Part shown: positions 1-45,174 of the stretch, in pieces
Layout: the number at the start of each line of letters is the position of its first letter
Position numbering within the stretch: position 1 is the first letter of the stretch
Origin: a virus
Direction: 5' to 3' (one strand)
IMG/VR virus record: IMGVR_UViG_3300037136_000085
Coordinates: 1-45,174 of that record
Length of the DNA stretch: 45,174 nt
Program-made: the position numbers and the translations under genes
Notes under the pieces: model-generated
Database searches by the model: none
What the model was told of the DNA's origin: nothing
What the model saw: only the letters and a program-made list of their open reading frames with translations

Positions 1-70
1 ATGCACAGAAATTACCACACGTTCTTTATCTGCGATTAAACTCCGTAGAGAGCTTCATGGTTTTGAAATA

Positions 71-249
<179 letters not shown>

Positions 250-253
<4 letters not shown>

Positions 254-279
254 CCAGCCCAACACAGGCGCGGAGGTGA
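250..279 (+). other. Linker mini-ORF of 9 codons (MTSPTQARR)
   Basis: The ATG at 250 overlaps the stop of the repeat gene (ATGA). The ORF stops at 277-279, just before the next gene at 284. It carries the GGAGGTGA Shine-Dalgarno-like sequence for that gene. Similar short ORFs with related sequence (CCAACA.AGGCGCGGA) sit between other genes of this operon. Confidence 0.4.
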
Positions 280-283
280 GCGG

Positions 284-475
284 ATGAAAATAATAGTAAA
301 AACTGTTTATGCGGATGTTGACCAAAGTTTTGTGAACTGGTATTGCGACACGCTTAAAAAGCACGACAATTTTCCATCTGATATTGCCGATGATTTAAAA
401 GAAACTGGAAAAGCAACTTTTCAATCTGGTTTTGAAGGTAAAATAGCAACCACTACTTACGAGGTTGTGAAATGA
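284..475 (+). CDS. Small hypothetical protein, 63 aa
   Basis: No family recognised. The start follows GGAGGTGAGCGG, a strong ribosome binding site. The protein is mixed polar, with no membrane segment or motif. Its last residues (GFEGKIATTTYEVVK) are nearly repeated at the end of the 36-aa ORF at 44561, and the underlying DNA is a 69-bp direct repeat (452-520 and 44648-44716). The stop TGA overlaps the ATG of a linker ORF at 472. It is a member of the coupled early operon. Confidence 0.7.
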   Translation: MKIIVKTVYADVDQSFVNWYCDTLKKHDNFPSDIADDLKETGKATFQSGFEGKIATTTYEVVK

Positions 476-520
476 ACCAGCTAGCAAGCGCCGCGATGGG
501 GAGAGGGAAGAGATGAAATT
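452..520 (+). repeat. 69-bp direct repeat, copy A
   Basis: Identical to 44648-44716. It covers the last codons of one gene (TTYEVVK), a complete 14-codon linker ORF and the first codons (ATGAAATT) of the next gene. Because the molecule closes, the two copies are only about 850 bp apart. Confidence 0.95.
472..516 (+). other. Linker mini-ORF of 14 codons (MNQLASAAMGRGKR)
   Basis: It starts in the stop of the upstream gene (ATGA at 472) and ends in the start of the downstream gene (ATGA at 513). It contains GGGGAGAGGGAAGAG, which can act as a ribosome binding site. An exact copy lies at 44668-44712. Ribosomes finishing the upstream gene could be relayed through it to the next. Confidence 0.5.
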
Positions 521-635
521 TACTCAGTGCGAATGGTGTAAAAAACCAGGGGTATGTTTAGAACTGAAAACAGGGAAATTTGTTTGCCTCTATTGCCAAA
601 GAGAAGTTGCCAAAAAAGAAAGAGCTAAAAAATGA
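513..635 (+). CDS. Zinc-ribbon micro-protein, 40 aa
   Basis: The protein begins MKFTQCEWCKK and contains two CxxC pairs (CEWC at residues 6-9 and CLYC near residues 26-29) with a basic tail (KKERAKK). Such pairs typically bind one zinc ion. The ATG overlaps the stop of the linker ORF, and the TGA at 633-635 overlaps the next linker start at 632. Function unknown. Confidence 0.7.
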   Translation: MKFTQCEWCKKPGVCLELKTGKFVCLYCQREVAKKERAKK

Positions 636-706
636 GCCCACCCAACCCAGGAGCCGGGAAGAGCGCGCGAGACAAGGAGACAGGGGATGAAAGAGTGCGT
701 ATTTGA
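632..706 (+). other. Linker mini-ORF of 24 codons
   Basis: The ATG lies in the stop of the upstream zinc-ribbon gene, and the ORF runs 20 bases into the next gene (start 687). It reads MSPPNPGAGKSARDKETG and onward. It carries CCCAACCCAGGAGCCGGGAAG, a relative of the linkers at 250 and 44804, and GGAGACAGGGG before the ATG at 687. Confidence 0.4.
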
Positions 707-884
707 AATAATCCCGTGGTGCCCAATGTGCCTAGAAAAATTTGATTTAGACTCACCCAAAACAAGAGCGCACGAGGTGAAGTATATGAATTGTCCAAAA
801 TGCGATGCGTATTTAAGGCTAGACTCAGAGATTACTTTTTCTGTCTCCTTATCATGCAAAGGCTATGAAAGAGGTATCAAATGA
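687..884 (+). CDS. Zinc-ribbon small protein, 65 aa
   Basis: Cysteine pairs CPMC (residues 11-14) and CPKC (near 36-39) form a typical four-cysteine zinc ribbon. The remainder is a short beta-rich tail. A good Shine-Dalgarno-like stretch (GGAGACAGGGG) precedes the ATG. The TGA at 882-884 overlaps the ATG at 881. Possibly a small nucleic-acid- or host-protein-binding early protein; no specific family is recognised. Confidence 0.75.
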   Translation: MKECVFEIIPWCPMCLEKFDLDSPKTRAHEVKYMNCPKCDAYLRLDSEITFSVSLSCKGYERGIK

Positions 885-1138
885 CCGACACCCAAAAAAC
901 AGACGCGCAGCTTCACCCACATCCACTGCACCCAGAATACCAGGAAGGATTTCGAGATGGTTTCGCATCTCGAGACGAGCAGGTTGCCAGGCTAACGAAG
1001 CAACGCGATTTACTTGGCAGCTTCATTGGTGACTGCGTTTACAATAACATTTCTTTTGATAAGGGAGATGCTTTAGAAACTTTAAGACTAGTCAAGGCTC
1101 TCTCAGAACCAAGCGCAGACGGAAAGGGGAATGAATGA
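881..1138 (+). CDS. Hypothetical early protein, 85 aa
   Basis: It starts in an ATGA overlap. The first 33 bases (MTDTQKTDAQL) are nearly identical to the start of the ORF at 44561 (32 of 33 bases). A helical middle (SRDEQVARLTKQRDLLGSF) suggests a short coiled coil. The C-terminus LSEPSADGKG recurs in the next gene and at 1670-1690. It ends in an ATGA overlap with 1135. Confidence 0.7.
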   Translation: MTDTQKTDAQLHPHPLHPEYQEGFRDGFASRDEQVARLTKQRDLLGSFIGDCVYNNISFDKGDALETLRLVKALSEPSADGKGNE

Positions 1139-1443
1139 GTGGCCGAAGCTTAGTCGAAAAAGCGTTGCGTGATGAAAAGGAATATGACGATGAGATGTCC
1201 AAGCTAAAGGCCGAGGTGGATGGGTATAAAGAAAATGTAAGGTGCTACAGGGACCAAGTTTCAGGACTATTCGATACCATTGACCGCCTCACTCGTCAGC
1301 GGGATTACGCCGTGAACGCACTTGAGTCTATGGTCGAAACAGTCCATCCAATTCATCCAGCGAATAAGTGGGCAGAAGTAGCACTTGAGAAAATCCAGGC
1401 TCTCTCAGAACCAAGCGCAGCCGGAAAAAAGGGCAAGCCATGA
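1135..1443 (+). CDS. Coiled-coil hypothetical protein, 102 aa
   Basis: Charged and largely helical (residues 10-65 rich in K, E, D, L), followed by an aromatic-containing C-terminal segment and the recurrent tail LSEPSAAGKKG. Its layout parallels the preceding 85-aa protein (a LTRQRDYAVNAL segment compares with LTKQRDLLGSF), so the two probably arose by partial duplication. It overlaps both neighbours by ATGA. Confidence 0.7.
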   Translation: MSGRSLVEKALRDEKEYDDEMSKLKAEVDGYKENVRCYRDQVSGLFDTIDRLTRQRDYAVNALESMVETVHPIHPANKWAEVALEKIQALSEPSAAGKKGKP

Positions 1444-1475
1444 GCGATAAAACAGAAGGAGAAGTAAAATGTTAG
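1440..1475 (+). other. Linker mini-ORF of 11 codons (MSDKTEGEVKC)
   Basis: It begins in the stop of the 102-aa gene (ATGA at 1440) and ends just inside the next gene (ATG 1469). It includes AGAAGGAGAAG, a strong ribosome binding site for the membrane peptide downstream. Confidence 0.4.
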
Positions 1476-1549
1476 CTTTCATAAGTTTTATTATCGGTGT
1501 AATTGCATTCATTATCGGGTCTATCTTGAGCAACAAGGATAATTACTGA
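1469..1549 (+). CDS. Single-pass membrane micro-protein, 26 aa
   Basis: The sequence begins MLAFISFIIGVIAFIIGSIL and ends SNKDNY. It is one continuous hydrophobic helix with a short polar tail, so insertion in the inner membrane is expected. AGAAGGAGAAG lies upstream. Stop and next start overlap (TGATG at 1547-1551). It could be a holin-like or host-modifying peptide, but size alone does not decide. Confidence 0.6.
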   Translation: MLAFISFIIGVIAFIIGSILSNKDNY

Positions 1550-1704
1550 TGAAGCACACGTCTTGTCCCAGCGGCTACCTGCAATGGCATTATTGGGCAG
1601 ATAAAATGTCTAAGACGCACAGGCAAATTCAGTGCCCGTGTTGTGGGCTATGGGCAGTGTGGGTTAAGAAAGAACCAAGCGCAGCCGGAAAGGGAACACC
1701 GTGA
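1549..1704 (+). CDS. Cys-rich small protein, 51 aa
   Basis: The protein begins MKHTSCPSGYLQWHYWADK and has a second cysteine cluster (QCPCC). The C and H residues could bind zinc. It ends in the recurrent KEPSAAGKG tail. Its TGA at 1702-1704 overlaps the GTG start of the glycosyltransferase at 1701 (GTGA). Confidence 0.65.
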   Translation: MKHTSCPSGYLQWHYWADKMSKTHRQIQCPCCGLWAVWVKKEPSAAGKGTP

Positions 1705-2498
1705 CTGATCCAGAAAGAGATGAGCAGGTGATCCGAAATATTGGTGGATCTGTTTTCATCAGAAATGCGATCAAATATGACTATTGTATTCTTGAATCGA
1801 TAAAGAGTATTCTCCCCCTAGACCAAGTCGTGGTGCTAGATTGTCAAAGTGACGATGGCACGACTGAAATGCTGGAAGAATTCTGTAAACACCATTCAAA
1901 TATAAAGTTTGTAAAGAATGCGGTATGGGAATGTGCTCCAAATTTTGAGAGACTTGCCATTCTTGCTAATATCGCTATTTCCCATTTGGATGGAATGGAT
2001 TGGCATTTTATGATTCAGGCTGATGAAGTGCTTCATGAAAGTAGCATTCGGGTTATTAGAAATGTTGTTGGTAGCTACGAGACCATTATGTGTCGAAGGA
2101 TTCATGTTTGGAAGGATTTTGATCACCAAATCAGACACGATATTCCTAATCAGAGAAAACCAGCTAGTGACCAAGTCATTCGATTAGGTAAAATGAGCCA
2201 GTTGGCTACCGGAGATGCTGAGAACTTAGAAGCTGGATTTTGTAATAATAATTGGACAGATAAGATTGTTCTTTTCCATTATGGATTTGTGAGAAAGAAT
2301 GAAGTATTGAAAGTTTCTGATATGCAAAAGTGGTTTAATGGTCCTAATATCGGAGTCGATCCTAGAATCATCGCGATGCAGGGAGATGGTATTTTTAGGC
2401 CCGAAGTGTTTTTTGATGATTCTGAGCTTTGTAAGATTGATATGCCGCATCCCATAGTGGCAAGAGATTGGGTTAACGAAAGAAGGAAGATAGAGTGA
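1701..2498 (+). CDS. Glycosyltransferase family 2-like protein, 265 aa
   Basis: A GT-A fold enzyme by pattern: an N-terminal strand (GGSVFIRNA), then VVVLDCQSDDGTTEML, the usual nucleotide-sugar DDG motif around residues 46-55, then WHFMIQADEVLH (around residues 107-118), where the D.E pair occupies the metal-binding DxD position. Such enzymes move a sugar from a nucleotide donor to a glycan or protein. The acceptor is unknown. The start is GTG, overlapping the upstream stop, and the end overlaps the next GTG at 2495. Two more glycosyltransferases follow within 1 kb. Confidence 0.85.
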   Translation: MTDPERDEQVIRNIGGSVFIRNAIKYDYCILESIKSILPLDQVVVLDCQSDDGTTEMLEEFCKHHSNIKFVKNAVWECAPNFERLAILANIAISHLDGMDWHFMIQADEVLHESSIRVIRNVVGSYETIMCRRIHVWKDFDHQIRHDIPNQRKPASDQVIRLGKMSQLATGDAENLEAGFCNNNWTDKIVLFHYGFVRKNEVLKVSDMQKWFNGPNIGVDPRIIAMQGDGIFRPEVFFDDSELCKIDMPHPIVARDWVNERRKIE

Positions 2499-2926
2499 AT
2501 CAAAATATAACTGTCCCGCCTTGGACTCGTAGATTATTTGTATTTGCCATTCGTGAACGCCAAAAGGTTTATGGTGTCAATCTCTACCGCGGCACTCAGC
2601 GCAGAGGCATGATGAGTCGTGCCGAAGACCTTTGGATTATAAATATCTCAAAAGGGTGTCGTGGCTGGCATGATGGTGATAAGTTTAACCCTTGGGTGGT
2701 AGGCCAACGGGTGCTAGTTTCAGATGCTTTCGAGCTAGAGCCCATCCAGCCTTGCGATTGGGATAACTATAGCGCTCTTCCCGAGTTTTCGAATCTCGCA
2801 CGTATGGCAGAAATGGTTGAGGGGCGAGTATGCTCTGCAATAATTCACGAGGATAGCATTCTTTCGCTTTGCGAAGATTCTCTTCGATTACAGGAAACTG
2901 AAAATGCTCGCGATGGAATGCGGTAA
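2495..2926 (+). CDS. Conserved-type hypothetical protein, 143 aa
   Basis: The GTG start overlaps the glycosyltransferase stop and is preceded by AGAAGGAAGA. The middle (WVVGQRVLVSDAFELE) and the EDSIL segment near residue 120 look like a small beta-barrel of the kind found in co-chaperonin-like phage proteins; that resemblance is from memory and tentative. The last 242 bases (2685-2926) lie opposite the 3' end of the minus-strand glycosyltransferase, so one of the two C-termini may be incidental. Confidence 0.65.
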   Translation: MNQNITVPPWTRRLFVFAIRERQKVYGVNLYRGTQRRGMMSRAEDLWIINISKGCRGWHDGDKFNPWVVGQRVLVSDAFELEPIQPCDWDNYSALPEFSNLARMAEMVEGRVCSAIIHEDSILSLCEDSLRLQETENARDGMR

Positions 2927-3623
2927 TTGATTCATGCTCTTTAACACCAAGCAAATAGCCACGAGTTGAGGATTCATTATGGATAGCCGAAATGGTGTCA
3001 GTATAGAGGATGCGGCTGCCGCTTTGCCACGTACGCAAGCAGAACGAGACATCTTCGTAACTCAGACTATACTCCTCGGGATAGAGGCTTACTTTATTAA
3101 GATCGAGAAGTTGAAAAGCTCCAGTTACACCGCCGACAAAGCGAGTGCCCAAGCCCCCCTCCCACGTTCGGTAGAACGGATGCTGCATCTCCTTAGACGA
3201 ATTGCATTCGAATCCCCCATGCTGCAATCGCCCATCTGGATACCAAAGACGTATGCCCACTACCGCAAGACTTTCTATATTGCGGAAATACTCAAAAAGG
3301 GGTGATATTTTGTGAGTGAGCGTTATGTCATTATTGAGGATGAGGGCATACTGGATAGAGTGAGTCAGCAGGAATTTCAATCCGTGGTTGACGTTCTTGG
3401 AATACCCATCATTTTTCCGCCGTCGGATTCCGGTTACGCCATATGGTGCAAGCATGGTGGCGAAGTCTTTATCCGAAAGGTCGGGAGAGGCGTCATCACT
3501 GACCACTACACTCCGAAGGAGTGTTGGTTCAACGCGTTGAATCGAATCAAGCAAATTATAAAGTAACCAAAGTGAATTATCGTTGACATTGTAATGTGGG
3601 ATTACTATTCCTAAAGATGACAT
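2685..3623 (-). CDS. Glycosyltransferase family 2, 312 aa
   Basis: A clear GT2 enzyme: MSSLGIVIPHYNV start, VVVSDDASPD, a NDGYSKNVNHGL helix, ALILNNDI (the DxD-like motif), YPDGRLQHGG, and YEDVSFCLRTW (catalytic ED region). It resembles the N-terminal domain of the fusion protein at 23681 (YPNGAIQHGGG, DDSEYCIRAW, ATRG), so the two are probably paralogues. I chose the ATG at 3623 because it sits directly before the first beta strand. A start at 3659 would extend further into the neighbour. The ATG shares the CATG palindrome with the divergent gene at 3622. The C-terminal 80 residues lie opposite the 2495 gene. Confidence 0.85.
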   Translation of the reverse strand: MSSLGIVIPHYNVNDNSLWLLYNLLDSIQRVEPTLLRSVVVSDDASPDLSDKDFATMLAPYGVTGIRRRKNDGYSKNVNHGLKFLLTHSIQYALILNNDITLTHKISPLFEYFRNIESLAVVGIRLWYPDGRLQHGGFECNSSKEMQHPFYRTWEGGLGTRFVGGVTGAFQLLDLNKVSLYPEEYSLSYEDVSFCLRTWQSGSRILYTDTISAIHNESSTRGYLLGVKEHESITAFHREHFQFPVIEENLRKAKECYPRELLQSILAPQPFLPYVRDSKTREERYSYPNRKAGWALARKHLKLAPVGLPPKG

Positions 3624-4629
3624 GAAAAGAATCATACTCACTTCGGGGGATGTTGACAATGGGCTTACTCACCAACGGGCTCATTTGTTTCTTCGTCATC
3701 TTAAACACCAATACGAATTCCGTTCTATCAGTTTTGATAAGCTCTGCCATTCTGAGCTTTTGTATGCCGATGGTTTGGTTATGTTCCATCCGAACCATTC
3801 TACTCAAGCACACTTCATCCACCGAGCCAAAACCCAATACGGAATCAAAGTCTTAATTGATCTGGATGACATGACAGATAATCTGCCAAGTGACCATCCA
3901 GAATACGCTTATTTCAAAAATGGATCGGTTCCCGATATCGTTAAATTTGCCGACCACGTGGTGGTAAGTACTGATCGGCTCCAAAAACACTGGGGGCATT
4001 TAAACAAAAACATCAGTGTGATCGAAAACCAGATTGATCCTTCGAGAGTAAAGAACTTTGTCAAACAACCAAAGCCCTATCATTCGGGGTTTGTTGTTGG
4101 TTGGACGGGTTCTCAGTCTCATCGGCCTGATCTTTACAATACTGGATTCATCGAGGGGTTAAGAATGCTCATGCGGCAGAGAGACGATGTGAGAGCTTAT
4201 TTCCATCTTCTTTGTCCGCAGACTTTACTTGATGAATTCGGAGCGAGGGTTATTTACAATGAATCAGTCGTCGATTTCCTGGACTATCCTGCCATGTGTT
4301 TTACTTATCCTTTTGATGTATGTGCGGTACCGCTTTACGACCACCCATTCAACGAAGCGAAATCCGATCTGCGGTTGCTTGATATGTCGCCTTTCAAAAT
4401 TCCGGTCGTCGCAACCAATATTGGGTCCTACTGTCAACACTCAGACCGGGCCATCCTTACAAATAACACCGAAGAAGACTGGTATGAGGCGCTCAAGTGG
4501 TGCTACGAAACGCCCAAAGAACTCGAAAAAACGGCAGATAAAGCCTTCGAGTACGTTACCAAAGAAAGAACTATATTGAATTCGATTTCAAAATGGGATG
4601 CTTTGTTTAAATTGCATTTGGGTCATTGA
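3622..4629 (+). CDS. GT-B type glycosyltransferase, 335 aa
   Basis: Domain pattern of GT-B enzymes: an N-terminal half with VLIDLDDMTDNLP and DHVVVSTDRLQKHW, then a linker VIENQID, then the C-terminal Rossmann half starting at FVVGWTGSQSHRPD and a donor-site region (DVCAVPLYDHPFNEAKSDLRLLDMS, read as short pieces) where the acidic and Lys residues would contact the sugar nucleotide. It probably transfers a sugar onto a surface glycan or a phage protein. The promoter is probably the small region shared with the divergent GT2. It converges on the ejection-protein gene with a 7-base overlap. Confidence 0.85.
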   Translation: MKRIILTSGDVDNGLTHQRAHLFLRHLKHQYEFRSISFDKLCHSELLYADGLVMFHPNHSTQAHFIHRAKTQYGIKVLIDLDDMTDNLPSDHPEYAYFKNGSVPDIVKFADHVVVSTDRLQKHWGHLNKNISVIENQIDPSRVKNFVKQPKPYHSGFVVGWTGSQSHRPDLYNTGFIEGLRMLMRQRDDVRAYFHLLCPQTLLDEFGARVIYNESVVDFLDYPAMCFTYPFDVCAVPLYDHPFNEAKSDLRLLDMSPFKIPVVATNIGSYCQHSDRAILTNNTEEDWYEALKWCYETPKELEKTADKAFEYVTKERTILNSISKWDALFKLHLGH

Positions 4630-6458
4630 GACTTAGGCTGATAAGGAACCCACCCACCGTTATCGGTATCAGTTGGTGTTACTTTTTGCTGATAAGGAAC
4701 CCACCCACCGTTATCTTCAGGCGTTGGAGACGGGGCGACTGCCGGGGGTCCAGAGTCAGGACCAGGCGTAGCACCAGCTATTGCAGTTTGAATAGGCGCA
4801 GCTTGTTGCATCTGAGTTGCTAAATCGTCAACTGGGGTTTTGTTCTGGAGATCTAAATATTTCTCAAGAGCAGCTTGAGGATCAGATTTTGCTACATCTT
4901 CCCAGCTTAGTCCCAAAGCTTCCCCAACGGCCGTTGGAATATGTTTTACGGTGTCTACGACAGTTTGAGCAGCATTAGGTGGTTCTCCGGCATTAGCAAA
5001 TTTCCCCTGAATCCAAGCTTTTGCTGAACCGTCTTGGATTTGTTGTTTCAAATTCGTACCAAGAACTCCGTCAACTCCGTCTACCGCTCGTTGAACCGTT
5101 TCTTTTGCGATACTATTTGGTTCATCGGTTAAGAAAGCATTTTGGAGATTAGTCGGTGTTAATGTTTGTTTTGCAGCTTGATAGGCATTGAATATCTGGC
5201 TACGTTGCGCATTGATCTGAGGGAGATTGCTCCCAACCGAAGCTGCTTTTTGATCTAAAACGGCGGTTAACCCGTTTGGGTCCCCTCCGGTGAATTGTTT
5301 CAGAAAGTTTGATCCAGGGACTTCTCTGTCGAAAGCATCTCCTTGAATAGATTTAGCTAGATCGTATACCTTATTGAAAGGAACTTTTATTTCAGATGGG
5401 TCAGCTTGAGTGGGCAATACAGGTTGTCCTTGAGCATCTAATATGGGGCTTTGAGTTACTTTCGGAATAACACCCTGGTTGAATTCATCCAATTTATTTT
5501 GCAAATAAGTGACAGCTTCTTTTGCTTCATTTTGTAGTTGGAAATTATCTTTCCCCCCACTTATCTGGCGTATCATTCCTTGAATTTTATTTTGAACATC
5601 TGCGGCAGTAAAACTAGCATCGGGGTTTTTTCCAAGTTTAGAAATTTGATCGTTAGCGGCGTCGTTCAATGGCGATAATTTATCTCGAAACAACCCAGTT
5701 TTAATATCTTCTGGGCGTTTTATCGTGAGAGGGTCTTCAGTACCAAAAATCTTTTCATTAAGATCGGTCAATTGACTCATTCCGTTTTTATAACCACCAT
5801 CCTGATATATTTGTGGATTATCAGCAATGTGTTTTAGAACACCTTGAGTAGCACCATTCTCAAGACCATTTTTAATGGCATTGGCTTGCATGTCAAAGTA
5901 GGAACTCATTCCTTTACCGACTAAATGCGCGGCTCCTGCAAGCATAGTATTAGCGCCAGATGCCAAAGCCGCATGAATTCCCATCGCCCAATGATCAGCG
6001 GGGATGTCTTTATCTTCTAAAATATGATTGGCAAATGCGTTTTTAAGTTCTTCTGAACCGTAATAACCACCAGCACCACCTAAGAAAAAGCCCATAGGCC
6101 CCGTAATTTCTGCTGCTGGGCCGCCCACGGCGGCACCCATTCCAGCGCCACGCACGGACAACGCAAGCATAGTAGCATCACGAGCCAAGTTCATTCCGTG
6201 TTGGGCAACGTACTGAGAACCTACTGCACTCAGTCCTCCTTTTTGGAATTCTTTTAGGTAATCTCCTGCCCCCAGAGCTATTTTCCCCCACGGTTGGTCT
6301 GATCCAATAGGTTTATACTGATCGTCGTTATCCGGGTTCATTTGAAAACCCAATTGCTTTAGATATGCTTGACGTTTAGCTGGTTGGGTATCAAATACAT
6401 TATTAAGAATAAGTCTCTCAGAATCGCTAAGGGGTTCTGTCCTTTTTACTTCAGCCAT
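4623..6458 (-). CDS. Putative ejection/internal virion protein, 611 aa
   Basis: The last gene of the leftward virion block. Residues about 85-150 are glycine- and alanine-rich and hydrophobic (GMGAAVGGPAAEITGPMGFFLGGAGGYYG), a common trait of proteins ejected through the host envelope. The rest is helical, Gln- and Ala-rich. The C-terminus is a Pro-rich tail holding two copies of DNGGWVPYQ. There is no lysozyme or transglycosylase motif. Position after two similar proteins matches the ejection-protein order of short-tailed phages. It abuts the 491-aa gene. Confidence 0.65.
   Translation of the reverse strand: MAEVKRTEPLSDSERLILNNVFDTQPAKRQAYLKQLGFQMNPDNDDQYKPIGSDQPWGKIALGAGDYLKEFQKGGLSAVGSQYVAQHGMNLARDATMLALSVRGAGMGAAVGGPAAEITGPMGFFLGGAGGYYGSEELKNAFANHILEDKDIPADHWAMGIHAALASGANTMLAGAAHLVGKGMSSYFDMQANAIKNGLENGATQGVLKHIADNPQIYQDGGYKNGMSQLTDLNEKIFGTEDPLTIKRPEDIKTGLFRDKLSPLNDAANDQISKLGKNPDASFTAADVQNKIQGMIRQISGGKDNFQLQNEAKEAVTYLQNKLDEFNQGVIPKVTQSPILDAQGQPVLPTQADPSEIKVPFNKVYDLAKSIQGDAFDREVPGSNFLKQFTGGDPNGLTAVLDQKAASVGSNLPQINAQRSQIFNAYQAAKQTLTPTNLQNAFLTDEPNSIAKETVQRAVDGVDGVLGTNLKQQIQDGSAKAWIQGKFANAGEPPNAAQTVVDTVKHIPTAVGEALGLSWEDVAKSDPQAALEKYLDLQNKTPVDDLATQMQQAAPIQTAIAGATPGPDSGPPAVAPSPTPEDNGGWVPYQQKVTPTDTDNGGWVPYQPKSQ
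4637..4715 (-). repeat. Two 28-bp direct repeats in the ejection-protein 3' end
   Basis: The copies at 4637-4664 and 4688-4715 are identical and encode the duplicated DNGGWVPYQ element. The spacing is 23 bases, so slippage between them would add or remove 17 residues in frame. Confidence 0.9.
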
Positions 6459-7933
6459 TATTCATCCTCCTCGTCTTCTTCAGGAGCATTTGAATTCATG
6501 AGATTAGCTGGCATCGCGGCCGTTGAATCAGAAGAAGATGCCGGAGGATTTAGGAATGTGTCTTGAAGTCCTGCACTCAAAGGGTCTACTGAATTTGCAG
6601 GAGTCGAAGCATTTGCTGGCGCTACCGTTGAAGTTGTAGACGGAGGAGTACCCACCGTTGCCGCAGTTGGTGTTAATCCGTTTGAATCACCAGAATCTTG
6701 AGTTGTGGTACCGGGAGCAACTTTTGTTCCTGAGGCTACCATTTTATCTTTTATACTCTGGACAGTGGTCTTCACGTGATCCACAAAATCATCAGGAATA
6801 GTTCCACTTGCGGCAATACTATTGAGTTGAGTCATAGCCGCCGTTTGGGCTTTAAGCGGGAGTTTCTGGATAAGAGCAGTTGCGTCTTTGAATTTTTGAG
6901 AATTCTCAGCATCCAAAGTTGTTGGTACTGGATTGGAAGTCATTTTCTTAGTGGTCGGGTCATAAGTAACATTATAATTATCAGCCAAAGATTTAAGTCC
7001 GGGTTCCAAAGTACCGTCGTCGTTCAATGCTCCAGTAGTTGAGTGCCCAGCCGCAAATGTTCCAAGAACATTGGTGGCTTTTGCGTTTTTGGCTCGATTG
7101 TTGAAATCCTGAGCCATATCTAAAATACCACTCCAACCTGTTTTTTGTTCATCGGTTAGTTTGCTAATAGTGCCGTTACTCGTCAAATAGTTTTCCCAAT
7201 TGGTGATATCCCCGATAGCAGTATGGGGCAACCAACGAGACAATTCTTGAACAGCTAAACGTCCTTTATCACCACCAATAGTTCTAGCTATGACGTTTTG
7301 AACCGCTGGATCTGCTTGAGCGCTCCCTTTGGCTAAAAGACCACGTGCTTGGTCGATCTGATCATCAATATCCACATTAGGCTGAGTAGCTTTTGTCAAA
7401 ACGCCTGTGAGTCCTTCAAAGCCTTTGCCATATTGTTGTTGTTTTACCGCTTGATCCTGTTTTGATTCACGAGCGGCTTCCGAAGTTTGGTAATTTTGAT
7501 TTCTAACATTGTCGGCGTAAGCCCCTTTCAGAGTGTTCAAAAACGGCTCTCTGATAGAAGAGGGTTGAGCCATGACTGCTTGAACGTCTGGATGATTGGT
7601 GCCGATTGGTTTACCTGCGGAAGCTGACAGAACAGCAGCGGCTCCTTCAGGCGTAATGCCAGTTTTACTTGAATCAGGGAGAGCTTTCTGGCCTATCATC
7701 TGAAAAAGTTTATCAGCGTAACTATCATCTGAAAGAGCATTCTGGGTTAATGAATCAGAAATTGCAGGAGGGAGATTGGGCCATAATTGCTTCATAGTGG
7801 CCGGGAGTCCCGCCAAAGCCTTTTGACGAGCCTGAGATTGTCGTGCAGCCTTTTGAGTTGCTCCGATTGCAGTTAGACTTTGATTTGCTTGAGCTAGAGA
7901 ATCTAAATAGTCTCTTACTTCTTTGGCTGCCAT
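6458..7933 (-). CDS. Putative internal virion/ejection protein, 491 aa
   Basis: Long, helical, Ala/Gln/Thr-rich protein with no detectable catalytic motif. The N-terminus (MAAKEVRDYLDSLAQANQSL) looks like a coiled coil. A low-complexity Pro/Ser/Thr/Ala stretch (residues about 405-470) precedes an acidic end EEDEEDE. Its place between two other ejection-type proteins supports the role. The ATG follows GAAAGGGAAATC. Its stop overlaps the next start at 6458. Confidence 0.6.
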   Translation of the reverse strand: MAAKEVRDYLDSLAQANQSLTAIGATQKAARQSQARQKALAGLPATMKQLWPNLPPAISDSLTQNALSDDSYADKLFQMIGQKALPDSSKTGITPEGAAAVLSASAGKPIGTNHPDVQAVMAQPSSIREPFLNTLKGAYADNVRNQNYQTSEAARESKQDQAVKQQQYGKGFEGLTGVLTKATQPNVDIDDQIDQARGLLAKGSAQADPAVQNVIARTIGGDKGRLAVQELSRWLPHTAIGDITNWENYLTSNGTISKLTDEQKTGWSGILDMAQDFNNRAKNAKATNVLGTFAAGHSTTGALNDDGTLEPGLKSLADNYNVTYDPTTKKMTSNPVPTTLDAENSQKFKDATALIQKLPLKAQTAAMTQLNSIAASGTIPDDFVDHVKTTVQSIKDKMVASGTKVAPGTTTQDSGDSNGLTPTAATVGTPPSTTSTVAPANASTPANSVDPLSAGLQDTFLNPPASSSDSTAAMPANLMNSNAPEEDEEDE

Positions 7934-7948
7934 GATTTCCCTTTCTTA

Positions 7949-8866
7949 TTATCCGCTATCGCTAAGCGCACTTGAGAATGAATTTGCGGCTCCGGCTTGA
8001 GCATTACTATTACTTGCAGCAGCTTGATTTGCCCCTATTTGAGATCCGGCTTGAGCACCACCAGAAGCACCAGCTAACCCCCCGATCAGTGCCTGCATGA
8101 AACTTCCGGGGGTTCCGTACTGAGTTTGCATTCCGTTAGTGGTTCCCGTTTGGCTCTGGGTTTGCTGACCCGTAGCAAGATATTGATTTTGAAGCAATCC
8201 AAGTAAGTAAGGATTTTGCGCTGCCACAGTATTAGCTTGAGCCTGTTGGTTCATATTGTTGGCATAGTTCAATCCTTGATTAGCTGCCCCTTGCTGAGCG
8301 GCAACCGTCTGATAAGGAAGCTGGAGATTGGCCGATGCTGCCTGACCTGCCGCATTGTTGGTGGCAGTGGCTAACTGGTTGGTTGCTGTTCTCACGGCGT
8401 CACCTTGAAGCTGGCTCACTGCCTGACCACGTAAGCCCTGCTGACCGGCAGCCTCAGTCATTTGACCCAAGTTCTGCTGGAGCATGAGATTAGTGGCATT
8501 CGTCGCATTTCCGATCTGCGCGTTAGCTTGCTGCTGAATCAGAGCTTGTTGCTGCGGGGTAGCTTGAAAAGCTGATCCGTTTAAGACACCCGCTTGTTGA
8601 GCTTGAGCTTGATTTTGAATATTTTGGGCATTTCCGATGTTGCCTTGGTATTGTTGAGCCAAAGCTTGCTGTTGAAGATAGTTTTGAAGTGAGCTTTGTT
8701 GGAGTTGTTGTTCTGTTTGAGAGAGGGGTCCAAGTTGAAGCTGCGAAGTCTGAGTCCCCGATGTCGTCCCCGTATTTCCCGTATATTGGTTAGGAGTTCC
8801 TACTGCACCAGCAGCAGCACCGCCTGCGGCACCTAAAACACCACCACCTGCTATTGCGCCCATCAT
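7949..8866 (-). CDS. Gln/Ala/Asn-rich virion (ejection-type) protein, 305 aa
   Basis: It begins with a glycine/alanine hydrophobic segment (GAIAGGGVLGAAGGAAAGAVG), followed by more than 200 residues dominated by Gln, Ala and Asn. This composition is typical of small ejected pilot proteins that precede the larger ones in podoviruses. The start overlaps the end of the GNAT-like gene (ATGA at 8863-8866), with AGGAGG just upstream. Confidence 0.6.
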   Translation of the reverse strand: MMGAIAGGGVLGAAGGAAAGAVGTPNQYTGNTGTTSGTQTSQLQLGPLSQTEQQLQQSSLQNYLQQQALAQQYQGNIGNAQNIQNQAQAQQAGVLNGSAFQATPQQQALIQQQANAQIGNATNATNLMLQQNLGQMTEAAGQQGLRGQAVSQLQGDAVRTATNQLATATNNAAGQAASANLQLPYQTVAAQQGAANQGLNYANNMNQQAQANTVAAQNPYLLGLLQNQYLATGQQTQSQTGTTNGMQTQYGTPGSFMQALIGGLAGASGGAQAGSQIGANQAAASNSNAQAGAANSFSSALSDSG

Positions 8867-9246
8867 AACCTCCTTGTTACTTGGTAAAAGGATTTCTCAC
8901 TAACGTGAGCCCCTTGTCTTTGATATTCTTTTTGTAAATCTTTTCGGTTAGGTTCAACGAAACCCATTAGAACCGCATAGCCGTGGTCTTTAGCCCAGTG
9001 TACGGCAGTTTTAGCTAAAATCCTAACTGCTTTGGCTCTTGTGAAACTTGAGCACTTTGGATTAGTTTGAAGAAATTCATAAATACAAAAACTTGAATAA
9101 GTAGGAACTAGAAACCCCGAAGCAATCATCTCGTCCCCACGATGAGCAACAAGTCCAATATGGCCACGTAGCGAAGTGTCCACCCCCTCATACCAGCTAT
9201 TTACCACCTCATTGGTGTTAACGTACGCCATTACTTCGATGTCCAT
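8863..9246 (-). CDS. GNAT-like acetyltransferase-fold protein, 127 aa
   Basis: Size and strand/helix order fit a GNAT fold: RGHIGLVAHRGDEMIASGFLV (strands), a CSSFTRAKAVRILAKTAV helix in the acetyl-CoA-binding region, AVLMGFVEPNRKDLQKEYQRQGA near the end. The classical Q/RxxGxG/A loop is not clear, so enzyme activity is uncertain. It lies in the virion block directly after a second protein of the same kind. It overlaps that gene by 16 bases. Confidence 0.55.
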   Translation of the reverse strand: MDIEVMAYVNTNEVVNSWYEGVDTSLRGHIGLVAHRGDEMIASGFLVPTYSSFCIYEFLQTNPKCSSFTRAKAVRILAKTAVHWAKDHGYAVLMGFVEPNRKDLQKEYQRQGAHVSEKSFYQVTRRL

Positions 9247-9632
9247 AGGAGTCTCGAATACCCTTCTTCTTTTCTGAAATCATTGAATTCCATTTGAGAA
9301 GCTAGAGCTTTGTTTTTCGTAAAAAAGCAAAGCGCTTTTATTTCAGGTTCAAACACTTTGGCTAGTTCCTTAATACGCTCAACTAACGAATTCAAAGATT
9401 CGGCCCCTATCTTACGGTCCACATCAGGGTTAGTAGCAAGCCAATCGATATAAGCAATGCCGCGTCCAGTAAGATAAATCCAAGCACACGCATATTTTAC
9501 TTCACCCTCCTCAGCAATGAGACCAAAACCCGGCCCAATATTTTCAATAACAGGATAGGGCCATTTTCGATTGAGAAACCATCTTGCGATTTCTTCTAGG
9601 TCTCTATCTGCTTGGATCTCTCTAATTTCCAT
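9231..9632 (-). CDS. GNAT-like acetyltransferase-fold protein, 133 aa
   Basis: The opening MEIREIQADRDLEEIARWFL is a typical GNAT start. GPGFGLIAEEGEVKYACAWIYL and IAYIDWLATNPDVDRKIGAESLNSLVERI give the central strands and the CoA-site helix (IGAESL). The end NDFRKEEGYSRLLW is compatible. Pairs of such genes occur near tail genes of podoviruses, where their role is unclear; virion-protein acetylation would be a guess. Confidence 0.6.
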   Translation of the reverse strand: MEIREIQADRDLEEIARWFLNRKWPYPVIENIGPGFGLIAEEGEVKYACAWIYLTGRGIAYIDWLATNPDVDRKIGAESLNSLVERIKELAKVFEPEIKALCFFTKNKALASQMEFNDFRKEEGYSRLLWTSK

Positions 9633-9638
9633 AAGTCC

Positions 9639-10565
9639 TTATTGTTTGATGATGTAATTAACGACCACAGCCGGATTTATAATGTTCATAGGTGTACCAC
9701 TTCCCGTAATATCTGAAACACCAGAGGCGATTGTATGGCTATGCGCGCCTGTCGTGTTGGTAAACGTATTTCCAGTAGTGCCGCCTATCGACGAATACAA
9801 ATTTGGATTAGAGCCGTTGACTATGAATCCCTGTCCCACCAATCCAAGTTGCGTCCAAGTGAAATTGAAAAAGTGGGAGTGAGCGCCGTCCGTACTTGTA
9901 CCGTAAGATCCTGGACCATGAGTATGTGCAGCTAATTCTCCTACTACTTGGGTGTGGGTCTCACTTCCCACTTGGGTTCCTAAAGTCCTGGCAGTCAGAT
10001 TGCTACCCGGTCCGTTTCCTCCAGGACCCGCGCCGATTGGCATTTGGGATCTCATATCAGGGACATTAAAAGTGGTTACGTTATCACCAACCCCGTAGGT
10101 AGTGCCAATGACGGCGAATAGATTAGCGTAAGTAGTACGACTATAAGCAGTTCCGTCGCAGATGAACCACCCTGCCGGAGCAGTAGCCCCACCATACATG
10201 GTGATTACTCCTGAGAAAGAAGGCCCAAAACTGTTTGACCCGATCCCCGTTGCTTCAACCTGGTTGCCGACAATGGTCAATGTATTGTTGTCTACATTCA
10301 CATTCAACACGCCCGTTGCGTTTGTTCGAATGAGACCGTTTCCGGCAAGTGTTGCGTTTAATTGCGAAGGCACGATATTGGCTGTAGCAATGAGGTTAGT
10401 ACCATCAAGAGAATTGACCGCATTTACCAGATTGTTAAATTCAGTATTTAGTTCAAGAGCAGTTAAGATCGAACCATCCGTAAAAGTATAAATTCGACTG
10501 ACTTGAGCGGCTTCCACATTCAAGCAAAGAACTGCACAAAGACTAAGTATAATTCGGGTTAGCAT
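9639..10565 (-). CDS. Exported tail-collar-domain fibre protein, 308 aa
   Basis: The C-terminal half holds a phage tail collar domain: GVITMYGGATAPAGWFICDG, then YANLFAVIGTTYG and FNVPDMRSQMPIG, followed by repeated HTHGPG / HSHFF / HSHT histidine motifs that bind metal in short fibres. The N-terminus MLTRIILSLCAVLCLNVEAA is a Sec signal peptide with a cleavage site after about residue 20. The start at 10565 was preferred to the upstream one at 10613 because GGAGG lies 6-7 bases before it; it overlaps the preceding tail gene by 23 bases. A signal peptide on a tail fibre is unusual. Confidence 0.85.
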   Translation of the reverse strand: MLTRIILSLCAVLCLNVEAAQVSRIYTFTDGSILTALELNTEFNNLVNAVNSLDGTNLIATANIVPSQLNATLAGNGLIRTNATGVLNVNVDNNTLTIVGNQVEATGIGSNSFGPSFSGVITMYGGATAPAGWFICDGTAYSRTTYANLFAVIGTTYGVGDNVTTFNVPDMRSQMPIGAGPGGNGPGSNLTARTLGTQVGSETHTQVVGELAAHTHGPGSYGTSTDGAHSHFFNFTWTQLGLVGQGFIVNGSNPNLYSSIGGTTGNTFTNTTGAHSHTIASGVSDITGSGTPMNIINPAVVVNYIIKQ

Positions 10566-12111
10566 CTTCGACCTCCAATATGAATCCGTAAATCTCAATG
10601 TCACTATTTCCACCTGATATTAAATCAACTTGAATACCGTAACCGATGTCATCAATACTAACCGTGGTAGGGACGAATTGTCCAACCCCAAGCACGCTCT
10701 TCCCTAGAACGAAAGTAGTTCCAAGCAAATCTTGTCCTTGAGTTAAATTGATGGGTTTTGATCCGTATTTGGTGCCGTCAATCACCCAACCGACAGTGAA
10801 TTGGGAAGGAACTAAGGTGGCTGCTAGAACGGTAATGCTCTTGAAGCGTTTTTGTTTATCCATCGTGCCCGGATAGAGAACGCCAGTTAGCATTCGAGCC
10901 GTAAAGCCTGCATTTCCTAAATCACTTTGGGTATTCTGGTTAAGAAGAGCGATTGTGCCGTCTTCTCGGCCCGTCATGATGTTGAGTTGGTTATTGAGGT
11001 AAAGAGTGGCAATACTTCTAGCCTCAATGCCAGTCCAGTTAGTCCACGTGCCGTATTCAATATTGTAGACTAAGAGCGTGTCATTGGTTTCCTGACCGCT
11101 TGAAGGAACTGAGATCATATAGCAGTTCACGTTAGGAAAAAAGACTGCCGTGATTTGTTTGAAGATTGAAGGATTGATAAGAGTTGTCCAAAGTTTTTGA
11201 ATATCTCGAGATAAGAAGGTCGATTCAGTCAAACGGCTCGCATTCATTTGACGTAATGAATGCACTCCACGCTCACTAGGAAAAATCACATCGTTTGGAA
11301 CTTGCACAATACTTGCGTTACTTATAGCACCAATCCCGCGACTTACCGGGTAGAGATCAAAAGTAGTCGGATCATTGCCCGTTAAAGTGTAAAGAGATTT
11401 ACGGGTCCAGATGTAAAGCTGTCCCTGAAACGAAGCAATCCCCGTAATGCCTTCAGGGTCACCATCTGCGTCTAGGTCAAGAGATGTCCCGTTATCGGGA
11501 GGAATATTGTCCCAGTTCTCTGGATTAAATTCCGTACTTAAATAAACTCGAAATGGAAAATCATCGTTACCCGCCATGACCATTCGGCCTAAATGGGAAC
11601 AGAGATACTTCCCTACTCCATCGGGGGGAGGATTTGCCGCCCGAGCAGTTGATGAAGTGCCGTCCCATACATTGTATCCGTCTGCCGTAATGGTTGAACA
11701 GAAGTACAAAAATTGATTGAACATCTGATAAGAAGGAACACCATTTGGTGATAAAACAAGCGCTCCGGTTACGTCCACCGCAGGCGAAGAGCGCCCTGGA
11801 ATATTCCAAACTTGAGTACCTTGGTGCAAGAAAATACTATCAATTGGATTTCCGGCTAAAGAGGCCGTGCGCCAGAAGTCTAAGATCCCTCGAATTGGAA
11901 CGCCTGATGCCGGATAACTTGGAGTCGAAGCGTAGCATCCCGTATTGTAAGGGACCTGGCCACCTCGTTTCTTTCTAGAGATGGTGGTGCCCATCAAGAG
12001 ATTGTCGGCAATCACCATTTGGTTCTTAGCCAAAACGATAGGATTTTCTGAGACTAAGCCGCCGCCGATCCCATCAATTCCGAAATAAGAATATCTCCTA
12101 GTTGACTCCAT
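10543..12111 (-). CDS. Tail hub/stabilisation-type protein, 522 aa
   Basis: A soluble beta-rich protein. Recognisable blocks are an N-terminal ENPIVLAKNQMVIADN, a middle IASFQGQLYIWTRKSLYTL and VIFPSERGVHSL, and later NDTLLVYNIEYGTW with LNIMTGREDGTIALLN. Such repeats of 'value at a position' strands are seen in the P22 gp10-like tail needle adaptor/stabilisation family. It follows the adaptor gene directly and precedes the collar fibre, the order expected in short-tailed phages. Confidence 0.7.
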   Translation of the reverse strand: MESTRRYSYFGIDGIGGGLVSENPIVLAKNQMVIADNLLMGTTISRKKRGGQVPYNTGCYASTPSYPASGVPIRGILDFWRTASLAGNPIDSIFLHQGTQVWNIPGRSSPAVDVTGALVLSPNGVPSYQMFNQFLYFCSTITADGYNVWDGTSSTARAANPPPDGVGKYLCSHLGRMVMAGNDDFPFRVYLSTEFNPENWDNIPPDNGTSLDLDADGDPEGITGIASFQGQLYIWTRKSLYTLTGNDPTTFDLYPVSRGIGAISNASIVQVPNDVIFPSERGVHSLRQMNASRLTESTFLSRDIQKLWTTLINPSIFKQITAVFFPNVNCYMISVPSSGQETNDTLLVYNIEYGTWTNWTGIEARSIATLYLNNQLNIMTGREDGTIALLNQNTQSDLGNAGFTARMLTGVLYPGTMDKQKRFKSITVLAATLVPSQFTVGWVIDGTKYGSKPINLTQGQDLLGTTFVLGKSVLGVGQFVPTTVSIDDIGYGIQVDLISGGNSDIEIYGFILEVEDANPNYT

Positions 12112-13110
12112 TTATAGCCAGTCTTCCTCACGAGCAAAATCGTTTATGTCCATGGTGAGACCGTAACGACGACGCCTACGACCTGCCCTCCCACGACGCG
12201 CTCTAAGTATGTATTTCGAATCGGTGAGCTTAGTGTCACCTTGCATATTCATGAGTGCCATTTTGTATTGTTGGTCAAAAAGGGCTGCTCCTTGTGCGTC
12301 TCTCAAAAACATATACATCTCAGCCATTGCGCCGTAATAGAGCACCACTCGGTGGCGATCCGGGATCAGACAATAGTTTGAATAACTGTCAGAGAGGACT
12401 TGGATGTTTACGCCATAATTGAGCGATGCGGTATAGTCACGATCAGGAGCAGGATAGATCTCATAAGTTCTCACACCGTCAACCGCTCGTCTGCCGACAT
12501 CGGTGTACCATCTTGGGATACCAACATAGGTCAGATCTCGGGCCTGCTTTCTCCGAAATTCTTGAATGCCCATCGGAACGAGTTTGCCAAGGTCATCACC
12601 AAGCACGATGCCAATGATCTGTTCGCAGTCTCCGGGGGCTGTATAAACTGGCTTTATAATTTGGTAACCGCTACTGGGCGTGAGATCGTCTCCAGCAAAT
12701 TGCCCTTGAAGAGTTAATTGGGTGTCAGACTGGATGCTGTCAATTACGTAACGATCAGACCTTGGTTGAACGGTTAGGAAATTATTCGGTAAAGCGTTTG
12801 AGGAAAAGTTTGTTCCAACGCCGGTTACGATTTGGCTTCGGTTATCAATGGAGACTGTACCTTCGGAATAATACCCTTCAAACAGAGTATCAACGACATT
12901 GTAGAGCCAATCCCACGGCCTTTTGGTGCTAACAAATGAATAACAATTGTTGATGAAAGAGAGGACAGCTAGACGCTTATTGGTCTCAGACGCCGGATTA
13001 GCGTGTCCCGTATTTCTTAGAACTGCATCGATCATCGACCCCGTACTAAAGAGCGGATCGGAACTAAAGATCTCTGTACCAAATGCGCCATTACCAAAAG
13101 GACCCGGCAT
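12112..13110 (-). CDS. Head-tail adaptor (P22 gp4-like), 332 aa
   Basis: Residues 40-60 (NKRLAVLSFINNCYSFVSTK) are helical; KRPWDWLY, then a small beta domain (GTVSIDNRSQIVTGVGTNF), then helices ending in MYMFLRDAQGAALFDQQYKMAL fit the dodecameric adaptor that plugs onto the portal. A basic segment (RARRGRAGRRRRRYG) precedes the acidic end. The stop abuts the tail gene with no gap. The start overlaps the lipoprotein gene end at 13110. Confidence 0.7.
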   Translation of the reverse strand: MPGPFGNGAFGTEIFSSDPLFSTGSMIDAVLRNTGHANPASETNKRLAVLSFINNCYSFVSTKRPWDWLYNVVDTLFEGYYSEGTVSIDNRSQIVTGVGTNFSSNALPNNFLTVQPRSDRYVIDSIQSDTQLTLQGQFAGDDLTPSSGYQIIKPVYTAPGDCEQIIGIVLGDDLGKLVPMGIQEFRRKQARDLTYVGIPRWYTDVGRRAVDGVRTYEIYPAPDRDYTASLNYGVNIQVLSDSYSNYCLIPDRHRVVLYYGAMAEMYMFLRDAQGAALFDQQYKMALMNMQGDTKLTDSKYILRARRGRAGRRRRRYGLTMDINDFAREEDWL

Positions 13111-13454
13111 TAGCGACCTCCAGTGGGACTTGGTCCCGTTTGACAGACTTTAAGATCATTCTGGCATTTCAGGTAAGCTGCTTTCGAGGCGTAGAAATCA
13201 GGAGCCATCATGGTGATGCATTTTAAGAGAACTGGAGTGGTGGACGCTCCAGGAGAAGGAGCCGGGTCGGGTTTGCATTCGTCAAGAGCCACATCAGGCC
13301 ACCCAGAACTCCCACTTACTCCGAGTAAAGTTCCTTCGTCGTAACAGCCTCCAGGCATCGAGGTGGCATAATACTTATAGGGGAAAGTCGAAGCGCATCC
13401 GATAAGCACCACCACAGCACCACAGACGAAACTTAAAACTTCACGCCTATTCAC
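13110..13454 (-). CDS. Phage lipoprotein (possible Rz1/spanin-like), 114 aa
   Basis: The N-terminus MNRREVLSFVCGAVVVLIGC has a basic start, a hydrophobic core and a lipobox LIGC, so it is probably lipidated at Cys20 and sent to the outer membrane. The mature part is Pro-rich (DPAPSPGAS) and has further cysteines. In a cluster of small membrane proteins this is compatible with an outer spanin subunit, but it is longer than most Rz1 proteins. The start overlaps the upstream stop (ATGA). Confidence 0.65.
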   Translation of the reverse strand: MNRREVLSFVCGAVVVLIGCASTFPYKYYATSMPGGCYDEGTLLGVSGSSGWPDVALDECKPDPAPSPGASTTPVLLKCITMMAPDFYASKAAYLKCQNDLKVCQTGPSPTGGR

Positions 13455-13633
13455 TGAGGTCTCCCGGTTTCTTCGGATTTGGTTAAATCTGTCTCTGCTT
13501 GTTGATCAATTTGGTTATCGGTCTGGGCGGGAGGAGTCGTAAGCGCCCAAGTGCTGTACTTGAAAATGTAGACAATCCCACCAACGATTGTACCCAGACT
13601 AGCAATTGCGGCAAGTATCGCAGTTAGGCTCAT
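13451..13633 (-). CDS. Small membrane protein, holin or spanin-like, 60 aa
   Basis: One transmembrane helix (ILAAIASLGTIVGGIVYIF) at the N-terminus, with a polar acidic tail (QIDQQAETDLTKSEETG). The topology suits an inner-membrane spanin partner or a class III holin. It overlaps genes on both sides by ATGA, within a cluster of membrane proteins, which supports a lysis role; the sequence gives no direct proof. Confidence 0.55.
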   Translation of the reverse strand: MSLTAILAAIASLGTIVGGIVYIFKYSTWALTTPPAQTDNQIDQQAETDLTKSEETGRPQ

Positions 13634-13773
13634 TGTCCTTCCTCCTTATAAGTAACCTTTTTATCGAGCCATTTGGGTTGAGGTAGGTGCAGTCCTACTA
13701 AGAAAGGGACAAGGACTTTTGTGAAGTCTATGATCTTGCCCATCACTTCTAAGTAGAACTGCTCCTTACTCAT
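13630..13773 (-). CDS. Small hypothetical protein, 47 aa
   Basis: It reads MSKEQFYLEVMGKIIDFTKV then a moderately hydrophobic LVPFLVGLHL and a basic tail. The start overlaps the upstream stop (TAATG at 13771-13775), and the end overlaps the next start (ATGA), with AAGGAGGAAGG just before the next gene. No family recognised; perhaps membrane-associated. Confidence 0.6.
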   Translation of the reverse strand: MSKEQFYLEVMGKIIDFTKVLVPFLVGLHLPQPKWLDKKVTYKEEGQ

Positions 13774-14051
13774 TATTTCCCCGTAATGGTGCGAATTGCT
13801 TTGAAAGCGCCATCAGCGAATGCTTGTGCAACACCAATGGGTTCAGCCGTCAATTCAGCACCAATCAACCCTGCGCTCGAGAGTGCTGGCCCCAGAGCAG
13901 CAACCACTGCGGCGAGATCGGCTCCGATTTCAACCGTTGTGCCCCCACCAGCTTTATGAGCAGCAACTACCGCTACTAGCAAATTTGAAATCCCGGTAGC
14001 AAGAGCGGCGCTTCCTGCTGGCTCCATAATCGTGACATTTGTATCAGCCAT
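13773..14051 (-). CDS. Ala/Gly-rich hypothetical protein, 92 aa
   Basis: Almost entirely small residues with alternating hydrophobic segments (NLLVAVVAAHKAG, ADLAAVVAALGPALSSAGLIGAEL). It may form helices that associate with membranes. It sits in the coupled cluster of small membrane proteins between the fibre and the adaptor genes, so a holin or antiholin role is possible but unproven. Confidence 0.55.
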   Translation of the reverse strand: MADTNVTIMEPAGSAALATGISNLLVAVVAAHKAGGGTTVEIGADLAAVVAALGPALSSAGLIGAELTAEPIGVAQAFADGAFKAIRTITGK

Positions 14052-14065
14052 TTTTCTTCCTTTGG

Positions 14066-14329
14066 TTATTGGTCGTTAGCCGACCCGTTTAGTGACCATT
14101 GTTGGTCAACACTTTTTTTAAGTTCAATTTTCATATCAGCAACGTCTTTTTGCATGAGGGCAATGTTAATCGCCATTTGGTTTATCTTATCTTCTCGGCT
14201 CTCGATCTTTAGAATCTGTTTGGCATTCGCGTTGGTTTGGAAATTATTGAAAGCAAGCCACGCACTTAAAGTAATCAGCGCAGTTAAGGATTTCAGATCG
14301 AATCTCAATTTGTCATCTATATGGACCAT
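14066..14329 (-). CDS. Holin-like membrane/coiled-coil protein, 87 aa
   Basis: An N-terminal hydrophobic helix (SLTALITLSAWLAFNNF) is followed by a charged coiled coil (ILKIESREDKINQMAINIALMQKDVADMKIELKKSV, read as short pieces). This resembles haemolysin XhlA-type phage proteins in arrangement, although there the coil usually comes first. AAGGAGG precedes the start. First gene of the putative lysis cluster. Confidence 0.5.
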   Translation of the reverse strand: MVHIDDKLRFDLKSLTALITLSAWLAFNNFQTNANAKQILKIESREDKINQMAINIALMQKDVADMKIELKKSVDQQWSLNGSANDQ

Positions 14330-14344
14330 GAATCCTCCTTTAAA

Positions 14345-15940
14345 TTATAAGACCTGAAAAATTGACCAATGGTTATAAGCACCACTTCCTGTAGTTGTTC
14401 GTGATGACCCCGTATTTTGAGTTATATAGATCTCAATCTGAGTTCCGCTGGGGAGATACATCAACCCAGATACACTTGAACCTATTGAAACCGTACTCGA
14501 ATAAGTCGCGGTTACGCTCCAGGTATTACCTCGCATGAGTTCACTAAATCCGCTACCCTCATTGATGAATACTTGAGCCCACATGCCCACGACTGGAGAG
14601 CCCGAAGGAATGTCCAGCGAAACAGTAGCGTCGAGTTGATAATATCCGGTCGTAGGAGTTACGTAATATTGACCGCCTGAATTCCATCCAGAGGCAGTAT
14701 CATTGGCAACCGTCCATCCTGTAATTTGTGCACTACTAATTCCGCTCTGTCCACCCCCATTAGTAGCTATGAATTTAGCCGCAGATGCTCCCGATCCGCT
14801 ACTTGCGGCGGTGATCAAGCCTTTGCCGTTCACCGTTATGCTGGCATTCGTAAAAGAACCGACATTAGAATTCACAGTAGCCAGGGTGGTGGCATTCCCA
14901 CTCGATGTTACATCCCCTGTTAAATTGGCATTCGTGGTTACATGTCCAGCAGTCAAAGAAGATGCGGTGCCCGATATATTTGTACCAACCAATGCACTAG
15001 GAGTTCCTAGAGCCGGAGTAATCAATGTTGGTGAAGTATTCATGACAAAAGTTGAACCAGTACCCGTCTGTGAAGCAATGGCTGTAGCATTGCCCGTCGA
15101 AGTAATCGGACCTGTTAGATTTGCATTGGTGGTAACTGTAGCTGCATTTCCTGTCGTATTAGCGGCATTATTTGGTATGTCACCACTCGAAAGAGTTGTT
15201 GCTGCCGTAACTAGTCCTTTGGCATTTACAGTGACTTTAGGAAAAGTTCCAATATTGGAATTGACAGTAGCAAGGGTGTTAACCGATGAACCGGATGGGC
15301 TCGTTACATCACCTGTAAAAGCGGGTAATTGAGTTGAGCCCAGAGATCCAGAGATATCAGTAAAAGCTGGTTGAGCTTGAGTGAATTGTCCACTTGTACC
15401 TAGACCCGTTAAAAACTGGCTTGTAACCAATGTAGTGGAATTAACAGCACCAATCGAGGAAAGAGTTGGGGTCGGGAGATCCGGGCCAATGAGAGCGGAA
15501 GAGGTTAGGTCCCCGTTCACATTTGAATGAATAACGCCAAGACCATAAGCAGTATTTATAAATGGTTGGGTGAAAGTCTTTTGGCCGGTTATAGTTTGAG
15601 CACCGCCAAGATTGACCGCTCCCCCTGATAAAATGGTCCCGATATCAGTATCAATGCATCCTAAATAGGATTGTACGTTAAGAGAGCCGGGACACGCGGC
15701 TGATCCCGGCAAGATCGAAATGGCCGAGGCCGGAAATGCCCCCGTTGTGGTGTTCATGAAATTGGTGAGGCTTGACGCCGTAATGAACATTTGGGCGTCT
15801 ATGAGGTCGTAATTATCCCGAACGGCTGGTCCCCAAGTGGTCGAACCATCTTGAGGCTTGTCGAGATTGTAATGGGTGGTGAAGGTATCACCAAAACTTA
15901 GGCTTGATGTGATTAGACCAAGCCATAAAAGAAATTTCAT
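14345..15940 (-). CDS. Exported tail-fibre protein with C1q-like tip, 531 aa
   Basis: The N-terminal 16-17 residues (MKFLLWLGLITSSLSFG) look like a Sec signal peptide. Next comes a short region seen at the N-terminus of phage fibres (THYNLDKPQDGSTTWG). The central part has repeats of the type TNANLTG.[IV]TS.GNAT and VT.N.KGL[IV]TAA, typical of trimeric beta-helical shafts. The last 130 residues (YYVTPTTGYYQLDATVSL onward) resemble a C1q/TNF-type trimeric head. It lies just behind the capsid gene terminator. It probably binds the host, and the signal peptide implies an export step. Confidence 0.75.
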   Translation of the reverse strand: MKFLLWLGLITSSLSFGDTFTTHYNLDKPQDGSTTWGPAVRDNYDLIDAQMFITASSLTNFMNTTTGAFPASAISILPGSAACPGSLNVQSYLGCIDTDIGTILSGGAVNLGGAQTITGQKTFTQPFINTAYGLGVIHSNVNGDLTSSALIGPDLPTPTLSSIGAVNSTTLVTSQFLTGLGTSGQFTQAQPAFTDISGSLGSTQLPAFTGDVTSPSGSSVNTLATVNSNIGTFPKVTVNAKGLVTAATTLSSGDIPNNAANTTGNAATVTTNANLTGPITSTGNATAIASQTGTGSTFVMNTSPTLITPALGTPSALVGTNISGTASSLTAGHVTTNANLTGDVTSSGNATTLATVNSNVGSFTNASITVNGKGLITAASSGSGASAAKFIATNGGGQSGISSAQITGWTVANDTASGWNSGGQYYVTPTTGYYQLDATVSLDIPSGSPVVGMWAQVFINEGSGFSELMRGNTWSVTATYSSTVSIGSSVSGLMYLPSGTQIEIYITQNTGSSRTTTGSGAYNHWSIFQVL

Positions 15941-15957
15941 GTTTCGTCCTATCCATC

Positions 15958-16020
15958 AAAAAGACGAAATGGAGGAGAGGTCTTTGAGAATCGCGACGGT
16001 AAGCGACGCCTCTCCTCCAT
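15958..16020 (-). terminator. Rho-independent terminator after the capsid gene
   Basis: Perfect 12-bp arms (15969-15980 and 16009-16020, GGAGGAGAGG core) enclose a loop with its own small TCGC/GCGA stem. On the minus strand the hairpin is followed by TTTCGTCTTTTT. It would limit read-through from the highly expressed capsid gene into the fibre gene. Confidence 0.85.
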
Positions 16021-16037
16021 CTCGGTGGTTGTGCGAG

Positions 16038-16976
16038 TTATACGCCGGGAGTACCGACGATACCGCGCCAATCGGAATAACCCACCGTGAAGCGGGTCAG
16101 GATACGGCTCAAGGCCACATCCGTTTTAAATTCCATCTGGCTCTTCACTTCGGGCTGCTTGTCCCAGAAGAAGTACAGATCATGCTCGACGTTATCGGTC
16201 ATGAGGAAAAACGCAGTCGGGTCTGTGAGATAATTCCAAACCACTGGATCAATCCGGTAGTTGGACTCTGGTCCAACCGAGGAAAGATTGTTGTTTGGGG
16301 TATCAGGCAGGTAAGCCGAGTGCAGGATTTCCCATGCGATGAACTCAAGAGCAGGCGGAACGACCAATCGTTTTGGTTGCAACATGATGTTGTTACCAGA
16401 CGAATCGACCGTTTGACGCATGAGTGTCAACGTATCCTTGAGAGCGGTTGCCGAAAGATCTTCAGCTACAGCAAGCAAGTTCTTCCCAAGTCCCGAACCA
16501 TCGATGGTTTGAGCACCAGGAGAGAGCAAAGGATGGCTCTGAGAGCAGAGGGGTTGACCATCACTACCGGCAGCAGTGAAGGCGTTGTTGAACACCGAGC
16601 TTGCGACAATTTCGCAAGTCGTGGCAACGGCGCGACCCATCTTCTTAGGGTTCTTGCTCAAAGAATCGTACTTCTCGTGGTCGATCACTTCTTGCGAAGT
16701 GGCCAAGAGAATACCGTATTTCTTGGATTTAAACGTGGTGCTAAATCCTTGATATACGCGGTCCTGTGGAAGCTCTTCACCTTCGCCGACTTGAGCGGCC
16801 GCGGTGAGTGAGCTAACTTGAGCGTGCTGAGCGATACCGTATTTCATGTCTCGGATGTTGAACAACATCTGAGAGATTTTTGGGTACATCTCGTACTCTT
16901 CTTCGATAATATACTCAATCCAGGGCAGAGCCGTATCGAGATATAAGTCTTGTAGGTTCTGTTGTAATAAAGCCAT
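16038..16976 (-). CDS. Major capsid protein (Mu gpT-like, HK97 fold), 312 aa
   Basis: Key features are an N-terminal arm, then VYQGFSTTFKSKKYGILLATSQEVIDHEKYD, the sequence where the HK97 E-loop and spine helix would lie (KKMGRAVATTCEIVASSVFNNAF), QPLCSQSHPLLSPG, and the C-terminal beta region ending DWRGIVGTPG. These match the Mu-like head subunit family. Length 312 is typical. It is flanked by a decoration-like gene upstream and a strong terminator downstream. No protease gene is seen nearby. Confidence 0.85.
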   Translation of the reverse strand: MALLQQNLQDLYLDTALPWIEYIIEEEYEMYPKISQMLFNIRDMKYGIAQHAQVSSLTAAAQVGEGEELPQDRVYQGFSTTFKSKKYGILLATSQEVIDHEKYDSLSKNPKKMGRAVATTCEIVASSVFNNAFTAAGSDGQPLCSQSHPLLSPGAQTIDGSGLGKNLLAVAEDLSATALKDTLTLMRQTVDSSGNNIMLQPKRLVVPPALEFIAWEILHSAYLPDTPNNNLSSVGPESNYRIDPVVWNYLTDPTAFFLMTDNVEHDLYFFWDKQPEVKSQMEFKTDVALSRILTRFTVGYSDWRGIVGTPGV

Positions 16977-17040
16977 GTAACCTCCGTGTTATCGCTAGCC
17001 CAGTTTCAGTAATAAGCTGTATCTGAATCTTAGCGAATTA

Positions 17041-17064
17041 GCTCCAGCCGTCATTGGCTAGAGC
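17041..17064 (-). other. Intergenic hairpin upstream of the capsid gene
   Basis: Arms GCTCCAGCC (17041-17049) and GGCTAGAGC (17056-17064) pair over 9 bp with one wobble on the RNA. It has no T-run, so it is more likely an mRNA-processing or stability element than a terminator. It lies in the 97-base gap between the decoration and capsid genes. Confidence 0.45.
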
Positions 17065-17073
17065 CTAAAGACA

Positions 17074-17568
17074 TTAAACTCCCGAAGCTCCTGCTCGGAA
17101 GAAGTGGTTGCACGGTTTGACCCTTACGATGGCGTAAGAACCGAGCGCATTGAACCCACGATTATAAAGCCCAAAGATCTTGAACTGAAGGAGACTGGAA
17201 GTCCCTTCGGTTGATGTGTCAAGAGCTTCTTGAGATTGGCGTTTAAGTGTACTACCAGCGGCAACGAAGATATTGGCGTTTTCACCGACATCTGTCTGAG
17301 CAAAATTTCCGGTGACCTGAACGAAGAAATCTTCGTTTGGATCATCATAGATTTTGATAGTCATGCTGGTAGAATATGGCTGAGCAGCCACGACCCCAAG
17401 AACCTGCTGACCAGCAGTAGCAAGAGTCGCAAGACCCGCGCTATTCATGGTCACCACATCACCGGGCCAGTACGTTTTGGTGGTGTCAAACGGGTACTCA
17501 CGTACCCGGTTTTCTGTCCCTTCGCTTTGCAACGGAGTAAAGCCGAAAGGAATATTTGGATTGGACAT
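17074..17568 (-). CDS. Putative capsid decoration/structural protein, 164 aa
   Basis: A soluble beta-rich protein: an N-terminal stretch IPFGFTPLQSEGTENRVREYP, then KTYWPGDVVTMNSAGLATLATAGQQVLGVVAAQ, an SH3-like barrel pattern found in capsid-stabilising proteins next to capsid genes. The second half continues with strands (IFGLYNRGFNALGSYAIVRV). It directly precedes the capsid gene. AAAGGAGGTC lies just before the ATG. Confidence 0.65.
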   Translation of the reverse strand: MSNPNIPFGFTPLQSEGTENRVREYPFDTTKTYWPGDVVTMNSAGLATLATAGQQVLGVVAAQPYSTSMTIKIYDDPNEDFFVQVTGNFAQTDVGENANIFVAAGSTLKRQSQEALDTSTEGTSSLLQFKIFGLYNRGFNALGSYAIVRVKPCNHFFRAGASGV

Positions 17569-17579
17569 TTAGACCTCCT

Positions 17580-18020
17580 TTAGTCTGTGTTGGAGGATTT
17601 GAATTTCGCAATCATTTGTTGCGTAACATCCGAATCCTCATTTACTTCTACCTTGGCTCGGGACGAACCATCGGGGTTCTTAATCCCGTGGGTTAATCTG
17701 TTTACCGATTTCTCGTTGTTACGAGACAACTCTTGTAGTTCTTTTCGCAAATCTTTTGCGCGGTCTTCCGTGGTATGGGCTAAAACAAGATCACCTCGGC
17801 GGATCGTATCACCATGCATGAAAGCTTCAGGATTGATGCCTTCTAGGTGTTTTACGAGGTCTGCTGTCAGATCACTCTTTCGGATAATTCTCCAGGGGCG
17901 TCCTGGGTCATGCTCCGACACTTTTGCGCTAATCCATCGAAGCCTGCATCCTGGGATTGAAAACCCTGGGTCTGACCTATCGACGGGACGATGTCTTTTA
18001 AACGTCATTGCGTTACTCAT
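17580..18020 (-). CDS. Head-region hypothetical protein, 146 aa
   Basis: Basic N-terminal half (FKRHRPVDRSDPGF, RLRWISAKVSEHDPGRPW) and a helical charged C-terminal half (DRAKDLRKELQELSRNNEK). No catalytic motif. It lies between the scaffold-like gene and the decoration gene; stop and start of the neighbours touch (18020). Function unknown; probably a head assembly factor. Confidence 0.6.
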   Translation of the reverse strand: MSNAMTFKRHRPVDRSDPGFSIPGCRLRWISAKVSEHDPGRPWRIIRKSDLTADLVKHLEGINPEAFMHGDTIRRGDLVLAHTTEDRAKDLRKELQELSRNNEKSVNRLTHGIKNPDGSSRAKVEVNEDSDVTQQMIAKFKSSNTD

Positions 18021-18706
18021 TATCTTCCCCTCCTTTGGGGTTGCGAATCGCGTTCTAAGCGCTTCGCCATTTTCTCTTTACCTTCTTTGGTGGTGATTCC
18101 AAAGACTTGGTTAAAAGCATCAAAATATCCTGGCGTCTTAAACGCTGAAGGTCTTTCTCCTCCATCGCGTCCGCCTCGTGGTGCTTCACCAGACATCCCT
18201 CCCCGGCTTGGGGCAGATTTCTTTCCTAAACGTCCTGCCGTAATTTGGGCAGCACGGTAGAGAAGAGTCGGATCATCTGGGCTACGGCCATCAATCTTCA
18301 CCATCTCGTGAACTTGTTCTTTAACGGCCTTTTCAAACTCAGGATCGGAAACCAGAGACGGAAATTCATTTTCCGCCTTCATGTCCCATTTATCTCGCTG
18401 AGCTTTAGTCTCCATGTTATTGACGTAAGGTTTCACTCGTTGATCGACTGATTCCTCTACGGCAATCTGGATGGCACGTTTCGGGTCTGATTTAAGGACC
18501 TGATTGTATTCTTCCATCGTCATCTTGGTTTTTGAATCCGAGACGGGTATTTGTGAGCGCTGATGGGCTTGCTCGTCAAATCGACCTTGCAAACGCGCAT
18601 TGTCGAGTTTGATCTTATCAAGCTCTGCTCTCATTTCGGCTACCGCTTTTGCCGCTTCTTTTTCGGGGGTTGTTTCGACGTCGTCCGTCGCATTGATATC
18701 ACTCAT
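18020..18706 (-). CDS. Scaffolding-like protein, 228 aa
   Basis: An acidic N-terminus (DDVETTPEKE) leads into a coiled coil (AVAEMRAELDKIKLDNARLQ) and a long helical middle. The C-terminus is Gly/Arg-rich and basic (RGGMSGEAPRGGRDGGERP, KRLERDSQPQRRGR), the kind of tail that binds capsid subunits. Position between portal and capsid is the usual place for a scaffold in short-tailed phages. Confidence 0.7.
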   Translation of the reverse strand: MSDINATDDVETTPEKEAAKAVAEMRAELDKIKLDNARLQGRFDEQAHQRSQIPVSDSKTKMTMEEYNQVLKSDPKRAIQIAVEESVDQRVKPYVNNMETKAQRDKWDMKAENEFPSLVSDPEFEKAVKEQVHEMVKIDGRSPDDPTLLYRAAQITAGRLGKKSAPSRGGMSGEAPRGGRDGGERPSAFKTPGYFDAFNQVFGITTKEGKEKMAKRLERDSQPQRRGR

Positions 18707-18736
18707 TCTGAACTCCTTTTCAGTGAAAGTCTAGGA

Positions 18737-19030
18737 TCACATTTCTCCGGCTTCTTCTTCTCCAGCTTCTTCAGCAGTCGTACCCGCGTTATTAGGCCCA
18801 TTTTTAGAAAAAGCTGATTGAGCCTTTTTCGATTTAGGACCCATAGGCTTACCTTTGCCGCCATCGACGGGGGCAATTCGTTGGGTAGCTTTTCCGCCTT
18901 TATACGACTCTTTTGTGTGGGATACCTTGCTCCCAACCGCTTGAGCATCGGTGGAACCTGCGTCTTTCTTTGGAACTTTTCCCTGTTCAATTTGGTATGG
19001 TCTCTCGTCCTTAACACCACGACTTGGCAT
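18737..19030 (-). CDS. Small basic head-region protein, 97 aa
   Basis: It starts MPSRGVKDERPYQIEQGK, a recurring start among small head genes of podoviruses. It then becomes Lys/Gly/Ala-rich and disordered, and ends acidic (EEAGEEEAGEM). A 105-aa frame on the same strand (18703-19020) was rejected in favour of this frame. TAAAAGGAGAG precedes the ATG. Unknown function. Confidence 0.6.
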   Translation of the reverse strand: MPSRGVKDERPYQIEQGKVPKKDAGSTDAQAVGSKVSHTKESYKGGKATQRIAPVDGGKGKPMGPKSKKAQSAFSKNGPNNAGTTAEEAGEEEAGEM

Positions 19031-19041
19031 ATTCTCTCCTT

Positions 19042-19428
19042 TTAAATCGCAAGACCGGCTTGGTGGTCGGTCCGCCTTGAGCGCAATGCATCTCTTGAGG
19101 TTTCCATTTTATCGGATTCCTTTTGGGGTTTTGCTACCTTCGACCGCGAGATGTATCCGGCCAAATCCCCTAATGCTTGAATTCTACCACGGTGAATCAA
19201 AATCTGCTTGTCATCCGTTTGACGAGCACTCTCCAGTATTGCGACATTGTGGGCAAGATTTATGATCTCTTCCACCATCGCAATTCCAATATCATTCTCA
19301 AAACCACCGAGGCGCGTAGAGAGATTCTGCATTTCGGTGCAAAGCTTCACGTGATTGAATTCGAGTACCCTCTCATTGGAATGAACTTCAGGAAGAGGGA
19401 TAACTTTCTTTTTACGAAACAGGTCCAT
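19042..19428 (-). CDS. Hypothetical protein between portal and scaffold, 128 aa
   Basis: A helical soluble protein (NHVKLCTEMQNLSTRLGGFENDIG, MVEEIINLAHNVAILESARQ, read as short pieces) with a basic C-terminus. It overlaps the end of the portal gene by 17 bases. No family is recognised; a head-assembly or portal-associated role is inferred from place only. Confidence 0.6.
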   Translation of the reverse strand: MDLFRKKKVIPLPEVHSNERVLEFNHVKLCTEMQNLSTRLGGFENDIGIAMVEEIINLAHNVAILESARQTDDKQILIHRGRIQALGDLAGYISRSKVAKPQKESDKMETSRDALRSRRTDHQAGLAI

Positions 19429-21676
19429 TTACTTCTCCGGGAGGTCTGCCAAGAGTCCCTTGGCCTGGAGGAGCGGGTTGCGCTCCGGGTTGAGTGGGTT
19501 GCGCTCCAGGCATTGGACCTAAGCCTTGTCTTGGGGTTTGCACTCCCGTTACATTAGGATTAGATCCAGCCTGGATGGCTTGCATGAATTGTATGTGCTT
19601 AGCGATCAATCGCTCAAGTGCTGCCACTTGATTAGGAGAGGTTAACATCCCGTAGTGAGGCGACTCTTTGAATCCTTGGTAAATCCGTAGAGCTTCTTGG
19701 TGATTTTCGTTCATCCGAACGGTGTTTTCAATCGGCGGGTCAGTATAATTATCAAGCACGATTCTAAAACATCTCTCACTTGGTGTTATGAAATCGCCCT
19801 GATAAGTCTGAGGAGCGGTGATAAAATTACCCACACGCCTAATCTTATTTTTCATCAGAAAGTTCTTAGCCAGATTATACAAATTATCGGGCGTCACTAC
19901 GCCCGTTTGCGTGAAGGCGGGATTAATCATCATCTGCATGAGCATAGTGGCATCTTGCTTAGCCTGTGTTCGGCTATCGCCCAAAATATCAATATTGATT
20001 TCAAAGTCGTATTGCCCTTTTAAACTATCGCGAGAAACTTCACCGAAGATCGGATCTCCGGTCTCGCCCGTAATCCGGTAGTAAAGCTTCTCGGGCATTC
20101 GCTCTCGAGATAGAGTGAAGAGAGCCTGCAAAAGACGACTCAACGTCCTAGCTAACCTATCGAAATGGATTTCAAGCTGGATATTGGTCTCGCTTGCCAT
20201 ATCGTTAGATCCGCTAGCCGTTCTAAAAACACCAACATGTTGGGGGGCTCGACCTAATTGAATGTCCGAAAGATTGAGCACCTTTTCGGTATAGGCAATT
20301 AATCGGTCTTCTTCTTGGTTTCCAAAGCTTGAGAGATAAGGGATTTGCAGGACACGCACATCGTTGATGGGATCATCGACTGGATTGAATGTACCCGGCT
20401 CCACATGTATTTTATCCGGCTTAAGGCCAGACGATGCGCGATAAAAACCAAGAGGAGTAGAAGCGAGAACTCCGTTATCCATCCTAAGATTATAGACACT
20501 ATTAATTCCTTTCTGGATTGGTGCTAAGACTTCCGCGGTACCCACACCATGAGATCGATCAGGAAACTGAATAAAATTACCAGCGAAAATTGGACGAATG
20601 CCGCTAGGACTAACGCGATACAAATAAGTCCAGCCAAGCACCATGCCGGAAGATTGATGAACCCAGATGACCACTTCTTCGGGCATCTGATCCATTTCGA
20701 ATTCTTCTTGGTGATCGATTGTTTTTTTAATGTAGGCTTTGCCATAATGCTCGATGATCGAGTGCTTACCGTCATAATAGCCGTGGGGGTCGATATACCC
20801 ATCAGTCTCAAATCTTTGGATTTTGATCTGAGAACTCTGCTCGTCCAGATAACTGCCCTTGTGCTTTAGAGCTTCAGCCACTTGATCGTGATCAAATTTC
20901 CCTTCACGCGCTCGGGCTTTTAATTCGTAGTCAGTCATGAAGACTCGATGCTTCACCCAATCAGAAGTCTGGGGATCACCTTGACCCCGAGGAAGGAGGA
21001 TATCTTCCATCAAAGCTCGACCTATATAAGGAGTCTCAACAATCTCTTCTTTTACGACATTTTTCTCACTCAGTTGAGAAGTGACATCTTCCCTACCTGT
21101 CGTATCGTTAGGCGCAAAAACATGGGTTTTGGTGAGTGTAACTTTTGGCTCAACTTCTAGATATTTGTGAGTATCTCGTTGCCAGTATAGTTTTAAGTAT
21201 CCGGTACCTTCAAACACCACATCCCAGACCCACATATCAAAGACATCACGCGTGCCCTTTTTCCCGTTACAATACTGGTCCAAAATATATTGCATGAAAT
21301 CGCGGATATCGGCTTCGCGGTCTTCGAATACTTCTCTACGAGCTTTTACCCCGAAGAAGTAGGGGTCTGAAAAGAGTTGCCAAAGACGCGCGTGAATAGC
21401 TTTACCGTAAAGTAAAGTGACAGGAATATTAAAATTGGAGGAATTTTCCCAAGGACCCATAATATCTTCGGGCCTGAGATTTCTCCAGTTCTGCGTCCAC
21501 CATTCCCGTTGTTGTAAAAAGTCCCCTCGAAACTGATTTGTAGTACGCCAGTCCTGGGCGATCTCACGGCCCAGCGTTTCGTAATCAATCTGTCCCAGAG
21601 GAAGGGTCTTAAATCGAATGGAGATATCTTCGTCAGAAGTGCCAACATTTGCCCCACTTTGGTCTATACCTTCCAT
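19412..21676 (-). CDS. Portal protein (P22 gp1-like), 754 aa
   Basis: Length and layout fit the large portal proteins of P22-like podoviruses: helical N-terminus with WWTQNWRNLRPEDIMGPWENSSNFNIPVT, a beta-rich wing (EEVVIWVHQSSGMVLGWTYLYR), the sequence IFAGNFIQFPDRSHGVGTAEVLAPIQKGINSVYNLRMDN, read as short blocks, which matches the portal core, and a Pro/Gln/Gly-rich tail. It forms the dodecameric entry channel to which the terminase docks. It overlaps the terminase gene by 13 bases. Confidence 0.9.
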   Translation of the reverse strand: MEGIDQSGANVGTSDEDISIRFKTLPLGQIDYETLGREIAQDWRTTNQFRGDFLQQREWWTQNWRNLRPEDIMGPWENSSNFNIPVTLLYGKAIHARLWQLFSDPYFFGVKARREVFEDREADIRDFMQYILDQYCNGKKGTRDVFDMWVWDVVFEGTGYLKLYWQRDTHKYLEVEPKVTLTKTHVFAPNDTTGREDVTSQLSEKNVVKEEIVETPYIGRALMEDILLPRGQGDPQTSDWVKHRVFMTDYELKARAREGKFDHDQVAEALKHKGSYLDEQSSQIKIQRFETDGYIDPHGYYDGKHSIIEHYGKAYIKKTIDHQEEFEMDQMPEEVVIWVHQSSGMVLGWTYLYRVSPSGIRPIFAGNFIQFPDRSHGVGTAEVLAPIQKGINSVYNLRMDNGVLASTPLGFYRASSGLKPDKIHVEPGTFNPVDDPINDVRVLQIPYLSSFGNQEEDRLIAYTEKVLNLSDIQLGRAPQHVGVFRTASGSNDMASETNIQLEIHFDRLARTLSRLLQALFTLSRERMPEKLYYRITGETGDPIFGEVSRDSLKGQYDFEINIDILGDSRTQAKQDATMLMQMMINPAFTQTGVVTPDNLYNLAKNFLMKNKIRRVGNFITAPQTYQGDFITPSERCFRIVLDNYTDPPIENTVRMNENHQEALRIYQGFKESPHYGMLTSPNQVAALERLIAKHIQFMQAIQAGSNPNVTGVQTPRQGLGPMPGAQPTQPGAQPAPPGQGTLGRPPGEVNGPVS

Positions 21677-23187
21677 GATTTATTAATTCTCGCTTTCACT
21701 GGTTCTTTTCGAATGTGCATTTGTTCCCGGTAAGTCAGGGCCACTTGCAGAATCGAATCCAAAATGTCGTCGTCTCTCTTCAACGGCTGATCCTTCAACC
21801 CTTGATGCACCCCACCGCGCTTGGTATCCCAAATGTAATTCTCTATCTCGTAAATAAACCGTTCATTTTCAGGAATGTCAAATGCGTAAAATTCTGATTT
21901 GCCATTGTCTTTAATATGAAGCCATTGTTTGAAAAGATCAATTTTTCCCTTTACATTCTTTGGTGCTACCTCTACTCGACATCCCCCCATCCTAACACCA
22001 ATCATGTTTTCGAGTTCTTCTCTGACTGATAATCGCCTAGCCGTGGGTTCTGTTTGGGATTTCTGCCAAAGAGCGACCGAAGCGTAATTGTCAATTAGGC
22101 ATCGCGCAATTTTCGGTTTGTTGTTGCCCGCTATTCGAATATGTGCTCGTTCATAGATAATTTGGTCAGCGATCTCATCAATGACTCCTTGGAATAGCCC
22201 TGACCGGAGGAGAATCTTTGCGCCATTCTCGGCAATCCCAATCCAACTCACACCCCAGGGCTTATGTGGATGAGGATCGATGCTTTCGATAATGGGCCAA
22301 GAGGTGGGCCATTCAAATTCGGGTATAAGATGGTGTTGAGGCTTCCAGGTTTTGAAAATGAGGCCAAGCATGTGGACAAATCGCCCATGAAGGCGCGCTT
22401 CTTTTTCTTCTGGGTCTAGAAGATCGGCGAACTCCTTGATGCGCTTAAGCCCCAATATTTCGTCGCCTTCACCGATGTTTTTTGCGTTCTTTGTCGTATC
22501 GACATACCTAAACCATCTAAGGTCATCTCCGGCTTCGGCCTTTTTGATTTCTGCGTAGAGCCAAGGAGTGGTGAGGGGGGTGGCCGTAATGAATGCAAAC
22601 CCTCCCCGATCAGTAAGTCCACGCCATAATGCGGTGAAAATCTTCTTGGGTGGTGGTTCGTCAAACCATACGAAGTCGTAATCGCCGCCTTCGAATACTT
22701 TAATATCTTGATCATGAGAAAGAACATCTAGCATAGAACCGCCCAGAAAGTGAACTTTCCTCCAAGCTCCATTTTGATTTCGGTCGGCATTTACAATAGC
22801 TCCAGTAGGAGCCCATTGGAGTAATTTTGGTTCTAAAATATTCTTGGCATGATTCTCGAAATCCTGCACAACTACTGCGCCTTTTAGGGGGAGTTTTAGC
22901 CGTTTAAACGGATGACGGCCTAATAAACACCAAAGGGTTTCCACTGCGCCAGAAGTGGTCTTTCCTGAGCGGTTGCCGCCCATGAAGAATCGAATGCGCT
23001 TCTCCGCATGGTGAAAATCATGTTGATCACTATGGGCCGTTTCCATATACCGATCAAGAGAACGGCTCTTTTGCGCCTGGTCAATCTCTTGAACCTTTTG
23101 AACCATCGCCGCAAGTTCGGATTGGGATAACTTTTCGAGATCTGATCTTTTAATCTTCAACGTCGATAGTTCCCGTTTTTTTGCCAA
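21664..23187 (-). CDS. terL: Terminase large subunit, 507 aa
   Basis: ATPase domain: Walker A GGNRSGKT at residues 70-77 and Walker B FVWFDE at 172-177, followed by FAFITATPL (coupling motif). The nuclease half begins IIESIDPHPHKPWGV, with the aspartate of the RNase-H-like site, then RCLIDNYAS and a C-terminal RDDDILDSILQVALTY. It packs DNA into the prohead together with the small subunit encoded just upstream, whose gene it overlaps by 38 bases. Confidence 0.95.
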   Translation of the reverse strand: MAKKRELSTLKIKRSDLEKLSQSELAAMVQKVQEIDQAQKSRSLDRYMETAHSDQHDFHHAEKRIRFFMGGNRSGKTTSGAVETLWCLLGRHPFKRLKLPLKGAVVVQDFENHAKNILEPKLLQWAPTGAIVNADRNQNGAWRKVHFLGGSMLDVLSHDQDIKVFEGGDYDFVWFDEPPPKKIFTALWRGLTDRGGFAFITATPLTTPWLYAEIKKAEAGDDLRWFRYVDTTKNAKNIGEGDEILGLKRIKEFADLLDPEEKEARLHGRFVHMLGLIFKTWKPQHHLIPEFEWPTSWPIIESIDPHPHKPWGVSWIGIAENGAKILLRSGLFQGVIDEIADQIIYERAHIRIAGNNKPKIARCLIDNYASVALWQKSQTEPTARRLSVREELENMIGVRMGGCRVEVAPKNVKGKIDLFKQWLHIKDNGKSEFYAFDIPENERFIYEIENYIWDTKRGGVHQGLKDQPLKRDDDILDSILQVALTYREQMHIRKEPVKARINKSWKV

Positions 23188-23548
23188 TACCTTCCAGCAT
23201 GGCGATCAATTGTTCTTGTGGAATGGACGGATCGATATTGGCTATGGCGTGTTTCTCGACTTTACTGTACCCGGCCCGATCCAAAATATCCTGCATAGCC
23301 GTAAGTTTGGTCTTTTCATTCTTGGCTGTGAGAGCCAACTGTCCAAGACGCACCATCATGTCGGGGGAAATTATCTTTAAAAATTGAGGAACGTCGATCT
23401 TTCCGCTCATTAGTTTCTCGATATGATCTTGGTACTTCAGTAAAAAGTCCTTATGATCAATTAAGAAATCAAGTCGCTCTCGAGAAACCGCCGTAGAATC
23501 GATTCGCGCTCCGGGCCGAGTCTTCCCTCTACCTCCGCGTGTTGACAT
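23150..23548 (-). CDS. terS: Terminase small subunit-like protein, 132 aa
   Basis: Small, charged, helical protein immediately upstream of the large terminase. A basic N-terminus (STRGGRGKTRPGARID) is followed by helices including RLGQLALTAKNEKTKLTAMQDILDRAG (read as short pieces), the DNA-recognition/oligomerisation pattern of small terminases. No classical HTH motif is obvious. The assignment rests largely on position and size. First gene of the leftward virion block. Confidence 0.75.
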   Translation of the reverse strand: MSTRGGRGKTRPGARIDSTAVSRERLDFLIDHKDFLLKYQDHIEKLMSGKIDVPQFLKIISPDMMVRLGQLALTAKNEKTKLTAMQDILDRAGYSKVEKHAIANIDPSIPQEQLIAMLEGIGKKTGTIDVED

Positions 23549-23563
23549 TTATACCGTCCTTAG

Positions 23564-23643
23564 TGCCCCCAAACGGAATCGAACCGATGTCTGCCCAGTA
23601 GTCATCCCTGAACTGTGCTATTCTGCCACTAAACTACGGGGGC
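23564..23643 (-). tRNA. tRNA-like gene with atypical anticodon arm (80 nt)
   Basis: On the minus strand the 7-bp acceptor stem GCCCCCG/TGGGGGC pairs (last pair G-T) and has discriminator A. The D-arm GTTT-AGTGGCA-GAAT and T-arm GG-TTCGATT-CC have normal loops. The region between them is 30 nt where about 22 is usual. GCACAGT pairs with ACTGGGC (one A-G mismatch) leaving a 12-nt loop TCAGGGATGACT, so no 5-bp/7-nt anticodon arm forms and I cannot assign an anticodon. One T-stem pair is mismatched. It may be a degenerate or specialised tRNA. It lies between the two diverging blocks. Confidence 0.65.
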
Positions 23644-23680
23644 ATTTACAAAGCTACTGGGGTCGGGGTAAATAGTAAAT

Positions 23681-25855
23681 ATGAAATTTTCAATCGTCAT
23701 CCCGACCTATGGCCGCCTTGACCTTGTTACCGCTTGCGTCAAATCAATCAAAAAATACGAACCCAACACCAAGGAATACGAAATAATTGTCGTAGACGAT
23801 TTCAGTACGGTGGAAAACCGAGAAAATATAAAGAAGCTCGCGACAACTTTGGGTTTCAAATTGGTTGGAACTGACCGAAATGTGGGATTCGCCTCTGCGG
23901 TGAACGCCGGAGCTAGGCACTCTCATGGAACGCACATTATTCTTTGCAACAATGATGTATTATTCACTAATCCGATCTTAGAAAAGTTTAAGCAATCCCA
24001 TTTATGCTCTAAAGCCCCGATCATCGGTTGTACCCTTTTCTACCCAAATGGCGCTATTCAGCATGGTGGTGGTGCTTATCAAAACGGAGTTTTCTTTCAC
24101 ACTAACGATCCAAAATCAACTGCCACAAGTCGCTATTGCATCTACGTTACGTTTGCTCTGGTTTCTATAGAACGATATTTCTATAACTGCATCGGCAATC
24201 TTGACGAAAACTTCTTCATGGCTTGTGATGATTCAGAATATTGCATCCGAGCGTGGTCAAATGATCTTAAAGTATTCTATGATGCATCGATCACGGCCAT
24301 TCATGCTGAAGGTGCAACTCGCGGTAGAACCCATGCCGAAAAGAAGAATAACCGAAAATGCCTAGAAGAAGAGAAGAAATCTATTGCAAGATTAACCACC
24401 AAAATGGGGAATATCGTGAGCTTACTTAGAAAAGTCCAAAGCGCCAACATGGGTAATACGCCTGATATTAAAATAGAAATAGGCTCCGGATACAACCCCC
24501 AACCTGGCTATCAGCATATTGACGCGAGACCTGACCTCCCCAGTTTACACCACTGTTTGGACTTCTCAAAAGACGCTTTGCCATATGGTGATGGAGAAGT
24601 GTGTGAGATCCTATCTAATCACTCCATTGAACACATCTCTTACCGCAAACTTCCTTTCGTATTCCAAGAATGGGCTCGAGTATTAAAGCCGGGTGGGAAG
24701 CTCCTACTTCGGACTCCGGATCTTCGTTTCATTTGTGAAACGTATTTGGCTGGTAAAACAACGCCCGAGTGGCCCGATGACGAAAAATACATTCGAGATA
24801 ATTTTGGAAATGTATCCCCAGCCTGGTGGGCCAATATCAAACTATTTGCGGGCCAGGACTATCCCGGAAACTTTCATCAACTCTGCTTTGATTTTGAAAT
24901 GCTGAAAAGTGCTCTCATAAGATACGGATTTGACAAGATCACTAAACTCGATATCAAGCCGGTTTACTCCCCCGGTGAACTTCAAATAGAAGCTTTCAAA
25001 GCAGTTCCTAGACCCACCATTCGTATAAAACGAATGGGGGCTTTGGGCGATGTGATCCTGACCACTCCACTCATTATTCATTTGAGTGCAATGAACGACA
25101 TCCATGTAACAACCGGATGCCCAGAGGTTTTTAAAAACCACCCTGCGGTAAAAACCATAAACACGAATTTTCCTTGTGATCAGTTTATTGATTTAGATTT
25201 GGCTTATGAAAACGATCCAAAGAAACATATTGTGGACGCCTATGCAAAAGCAGCTCAATGCCCAGAATTCAGGTATATGCCGCCCTGGATTTGGGGGGAT
25301 GAACACCCTTTGCCTGATCTTAAAAACTATGTGGTAGTCCATGCGGCTCGCACTTGGGAGAATAGAACCTGGCCTGCCGAATATTGGGACCAAGTTTCTT
25401 ACCATTTAGGGTCGATGGGGTACGCTGTCATTGCGGTAGGCTCGAATAGCGACATGAAAGTGCGAGATGCCACCAACATTAGGGGCATGACAATCCATCA
25501 GCTAAAAACAATCATCAACGGGGCCAAGGCTTTCATCGGGAGTGATTCTGGGATCTTGCATATTGCAGCCACGACAGAAACACCAATTGTTGGGATATTC
25601 ACCTGCGCAAAGGGGGAATACCGGCTCCCCAAGAGAAGCAACGCCGTTGCGGTCAGGACCAATCTCGAATGCTATGGTTGTCTCCATGACGTTACTCCTC
25701 CAGTGACTTATGTGGGTTGTAAAATCGGAGGTAATCCCTGTGTGAGAGAAATTACCCCCGATGCCGTAATTAGCGTTTTTAACGCCTTACTGACAAGTAA
25801 CGGGGCCGAAGGGAAGAGTCTGATCAACGAGCATACCGACGGCTGTGAACCGTGA
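23681..25855 (+). CDS. Tri-domain GT2-methyltransferase-GT9 fusion, 724 aa
   Basis: Residues 1-230 are a GT2 glycosyltransferase (FSIVIPTYGR, IIVVDDFS, HIILCNNDV, DDSEYCIRAW). Residues about 262-440 are a SAM-dependent methyltransferase-like domain (IEIGSGYNPQPGYQHIDARPD as motif I and II, NHSIEHISY, WARVLKPGGKLLLRTPD). Residues about 446-715 are a GT9 heptosyltransferase-like domain (RIKRMGALGDVILTTPL, VVHAARTWENRTW, FIGSDSGILHIAA). Such genes normally act on lipopolysaccharide or glycoproteins. A lone plus-strand gene between two minus-strand blocks, it probably has its own promoter; none is clear. Its 3' end overlaps a minus-strand gene by 69 bases. Confidence 0.9.
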   Translation: MKFSIVIPTYGRLDLVTACVKSIKKYEPNTKEYEIIVVDDFSTVENRENIKKLATTLGFKLVGTDRNVGFASAVNAGARHSHGTHIILCNNDVLFTNPILEKFKQSHLCSKAPIIGCTLFYPNGAIQHGGGAYQNGVFFHTNDPKSTATSRYCIYVTFALVSIERYFYNCIGNLDENFFMACDDSEYCIRAWSNDLKVFYDASITAIHAEGATRGRTHAEKKNNRKCLEEEKKSIARLTTKMGNIVSLLRKVQSANMGNTPDIKIEIGSGYNPQPGYQHIDARPDLPSLHHCLDFSKDALPYGDGEVCEILSNHSIEHISYRKLPFVFQEWARVLKPGGKLLLRTPDLRFICETYLAGKTTPEWPDDEKYIRDNFGNVSPAWWANIKLFAGQDYPGNFHQLCFDFEMLKSALIRYGFDKITKLDIKPVYSPGELQIEAFKAVPRPTIRIKRMGALGDVILTTPLIIHLSAMNDIHVTTGCPEVFKNHPAVKTINTNFPCDQFIDLDLAYENDPKKHIVDAYAKAAQCPEFRYMPPWIWGDEHPLPDLKNYVVVHAARTWENRTWPAEYWDQVSYHLGSMGYAVIAVGSNSDMKVRDATNIRGMTIHQLKTIINGAKAFIGSDSGILHIAATTETPIVGIFTCAKGEYRLPKRSNAVAVRTNLECYGCLHDVTPPVTYVGCKIGGNPCVREITPDAVISVFNALLTSNGAEGKSLINEHTDGCEP

Positions 25856-26503
25856 GGCGTTCGTAGTTCCCAAAACATAATGGACTTCGGGCTGAGCGCC
25901 AGCAATATACGAAGAACTAGACGGCCCGGTTTCGTATCCCGCACAAGCGACCACCGACTTCCCATTAGCTTGCATGAGAAACTTCGTACCGCGAGCAGGC
26001 TTGCTTGCTGCGTTCCAATACATATTGACTTCCCACATCTCACACTCGGCTGGCGGTTTATAATTGGTGCTTCCTTGACCAACATTGCCGCCTTCGCTTG
26101 GTGTCCAAACCTGTTTGTAAGAAGCATTATAAACGTCCGTACAACCCGGTTGAACTTTAAATCCCATGGAAATTAAAACACCACAAGCGCGCGCTAGGTG
26201 TTGGGCGATTCCATCCGTTTCATTCTGCGGCCAAGTTCCGTTAAAACCCATATCTTCGGCAGCCACTAAATGGGATTCAACTACAACTTGTCCCGATGCG
26301 GGAAGTTGGATGTTACCATTGATGCGACCCATGACTTGGCTCACCATCGCGCAATTATGCGCCATGATTTTAGGTGACGGGCTAGGAATCGGTACCGGAA
26401 GAGTTCCAATAGGAGGAACCGATGCACAACGAGAAAGAAATATAAATAGAAAGGCAAGTACCCCAACTACTACAATTGGAAAATACCGCTGTTTATTTGA
26501 CAT
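25787..26503 (-). CDS. Membrane-anchored or lipoprotein-like hypothetical protein, 238 aa
   Basis: A strong N-terminal hydrophobic segment (YFPIVVVGVLAFLFIFLSRC) could be a signal anchor; LSRC is a poor lipobox because of Arg before Cys. A Pro-rich spacer (PVPIPSPSPK) and a mixed globular domain with several cysteines (HNCAMV, LARACGVL, VQPGCTD, AECEMW) follow. Located directly after the endolysin gene, so it may act at lysis or in the envelope. A shorter N-terminal resemblance to the exported 130-aa protein at 31207 (HNCAMVSQVMG versus TNCAQAHELF) is weak. Its end overlaps the sugar-enzyme gene. Confidence 0.65.
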   Translation of the reverse strand: MSNKQRYFPIVVVGVLAFLFIFLSRCASVPPIGTLPVPIPSPSPKIMAHNCAMVSQVMGRINGNIQLPASGQVVVESHLVAAEDMGFNGTWPQNETDGIAQHLARACGVLISMGFKVQPGCTDVYNASYKQVWTPSEGGNVGQGSTNYKPPAECEMWEVNMYWNAASKPARGTKFLMQANGKSVVACAGYETGPSSSSYIAGAQPEVHYVLGTTNASRFTAVGMLVDQTLPFGPVTCQ

Positions 26504-26532
26504 ATGAGTCTCCTTTTTCTGAAAGGGTAGAT

Positions 26533-27084
26533 CTAGCCGATTAGCTTTGCAAGGTGAATCAATACAGGTACTGCCCCTACTTGTCTGCTTACGAGTTCTG
26601 GATCGTACTGTCCATCAGATCCGTATTTCCCCTTCGTATAAAACTGAGTGCCTGACCAAAGATAGGGTGAATAAATACCGTGAGTGCGATACCCAAATCC
26701 GTTATGACGCTCAATGTATTCTAAATCCAAAAATCCGTCCAAACCTCGTTTTGGCCTATTTGAAAGAACTTGTCGCGCATCTTCTAACCAACTTATTCCC
26801 TCACGTAGCGGCTCACCATCCTCAATAGAATTCTTTAATGAACAATTCCCTTCCATCGCGTGAATAACACCAATTGTAAACCATGTGATGAAACAATCGT
26901 CGGGACTATTGATTCTACTTTGAAGAGATTCATAGACTAGTTTATTAACAATTATTCGCTTGGCTTGAAGATCGGCATCAATTTCAAACTCGGGCGAAAT
27001 TACAGCCTCGTTAAACATGAGTTGTAAATTGGGTCTTAGGGGCATCCCCATTTGATTAGGATCATTTACGATATCGTTGTCCAT
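26533..27084 (-). CDS. Endolysin, lysozyme-family peptidoglycan hydrolase, 183 aa
   Basis: The pattern WFTIGVIHAMEGN places a Glu at residue 78 where lysozyme-family phage enzymes have the catalytic acid. Later IEDGEPL, LEYIERHNGFGYRTHG and SPYLWSGTQFYTKGKYGSDG match the substrate-groove blocks of this family (COG5526-like, from memory). There is no signal peptide, so it would need a holin. The start at 27084 has GGAGGG at good distance and overlaps the polymerase end by 23 bases. Confidence 0.8.
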   Translation of the reverse strand: MDNDIVNDPNQMGMPLRPNLQLMFNEAVISPEFEIDADLQAKRIIVNKLVYESLQSRINSPDDCFITWFTIGVIHAMEGNCSLKNSIEDGEPLREGISWLEDARQVLSNRPKRGLDGFLDLEYIERHNGFGYRTHGIYSPYLWSGTQFYTKGKYGSDGQYDPELVSRQVGAVPVLIHLAKLIG

Positions 27085-29062
27085 ACCATCCCTCCACTTT
27101 AATTGGTAAATCCATCGCCCATCCAGGGTTCTCGGCCATTAGCCATTCGAATTGTTCTAAATAAAATTCTGTCCTAGAATCCCTTTCTTTTTCTGCCAAG
27201 ATTTCGTCATGCACGCTCATTAGAACATCAAATCCAGCTTCTTCAATACGGATAACCGCTTCTGCCGTTAAATCTCGTGCAATAGCTTGATCCACATTTT
27301 CGGTTAATCTCCCACCATAAGTGCCGTTACATTCCCATTGGTGGGTCATGGGATTCTGACTATAGTGGTAGAGAGTAGCTTTCTTTTCGTCCCATGGAGT
27401 GGGAGCATACCGAATCTCTGGCTTATAGTAAGCGAGCTTTCTCCCCGAGGGTAGTTCACACCAAAGGAAATCGTTCTCGACCCACCATTTTGTGTGATTG
27501 ATGGTATATTTCTTTCCCTTATTTTGAACTGCTGACATCGCGGCTCTTTCTATGTTCTTCCAGAGTTTTACGACAGGCTGATGAACGTCTCGATAGGCGG
27601 CGACTGCACGTTCGGCTAGTTCCATCTCTACGGGTTGTCCTTGAGCTTCACATGTCATGTGAAACTTCTTTGGACCCATTCCGTATCCACAACCAAGAAT
27701 GGCGCGCTTCCCTAGCTCACGCATGGTCTTAGTAACTTCGACTAAAGGTACCCTGAATATAATTGCAGCCATTTCTCGGTAGAGATCTCGGTCTTGCCTA
27801 AACGCATCTAAGCCTGCATCGTATTTTGCCAACCAAAAAAGCACTCTTGCCTCAATGGCCGCATAATCCGCACAGAATAATGTTTTACCGGATGAAGGAA
27901 TAATCATGGACCTAAGACAAGACGAAAACACTTCCATGGGATTTCCGTAAATGAGCCTGACTAGTTCAAGGTCTCCCTTCGCAATGATTTCTGCGGCTTG
28001 GGTAGTGTCCTTGATAGTTCCCCGAGGGAAATTATGAGGTTGAATCCCCATTCCACTCCATCGACCAGTAGAGGCACCGTGATAGAGCATGTGGTCACGG
28101 ATTCTTCCGTCAACCTCACTTCGTTTAGCAAACGCTTCAAACTTTGCAGTAGAAGTTCTTGAGATGGCTTGTCTAGTTTCAAGGACCATTCGGGCTGTTT
28201 CATTAACTTCTCCTTTGTTTAAAGTATCCTTAATGGTTTTTGATCTCAAATCAGGAAGTTCGCAATCTAAAGAACCTAAAAGCTCTAAGACATGTTTTCG
28301 CTGAGTCATTGAATTGAAAAGGCCCATCGTAAGTTCGTTAGTGCAATCCTGTAAAATCTCAACTTCTTGAGATATCAGACTGAGGGTAGTACTCACTAGA
28401 TTACGATCAACTTCAAATCCTCTCAAATTAATCTTTTGATCAAGAAGCCAAACTTTGCGTTCATTATCTGAAAGTGGTGGTAATTTTAGAAATAATTCCG
28501 TTTCAGCATTGATATCTTTTACGCAATATTCCATGAGCCGTTTAAAATCAGTTGGGTCTTTACGGCGGGTTCGCTTGTCATACTTTGAAACCTTCTTGGG
28601 CTTACACATCTTAAGCATAAGCCTTCGACCCTCCATGTCCTTTTTGATGGGAAGATCTAGAGCAAGACAGGCTCCTTCAAGATTACGAGGGAGTGCTAAC
28701 GCTGCGGCCATCGAAGCGGTGCAGATCCAGCGGTTAGGATCAATACTAGCGATTTCTGACTTTGATTTGAAATATCTCGAGAACACGTTCTTAGTGATCA
28801 CAGTCTCGAAAAAAGCGTTATGCGCGACCAATTTTACTTCGGGATCGCAAAGTGCTTTTAAGAATTCCCCTATTGGATCGCCGGGAGAGTCTTCTGACCA
28901 AACTCGCGTTGTGGCGTAATCGAGTTCTTCTATCGTACCCAACCTCCAAGCAGCACAAAGAATCTCAGTACTAGGATGCATAGAATACTCATAGGCTCCG
29001 ACCTTTTTAAGATCAGCTTGACTGAAAGTTTCGTAATCTAATATGAGATATTGAGTATTCAT
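27062..29062 (-). CDS. DNA polymerase, family A with 3'-5' exonuclease, 666 aa
   Basis: The N-terminal exonuclease motif YLILDYETF (Asp9, Glu11) is followed by other Exo motifs (VAHNAFFE). Polymerase motif A FCADYAAIEARV lies near residue 398, motif B RELGKRAILGCGYG near 447-460, and motif C SVHDE at 616-620. In motif B the residue equivalent to E. coli Pol I Phe762 is Leu; this variant has been linked to temperate or slow-growing phages. It replicates the phage DNA together with the primase and ssDNA-binding protein encoded nearby. Confidence 0.95.
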   Translation of the reverse strand: MNTQYLILDYETFSQADLKKVGAYEYSMHPSTEILCAAWRLGTIEELDYATTRVWSEDSPGDPIGEFLKALCDPEVKLVAHNAFFETVITKNVFSRYFKSKSEIASIDPNRWICTASMAAALALPRNLEGACLALDLPIKKDMEGRRLMLKMCKPKKVSKYDKRTRRKDPTDFKRLMEYCVKDINAETELFLKLPPLSDNERKVWLLDQKINLRGFEVDRNLVSTTLSLISQEVEILQDCTNELTMGLFNSMTQRKHVLELLGSLDCELPDLRSKTIKDTLNKGEVNETARMVLETRQAISRTSTAKFEAFAKRSEVDGRIRDHMLYHGASTGRWSGMGIQPHNFPRGTIKDTTQAAEIIAKGDLELVRLIYGNPMEVFSSCLRSMIIPSSGKTLFCADYAAIEARVLFWLAKYDAGLDAFRQDRDLYREMAAIIFRVPLVEVTKTMRELGKRAILGCGYGMGPKKFHMTCEAQGQPVEMELAERAVAAYRDVHQPVVKLWKNIERAAMSAVQNKGKKYTINHTKWWVENDFLWCELPSGRKLAYYKPEIRYAPTPWDEKKATLYHYSQNPMTHQWECNGTYGGRLTENVDQAIARDLTAEAVIRIEEAGFDVLMSVHDEILAEKERDSRTEFYLEQFEWLMAENPGWAMDLPIKVEGWYGQRYRK

Positions 29063-29229
29063 GTCTCACGAAGGAGTTCAGGTCGCTCATCACTATCTGT
29101 TTTTGAAATAAGTTCGGCTCGATTAACACCAAGACCTAACTCATTGCTCTTGGTGATAGCATCCTCGGCGGATTTTGCTCCCGCGACATCAGCTACCCAC
29201 ATTGAATCTCTGAAAACAGCAAATTGCAT
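29059..29229 (-). CDS. Small hypothetical protein, 56 aa
   Basis: The reading frame starts MQFAVFRDSMWVADVAGAKS and ends ERPELLRET. It has AAGGA seven bases before the ATG. Its TGA overlaps the polymerase ATG (ATGA at 29059-29062), so it is probably translationally coupled to the polymerase. No family recognised. Confidence 0.65.
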   Translation of the reverse strand: MQFAVFRDSMWVADVAGAKSAEDAITKSNELGLGVNRAELISKTDSDERPELLRET

Positions 29230-29239
29230 AGTTGATCCT

Positions 29240-29277
29240 TAAAAATGGCGCTCGGAGTCCACTAAAACCCAAGCGCC
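29240..29277 (-). terminator. Possible rho-independent terminator
   Basis: On the minus strand GGCGCTTGG and CCGAGCGCC-type arms (29247-29253 and 29271-29277 as the strongest part) are followed by ATTTTT. The loop of about 19 bases is longer than ideal. It would separate the DUF2815 gene from the polymerase pair, perhaps partially. Confidence 0.5.
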
Positions 29278-29301
29278 ACCCCTAGCCGTCATGACTAAGA
29301 C

Positions 29302-29880
29302 TTAAAATCCCAATTCCAATTCATCTGATTCGGCTTCTTTACCGCCTCCATCGAAATTTGAATCTTCGATTTCATCAAAATCAGCGTCCGCAGAACGACG
29401 AGAACCGAAAGGTTCCCCGTCCCTAATCTTTTGAATATTCTGAAGCCCGAAACTCACCCCGTTCTTGCCCATCTTAGACCAAGAGAATGCCGAAAGAGTA
29501 GCACGGGCGTAACATCCAGCAAAAAAGGTCCCGTCTTCTTCAGTAATAGGCTGTTTCTTGGAATCGACCACTCCTGGGCGATTTTTAGATGACGCTTTAA
29601 CAATAATGTTGCCGGGATACCCATCAAGATCACTCTTCTCATCACCATCGGAGAAGGGGAGCATTAAATTCTTAGGCCATTTCTCTTTTGGACCAAACTT
29701 TTCGGTTGCCGCAGCAAAGGCCGCCTTTTTAAGAGCGGTAATATCCACCTTTTTATTAAAAAGCATGGTGATTACGAATTTGGCAGGTTGTCCTTCATAA
29801 GAATAGGGCTTAAAAACAGAAGGGAATGAAACTCTAAATTCAGGGGTCAAGACGCGTTTATCTGCATTTTTGTCAGTCAT
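29302..29880 (-). CDS. DUF2815 ssDNA-binding protein, 192 aa
   Basis: The blocks LTPEFRVSFPSVFKP, KFVITMLFNKK, LMLPFSDGDEKSDLDGYPG and FFAGCYARATLSAFSW are characteristic of DUF2815, a family of phage single-stranded DNA-binding proteins. The tail is acidic (DFDEIED...ESDELELGF), as in SSB proteins that recruit partners. I chose the ATG at 29880 over 29925 because AAAAAGG stands just before it. It lies beside DUF2800 and the polymerase, the usual arrangement. Confidence 0.88.
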   Translation of the reverse strand: MTDKNADKRVLTPEFRVSFPSVFKPYSYEGQPAKFVITMLFNKKVDITALKKAAFAAATEKFGPKEKWPKNLMLPFSDGDEKSDLDGYPGNIIVKASSKNRPGVVDSKKQPITEEDGTFFAGCYARATLSAFSWSKMGKNGVSFGLQNIQKIRDGEPFGSRRSADADFDEIEDSNFDGGGKEAESDELELGF

Positions 29881-29899
29881 ATGTTTTCCTTTTTCAAGA

Positions 29900-31033
29900 T
29901 TATTCGAGACATGTAAAATCAGCATCGACAGGATTTATCCCGCTTCGCTTGTCTGATTCATGAGCAAGGGTCACTCCACTGCTCACTGATACGCAATACT
30001 TTTCCACAAAAGCCTTGTCAACCTTCTTCTCAAATTGTGCAGGGGACAAAAGAGAAGTCTCAAAGGCTTTAAGCCCAAATTTCTTTTTAGCTTCTTTCTC
30101 GACCTTCTCAGGATTTTCCCATTTTCGGGTAGCGCGTCTTGGCACTAATTTCCAACCAGGAACTATTTCGCCTCGTTTCATAGCTTCAAATGCATGAGCC
30201 CTTAAAGCACCAATCCAGGTCTCAAGACGCTCTACGGCTTCAAGCGTAATACCTAGGCGTTCATTGGAGAGTTCATGGGTAGGCGGTAATTCAACAATAC
30301 CTAACTCCGGCTCAAAATCGATCTGAGCTTGTTTAAGCACGTTTTGTGATATTTCTGGACATATCGATGCTGCTGGGCAGAACTTGCACCAATCGCCTGC
30401 ACTAAGTTTTGGGGCAAGGGCGGTAGCTCTTTGTATTCCACTCTCGAATCTTTCTCTCCACATAATAAGGTCTTCAATGGAGATTCTCCAGGTCTTGAAT
30501 ATTCCTCCGCTATGTGGTGTGCGTGGCTGGACGATAATGAGGTTAACGTGTTTAAAGTTGAAATCGTAGAGATGGGCAATTCCGAGAGCGTAGTAGATGA
30601 GTTGGGGGTTTTCTTCTGGATCAACCGGAATACCAGCACCATACTTAAAATCAATAACGTCCAACTCACCGAACTCTTCAGCGATGGCAACGTCCACAGT
30701 CCCAAAAGTGTCAGGATAAATAAAGCTAAGATCAACTTTTGTTTCCACGAGAAAGTCAGCATTCTTTTTCTTCCTTTGTTCGATGATCTTGAAAGAGTCA
30801 AAGACATGGGACAACATGTCATTGGGATATTTTCCTTTCAGTAAAAAAGATTCCGAATAGGGTCGCTTACTTCGTAGGAACTTCTCTAAACACTCATGGG
30901 CAAGAGTCCCTTCGGCGGCATATGGACTATCGGGCTGTGGTGGCGCTTTCTCAGAGAGCGCAATGGAGCCCGCACAATTTAGCCAACGATACGCACCGCT
31001 GGCAGAAAACTTCGCATGTTTTTTGGATGACAT
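29900..31033 (-). CDS. DUF2800 (Cas4/RecB-like nuclease family), 377 aa
   Basis: The opening KFSASGAYRWLNCAGSIALSEK, then AAEGTLAHECLEKFL, then FGTVDVAIAEEFGELDVIDFKYG provide the PD-(D/E)XK set: His in AHEC, Asp in TVDVA, Asp and Lys in VIDFKYG. Cysteines CKFCPAASICPE can hold an iron-sulphur cluster as in Cas4 and AddB. This family accompanies DUF2815 and polymerase in phage replication blocks, and probably processes DNA ends. Confidence 0.85.
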   Translation of the reverse strand: MSSKKHAKFSASGAYRWLNCAGSIALSEKAPPQPDSPYAAEGTLAHECLEKFLRSKRPYSESFLLKGKYPNDMLSHVFDSFKIIEQRKKKNADFLVETKVDLSFIYPDTFGTVDVAIAEEFGELDVIDFKYGAGIPVDPEENPQLIYYALGIAHLYDFNFKHVNLIIVQPRTPHSGGIFKTWRISIEDLIMWRERFESGIQRATALAPKLSAGDWCKFCPAASICPEISQNVLKQAQIDFEPELGIVELPPTHELSNERLGITLEAVERLETWIGALRAHAFEAMKRGEIVPGWKLVPRRATRKWENPEKVEKEAKKKFGLKAFETSLLSPAQFEKKVDKAFVEKYCVSVSSGVTLAHESDKRSGINPVDADFTCLE

Positions 31034-31042
31034 TCATTACTC

Positions 31043-31210
31043 CTAGAAAAATAAATGACCGATTAATACGCCCCAAGCAAATGAGATAATTGGATACTTA
31101 ATTGTTGCTCTTGAAATGGTGTCTTTTACCCCTCTAGTACGATAAATGTAATAGTCAAACCCCAAAATAACTATTGTCCCGATTGCCATAAAATCTAAAG
31201 TCAGTTTCAC
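31043..31210 (-). CDS. Two-helix small membrane protein, 55 aa
   Basis: The GTG start overlaps the stop of the upstream gene (GTGA at 31207-31210). Two hydrophobic helices (DFMAIGTIVILGFDYYIY and YPIISFAWGVLIGHLFF) are joined by a basic loop (RTRGVKDTISRATIK). A similar helix-loop-helix with PxIxFxxGVLxGHLF is known in small phage membrane proteins; a class II holin is possible. TAG stop. Confidence 0.65.
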   Translation of the reverse strand: MKLTLDFMAIGTIVILGFDYYIYRTRGVKDTISRATIKYPIISFAWGVLIGHLFF

Positions 31211-31599
31211 GAAGGACTCGGACTCGGGCTAGGGCTTGGCATGACAACCGTGCAAGTGCCGTCGCTATTTTCTGTGACTGTACCCGGCTCAGATGGAACC
31301 GAGCTTGGCTTTGCGGCATTTAAGATTGCGCTTTCGCCTAAGAATAATTCATGTGCTTGAGCGCAATTGGTTCCAAGTGCTCCGAAGAACGCACCGGGGC
31401 TGTGTGTTGGGTTTGGATCTTGCCATGCCATTTTAAAGAATATCCCCATTGCCCGAGTGAGTTGAGTGTAAAGGTTTGTAGAGGACGACTGGACGAAGTT
31501 CAACGTCTGCGTCGGATAGTCGCTAGGCGCTGGACTTGGCAGGACGATAATTCCGGCCTGAGCCGTGATCGAAAATAAAAGTAAAATTAAAAGTCTCAT
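31207..31599 (-). CDS. Exported small protein, 130 aa
   Basis: A Sec signal peptide MRLLILLLFSITAQAG with cleavage probable after AQA. The mature part has LTRAMGIFFKMAW, FGALGTNCAQAHELFLGES and a Ser-Pro repeat tail (PSPSPSPSPS). Two cysteines. No family is recognised. It is coupled to the membrane protein downstream and follows a fibre-like gene, so the three form an exported module inserted in the replication block. Confidence 0.7.
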   Translation of the reverse strand: MRLLILLLFSITAQAGIIVLPSPAPSDYPTQTLNFVQSSSTNLYTQLTRAMGIFFKMAWQDPNPTHSPGAFFGALGTNCAQAHELFLGESAILNAAKPSSVPSEPGTVTENSDGTCTVVMPSPSPSPSPS

Positions 31600-31609
31600 A
31601 AATTTCTCC

Positions 31610-32845
31610 TTATTGAATCCTTATAAAAGATCCGGTTGTATTTATCGCTTGGTAAGCAATTGCAGTGTTTTGAGCAAGAGTCGGTGACGCGCCTACAGTC
31701 ACCGTACCCGTTACGGTCGTAGTGGTTACAGTTCTATTTGAAACATATCTCAATGTCTGCCCTACTCTTGTCGTGCTAGGGAGAGCAATGGTCAAGGCCG
31801 TGATCAAAGTTGTTGAAGTGTCATAAATGGTTTCATCATTTTTAGAAGTGTTGAACGTAGCCGTTGCAGTCGTGTTGCTCGTCATCGTGACAGAGGAGTT
31901 CACAATGGGCGATGTGACTAGACCGTAGTTTGAAAGAGCAGTAGCCACATCTCCGCTTTGTTGAGGAACGGGCGTTGTATTGAAAAATCCAAGACCCTGA
32001 ACGCCTGAAAGATAAGACGTGGAGACAATGGGATTACCTACACCATCAAAAAGACCTACGCCGTTATTACCGGCTCCTGCAATTTGTCCAGTTCCACCGG
32101 AAAATGTGATAGAACGTGATCCACTTATATTCGAATCATTCAAATTAACAACGCCTGCATTTGCAAAAGTCCAATTACCCAGAGCGTCCCACGTTACTGT
32201 GTTTGATGATCCACCAACATAGCCCGAACCGTCTGAATTAAAGCTAATAACGGGGGTACCACCGACCGTATTAGAAATTACAAAAAACTTATCTGAACTA
32301 TTTGGGTTTGTCTGAACAAATTCAATGTACGTTTGACCAGCACTAGATGCACTAACGCCAAGATTGGCTACACCGCTATAGCCATTCAACCATAAATTTT
32401 CTGATTGGATTGTTCCCGCAATATCAGCAAGTACATCTGCGTTAAAAGACCAACCAGCAAATTGCGCATTTCCAGCACTGTCATCCAAAATATTTCCAGA
32501 ACCCGTTACAAGGTCTGACCCGTTACTAGAGTAAATAGTTGGACCAGTTGGTATTGCCCCGAAATATAGCCGACCACCTATGGAGACATTTCCGGTTCCG
32601 TTTGTGATCAAATCGCCTGGCACGGTGAGCGTAGAGCCGTCCCAAGATCCGAATCCGCCAAATGCGCCAGAGTTATTGTATTGAACCGTCCCTGAAGATC
32701 CCCCAGGAGATCCACCTCCACCAGTAGACAAACACGCATTAAGGGGGAGATTAAAAATCCCCGAAGCACATCCCGGACCCCAAGTAACTGGGGGACCAGC
32801 TACAGCAGTCGAACAAAAAAGCAATAGTGCAAATATCTTATTCAT
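31610..32845 (-). CDS. Exported tail-fibre-like protein, 411 aa
   Basis: Signal peptide MNKIFALLLFCSTAVAG. Then a glycine-rich segment (GGGGSPGGSSGTVQYNNSGAFGG), the last part being a motif frequent in phage fibres. The middle holds strand repeats such as WSFNADVLADIAG, NTVTWDALGNWTFANAG, SITFSGGTGQIAGAGN. The C-terminus has TTTVTGTVTVGASPT and ends FIRIQ, as in trimeric fibre tips. It sits far from the tail genes, inside the replication block, and could be a second, exported receptor-binding or decoy fibre. Confidence 0.7.
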   Translation of the reverse strand: MNKIFALLLFCSTAVAGPPVTWGPGCASGIFNLPLNACLSTGGGGSPGGSSGTVQYNNSGAFGGFGSWDGSTLTVPGDLITNGTGNVSIGGRLYFGAIPTGPTIYSSNGSDLVTGSGNILDDSAGNAQFAGWSFNADVLADIAGTIQSENLWLNGYSGVANLGVSASSAGQTYIEFVQTNPNSSDKFFVISNTVGGTPVISFNSDGSGYVGGSSNTVTWDALGNWTFANAGVVNLNDSNISGSRSITFSGGTGQIAGAGNNGVGLFDGVGNPIVSTSYLSGVQGLGFFNTTPVPQQSGDVATALSNYGLVTSPIVNSSVTMTSNTTATATFNTSKNDETIYDTSTTLITALTIALPSTTRVGQTLRYVSNRTVTTTTVTGTVTVGASPTLAQNTAIAYQAINTTGSFIRIQ

Positions 32846-32852
32846 ACGCCCC

Positions 32853-33428
32853 TTATTGGTAGAAATTAATTGTCAAGAATCCGCTAGTAGCATTGGCCGT
32901 AACCGCTCTGATCGAAATCTTAGTCCCGGTAGCAATCAAAGCTGGAATGATTGAAACATTTCCGCCTTGGGGAATATAAATCAAATGTGTGGGACTCGCT
33001 CCGATTCCCAACTCCATCACTTGACCTGAAGTATCTGAGACATCGAAAGAATTAATAACTCCACTTGTAGAAGCCACAAGTTGAGTCCAAGTACTCGTGG
33101 TTACATTAGTAGAAGCATATGCATTATAGACCGAAGCAATGACAGCCTTACCGCCCGTATTAACAGACGCCGATCCACTCCCGCCGGAACCAAGTAAAGT
33201 TACCGGAAAAGGGTTTGTAGAACTGACATCGATATCGGTTCCGTCAACACCAAAGGCGATCTTACGCTTCACGTAATTAGTGACAGGAGTTCCAGCCGCT
33301 CCTGTTTGAATTTGATCGACCGGAACATTGTCCCCGATATCGTTCGAGTGAGGATTGGCTGGTGCTGCGTAAGCCGGTTCGCAGGCCGAAACAAAGGCCA
33401 GAGTCAAAATGAGAATTATATTTTTCAT
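32853..33428 (-). CDS. Exported/lipidated fibre-associated protein, 191 aa
   Basis: N-terminus MKNIILILTLAFVSACEPAYA: VSAC is a good lipobox, and AYA-AP is an alternative signal peptidase I site. The mature part NPFPVTLLGSGGSGSASVNTGG and a jelly-roll-like C-terminus (STWTQLVASTSGVINSFDVS, GQVMELGIG) resemble baseplate or fibre-tip proteins. It precedes the 411-aa fibre-like gene by 7 bases, so the two are probably co-translated. Lipidation would tie the complex to a membrane. Confidence 0.65.
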   Translation of the reverse strand: MKNIILILTLAFVSACEPAYAAPANPHSNDIGDNVPVDQIQTGAAGTPVTNYVKRKIAFGVDGTDIDVSSTNPFPVTLLGSGGSGSASVNTGGKAVIASVYNAYASTNVTTSTWTQLVASTSGVINSFDVSDTSGQVMELGIGASPTHLIYIPQGGNVSIIPALIATGTKISIRAVTANATSGFLTINFYQ

Positions 33429-33461
33429 GAAATCCTTCCTTGAATTTTTAGGTGAGATAAC

Positions 33462-33497
33462 TCCCCCAAGGATAACCCATTTTTAACCCTTGGGGGA
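33462..33497. other. Strong hairpin in the replication operon
   Basis: Perfect 10-bp arms TCCCCCAAGG (33462-33471) and CCTTGGGGGA (33488-33497) with a 16-base loop, in the gap between the 117-aa gene and the exported module. There is no clear T-run on either strand, so it may be an mRNA processing or attenuation element marking the border of the insert. Confidence 0.7.
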
Positions 33498-33514
33498 AGT
33501 CTCTTATTAGACTA

Positions 33515-33868
33515 TCACTTTGTCAGAATAGCCAATACCTTGGGGTAATCTTCAGACTTCAAATCCTTCACTGATTTCACTTTGAATTTCTCAAGAACGG
33601 CCTTAGCCTTTTCTCGCGAATTCTTTTCCGCATAATCGCGGAATGCGTCAATGATATCCGACTGAGTCAGTTCTTTTGGCTTCTCGGTCTTTTCTTCAAA
33701 GCCCAAATCTTCTTCAGGTTCAGGAGCCTTTTCAGCCTTCGGAGCTTTCTTAGGTGCAGCCGCTTGAGCGTGGGACGCGGCATCAGTCAACGCGCCGGTT
33801 GGTTTGGCTACGGCCTTGGCTACTGCGTCTGCAAGTAACCCATCGAGTTCAATAATGAGCCTAATCAT
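33515..33868 (-). CDS. Replication-block protein with C-terminal helical domain, 117 aa
   Basis: A short N-terminal strand (MIRLIIELDGLLADAVAKA), then a disordered Ala/Pro/Lys/Glu linker (AAPKKAPKAEKAPEPEEDLG), then a compact helical domain (SDIIDAFRDYAEKNSREKAKAVLEKF and VKSVKDLKSEDYPKVLAIL, read as short pieces). Comparable proteins sit beside SSB and helicase genes in other phages; the C-terminal helices look like a protein- or DNA-binding module. It lies 10 bases after the helicase gene. Confidence 0.65.
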   Translation of the reverse strand: MIRLIIELDGLLADAVAKAVAKPTGALTDAASHAQAAAPKKAPKAEKAPEPEEDLGFEEKTEKPKELTQSDIIDAFRDYAEKNSREKAKAVLEKFKVKSVKDLKSEDYPKVLAILTK

Positions 33869-33878
33869 AAAATACCTT

Positions 33879-35237
33879 TCATACTAGATTGATTGATTTT
33901 CTCTTCCGTAAGATTGTTTCCAAGACCGTCCTGTCTATGGAATTCTTAAACACCAAATACGAAACCAAAACGTCTCGGTTCTGACCGATACGGTGAGCGC
34001 GATCCGAAGCCTGTTCGTTATTGCCCGGCACCCAATCGAACTCTACAAACACTACTCGGGCTGATCTTGTCAATGTGAAACCCACGCCCGCAGCTTGAAT
34101 ATTGCCAATGAAAAGTTTTGAACCACCTTCCATCTGAAAACCTTTTACCAAATCGTTTCTCTTGTGAGTCGGAGTTTCTCCGGTGATCACAACCGGGTTG
34201 TATTCCGAAAGAGCCCAACTCAATTTGGCAATTACATCCCGGTGGATGGCAAATACTAAGAGGGCCTCGTTTGAATTTTCTAGAATATCTTTTAAGAACT
34301 CGATTGCGAACTTGCATTTGGCTTTCCCTAGTTCCTTTCGATAGGTAGCGGTATGCGGACTATCCAAAGTATGTTTCATGAGATCTTCCGGCGAATACTC
34401 TTTCAGAATGGATTTATCCAAAGCTCCGACAGCCTTTGGCATCTCATCTGACAAAATAATCATCTCTTCCATTTTATCTGGCAATTCCTCTAGCACATCA
34501 CGTTTACGCATCCTAAGCATGAAGTTGGATTTAACTTTCAAACTTAATTCGCTCACATTACTTGCGCCCGTGAAATCCCAACCCCATTGATTTTGGAAAC
34601 CAGCACAATATCTAAGCCCATACTGAAACCGATTCTTGAAATCTATCGTCTCTGGAGCAGCCACAGATAGAACAGGAAAAAGCTCAATAGGTCGGTTAGG
34701 CATGGGTGTGCCTGACATAAATACGCAGCGAGAAGCGCAAGGAAACAGAATATTGAAAAGAGATTTTGTCCTCTTTGCCGTTTCGTTTTTAAATCGGTGC
34801 GCTTCATCTACGATCAATAATACAGGATCTTTACTTTTTGGTTTAAATTTATCAAGCCTATTATCAGGAATTACGGTGAGCCTATGGAAATATTCTTCAT
34901 TCCACTTAAGCATTTCGCTATAGGTATTCTCAACTAAAAACGGGGGGCAAACGTACCAAACATCAAGATGAGCCAAATTTCTGGCGATTAAGGCCGCAAT
35001 GATTGTTTTCCCAAGTCCTGGATCTAGAGCCAAGTAGGAACGATTGCGCTCGAGTGCGAAGCGAATTGCTTCAAACTGAAATAGTTTCGGATGAAGACCT
35101 TTAGGATACCGAATGGCACCAAGCCAGGGTTCCTTAGTGATTGTAGTCTTGCTTGGTTTAATTCTTGCCGACTTATCAGATTGGTCTTTTAGCTTGGTGC
35201 TCATTCGGAGATCTTCAGGGTACTCGAGAGTTGTCAT
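33879..35237 (-). CDS. SNF2-like (SF2) helicase, 452 aa
   Basis: Motif I DPGLGKT at 72-78, motif II DEAH at 144-147, motif III SGTP at 175-178. The second RecA domain has LLVFAIHRDV, KLFIGNIQAAGVGFTLT (motif V) and QASDRAHRIGQ (motif VI). This is the SNF2/SMARCAL1-like arrangement without accessory domains. Phage members are thought to remodel or unwind DNA in replication or recombination. The start at 35237 follows the Gln-rich frame by 4 bases and lacks a clear ribosome site, so translation may depend on coupling. Confidence 0.9.
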   Translation of the reverse strand: MTTLEYPEDLRMSTKLKDQSDKSARIKPSKTTITKEPWLGAIRYPKGLHPKLFQFEAIRFALERNRSYLALDPGLGKTIIAALIARNLAHLDVWYVCPPFLVENTYSEMLKWNEEYFHRLTVIPDNRLDKFKPKSKDPVLLIVDEAHRFKNETAKRTKSLFNILFPCASRCVFMSGTPMPNRPIELFPVLSVAAPETIDFKNRFQYGLRYCAGFQNQWGWDFTGASNVSELSLKVKSNFMLRMRKRDVLEELPDKMEEMIILSDEMPKAVGALDKSILKEYSPEDLMKHTLDSPHTATYRKELGKAKCKFAIEFLKDILENSNEALLVFAIHRDVIAKLSWALSEYNPVVITGETPTHKRNDLVKGFQMEGGSKLFIGNIQAAGVGFTLTRSARVVFVEFDWVPGNNEQASDRAHRIGQNRDVLVSYLVFKNSIDRTVLETILRKRKSINLV

Positions 35238-35241
35238 TTTG

Positions 35242-35696
35242 TTAAGACTTTAAACTGGCCGCATTGAAAGAAGTAGAATTGCTTTGTCCCAAAGAATTGT
35301 AAAAACCCTGCAAAGCTTGTTGCTGGGCCATTCCTTGTTGGGCCATTCCTTGTTGAGCACATTGTTGTTGTAGCCCTGGGGGATTAATCTGACCCGTTAA
35401 TCCCGCAAAAGAATCGGCTACTATTTGTTGTTGTTGGCGCGCTTGTTCAAAGGCTCGTATTGATTCTTGACGCGATACGAGCCTATCTAAAAAGGGCGAA
35501 CGATAATCTCCACTCGGTCCAAAGTATCAATGTGTTCCTTAGGAATTTCTCGAGCAACCAATATTCCCACTTGCTTTTCGTCTTTGGCAAGCAGTACCGA
35601 AGGCAATTTAATGACTTCAGTTTTTCCAATGACTTTACCGTCTTTGTCTTCTTCAGGGTGCAACAAAACTGCGTATTCAAATAATTTAAGTTTCAT
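35242..35696 (-). CDS. Possible -1 frameshift fusion, 151 aa, Gln-rich C-terminus
   Basis: The 69-aa protein starting at 35696 ends ...VRPF-TAG. The last two sense codons with the base before them read C CCT TTT, a canonical X-XXY-YYZ slippery heptamer directly before the stop. After a -1 slip, the ribosome would read 80 further codons: LDRLVSRQESIRAFEQARQQQQ, IVADSFAGLTGQINPPGLQQQ, and an end with GMAQQ repeats, NSLGQSNSTSF, stop TAA at 35242-35244. That frame has no ATG, GTG or TTG before two late Met codons, so it cannot start by itself over most of its length. No downstream stimulatory structure was established. Confidence 0.5.
35487..35696 (-). CDS. Conserved-type small protein, 69 aa (zero frame)
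   Basis: Begins MKLKLFEYAVLLHPEEDKDG, then VIKLPSVLLAKDEKQVGILVAREIP and ends VEIIVRPF. This pattern of a small protein with an AKDE..A..LVAREIP core and an R-P-F end is common in phages beside helicase or DNA-metabolism genes, function unknown. TTGTAAGAGGAAACGACT precedes the ATG, so AGAGGA is the ribosome site. First gene of the leftward replication block; a probable frameshift site overlaps its stop. Confidence 0.8.
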   Translation of the reverse strand: MKLKLFEYAVLLHPEEDKDGKVIGKTEVIKLPSVLLAKDEKQVGILVAREIPKEHIDTLDRVEIIVRPF

Positions 35697-35791
35697 AGTC
35701 GTTTCCTCTTACAACGAGGGTTACCTTGACTTTTAAATAAATACAAATGAAATGGATAAACCTATTTTAACAACTCTTGGAAGGAGAACCA
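35697..35791. promoter_or_regulatory. Divergent control region between left and right blocks
   Basis: This 95-base AT-rich gap separates the leftward replication operon (first ATG 35696) from the rightward HTH gene (ATG 35792). TTGACT at 35730-35735 could be a -35 element of a rightward promoter; no -10 box at good distance is convincing. Both gene starts have their own ribosome sites (AGAGGA left, AAGGAG right). Likely target of the small HTH protein. Confidence 0.5.
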
Positions 35792-35983
35792 ATGCGACTC
35801 AGAACTTGGATTAATAACAACGGCGGGGCCGGTAAAGTAAGCAAGCGCTTAGGCATAACGCGATTCACAATTTACTATTGGCTCAACGGATCAACGGTCC
35901 CACGACCTAGAACCCTTAAGAAATTACTTCGAATGGCGAAGGGCCAATTACAAGTCACGGACTTTTACAAAACTCTCGGTTAA
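35792..35983 (+). CDS. Small HTH DNA-binding protein (Cro-like), 63 aa
   Basis: MRLRTWINNNGGAGKVSKRL is followed by GITRFTIYYWLNGSTVPRP, a helix-turn-helix with the spacing seen in Cro/YdaS-like regulators (helix GKVSKRLGI, turn TR, recognition helix FTIYYWLNG). I used the ATG at 35792 because AAGGAG lies just ahead; a TTG at 35777 would add five residues. Position in the divergent region suggests it represses one or both directions. Confidence 0.75.
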   Translation: MRLRTWINNNGGAGKVSKRLGITRFTIYYWLNGSTVPRPRTLKKLLRMAKGQLQVTDFYKTLG

Positions 35984-36007
35984 CCTTTTTCATACAGGAG
36001 TAACACC

Positions 36008-38164
36008 ATGTTAAAAGAAATGGAGCGTCTTCACGCTCAAGGATTCGCCATTCATTGGCTACACCCAAAATCAAAACGACCGATTGGAACCAAGTGGACC
36101 GAAGGGCCTCGGAAGACTTTAGAAGAACTTCGCGCACAATATCGACCCGGAATGAACATGGGCGTTAGACTGGGTGAAGCATCAGTAGTTAGCGGCAAAT
36201 ATTTAGCCGTGATCGACTGCGATGTGAAAGACCCGGCTTACCTGCAAACAATGAATGACGCCTTAAAAAAGGTGATCAAAGGCTACGGACCCGTAGTCAT
36301 GTCCGGTCGTGGGAACGGATCGATGCATATTTATGCACTTACTTCAACACCAACAAAAACCAAAGTATTGGTGCGAGAAAAGGACAAATGGGAAATCCAA
36401 CTCTTAGGCCAAGGGGCTCAAGTGGTGCTCCCACCTTCAATCCACCCCGATACCGGCAAAGAATATAAGTGGCGAACTGAATGGGTTCACCAGGGCCTAG
36501 CAATGCCCTGCATCGATTTTATCTCTTGCCTAAAAGAGAGCGAAACCGGACAGAGTGCGTCAATTCAAGACTTTACGGCAGAAGAGGTCGATTTACTCTT
36601 TTCGGATCTCGACGAAGGGGCTTATCAGCAATTGGTCAACGGGAAAGGGGTCGAAGATCGATCTGCGGCAATCTTAGGTGTGGCTATCGCCATGTTTAAA
36701 GCCGGATTCACTAAGAACCAAATGCGATCTGAACTCACCAATCCGGCCAATTTCTTAGGGCAAGTGGCTTTCGACCATACTAAGAATCCTAGCCGAAAAC
36801 GTGCAGTTCAATGGGTGGACAAATACGTTCTGCGCCGAGCCGAAGAACTGGCTACTTCAAGTGTTGAATTCGAACGTGAGGTGATTACTGAGACCTTAGA
36901 CGATACGGAGGCTGAAGCTCAAGCGCGCGAGGTCATCCCCGAAACCCAAGAGCTAGTCCGCGCTCAAGTCAACGGCCCCCCGAGGTCCACGGTCAATAAT
37001 ATAATGATCGCCATTAAAAGCGTTCTGGGATCTCGCGTATTTAAATTCGATGAATTTGCCAATAGCGATTCCTATGCCATCGACACACCGTGGGGCGGAA
37101 AGGCTGATGCCCATATTACGGATCTCGACTTTAAACTCATTGGGTCGTGGCTAGATCGGCACTTTAGGTTTGAACCAGCCGAACAGAAAGTCGTAGCTGC
37201 GGTGTGCATCATGGCTAACCAGAATAAATATCATCCCATTAGGGATTACTTAGACGAACTCCATTGGGATGGTGAACCGCGATTAGATACCTGGCTCGAA
37301 GATATTTTCGAAGCCGAAGGCCCTACGGAATACTTACGAGCGGTGTCAAGAAAAACATTGTGCGCAGCGGTAAAGCGGATCTACGAACCTGGATGCAAAG
37401 CCGATTCAATCCTGGTGCTCGAGAATCCAAACCAAGGAATAGGAAAATCGTGGGCTGCACGCATCCTAGCTGGAGACGCTTTCTTCTCTGACAGCTACCT
37501 GGACGTACGCAATAAGGACGCGGCCTTGGGCTTACGCTCCAAATGGATTATCGAAATGGGAGAACTTGCTGCACTGCAAAAGGGAGACCTTGAAACCATG
37601 AAGGCTTTTATCACCACCCAAGCCGACTACATTCGAGCACCATACGGCAGGAAACATGAACTGGTGCCCCGCCAGTGCATCTTCATTGGGACGACCAACG
37701 GCGAGGAGTATCTGAAGGACGAAAGCGGGAATAGACGTTTCTGGCCGGTACGCGTCAATCAATGCAATTTTAAGAAGCTAGAAAAGAACCGAGATCAACT
37801 CTTTGCTGAGGCAAAATTTGCTCTCGATCTGGGTGAGAAACTGTATCTCGAAAGAGGAACTCCCGAGTGGGATCAGGCTCTCGAAATGCAAGATGACAGA
37901 CTCATAAAAGACATCCTTTCAGAGTCAGTTCAGAACCTCCTAGATCACCCGGAATTGAACCTCAAAAATGAGTTCACAATGAGCGATTTTATGGACCAAG
38001 CAAGGCTCTCTTCCTGCAAAGGCATCGAGGATCTGCGTTCCCTCAAAATGGACAAAACGGGACAAAATAGACTGGGTTCTGCTTTTCGAAGCTTAAACTT
38101 CACCAAGCGAAAGCGCAGAGTTGGAAAAAAGACTTTTAGGTTTTGGTCTCAAAATGTTGATTAA
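36008..38164 (+). CDS. PrimPol-VapE replicase (primase/helicase), 718 aa
   Basis: Residues about 10-190 form a bifunctional primase-polymerase-like domain: HWLHPKSKRPIGTKW, VIDCDV with the metal-binding D-x-D, SGRGNGSMHIY, QVVLPPSIHPDTG. Residues about 395-640 form a VapE/VirE-type ATPase: HPIRDYLDELHWDGEPRLD, Walker A near 473-481 (PNQGIGKS), Walker B KWIIEMGEL, sensor VPRQCIFIGTTN and an RRFWPV arginine motif. Such proteins start replication of phages and satellites. AGGAG precedes the ATG. Confidence 0.92.
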   Translation: MLKEMERLHAQGFAIHWLHPKSKRPIGTKWTEGPRKTLEELRAQYRPGMNMGVRLGEASVVSGKYLAVIDCDVKDPAYLQTMNDALKKVIKGYGPVVMSGRGNGSMHIYALTSTPTKTKVLVREKDKWEIQLLGQGAQVVLPPSIHPDTGKEYKWRTEWVHQGLAMPCIDFISCLKESETGQSASIQDFTAEEVDLLFSDLDEGAYQQLVNGKGVEDRSAAILGVAIAMFKAGFTKNQMRSELTNPANFLGQVAFDHTKNPSRKRAVQWVDKYVLRRAEELATSSVEFEREVITETLDDTEAEAQAREVIPETQELVRAQVNGPPRSTVNNIMIAIKSVLGSRVFKFDEFANSDSYAIDTPWGGKADAHITDLDFKLIGSWLDRHFRFEPAEQKVVAAVCIMANQNKYHPIRDYLDELHWDGEPRLDTWLEDIFEAEGPTEYLRAVSRKTLCAAVKRIYEPGCKADSILVLENPNQGIGKSWAARILAGDAFFSDSYLDVRNKDAALGLRSKWIIEMGELAALQKGDLETMKAFITTQADYIRAPYGRKHELVPRQCIFIGTTNGEEYLKDESGNRRFWPVRVNQCNFKKLEKNRDQLFAEAKFALDLGEKLYLERGTPEWDQALEMQDDRLIKDILSESVQNLLDHPELNLKNEFTMSDFMDQARLSSCKGIEDLRSLKMDKTGQNRLGSAFRSLNFTKRKRRVGKKTFRFWSQNVD

Positions 38165-38230
38165 GAGGGAACAGAGGGAACTTTTGGCCTTGATTTTACT
38201 AGATTGTTCCCTTGTTCCCTCTGTTCCCTC
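38165..38230. repeat. 17-bp perfect inverted repeat with GTTCCCT triplet
   Basis: Arms 38165-38181 (GAGGGAACAGAGGGAAC) and 38214-38230 are exact reverse complements separated by 32 bases. The right side carries three consecutive copies of GTTCCCT-type words. It starts right after the TAA of the replicase gene. No U-tract, so an origin element or binding site for the replicase is as likely as a terminator. Confidence 0.85.
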
Positions 38231-38260
38231 TATATCTATACACTCTATAGAACTATAGTA

Positions 38261-38287
38261 TTGACGAATAGGAGACTATATTATACA
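38261..38287 (+). promoter_or_regulatory. Possible promoter for the nuclease gene
   Basis: TTGACG (38261-38266) is followed after 15 bases by TATACA (38282-38287). The spacing is shorter than the optimal 17, so the promoter may be weak or regulated. It lies about 100 bases upstream of the nuclease start in an AT-rich stretch. Confidence 0.35.
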
Positions 38288-38386
38288 GGCAATCGCGTAG
38301 GGTGTATAGGAATTGAATCCCGGAGGACCCCCTGGGAACACGAAAGAATCTTGATCTCAATCGGACACCGAGGCATCCTCAGTTCC

Positions 38387-38737
38387 ATGAGCAAACTTAG
38401 TCGAACAAAAGGTCACAGTTTCGAAAGGTCCACCGCGATTGCCCTGCGCCACATTTTCCCCCAGGCCAAGCGCCAGCTTGAATATCAGATCGACGATTGC
38501 CTGGGAGTCGATATAGCCAATGCGGGGCCTTTCCGAATCCAATGCAAGAAGACCCGGAAGTACGTCTCGATCAACACCATCGAGGAGATCCAGTGCTCCC
38601 CCGAGCTTGGTGATGTCCCGGTGCTCGTGGCGTCTGCGGACCATAAGCCAGCCATGGCTGTTCTGCCGTTTGAGGATTTTGTCAGACTGCTCGAGAAGGC
38701 ATATGGCCTTGTCCCTCTTCCCTCCAAACCCGATTAG
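38387..38737 (+). CDS. PD-(D/E)XK nuclease, Holliday-junction resolvase-like, 116 aa
   Basis: The pattern KGHSFERSTA (Glu), LGVDIANAGPFRIQCKKT (Asp, then Q-x-K) matches the catalytic core of small PD-(D/E)XK resolvases and related phage nucleases. The end (SADHKPAMAVLPFEDFVRLLEK) completes the fold. I used the ATG at 38387 because the longer open frame upstream has an unlikely Cys/Tyr-rich start. It would cut branched DNA during replication or packaging. Confidence 0.8.
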   Translation: MSKLSRTKGHSFERSTAIALRHIFPQAKRQLEYQIDDCLGVDIANAGPFRIQCKKTRKYVSINTIEEIQCSPELGDVPVLVASADHKPAMAVLPFEDFVRLLEKAYGLVPLPSKPD

Positions 38738-39081
38738 ACCCCTGACTACAGGGGGTAGGTTCAACGTAGTGGTGTTGCCTGCGGCCTACCCCTCATTTCC
38801 AGACTAAATCTCAGCCACGAGCCTTCCAGGGCTGTTTACGCACTGTGTCGTGAGAATCCACAAAGTCCTTCAGACGGCAGTAATGCCAATGGGTGGGCGG
38901 GCGGTCGCGTCGGCACCGGCACCCCCTCACTCAACCATTCCCATTGCAATCCAATCATTTCAAATACTTACAACGCACATCAACCATCCCGATTGAGGAA
39001 TGGGAATGATTGGAGAATGTGATGGGGAAAGGGAGTGACAGGGGTTAGGATGGTATAAGCTATTGATTCTATTGGATCCGT

Positions 39082-39100
39082 CCGGTTAAGACATAACCGG
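39082..39100. promoter_or_regulatory. Operator-like palindrome CCGGTTA-N5-TAACCGG
   Basis: Perfect 7-bp arms with a 5-base spacer. The right arm extends to ATAACCGGCAA, which recurs exactly at 39387-39397. A dimeric regulator could bind here, about 370 bases before the first early gene. Confidence 0.5.
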
Positions 39101-39326
39101 CAAGCGGCAATGTGGGCATTTTCATTGGGAGTGTGGGCAAAAGGCTATCAATTATCTATAATGCTGCATAACGCTAACGCTATATGTAAAGCGCTTTAAC
39201 GCTATAGCGCCATAATGGCAAGCCGGATATATGATACACCGCATTGTGTCGGTTTTAACCTACACCAAGCCACAATGACAAAATCCGTCACTTTATGCAT
39301 AATCCCTATTTAATAAATACAACGAC

Positions 39327-39354
39327 TTGCCGTTAATTGTCCTCACTGTATAAA
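39327..39354 (+). promoter_or_regulatory. Putative promoter of the early operon
   Basis: TTGCCG (39327-39332) and TATAAA (39349-39354), separated by 16 bases, fit a sigma-70 type promoter about 90 bases upstream of the ATG at 39451. The -35 overlaps TTGCCGTTA, a variant of the operator half-site, so repression by occlusion is possible. Confidence 0.45.
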
Positions 39355-39371
39355 AGTCATTCAACACATAT

Positions 39372-39396
39372 TGCCTGTTATCGAATATAACCGGCA
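39372..39396. promoter_or_regulatory. Second operator-like palindrome near the early promoter
   Basis: Arms TGCCTGTTAT (39372-39381) and ATAACCGGCA (39387-39396) match at 9 of 10 positions around a 5-base centre. It lies just downstream of the putative promoter, in a position where a bound protein would block elongation. Confidence 0.5.
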
Positions 39397-39450
39397 ACCA
39401 AGCTGGCACCGATGCTGCAATATATCAATGCATAAGGACGGTAACTGAAT

Positions 39451-39645
39451 ATGAAAAACTCACTCTTAGACTCAATGAACCCAAGCTTGGTGATGATCAA
39501 CGGACACGAGGTTTGCACTGAAGAAGCCGCCATGAGCTTCGAAGAGTTATCCGACGAAGAATTTCAAACCTTCGTGGGCATGACCGAACTCGAGATTATC
39601 GAACGCATCTATACCGATCCTAAATTCGGATACAACTATCTATAA
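39451..39645 (+). CDS. First early-operon protein, 64 aa
   Basis: Acidic small protein (MNPSLVMINGHEVCTEEAAM then FEELSDEEFQTFVGMTELEIIERIY). The net negative charge and size recall DNA-mimic or host-takeover proteins, but no family is recognised. AAGGA lies upstream with long spacing. It is the first gene after the control region. Confidence 0.65.
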   Translation: MKNSLLDSMNPSLVMINGHEVCTEEAAMSFEELSDEEFQTFVGMTELEIIERIYTDPKFGYNYL

Positions 39646-39660
39646 ATCGAAAGGATTAAT

Positions 39661-39807
39661 ATGTATAAATCTAATTTGGAATTTAAAATTGCATCAAGCC
39701 TAAGCGCCGCTTTTGCCGCATTTTGCCTAAGTGTCGCGACTTATGGTTTGGTGTTTGGTGAAGTTGGTTTCGTCTCAATGTCTGCAAAATGGTTGATCGG
39801 AGGATAA
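39661..39807 (+). CDS. Small membrane protein, 48 aa
   Basis: One or two hydrophobic segments (IASSLSAAFAAFCLSVATYGLVFG and VGFVSMSAKWLIGG, read as separate pieces) after a short polar start. AAGGATTAAT precedes the ATG. It probably sits in the inner membrane. Unknown role in the early operon. Confidence 0.6.
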   Translation: MYKSNLEFKIASSLSAAFAAFCLSVATYGLVFGEVGFVSMSAKWLIGG

Positions 39808-39808
39808 T

Positions 39809-40363
39809 ATGTATAATGGCAATTTAAAAATTAACGATAAGGCTTATAAAATTGGTGTCAACGAGATTGCTGGATTGAAGGACTTCATGGTCCATGCAAT
39901 GAAGCCGCTCCAAGATTATTTAAAAGAGTCAAGCTATTGGTCTGACACAATTGAACTACACGAAGCGGAATACACTTCGAGAGACGGCTTTATCCCATAT
40001 AGCCATAATTGTGGCGGCATGGTCCTCACCGAGCATCTTCCTAAATGCGAAAGGTATAATTTTGATTTTGTTGATTTTGGTGAATGTTATATCCCTGAAG
40101 ATTGTAAAGACGAAGAGCATGAGTGTGACGAGCATTGTGACGCTTATCTCAAGATATGGTTAAAATTCGAAGGACTCGATGAGAATGGGGTTATGCAATT
40201 CTACTTAGTTATGAGCGGTGGCAACGAAGATGCGCCGTACTTTCGAGACAAGTATCTCCCAACACTATTCGAAGACTCATTCAATGCAAAATCGTTACCT
40301 GAGTTTAAACGGAATGCCAAAGTGTCAGTGTCTAAACTTCTCAAACTAATGAAAGGAGCCTAA
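39809..40363 (+). CDS. Hypothetical early protein, 184 aa
   Basis: Soluble, acidic protein with a His/Cys/Asp/Glu-rich middle (YIPEDCKDEEHECDEHCDAY) that might bind metal, and a structured C-terminus (MQFYLVMSGGNEDAPYFRDKYL). CGGAGGATAAT precedes the ATG. No family recognised. Start and stop are each within two bases of their neighbours. Confidence 0.75.
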   Translation: MYNGNLKINDKAYKIGVNEIAGLKDFMVHAMKPLQDYLKESSYWSDTIELHEAEYTSRDGFIPYSHNCGGMVLTEHLPKCERYNFDFVDFGECYIPEDCKDEEHECDEHCDAYLKIWLKFEGLDENGVMQFYLVMSGGNEDAPYFRDKYLPTLFEDSFNAKSLPEFKRNAKVSVSKLLKLMKGA

Positions 40364-40364
40364 T

Positions 40365-40703
40365 ATGTTTAAAAAATATCGTTCATTCACTCTTGATCAA
40401 GGCGTTAAAACACCATCGCTTGCAGTAGTTTGTCACGCCGGATACATCATGGTGTTACTCCACGACACTTTGGTATTCAGTGCCAAAGAAGGCAAAAACC
40501 GAAAATGGATTGCAACACTTAACAATGGTGGATACGACACAGTGTCTACTCGCCTTGTGATCAATCAAGCTTTAAAATGCCTTTGGAATTTAGATTGCTA
40601 TGACTTGAGACGAATTAAAGGGAATACTTATGTGGTTTATACCAATGCGGTAACCGGCGATACGTCTAAAGAACTATTCACTAACGAATCGAAATGGAGT
40701 TAA
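40365..40703 (+). CDS. Hypothetical early protein, 112 aa
   Basis: Mixed alpha/beta protein (SLAVVCHAGYIMVLLHDTLVF, then TRLVINQALKCLWNLDCYDL and NTYVVYTN). AAGGAG precedes the ATG. It resembles no family I can name. Located between two other early genes with 1-base gaps. Confidence 0.75.
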   Translation: MFKKYRSFTLDQGVKTPSLAVVCHAGYIMVLLHDTLVFSAKEGKNRKWIATLNNGGYDTVSTRLVINQALKCLWNLDCYDLRRIKGNTYVVYTNAVTGDTSKELFTNESKWS

Positions 40704-40704
40704 T

Positions 40705-40974
40705 ATGTCTTTAAATCAATTTAAAACTGAAGATACTTTTTTGATGATCAGGAATTCCAAAGGGGAATTGAAACACATACCCACTAAAGTCCACTATTCG
40801 TGGGAATACGAAGACGAGCCGGTACACGTTGCCTTTGATACTGAAAAAGAAAATGAGGAATACATAGAGCGTTTCAATCGTGGTGAATTGGTCAACGCTT
40901 GGTTGAAAGTAACAGTCATGGCTTTAGGTGAAACTGGTACTGATACTTTGGGAATGTGTCACGTTAAAGCCTAA
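40705..40974 (+). CDS. Early protein, 89 aa, apparently cut by an in-frame TAA
   Basis: The protein (MSLNQFKTEDTFLMIRNSKG ... VTVMALGETGTDTLGMCHVKA) ends at TAA 40972-40974. The same frame stays open and coding-like after the stop for 41 more codons (NLESELYEIAIEHDMKNQAC onward) to TGA at 41098-41100. Related phage proteins, as I remember them, continue through a similar ExxLxxxxxEHxM segment after the GTDxLGxC motif. Thus the TAA may be a recent nonsense mutation or a leaky stop. GGAG precedes the start. Confidence 0.7.
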   Translation: MSLNQFKTEDTFLMIRNSKGELKHIPTKVHYSWEYEDEPVHVAFDTEKENEEYIERFNRGELVNAWLKVTVMALGETGTDTLGMCHVKA

Positions 40975-41016
40975 AATCTTGAATCGGAATTATACGAGAT
41001 TGCAATTGAACACGAT

Positions 41017-41100
41017 ATGAAAAACCAAGCGTGTCTTGAACTCAAAAGCAATATTGAATACGCTCTAAAGACTTTAAAAGAAGGGTTAGGTGAGTCATGA
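41017..41100 (+). pseudogene. Downstream fragment of the split early gene (27 codons from ATG)
   Basis: The ATG at 41017 gives MKNQACLELKSNIEYALKTL and so on to TGA 41098-41100, in the same frame as the 89-aa protein upstream. The open frame itself reaches back to the TAA at 40972 without a usual start codon. There is no ribosome site before the ATG. The stop overlaps the next gene's ATG at 41097, which keeps the operon's coupling and suggests the whole 40705-41100 was once one gene of about 130 residues. Confidence 0.5.
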
Positions 41101-41450
41101 GTAAAGCAGATAAAATCTACCGATGCTTTGAGTTGGTGGAACAACAACATGGCGGATGCACGGACAATTGTTGTGATATTGGACTAGCGTTGAGTTCAGG
41201 GTTTGATGCTATTGTAATTGAACAATGGGCGGGTAGTGGCGCCAGTTGTAACGAATTCGATACTCTTTATGAAAAACTACCCGAGAGTTACACTAGGGTA
41301 GAATACAAAAAACAAATAAAACAGTTTTTAGAGTTTTATAAATCAGTAGAATGCAAAAACTGCAATGCATGGTGCCGTTCGGAGTTTGAAACACCAACAC
41401 ATTGTGACTCATGCAATGCATCTTTAAAGGGTACAGCAATTAAAATCTGA
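41097..41450 (+). CDS. Cys-rich hypothetical protein with C-terminal zinc ribbon, 117 aa
   Basis: The C-terminal CKNCNAWC ... HCDSCNASL holds two CxxC pairs, a zinc ribbon. The N-terminal part has CTDNCCDIGLAL and a helical region. Start in an ATGA overlap, preceded by AAGAAGGGTTAGGTGAG. Function unknown; may bind nucleic acid or another protein. Confidence 0.75.
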   Translation: MSKADKIYRCFELVEQQHGGCTDNCCDIGLALSSGFDAIVIEQWAGSGASCNEFDTLYEKLPESYTRVEYKKQIKQFLEFYKSVECKNCNAWCRSEFETPTHCDSCNASLKGTAIKI

Positions 41451-41517
41451 ATTGCCGACGTTTACTATTCGACACGTCGCGACCGATTATGAATACTATT
41501 CGAAAGGAAAGTGACTT

Positions 41518-41742
41518 ATGATCAATCCCGCGCTAAGTACCCTTATTTTGGTGTTAACGATATCGTTCGATCCAAATTATAAACCTATCAAAAAGCGGCA
41601 TGGGCATTGGCCGCCGCGTTCGCACCAAAAATACTACGCTTTGAGTGATCCTGATTTAGACGATTCAATGGACGACGACGATAGTGACATTATGTCACAC
41701 GATGATATTAACGACGATAACCAAAATGAAAGTGAGGATTGA
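41518..41742 (+). CDS. Small exported or membrane-tethered protein with acidic tail, 74 aa
   Basis: A hydrophobic start (INPALSTLILVLTISF) is followed by a basic/aromatic middle (KKRHGHWPPRSHQKYYA) and a very acidic C-terminus (DDSMDDDDSDIM, DDINDDNQNESED). GAAAGGAAAG precedes the ATG. No family; the polarity could suit a membrane-bound DNA mimic. Confidence 0.6.
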   Translation: MINPALSTLILVLTISFDPNYKPIKKRHGHWPPRSHQKYYALSDPDLDDSMDDDDSDIMSHDDINDDNQNESED

Positions 41743-41743
41743 T

Positions 41744-41872
41744 ATGAGTAACATTGCCCAATTATTAACAGCGCTTTTTGTCATGGCGATTTATATTCTA
41801 ATCGGTGGAACGCTCTTAGTTGCAACACTTGCGATAGGCTTTAGGGTTTGCCGTGGTCTGGGGATTGTATGA
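41744..41872 (+). CDS. Small membrane protein, 42 aa
   Basis: MSNIAQLLTALFVMAIYIL and IGGTLLVATLAIGFRV form one long or two short transmembrane segments. The ATG lies one base after the upstream TGA, and its own TGA overlaps the recombinase ATG (ATGA at 41869-41872). Unknown function. Confidence 0.65.
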   Translation: MSNIAQLLTALFVMAIYILIGGTLLVATLAIGFRVCRGLGIV

Positions 41873-42429
41873 ATCGAAAACACTTAACACCATCCGAGTA
41901 TGAGTTACTGAAACAGGCATTGAAACAAGACGATTCAATGCCCGCACGAATACTTGAACTCATTGTCTACACTGGAATGCGGCAATCTGAAGCCTTGGCA
42001 CTAACCCATAATTCCTTAGACGTTCAAGCTCGATGCTTGAAAGTCAAAGCGCTGAAGGATTCGGAGTCCCGTCTAGTCCCCATGAGTCTAGATCTCATTG
42101 AGCGAGTAAAGCCATTATTCAATATACTCCTCGCGCGTAAAGCAAGGGCTGGAGATTTGATATCAAACTCGCTCAATCCCGAGCACCAAGCGCGGGATTT
42201 GAGACGAATTTGGAGCAAGCTTTCAGTGGCAATCTTTGGTGGTTATTATGGCGTAAGTCTTCATGGGCTAAGGCATTCTTGGGCTTTACGGATATTTGAA
42301 GTAACCAAGGGGAATTTGCTATTGACACAAAAACTAATGGGTCATAAGAACATGAATAGTACCGCAAAGTATTTGCAATATTTTTCAACACTCAATTGTC
42401 GAGACGAGGTTTTAAAAGCAAATGAATAA
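41869..42429 (+). CDS. Minimal tyrosine recombinase/integrase, 186 aa
   Basis: It contains the catalytic domain only: Arg38 (YTGMRQSEAL), Lys60 or 63, His132 and Arg135 (HGLRHSW), His159 (LMGHKN) and Tyr168 (STAKYLQY). The N-terminal SAM-like core-binding and arm-binding domains of phage integrases are missing, giving a size nearer to XerC/D-like resolvase cores. It could integrate the phage, resolve replication multimers or rearrange the repeats nearby. No att site was found beside it. The ATG overlaps the preceding stop. Confidence 0.88.
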   Translation: MNRKHLTPSEYELLKQALKQDDSMPARILELIVYTGMRQSEALALTHNSLDVQARCLKVKALKDSESRLVPMSLDLIERVKPLFNILLARKARAGDLISNSLNPEHQARDLRRIWSKLSVAIFGGYYGVSLHGLRHSWALRIFEVTKGNLLLTQKLMGHKNMNSTAKYLQYFSTLNCRDEVLKANE

Positions 42430-43216
42430 ATCTAATATTATGAAATCATATCAACAAACCATTAGTAAAAAGGATTTTGTAGCCGAATTGAAATTGCATC
42501 AAAAGGCCGATGATTTTGTAAAGGGGTCATACTGGAGAACCGATGGTAAAGGTTGCGCGGTTGGATGTAGTATCCAAAGTATTTCAGTTAAAAAGGGATT
42601 GAATTTAAAGCATTCTGACCATTCGGTCTACCCTATACATTTAGGCATTCCAGAATGGTTAGCCGGACTTGAAGACTGTCTTTTTGAAAATCTCCCGCTT
42701 TCCCGATCTAAAAAATGGCCTGTAGAATTTGCCCAAGCTATTCCTATCGGAGTTGATCTAGAGAAAATAAAAGGTCCCTTTATGGTCATAATTCTAGAGA
42801 ACACTTTAAAGAATTTTGATCATAAGGAATATCCTGATGTAAAAAAGGCGGTGAAGGGTTCAATTGCCCTTTGGAAACGTAAGGATATTGGTTCTAAAGC
42901 GTGGTCGGCAGCGGAGTCGGCGGCGTACTCGGCAGCGGAGTCGGCGGCGTACTCGGCGGCGTACTCGGCAGCGGAGTCGGCGGCGTACTCGGCAGCGAGG
43001 TCGGCAGCGGAGTCGGCGGCGTACTCGGCGGCGTACTCGGCAGCGGAGTCGGCAGCGGAGTCGGCAGCGGAGTCGGCGGCGTACTCGGCAGCGGAGTCGG
43101 CGGCGTACTCGGCAGCGGAGTCGGCAGCGGAGTCGGCAGCATGGTCGGCAGCGAGGTCGGCAGCGTGGATATATTTTGCAGATGAACTTTTGAAATTACT
43201 AAAAAAGGCAGTATGA
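42422..43216 (+). CDS. Phage repeat protein with (SAA-X)22 tract, 264 aa
   Basis: The N-terminal 155 residues form a domain I recall as widespread in phage and plasmid hypothetical proteins ([55 protein letters not shown]). Then 22 tetrapeptides Ser-Ala-Ala-X, with X = Glu, Tyr, Arg or Trp, and a short amphipathic end ([12 protein letters not shown]). The repeat is probably a long helix. Function is not established. An alternative Met at 42440 (MKSYQQ) exists. Start and stop overlap neighbours. Encoded directly behind the recombinase. Confidence 0.8.
42905..43168 (+). repeat. 12-bp minisatellite, 22 units encoding SAA-X
   Basis: Two main DNA words: TCGGCGGCGTAC (SAAY) and TCGGCAGCGGAG (SAAE), plus rare TCGGCAGCGAGG (SAAR) and Trp versions (TCGGCAGCATGG and TCGGCAGCGTGG). 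The synonymous GCG or GCA codon before the variable residue is tied to the residue, so whole units and not single bases have been shuffled. Confidence 0.95.
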
Positions 43217-43509
43217 ATAAAAACACTCCTCGCGCCTCAGAGCAAGGGCTGGAGAAAATAAGATTAGAGCGATTGGAAAGGATTGCAATGTTGGCTAGAA
43301 TTTTAATTGAGGAACTCTTTGCTGAAGGAGTAAGCCTTCCCGGCGAAGTTGATACTCTTGATGATGCGCTTAAGGAATTCGAGGACGTTGAGGATGGTAA
43401 ACCAAAACGCTGCCACACTTGCGGTAAAGAGATTAAGACAGTGCGATGGGCTATGGATGGATTTATATTTTGTTCCGGCGCGTGTGCTGAAACGAGGATT
43501 AAGAAATGA
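43213..43509 (+). CDS. Zinc-ribbon hypothetical protein, 98 aa
   Basis: N-terminal helices ([23 protein letters not shown], read as short pieces) are followed by an acidic linker and a C-terminal CHTCGKEI ... CSGACAETR, a treble-clef-like zinc site. Bases 43225-43255 resemble 42126-42155 in the recombinase gene (same ACTCCTCGCGC and AGCAAGGGCTGGAGA blocks). Coupled by ATGA on both sides. Confidence 0.7.
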
Positions 43510-43700
43510 CAACCCCCCGCGATGAGAAAGCGAAAGCATACGTCAAAAAACACTACGTCCATCGTTATGATTTACAAGAAGCAGAGAAAGACTTCAAAGC
43601 CGGATGGAATTCTGCCTTAGAATCGTGCATCCAATGCGCTTGCGATGCTTGCCAGATTGAATTGAACCGTATGAATTTAGGAGAGGATGAGAATGAGTGA
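43506..43700 (+). CDS. Small hypothetical protein, 64 aa
   Basis: Helical, with a C-terminal cysteine cluster ([13 protein letters not shown]). The KAYVKKHY ... [12 protein letters not shown] pattern is common in short phage early proteins. Start overlaps the upstream stop (ATGA). TAGGAGAGG near its end is the ribosome site of the following gene. Confidence 0.7.
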
Positions 43701-44052
43701 GATTGACTCAAAGTTTGAGATTGCTCAAAAAGAACTTATAGAAGAATTTAAAAAGAGAATGGCTGATGCCGCCGAAACCCTCCTATCGAAGCTGTACTGT
43801 GATATAACTCCTTACGCAATTACAGACTCACATCAAAACTTTAAGAATGCCCTGCGCGATGAAGTTAAGGAGGAGTTCCTTAAAGAAATATCTTCGGAGG
43901 ACAGCCCTTATTCTTGGGCGCACTCTTTGAGAATGGAGCTTCTTAAAAAGTACCCTGATATTTTAAGGAATAAAATCATTACCGATTTGGAAGAAAAAGT
44001 GGAAAGACTTGAAAATATTTTGCAGGAAACAAGGAATGAAACCGATACATAA
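43693..44052 (+). CDS. Coiled-coil hypothetical protein, 119 aa
   Basis: Highly helical and charged (KFEIAQKELIEEFKKRMADA, DLEEKVERLENILQETRNE). The ATG at 43693 has AGGAGAGG at the right spacing and was chosen over 43687. Unknown function. The last 17 bases overlap the next small gene. Confidence 0.65.
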   Translation: MSEIDSKFEIAQKELIEEFKKRMADAAETLLSKLYCDITPYAITDSHQNFKNALRDEVKEEFLKEISSEDSPYSWAHSLRMELLKKYPDILRNKIITDLEEKVERLENILQETRNETDT

Positions 44053-44179
44053 AGAGTTTTGGGGTTATAGTAGATTTATTTCATACCTTTGTGAAACGCG
44101 TTTATCTGCTAATTCTGGCCACACAAAGTTTTGGAAGTTTGTAACCTGTAAAAAATGCTTAAGGAATAAGCCGAAATGA
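44036..44179 (+). CDS. Small basic protein with CxxC, 47 aa
   Basis: MKPIHKEFWGYSRFISYLCE, then FWKFVTCKKCLRNKPK. Basic and aromatic, with TCKKC as half of a zinc site. It starts inside the preceding gene (17-base overlap) and its TGA overlaps the ATG at 44176. Coding character is supported by the consistent coupling and by the absence of any other frame in this stretch. Confidence 0.6.
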   Translation: MKPIHKEFWGYSRFISYLCETRLSANSGHTKFWKFVTCKKCLRNKPK

Positions 44180-44502
44180 ATTCAATCACCACATACATCA
44201 AACGGGCGAGGGAGCTTGAAAGCAGGGCGACGAGTGGACCTTGGAATGCGTCGGCAATAAATCATGTTTGGCACAGCTATGGGTATGGCGGCGAGCTATG
44301 CGAAGTTAAGTCACCTGGACAAAATAAGGATGCTGTATTCATCGCCGAATCACGACAGCTCGTGCCGAGGCTTGCAGATGCGCTTGAGGTTGCTGTGGGA
44401 GGGTTAATGAAGTTCAGTTGCCAATGCGTTTGCATGGAATATAAATGCGACAAGTGTGAAGCTCTCTTTGTAATTGAACGGATTCTTAAGGGTGAGAAAT
44501 GA
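44176..44502 (+). CDS. Ead/Ea22-like protein, 108 aa
   Basis: RARELESRATSGPWNAS and AVFIAESRQLVPRLADALE match the core of the Ead/Ea22-like family, accessory proteins of lambdoid and other temperate phages with unknown activity. The C-terminus carries CQCVCMEYKCDKCEAL, a possible zinc site. Start and stop overlap neighbours by ATGA. Confidence 0.8.
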   Translation: MNSITTYIKRARELESRATSGPWNASAINHVWHSYGYGGELCEVKSPGQNKDAVFIAESRQLVPRLADALEVAVGGLMKFSCQCVCMEYKCDKCEALFVIERILKGEK

Positions 44503-44564
44503 ACTTATTAAGATGCGACGATTATCAAGATGATCTTAATAAAGTGGGGATCTTAATAAAATGA
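44499..44564 (+). CDS. Very small ORF, 21 aa
   Basis: MNLLRCDDYQDDLNKVGILI plus K, beginning in the stop of the Ead-like gene and ending in the start at 44561. It keeps translation going between two genes and may be only a linker. No homology can be argued. Confidence 0.4.
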   Translation: MNLLRCDDYQDDLNKVGILIK

Positions 44565-44671
44565 CCGACACCCAAAAAACAGACCCGCAGCTTGCTCAAG
44601 ACGGATTTGCTCGATTTAGCTCCGACTTTGAGGGTAAGAATGCTGTGACTACTTACGAGGTTGTGAAATGA
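44561..44671 (+). CDS. Chimeric micro-ORF, 36 aa
   Basis: Its first 33 bases copy the start of the 85-aa gene at 881 (MTDTQKTD.QL), and its last residues (DFEGKNAVTTYEVVK) copy the end of the gene at 284. It thus looks like a recombination product of two early cassettes. ATGA overlaps on both sides. Confidence 0.55.
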   Translation: MTDTQKTDPQLAQDGFARFSSDFEGKNAVTTYEVVK

Positions 44672-44716
44672 ACCAGCTAGCAAGCGCCGCGATGGGGAGA
44701 GGGAAGAGATGAAATT
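44648..44716 (+). repeat. 69-bp direct repeat, copy B
   Basis: Identical to 452-520. It contains the end of one gene, the 14-codon linker ORF and the first codons of the next gene. Confidence 0.95.
44668..44712 (+). other. Linker mini-ORF of 14 codons, second copy
   Basis: Same as 472-516 (MNQLASAAMGRGKR). Here the downstream gene is a membrane peptide and not a zinc ribbon, so the linker joins different partners in its two copies. Confidence 0.5.
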
Positions 44717-44807
44717 AGTTAAATTGTTTTGTGTTGGATTTTTAGCAATTGTCTTAGCTCCGATTTTGATACCGATTCTAATCGGCAAATTGATACTGAT
44801 GCGATGA
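44709..44807 (+). CDS. Single-pass membrane micro-protein, 32 aa
   Basis: Begins MKLVKLFCVGFLAIVLAPIL and continues hydrophobic to the end (IPILIGKLILMR). One transmembrane helix. It begins in the linker stop and ends in the next linker start (ATGA at 44804). Confidence 0.6.
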   Translation: MKLVKLFCVGFLAIVLAPILIPILIGKLILMR

Positions 44808-44848
44808 ACCCATCCAACAAAGGCGCGGAAGTAGATGAAACCAAATAA
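44804..44848 (+). other. Linker mini-ORF of 14 codons (MNPSNKGAEVDETK)
   Basis: It starts in the stop of the membrane peptide. Its DNA CCAACAAAGGCGCGGAAGTAG closely resembles the linker at 255-275. AAAGGAGAAAC follows and serves the gene at 44864. Confidence 0.4.
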
Positions 44849-44863
44849 CAAAGGAGAAACAAA

Positions 44864-45118
44864 ATGAAGGTATTAGTAGAAAACAAGCAAGAGGGTCTTT
44901 TGAGTTTAGTCGGGCAACGAGTGACGTTCTTTTGCATGAACTATATTTATACGGGTAAATTAGTTGGCGTGAACACACGAGATATTAAGTTAGAAGAAGC
45001 GAGCATTGTCTATGAGACAGGTGAACTATCTTCTTCAACATGGAAAGATGCACAGAAATTACCACACGTTCTTTATCTGCGATTAAACTCCGTAGAGAGC
45101 TTCATGGTTTTGAAATAA
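44864..45118 (+). CDS. Hypothetical protein, 84 aa (ends at circle junction)
   Basis: A small beta-rich protein (LSLVGQRVTFFCMNYIYTGKL, VNTRDIKLEEASIVY, LYLRLNSVESFMVL). The strand pattern GQRVTFFCMNYIYTGKLVGV recalls an Sm-like/SH3 barrel. AAAGGAGAAAC precedes the start. Its 3' end (45048-45118) is repeated at 1-71. TAA overlaps the next ATG (TAATG). Confidence 0.75.
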   Translation: MKVLVENKQEGLLSLVGQRVTFFCMNYIYTGKLVGVNTRDIKLEEASIVYETGELSSSTWKDAQKLPHVLYLRLNSVESFMVLK

Positions 45119-45174
45119 TGCGTAGGCCGATTAAGAATAAGTATCGGTCTGGGTCGTGGTCGTGGTCGGGGTCG
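45048..45174. repeat. Terminal redundancy, right copy
   Basis: Identical to 1-127. When the circle is closed this copy is removed, and the Ser-X repeat gene continues from 45118 into 71-253. Confidence 0.93.

Follow-up and report, generated by a model that had tools for sequence, protein, structure and literature searches.

Glycosyltransferases (GTs) encoded by phages are common, and their targets have mostly been guessed. The closest described systems to the gene discussed here combine two GTs and a methyltransferase (MT) in one polypeptide. A064R of chlorovirus PBCV-1 is a soluble protein of 638 aa with the domain order GT-GT-MT; each of the three activities has been demonstrated, and together they produce the methylated terminus of the capsid glycan (PMC9614988). 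WsaE, which belongs to the S-layer glycan system of Geobacillus stearothermophilus, is likewise soluble and trifunctional, with two GTs and an MT, and a methyl group caps the chain (PMC2943079). The protein heptosyltransferase TibC provides a further point of comparison through its short N-lobe and a motif of four cysteines (PMC4358343). Each domain of the phage protein described below belongs to a family that is already known, and trifunctional GT/GT/MT enzymes are known too.

We analyzed an IMG/VR virus record of 45,174 bases, referred to as the window, which encodes an SU10-like portal, a Mu gpT-like capsid protein and a terminase, together with replication-type genes (a family A DNA polymerase, a DUF2800 nuclease, an Enc34-like ssDNA-binding protein and a VapE-type primase). 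Because a tyrosine integrase is encoded as well, the phage is probably temperate. The features of interest are the following:

23681..25855, plus strand: 724-aa GT2-methyltransferase-GT9 fusion (ORF, Pfam matches, collinear homologues in contigs L022 and L149)
23681..24415, plus strand: GT2 (GT-A) domain, aa 1-245 (PF00535 and sequence motifs)
24464..25003, plus strand: class I SAM-dependent methyltransferase domain, aa 262-441 (PF08241, alignment, identities, model)
25013..25798, plus strand: short-form GT9 (GT-B) domain, aa 445-706 (PF01075, model, alignments)
1701..2498, plus strand: GT2-like glycosyltransferase whose homologues accompany GT9 genes in about 20 IMG/VR loci
2685..3659, minus strand: second GT2, related to the N-terminal third of the fusion (28%)
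3622..4629, plus strand: GT4-like glycosyltransferase (phrog_7162); in three of the four other phages that have these parts, its homologue directly precedes the GT2-(MT)-GT9 gene
41848-42429: tyrosine integrase

Like A064R, the fusion is a soluble, virus-encoded protein that unites two GT domains with an MT. Compared by domain make-up, the two proteins differ in order (GT-GT-MT in A064R vs. GT2-MT-GT9 in the fusion) and in the GTs themselves, the first domain of A064R being a retaining GT-A enzyme and the second representing a new GT family that lacks the features of GT9; PBCV-1, moreover, infects an alga. WsaE also carries two glycosyltransferase domains and a methyltransferase in one soluble chain; however, its MT is N-terminal, both of its GTs are rhamnosyltransferases that act on a lipid-linked chain, and its gene is bacterial. 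These two precedents show that a single chain with two GTs and one MT can complete a methylated glycan.

The ORF runs uninterrupted from ATG to stop over 724 codons, and at the base composition of the window the chance expectation for a frame of this length is about 2e-13 in the window. The ATG coincides with the N-termini of the aligned relatives, and codon use and coding bias are similar to those of the other genes in the genome. An earlier note on this DNA had described the ORF as a fusion of three enzymes that stands as a lone plus-strand gene, and had named an erroneous joining of separate genes and a loss of catalytic residues as ways in which this description could fail. Pfam matches to GT2, MT and GT9 within one ORF and collinear homologues in two other phages bear out the fusion, and the gene is indeed flanked on both sides by minus-strand genes, with the small terminase gene and a tRNA on one flank and a 238-aa ORF and the DNA polymerase gene on the other. 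An assembly or frameshift artefact is ruled out by the independent, collinear, full-length homologues in L022 and L149, which share 40-46% identity with the fusion and whose domain junctions coincide with its own; frame decay is rejected as well, because the signature residues of all three domains are kept (NND, DD, EIGSG, Asp457 and SDSG). Given the genome-like coding bias in addition, there is next to no probability that the gene is an artefact or a decayed fusion. The only hint of divergence is a Phe in the conserved VTGA motif of the GT2 domain, where relatives carry Gly; this replacement could reflect a changed acceptor or reduced activity. The suggestion in the same note that the gene is a moron is compatible with the presence of an integrase, but the GC content of the gene (44.9% vs. 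45.2%) does not stand out.

The N-terminal third matches Glycos_transf_2 (PF00535) over aa 4-120 well above the curated cut-off (4.9e-19; 69.3 vs. 23.3 bits) and has the DXD-type motif NND (90-92) and the base motif DD (183-184) of the GT2 family. In an AlphaFold2 model of the fusion built from a 21-row alignment the GT2 and GT9 parts are well predicted, and the GT2 part (aa 1-257) aligns with GT-A enzymes at Z scores of about 20-21.7. No membrane segment was seen in the fusion protein, whose highest 19-residue hydropathy is 1.43, and it therefore does not qualify as a membrane-anchored GT2 of the GtrB type. The central third matches Methyltransf_11 (PF08241) over aa 298-342, above the cut-off (3.7e-5; 24.7 vs. 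21.2 bits); scanned alone, the domain matches the same family at 5.5e-6, and all five relatives match this family too. It carries motif I (EIGSG, 266-270) and, folded alone with the five relatives (pLDDT 71), resembles class I methyltransferase folds with Z scores of up to 11.6; the Pfam match, motif I and the Rossmann-type fold identify it as a class I SAM-dependent methyltransferase. This third is also the best conserved, with 62-65% identity to the fused relatives (L022 and L149) and 50-54% to the stand-alone ones, whereas in L022 and L149 the GT2 third is 38-39% and the GT9 third 34-41% identical.

The C-terminal third belongs to GT9, as judged from the match to Glyco_transf_9 (PF01075; aa 546-671, 1e-18, 68 bits vs. 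a cut-off of 22), the GT-B fold of the model and the catalytic base Asp457 in a GD motif (GDV). Further marks are IDLDLAYE (503-510), Arg562, SDSG (621-624) and Cys664, Cys667, Cys680 and Cys687. The model aligns with 3tov (Z 24.9), TibC (23.8), WaaF (22.8) and WaaC (22.0). The domain shares with WaaC and WaaF the GT9 Pfam family, the fold, the catalytic-Asp motif and the DSG.H.AA motif, but its N-lobe is about 60-70 residues shorter, it has four additional cysteines, and it falls into a separate clade. We refer to domains with the reduced N-lobe, the four cysteines and an Arg in place of the usual Lys as the short form of GT9. This invariant Arg (Arg562) occupies the position of the Lys in WaaC, WaaF, WaaQ and TibC, so that ADP-heptose should probably not be assumed as the donor. 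The equivalog models for LPS heptosyltransferases score far below their cut-offs (TIGR02193, 49.3 vs. 185.3 bits; TIGR02195, 48.6 vs. 134.6 bits). In the phylogeny, WaaC, WaaF and WaaQ form one clade with ordinary GT9 proteins (support 98/95), whereas the domain from the window groups with those of other fusions and of two bacterial proteins encoded at flagellin loci in an 18-row group with moderate support (83/77). With TibC the domain shares the GT9-type fold, the reduced N-lobe, the position of the catalytic Asp and the four-cysteine motif; it differs in lacking the N-terminal beta-barrel, the MT domain preceding it instead, and in having His627 for Trp305 and Arg562 for Lys230. Membership in the TibC/Aah family (TIGR04414) was rejected, as the score is 20.6 bits against a cut-off of 200 and the sugar-binding residues Lys230 and Trp305 are replaced. 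The four-cysteine motif also occurs in ordinary GT9 proteins (Burkholderia and Sulfitobacter rows of the alignment).

Relatives were found only by alignment-based searches; single-sequence pattern searches with the fusion, the capsid protein and the portal retrieved nothing from IMG/VR, and a search with the GT9 third retrieved nothing from GTDB genomes. Pattern-based scans have limited recall, and the counts given here are lower bounds. A search of IMG/VR with the GT9 alignment gave 46 loci, among them a 63 kb contig (L022) that encodes a collinear 710-aa GT2-MT-GT9 fusion (46% identity over residues 4-696). The MT alignment added a 95 kb contig (L149) with a collinear 766-aa fusion (40% over residues 1-705) and a 41 kb contig (L150, phage G008) in which a separate MT gene (about 54%) occurs in the same genome as a GT2-GT9 fusion. 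The same arrangement is found in phage G006 (L023), whose separate MT gene (about 51%) is located 16 kb from its GT2-GT9 fusion. All five phages in which this MT subfamily was found carry the GT2-GT9 pair as well, either fused or split. The observation that G006 and G008 combine a GT2-GT9 fusion with a separate MT of the same type is a Rosetta-stone link, which argues, at the level of sequence, that the three activities belong together.

In the window the GT4-like gene lies about 19 kb from the fusion, and its homologue was not found in the examined parts of the L022 contig. In L149 the GT4-like gene that directly precedes the fusion is split by an intein (L149:6771-9140), which contains a LAGLIDADG endonuclease and is inserted in a conserved FNRSK/SNLK motif. 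The GT2-like protein encoded at 1701-2498 is likely to belong to the glycan set of the phage, whereas a role of the second GT2 in the pathway of the fusion is only possible. Members of the family of the GT2-like protein occur within a few kb of phage GT9 genes, and some of these loci also have a methyltransferase gene nearby. In L022, L149, L023, L027 and L029 the corresponding gene is located amid replication genes (such as DnaB, primase, DNA polymerase and SNF2 helicase) and does not adjoin virion genes.

The survey of architectures, for which we used profiles built in this analysis, recovered GT2-MT-GT9 (n = 3), GT2-GT9-MT, GT9-MT, GT2-GT9, GT9-GT2, GT9-GT9 and GT9 alone among the phage proteins. 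The GT2-GT9-MT order is found in L039, L042 and L052, where the MT matches are weaker, and MT genes or domains are fused to or located near GT9 in L039, L040, L042, L044, L047, L052 and others. Tandem double-GT9 ORFs of about 660 aa are present in L013, L014 and L015 (near 9430-11425 or 8468-10465). The combination of GT2, MT and GT9 is thus modular, and because phages and bacteria vary the domain order or split off the MT, the order of domains says nothing about the order of reactions. The sequence of sugar, methyl group and second sugar that the earlier note had read from the domain order is not supported, given phages with GT2-GT9-MT or a separate MT gene and bacteria with MT-GT9-GT2. In PHROGs version 4 no family is matched by E. 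coli WaaF or WaaC, which indicates that this resource offers poor coverage of phage GT9 proteins; the impression that the combination is an unfamiliar one was a fair one in this respect, but multi-domain GT9 proteins recur in IMG/VR. At 1e-5, matches of the fusion in INPHARED are confined to the GT2 third. Matches to GT9 in INPHARED fall on WaaF-type genes, found in records that are either very short or host-sized and in two Campylobacter phage records, and are probably host DNA; the WaaF-like heptosyltransferase matches in OR845414.1, MG065691.1 and MG065686.1 likewise look like host DNA and not like phage genes.

Bacterial counterparts were sought in roughly 1,000 genomes, all Pseudomonadota, sampled at the level of family, class and phylum around one Comamonadaceae genome (overlapping sets of 369, 301 and 398 genomes for the GT9 profile, and 369 genomes for the whole protein). 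A full-length GT2-MT-GT9 fusion was not found in these genomes, and only three genes encode a short-form GT9 at E < 1e-30. Two of the three lie directly downstream of flgL and encode MT-GT9-GT2 proteins that are about 1,560 residues long and share about 50% identity:

L167:10825-15504: MT-GT9-GT2 protein of genome G369, between flgL and fliC
L195:8195-12916, minus strand: MT-GT9-GT2 protein of genome G407, directly downstream of flgL

The flgL/fliC neighborhood is a known site of flagellin glycosyltransferases, and these proteins possibly represent a type of flagellin glycosyltransferase without earlier description. They combine the same three enzyme classes as the phage fusion in one chain and belong to the same short-form GT9 group, but they are about twice as long, come from a chromosomal flagellar locus, and have another domain order and another type of MT. 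Because order and MT subfamily differ, we take them to be parallel assemblies rather than orthologues of the fusion. The third short-form GT9 is encoded by a stand-alone gene that four Comamonadaceae genomes have in common; the island around it also encodes a GT41 (3.3e-82), methyltransferases and a protein with Thr/Ala-rich repeats. In L190 this island comprises a 1,362-aa repeat protein, an OGT-like GT41, methyltransferases and the short-form GT9 (697-4782 and 12947-14356), and possibly represents a glycosylated surface protein plus its enzymes. The Comamonadaceae matches do not assign a host to the phage, since they are stand-alone GT9 genes in a chromosomal glycosylation island and not prophages.

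The sequences themselves show the three domains with their signature residues, the repeated fusion and the joint presence of the split parts; from these comparisons we infer the catalytic activity, the sugars, the sequence of the steps and, most of all, the acceptor. The natural reading of the three domains would be a methyl-bearing glycan. The fusion would be a soluble, cytosolic, trifunctional glycan-assembly enzyme, in which the GT2 and GT9 domains would transfer two sugars from nucleotide-sugar donors of the host, while the MT would O-methylate one of the two, so that a short methyl-bearing glycan could be made by one chain; sugar-nucleotide genes were not recognized among the window proteins scanned. 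The GT4-like enzyme (3622-4629) may act in the same pathway. We are fairly confident in the core of this proposal, namely that a short glycan bearing a methyl group is made by a single cytosolic enzyme. Several features lead us to favor a protein as acceptor, for which we see slightly better than even chances: the genomic surroundings of the cellular relatives, the position of the GT9 domain outside the clade of WaaC, WaaF and WaaQ, and the short N-lobe and four cysteines shared with TibC; the viral precedent of A064R makes a protein of the phage's own virion our first, and tentative, guess. Several observations count against this reading: the grouping of the GT9 domain with the flagellin-locus proteins is only moderately supported, the bacterial composites differ in domain order and MT subfamily, the residues typical of the TibC family are not conserved, the four-cysteine motifs are shared with ordinary GT9 proteins, virion genes do not neighbor the gene in related phages, and the Phe in the VTGA motif could mean reduced GT2 activity or a changed acceptor. 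Taken as a whole, a trifunctional glycan-assembly enzyme that acts on protein, most likely of the virion, is the best explanation we can offer, with a probability that falls a little short of even.

A serious rival is a conversion of the cell surface, in the lysogen or during infection, in which the LPS core or O-antigen is altered so that adsorption of superinfecting phages is prevented. The LPS heptosyltransferases belong to GT9, the GT2 domain resembles rhamnosyl- and EPS transferases, and the best PHROG is a GtrB-like O-antigen conversion family; the integrase would allow a moron role, and a flippase would be unnecessary since assembly of the LPS inner core takes place on the cytosolic side of the membrane. 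A GtrA flippase or serotype-specific Gtr was not found among the neighboring proteins scanned, which included part of the small ORFs. However, the fusion has no membrane segment, its GT9 domain lies outside the LPS heptosyltransferase clade, scores far below the LPS-specific cut-offs (49 vs. 185 and 49 vs. 135 bits) and has an Arg for the Lys, and the cellular counterparts of this domain are found at flagellar or protein-glycosylation loci. The LPS heptosyltransferase target implied by the earlier note is weakened by these observations; we consider surface conversion unlikely, and prefer the view that the enzyme modifies a protein, with a virion protein as the likeliest target.

The location of the bacterial three-domain proteins at flgL/fliC and the probably temperate lifestyle of the phage are also compatible with modification of a host surface protein (a flagellin, pilin or repeat adhesin), through which a receptor would be hidden or changed. 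Yet flagellin genes are present in none of the phage loci examined, adjoining flagellin genes are a property of the bacterial MT-GT9-GT2 relatives only, large phages (94-192 kb) have the GT genes as well, and nothing that was found ties the phage from the window to a flagellated host; this explanation strikes us as rather improbable. The position of the gene among replication genes in related phages would also fit an enzyme that glycosylates and methylates modified bases in the phage's own DNA as a protection against restriction, as the genes for the base-glucosylating enzymes of T-even phages also lie among replication genes. We regard this as a minor rival with a very small probability, since no gene for a hydroxymethylase, thymidylate synthase or TET-like enzyme is present among the window proteins scanned, which included part of the small ORFs, and neither GT9 nor this type of MT is a known base modifier.

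A literature search on phage-encoded GT9 and heptosyltransferases in open-licence papers gave none on phage GT9 fusions among the papers listed. Neither the phage-enriched short-form GT9 group with its modular GT2/MT fusions nor the link of this group to bacterial MT-GT9-GT2 proteins at flagellar loci appears to be described in the literature searched, and for the latter proteins we found no described family. A broader generalization, which we consider doubtful although worth stating, is that this phage-enriched lineage, with its GT2 and MT modules, builds methylated glycans directly on phage virion proteins, as a prokaryotic counterpart of the chlorovirus enzymes for the capsid glycan, and that its sister enzymes glycosylate bacterial flagellin. 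The recurrent fusion and the phages with split parts define one pathway that is testable in a single purified protein, and the short-form GT9 group links phages to the bacterial proteins at flagellar loci. Should the acceptor prove to be a virion protein, then bacterial viruses, like giant algal viruses, produce the methylated glycans of their coats themselves.

The 238-aa ORF next to the fusion (25787-26503, minus strand) has a lipoprotein-like N-terminus, matches no family in PHROGs or Pfam, and lies tail to tail with the fusion gene, sharing about 70 bases with its 3' end. The tRNA directly beside the fusion on its other side (23563-23643, minus strand) is predicted by ARAGORN to be a tRNA-Pro with anticodon GGG and matches the Rfam tRNA model with 40 bits.

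Follow-up and report, generated by a model that had tools for sequence, protein, structure and literature searches.

A three-gene candidate exported-fibre cassette shared between otherwise unrelated viruses

The general view is that tailed phages have their tail fibres built and attached within the cytoplasm, and the part of the open-access literature that we covered contains no report of exported tail fibres. The surface of Bdellovibrio bacteriovorus carries signal-peptide fibres with diversified tips, and the mosaic adhesive trimer (MAT) superfamily of this bacterium has a common domain of ~130 aa after the signal peptide (PMC10769870). In phage lambda, the gene for the outer-membrane protein Lom stands between the tail genes (PMC12309495). 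Here we describe three adjacent genes for a fibre and two smaller proteins, all with predicted signal peptides, in a viral sequence of 45,174 bases (the single IMG/VR record IMGVR_UViG_3300037136_000085), the whole of which is referred to below as the window. Judged by its genes, which include an SU10-type portal (19412-21676; PF23899, E 1.8e-18), a terminase, a gpT-like capsid protein and ejection-type proteins, the window is a short-tailed phage.

Layout of the cassette and its predicted signal peptides

The cassette lies on the minus strand, with a DUF2800/PD-(D/E)XK gene (29900-31033; PF10926, E 1.4e-78) on one flank and a 117-aa gene followed by an SNF2-type helicase (33515-35237) on the other. 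Gene 1 (32853-33428) encodes a 191-aa protein whose C-terminal beta-sandwich domain, recognised from homologues and a structure model, is common to virion-type proteins. Gene 2 (31610-32845) encodes a 411-aa fibre with homologues in the relatives G007, G008, L066 and L070, and gene 3 (31207-31599) a 130-aa protein that has two cysteines and ends in a Pro-Ser repeat. The next ORF (31043-31210, minus strand) starts with GTG and encodes a 55-aa protein with two predicted membrane helices. Genes 1 and 2 are separated by 7 nt and genes 2 and 3 by 10 nt, and gene 3 overlaps the 55-aa gene by 4 nt (GTGA). This agrees with the original prediction, which placed four tightly spaced ORFs between the DUF2800 gene and the helicase block.

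The same prediction took a strong hairpin as one border of the unit. The hairpin exists upstream of the cassette (33462-33497, minus strand; 81-nt fold of -26.9 kcal/mol, z -2.96, 0/200 shuffles), but it lacks a U-run and ranks behind five stronger ones in the window. It was missing from our terminator-scan list because the loop limit of 8 excludes it, and Rfam gave no match for it.

None of the three cassette genes had a significant match in PHROG or Pfam. Searches of 50,697 phage records with 25 kb of the window (megablast) and with the 191-aa and 411-aa proteins (tblastn) gave no match, and PDB sequence matches for the cassette proteins, mostly antibody chains, were at chance level and were discarded. 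Elsewhere in the window, a 724-aa protein with glycosyltransferase family 2, methyltransferase and heptosyltransferase-type (GT9) domains is encoded on the opposite strand between the terminase and the replication genes (23681-25855, plus strand), and positions 1701-2498 are also glycosyltransferase-like. Long alternating two-residue runs (RPRPRP and similar) occur in non-structural regions of the window (26-364) and of other contigs (L057:3483-3902 and L066:2134-2613).

Signal peptides were called with a home-made rule-based test rather than a trained predictor. The N-termini of all three cassette proteins pass it; in total 4/62 picked window ORFs do so, and each of these is a fibre-type or cassette gene (531, 411, 191 and 130 aa). 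As controls, 4/287 ORFs from 36 unrelated viral loci, each at least 100 aa long, and 1/90 spurious window ORFs passed the rule. When the N-termini of the three proteins are shuffled, they pass at rates of 1-14%, the upper figure being that of the 411-aa protein; the prediction for this fibre is thus weak alone and is strengthened by its homologues. Every related cassette fibre examined (L009, G008, L066, L002 and L070) passes the test, whereas 34/36 other fibre ORFs with the same repeat have no signal peptide and 2/36 pass. The N-termini show a basic start, a hydrophobic core and AxA-like sites (AVA-G and AQA-G in the window; VSA-Q and AFA-Q in G008), and the 191-aa protein has a possible lipobox (VSAC, Cys16). 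As a separate observation, many different proteins of the L070 contig (L105 and L106) start with MNKAQKLI-like peptides, which may be a common targeting peptide, for instance a prohead-targeting sequence.

The window carries two further signal-peptide fibres on the minus strand, both outside the cassette and in the structural region: a 531-aa fibre adjoining the major capsid gene (14345-15940) and a 312-aa fibre with a tail Collar domain (9639-10577; PF07484, E 1.3e-23), which passes the rule from an internal ATG. We recognised no fibre gene without a signal peptide in the window. The suggestion that the cassette proteins are exported is thus in line with the rule for the 191-, 411- and 130-aa products, but these two fibres had been missed, and the remark that such proteins stand far from the tail genes holds for the cassette only.

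The 411-aa fibre is composed of a predicted signal peptide, a short N-terminal C-x11-C cap (Cys26 and Cys38), the fibre body and a C-terminal tip of ~126 aa (residues 286-411; 31610-31987, minus strand). Only the cap, of ~25 residues, separates the signal peptide from the repeats. The cysteine pair is conserved and placed after the predicted cleavage site; the 531-aa fibre has a C-x11-C pair too, at 83-95.

These features bear on the proposal that the 411-aa protein is an ordinary virion fibre assembled in the cytoplasm, whose hydrophobic N-terminus is a retained docking or membrane-contact segment rather than a working signal peptide. The signal peptides here are rule-based predictions and the fibre has homology to virion-type fibres lacking them, both of which suit this proposal. 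Nevertheless, the combination of basic start, hydrophobic core and AxA-like sites, its occurrence in three adjacent genes including those for small non-fibre proteins, and the conserved cysteine pair beyond the predicted site all argue against it, and we regard it as unlikely.

Homologous cassettes in other viruses

A first scan with the 191-aa protein identified a locus where signal-peptide proteins of 126 and 628 aa stand together ahead of a prohead protease; later scans identified G007, G008, L066, L070 and others. G008, a myovirus record, has homologues of all three cassette genes in the same order, as does its near-identical sister L066. Between the window and G008, gene 1 is 42% identical over 89 aa, the fibre 37% identical in its N-terminal part and 82% in the 126-aa tip, and gene 3 33% identical (E 1e-7). 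The G008 cassette spans both contig ends, and we take this genome to be circularly permuted. The fibre cap is common to the window and L070 (47% over 38 aa, E 8e-8) and is also present in L066.

Looser versions occur in other phages, with differing genome contexts. G007 carries an analogous small-fibre-small set in which only the fibre is clearly homologous (43%); its first gene codes for a small signal-peptide protein of another kind, and its third is only loosely similar to gene 3. Homologues of gene 1 were identified in G008, L066, G001, G003, G004, G005, L061, L063 and L070. In G003, L061 and L063 a fibre is preceded by a protein that has the gene-1 domain at its end, both without signal peptides, and L005 and L006 have the domain without the cassette fibre. 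Signal-peptide fibres are also present on two other viral contigs (L042:4531-7902 and L031:5878-7329), the latter with a similar two-cysteine motif at its N-terminus.

The cassette of G008 and L066 neighbours early-type genes (RecT, metallophosphoesterase). The homologous cassette of G007 lies between neck and tail genes, that of G001 precedes the prohead protease, and that of G302 neighbours terminase/portal-type genes; in these three the pair or the fibre is located in a structural cluster, unlike in the window or G008.

At the DNA level, the window matches the relatives compared only inside fibre-type genes (the cassette, 531-aa and collar fibres). At the protein level it shares a few further genes, among them one at 42422-43216 with G008 (E 1e-43) and small ones with G007. 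The former (plus strand) encodes a long SAAE/SAAY repeat, and its N-terminal part is 45% identical to the G008 protein (L057:2051-2752). The 531-aa fibre shares a fibre segment with G008 (39%).

The loose likeness of the third gene in G007 and the gene-1 domain without the fibre in L005 and L006 are what would be expected if the three genes were unrelated neighbours without a joint function. This is very improbable, given that G008 and L066 retain homologues of all three genes in the same order while having almost nothing else in common with the window. On these sequence comparisons, the three genes are a transplantable cassette, putatively for exported fibres, passed between otherwise unrelated viruses. 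The comparison with related phages proposed alongside the original prediction thus indicates a module that travels as a block into differing contexts. Its extent differs from the four genes first suggested: no homologue of the 55-aa protein, which gave a single weak tblastn match, follows the third gene in the G008 or G007 cassettes, and the conserved module is therefore the three genes.

The tip itself is exchangeable. Besides the close match between the window and G008 tips, the distal part of the fibre is replaced between L066 and G008, with flanking DNA 95-99% identical on both sides. A structure model of the tip was poor (pLDDT 46), too poor for a structure search. The C-terminal ~95 residues of gene 1 gave a confident beta-sandwich model (block pLDDT 82-93 over residues 111-191). 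Its best structure matches were Bacillus Ena pilins, a haloarchaeal virus turret, phage cement, and tail and tail-fibre proteins, with Z ~6-8 (best 8.2), a level that may reflect only a common arrangement.

Virion part or surface fibre

Several signal-peptide fibres of these phages resemble virion proteins. PHROG tail families were assigned to the 312-aa fibre of the window and to signal-peptide fibres of G007, L042 and L070. Just after baseplate-type genes, G008 encodes a fibre in which a signal peptide is followed by an N-domain that forms the very N-terminus of gp67 of phage phi1422, annotated as a tail fibre and lacking a signal peptide, and of a prophage fibre in G085 (HMM E 0.0012; best of 1000 shuffles 0.4). 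G007 has a similar arrangement, recognised by eye only. The L042 fibre has a signal peptide ahead of a tailspike-type domain that starts near the Met in Rhodoferax P26218 and Pseudomonas PAE2. The G008 and L042 cases suggest, at the level of sequence, that virion-type fibres gained signal peptides. We also considered the tailspikes of Shewanella X14 and Vibrio 1.211.A as signal-peptide carriers and rejected both, as their translations show none. No virion-docking N-domain was recognised in the 411-aa cassette fibre, and the docking argument rests on the other signal-peptide fibres.

Based on the signal-peptide-like N-termini, conserved gene order, tip exchange, varied contexts, virion-type homology and similar fibres in a cultured Bdellovibrio phage, we favour, with a probability of roughly 45%, the reading that the cassette encodes receptor-binding tail fibres that are exported, mature outside the cytoplasm and are joined to virions late. 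The products of the three genes would be exported by Sec and their signal peptides cleaved, the cap cysteines would form a disulfide in the periplasm, where the fibre would also trimerise, and the fibre would join the virion at or after lysis as its receptor-binding part.

Close behind in probability is the reading that the exported fibre and its partners stay on the infected cell, where they would block the phage receptor as a superinfection-exclusion shield or add a MAT-like prey-binding fibre. Signal peptides are predicted on all three genes, with the possible lipobox in gene 1, and would suit such a role, as would the non-structural neighbours of the cassette in the window and G008 and a moron-like variation of location among phages; the Bdellovibrio surface fibres and lambda Lom described above are precedents. 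The placement varies and, for the window and G008, is not in a tail operon; this counts against virion use in that it also fits an accessory gene. However, homologues of genes 1 and 2 are located in structural clusters of several phages, and the structural region of the window has signal-peptide fibres of its own, one with the tail Collar domain. Further, blastp of the window fibre against the only MAT-like N-terminus in our set (L092; E limit 0.1) and against S74 fibre segments gave no match, and its profile had none in 290 Bdellovibrionota genomes at 1e-6.

Superinfection exclusion or host-surface modification had originally been preferred over virion assembly. The structural-cluster homologues, the tail-family assignments and the signal peptide before a tail-fibre N-domain in G008 speak against this preference, as does the tip swap between sister phages, which is as in receptor-binding tips. 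Since most replication and structural genes share one strand, the position of the cassette says little about timing, and alone it does not show early expression.

Bdellovibrio links and comparison with known systems

The viruses with the cassette probably infect predatory Bdellovibrio-like bacteria. The G008 protease is 42% identical to that of Bdellovibrio phage phi1422 over 97% of its length, its only other phage match being to an Acetobacter phage (38% coverage at 25%); its alignment found no relative in a scan of genome contigs. In phi1422, gp68 and gp75 pass the signal-peptide rule, and fibre genes without signal peptides, gp67 and gp73, are also present, a point against the virion reading. 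A pattern scan for Bdellovibrio 16S led to named Bdellovibrio genomes and to a phi1422-like prophage in a Bdellovibrionota genome (G085; L090:7594-10504), where an ordinary fibre is followed by a 603-aa signal-peptide fibre. For the window, a Bdellovibrionota host is suggested by the tip and one gene shared with G008; window proteins had no match among those of phi1422 at E 1e-4. The window portal was discarded as host evidence, as its one match in the 290 genomes was weak (26%) and the fibre on that contig has no signal peptide. Tentatively, we propose more broadly that tailed phages of predatory Bdellovibrionota may use Sec-exported receptor-binding fibres with periplasmic disulfides, dress their virions outside the cytoplasm and trade the cassettes between unrelated phages.

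Phage phi1422, which is related to the cassette-bearing G008, offers the closest likeness in culture: its gp68 and gp75, annotated as hypothetical, are fibre-like with signal-peptide-like N-termini, although gp68 stands after the tail-fibre gene gp67 rather than in a three-gene cassette. A term search of the phi1422 genome paper gave no hit for gp68, and nothing is said of fibre signal peptides in the passages covered. This cultured phage makes the question of exported fibres directly testable.

The cassette fibre resembles ordinary Caudoviricetes tail fibres in being repeat-rich, with an N-terminal cap and a modular C-terminal tip swapped between close relatives, and differs in its predicted signal peptide, which they lack. 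Signal peptides on fibre genes of several phages, including a cultured Bdellovibrio phage, would point to a different assembly route or to phage-made surface fibres on predators. Superinfection-exclusion proteins are exported or membrane-anchored, which the signal peptides predicted on all three genes match. Lambda Lom likewise has a signal peptide and is encoded among tail genes, but is an outer-membrane beta-barrel, whereas the cassette comprises fibres and a beta-sandwich protein. With the MAT proteins the window fibre shares a signal peptide, an exchangeable C-terminal tip and kinship to phage fibres, and it has a short two-cysteine cap in place of their beta-rich domain. The window fibre has no Pfam match to S74, and MAT members without S74 exist. 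An exported phage fibre of this kind would bear on the origin of Bdellovibrio's own phage-like surface fibres.

Follow-up and report, generated by a model that had tools for sequence, protein, structure and literature searches.

On the minus strand of a 45-kb IMG/VR virus record (45,174 nucleotides, the whole of which was analyzed and is called the window here), a 69-aa gene ends on a string at which ribosomes could slip, and a long reading frame without an evident start of its own runs on past its stop. The question raised by the locus is whether the two frames are fused by a programmed -1 ribosomal frameshift, as the first-pass annotation of the window had proposed, so that one small phage gene gives two products. 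Three sequence-level criteria were considered: an in-frame heptamer of the X_XXY_YYZ type, a downstream structure at 5-8 nt, and an open, coding-like and conserved -1 frame. Programmed frameshifting was judged very probable, a conclusion drawn from comparison of nucleotide and predicted protein sequences in the absence of protein or reporter data.

The locus in the window

The product of the 0-frame gene is MKLKLFEYAVLLHPEEDKDGKVIGKTEVIKLPSVLLAKDEKQVGILVAREIPKEHIDTLDRVEIIVRPF, and the 3' end of the gene reads ...GTT CGC CCT TTT TAG, in which C CCT TTT lies in the X_XXY_YYZ register, as the annotation had stated. The features of the locus were as follows.

35702..35709, minus: Shine-Dalgarno-like AGAGGAAA, about 5 nt 5' of the gene's ATG (35696), assigned from sequence
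35487..35696, minus: 0-frame gene encoding the 69-aa N-domain, ending ...VRPF, stop TAG at 35487-35489; supported by homologues and an AF2 model
35507..35511, minus: Shine-Dalgarno-like GGAGA, a possible internal stimulator, 10 nt upstream of the heptamer
35490..35496, minus: slippery heptamer C CCT TTT, putative -1 shift site, from sequence and relatives
35475..35484, minus: hairpin 5' arm AGGCTCGTAT, after a 5-nt spacer from the heptamer
35451..35460, minus: hairpin 3' arm ATACGAGCCT, closing a 14-nt loop
35242..35490, minus: -1-frame extension of 82 codons (LDRLVS...SFNAASLKS), stop at 35242-35244; homologous extensions in relatives are open in the -1 frame
35251..35271, minus: C-terminal peptide SFNAASL, an instance of the motif that most extensions share close to their ends
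33879..35237, minus: SNF2-type helicase, the next gene, given for context and with no part in the shift; its ATG (35237) lies 4 nt past the extension stop

The -1 frame had been described as Gln-rich, open for 80 codons and without an early start, and this description held: 82 codons follow the slip (35490-35245), 19 of them for Gln, and the extension begins LDRLVSRQES and ends QSNSTSFNAASLKS. Twelve open codons of the same frame precede the heptamer, and no ATG, GTG or TTG was found in these or in the first 48 codons of the extension. The helicase start 4 bases past the stop lacks an obvious ribosome-binding site, also as annotated. The translational coupling read from that spacing remains possible but would be specific to the window genome, and the genes downstream differ among relatives. 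The hairpin of 10 perfect base pairs and the GGAGA element were not part of the earlier description.

Within the window alone, the combination of heptamer and open -1 frame was unusual, not unique, and is no proof by itself. A late in-frame slippery heptamer (within the last six codons) was present in 6 of 152 mechanical ORFs, and in 3 of those 6 the -1 frame was open for at least 80 codons.

Elsewhere in the window, a 264-aa gene at 42422-43216 (+) carries an in-frame AAAAAAG two codons 5' of its stop. Its -1 frame stays open for 100 codons and runs into the gene that follows, 43213-43509 (+), which has its own ATG; the pair may represent either overlap coupling or a second frameshift candidate.

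Recurrence of the predicted slip site and its putative stimulators

Relatives were gathered by IMG/VR protein-profile scans, a DNA-pattern scan and tblastn in phage records. The set comprised 55 further distinct relatives, which are environmental contigs; with the window, 56 members in 29 clusters (70% N-domain identity) were compared. Contigs carrying the gene varied in length between a few kb and 735 kb, and a single copy was present in every stretch examined. Codon choice has no bearing on the protein scans, so they did not select for the heptamer, and only one analyzed member (L044) was found solely via the heptamer-containing DNA pattern. Queries with several different members by tblastn against 50,697 phage records returned only one 735-kb genome (LR756501/LR756503, two entries). 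No homologue was found in plasmids or GTDB genome contigs, an absence that carries little weight since short degenerate peptide patterns were used. The ATPase neighbor of the gene in L123 pointed to N4-like phages (e.g. Pollock), in which tblastn found no homologue of the frameshift gene.

An exact X_XXY_YYZ heptamer stood at the end of the N-domain in 50 of the 56 members (CCCTTTT in 35, CCCTTTC in 10, AAATTTT in 5), and the remaining 6 carried a near-slippery variant with an imperfect XXX (TCC, GCC or CTC) followed by TTTT. As 56 distinct members have the same site in the same place, its occurrence is far above chance, and the heptamer criterion is met. The N-domain terminated in RPF, RNF or RSF in every member. 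The 0-frame stop lay 0-2 codons past the heptamer: it was adjacent in most members, and the L119-L127 group, L086/L118 and L060 had 1-2 intervening codons. Its identity was TAG, TAA or TGA. Codon choice at the site was narrow. The Pro codon was CCT in all 50 RPF members, and the Arg codon was CGC in 45 of 50, against a usage of about 13% in the same contigs (p ~1e-34); after clustering, CGC was retained in 24 of 27 (p ~1e-18). In the VRNF branch, Pro is replaced by Asn (AAT) and the Arg codon ends in A, giving a new perfect heptamer, AAATTTT. All of the perfect heptamers of the family fall within the H_HH.U_UU.Y class, members of which are among the most efficient in E. coli (PMC4066793).

Stimulatory structures are usually spaced 5-8 nt from the slip site (PMC4066793). 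The window hairpin (72-nt fold z -2.2) lies within this range, and across members the best perfect helix peaked sharply at offsets +5 to +8. A helix of at least 8 bp starting at +6 was present in 40% of members vs. 3% at other offsets; counted by cluster, a helix at +5 to +7 was found in 34%, against a background of 6.8% (sd 4.1) and 5.5% in shuffles. The arms vary between branches with complementarity kept. In the L066 subgroup, 5 of 11 hairpin pairs had changed on both sides, covariation was 0.533 compared with 0.298 in shuffled alignments (a value reached by 0 of 500) and no more than 0.18 when the arms were slid, and pairing was 97% compared with 43-55% when slid. No helix of at least 6 bp was detected by an 80-nt scan in L128, L051, L044 and L131, and an Rfam search at the shift site gave no match. 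The criterion of a downstream structure is met for structure and position only; an effect on the ribosome is inferred.

Upstream, GGAGA, GGAGG or GAGGT occurred 9-10 nt before the heptamer in about half of the members. A stimulator of this kind is optional in bacteria, and because the element overlaps a conserved Glu codon (E-[IV]), its presence is merely suggestive of a stimulatory role.

The -1-frame extension and how it may be translated

Wherever it could be read to its end, the -1 frame was open for 44-188 codons, with the exception of L060; the extension of L076 is cut off by the contig end. By cluster, 97% had at least 44 open codons, compared with 13% of dinucleotide shuffles, and in the first 37 members the other frames were short (readthrough median 9 codons, +1 median 7). 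Close extension pairs gave dN/dS of approximately 0.3-0.5 (L066/L081 0.34, L071/L081 0.32, L064/L084 0.42). Values near 1 were obtained for some low-identity pairs, and distant, poorly aligned pairs were uninformative. Hypervariable sequence with much Ser, Ala, Thr, Gly and Asn makes up the middles of the extensions. Most members share a peptide at the tail, [ST]x[FY][NTSM]AxxL-like or, more loosely, [ST]x[FY]xAxxL-like. The strict motif was found in 29 of 54 extension tails vs. 5 of 973 control ORF ends, the remainder being mostly near variants, and it was absent from L005 and L083. Downstream genes often begin within about 20 nt of the extension stop, so space appears to be kept for the extension. 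On these comparisons, the criterion of an open, coding-like and conserved -1 frame is met.

The longest extension, of 188 codons, is that of the 735-kb phage (LR756501.1; L005 3201-3764) and carries collagen-like GTSGTSG repeats; the record has no annotation at all. GIGT(S/T)-type strings, which we take to be of a kind found in tail fibres, occur in two other extensions.

The annotation had named as fatal to its proposal any relatives in which the extension frame was disrupted or had its own start, and exceptions of this kind were confined to L060, L086/L118 and L065. In L060 (5190-5450), alone among the relatives, one T is missing (T4), the site reads CCCTTTT AAA TAG and the -1 frame is closed; a homologous tail with SYNMADAM near its end lies in another frame, and a GC-rich stem is retained. 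This may reflect an error of assembly, or else a shift that has been lost or altered (-2/+1). L086/L118 have a single -1-frame ATG 13 codons upstream, and L065 has two -1-frame GTGs, 75 and 86 codons upstream.

Such starts bear on the possibility that the extension is a second gene read without frameshifting, either through a start codon of its own or through termination-reinitiation. ATG, GTG or TTG codons do occur within several extensions, which is what this account needs, but only L065 and L086, among the 37 members tabulated, carry a start in the open -1 stretch that leads up to the heptamer, and the extensions of L063, L064 and L084 lack any start. Conservation of the heptamer would also be without reason, and two separate genes are considered very unlikely. 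A slippery string arising by chance beside a -1 frame that happens to be open, or an indel in the T-run breaking a single frame, could be entertained from the window, in which 3 of 152 ORFs combine a late heptamer and a lengthy open -1 frame, but is already refuted for the family by the comparative data. The heptamer, the adjacent stop, the open -1 frame and the positioned hairpin recur in 29 independent clusters, which for the family rules out an artefact of the T-run; the codon bias, the alternative heptamer AAATTTT, the covariation in the hairpin, and stops that vary in identity and sometimes lie 1-2 codons further on are likewise at odds with it. Transcriptional slippage as the source of the -1 product can scarcely be credited, for although a five-T run is present, the run is T5 or shorter (TTTC in 10 members), far below the runs reported to slip (Tn, n above 8; PMC3711429), and the spacing of the hairpin, like the register of C CCT TTT, suits a ribosome.

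The fusion of the two frames by a programmed -1 ribosomal frameshift, as first proposed, is strongly supported by the heptamer, stop, open -1 frame and hairpin of the relatives. Under this mechanism, most ribosomes would make the compact 69-aa N-domain and terminate at TAG. With the Pro and Phe tRNAs on C CCU UUU, a ribosome would be stalled by the hairpin 5 nt downstream, and pairing with the upstream Shine-Dalgarno-like element may add to the stall. A fraction of ribosomes would re-pair one base back, on CCC UUU, and continue in the -1 frame, adding the 82-residue tail to give a fusion of about 151 aa, ...VRPF-LDRLVSRQES...SFNAASLKS. The slippery site, open -1 frame, positioned hairpin, covariation, coding-like evolution in close pairs and terminal peptide can be read from the sequences themselves; the shift in infected cells, its rate, and production of the fusion protein are inferences from them.

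Possible roles and known systems

The N-domain was predicted by AF2 as a confident, compact b-b-a-a-b fold (pLDDT 93.7). Its last strand ends at the shift site in the model, so the shift would append the tail to a finished domain. The window extension modeled alone gave low confidence and weak helices (pLDDT 61). The L005 row was left out of the alignment used for structure work. Comparison of the N-domain with Pfam, PHROGs, NCBIfam and PDB sequences returned noise only, and no fold stood out by Foldseek against PDB and BFVD or by VIA-align (lowest Foldseek E 0.31; no VIA Z exceeded 6.6, which falls short of the level separating relatives from common arrangements). YkzG, phi29 p6 and ribosomal L20-LX-like small a/b folds showed weak resemblance at these noise-level scores.

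Genomic context was mixed. In the window, the gene is the first of a replication run with helicase, exonuclease, SSB and DNA polymerase. Its neighbors in L066/L071, one on either side, were named from sequence as sliding clamp and clamp loader genes; for the clamp loader there were also PHROG matches. Exonuclease, primase and SSB are also among the neighbors in relatives, and in L122 the gene is near a tail protein. A neighbor analysis across branches found no conserved neighbor.

One reading that is possible, though less likely than not, is an isoform system that belongs to neither tail nor capsid, in a family spread through uncultured tailed phages and without a name in the libraries searched; a near-invariant -1 shift would add a hypervariable tail with a conserved docking peptide, the partner being common to very different phages or hosts. 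With low confidence, and from anatomy only, the N-domain may be a self-contained binding or assembly unit, the flexible arm of the minor form docking a partner through the [ST]x[FY]xAxxL-like peptide, with the virion or its assembly as the likeliest setting.

Another possible, though doubtful, reading of the frameshift is a virion decoration or minor-capsid pair like gene 10A/10B of T7/T3, with the tail exposed on the particle. Those genes likewise shift near the 0-frame end and have a C-terminal extension differing between relatives (PMC5009743). The collagen-like extension, the GIGT(S/T)-type strings, and the Ser/Thr/Asn/Gly-rich, fast-evolving character of the extensions accord with exposure. 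However, the core here is a domain of about 69 aa and not the major head protein, for which a candidate with head-protein matches lies at 16041-16976 of the window; the gene often adjoins replication genes, AF2 gave weak helices in the window tail, and there is neither virion proteomics nor other evidence of presence in the virion. A role as an early host-takeover or replication accessory factor cannot be put higher than a tentative suggestion. The first position in the window phage's replication run, the flanking sliding clamp and clamp loader genes of L066/L071, the exonuclease, primase and SSB neighbors and a weak fold resemblance to the RNA polymerase partner YkzG and to phi29 p6 (Z ~4) would suit such a factor, but the fold scores are at noise level and some relatives adjoin tail genes (L122). 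Context does not decide between the virion and early roles, and both are left at this low standing. A lambda-like tail assembly chaperone (gpG/gpGT), a small protein with a minor -1 extended form whose frameshift is widely conserved despite low sequence similarity (PMC5009743), follows the same logic but is very improbable here, since no tail-chaperone PHROG, Pfam or NCBIfam match was found, the gene lies outside the tail operon and not between the major tail protein and the tape measure (replication run in the window, mixed or unrelated genes elsewhere), the extension is hypervariable with a fixed terminal peptide, and the window virus is podovirus-like in appearance with an internal-virion-protein match. 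By the features tested, the family is not a member of the gpG/gpGT or T7 10A/10B systems.

In its signals, the family resembles E. coli dnaX and other bacterial and phage -1 shifts, which share the X_XXY_YYZ heptamer, a hairpin of about 10 bp (10 bp in dnaX; PMC7282821) placed 5-8 nt downstream and, as in some members here, an upstream Shine-Dalgarno-like element (PMC4066793, PMC7282821). In contrast to dnaX, the minor product is longer and not shorter, the heptamers are CCCUUUU, CCCUUUC or AAAUUUU, and the protein family appears to be new. A search of the open-access literature for CCCUUUU/CCCTTTT phage frameshifts returned the tail assembly genes of phage 9g, with the similar pyrimidine string CCCUUUUUUU (PMC4276943), and nothing on this gene family; in 9g the shift is one of -2, the gene is a G/T tail gene, and the protein is unrelated. 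The inferred mechanism is a known one, the ordinary bacterial -1 frameshift, and its obligatory sequence-level criteria, as far as examined, are satisfied; what appears new is the gene family and how nearly universally it uses frameshifting. Few phage gene families are known to rely on conserved programmed frameshifting, namely tail chaperones and certain capsid and tail proteins, and the present family would be a further one.

Automatic annotation would miss the gene, ending at the 69-aa ORF and leaving an apparent gap of about 250 bases, and the regular signal of heptamer, spacer and hairpin can locate divergent members. The 56 natural cassettes, with varied hairpins and three perfect heptamers, constitute a test set for slippage by bacterial ribosomes, and the conserved terminal peptide would make the partner directly searchable by pull-down.

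Two further observations were made on gene content. The upstream flanks of L066, L067, L072, L075 and L081 encode GroEL-like and, in some, GroES-like chaperonins together with sliding clamp and clamp loader genes. In the window, a gene at 23681-25855 (+), located on the opposite strand with the terminase on one side and the replication genes on the other, encodes a 724-aa protein with a GtrB-like glycosyltransferase match and a methyltransferase-like region.
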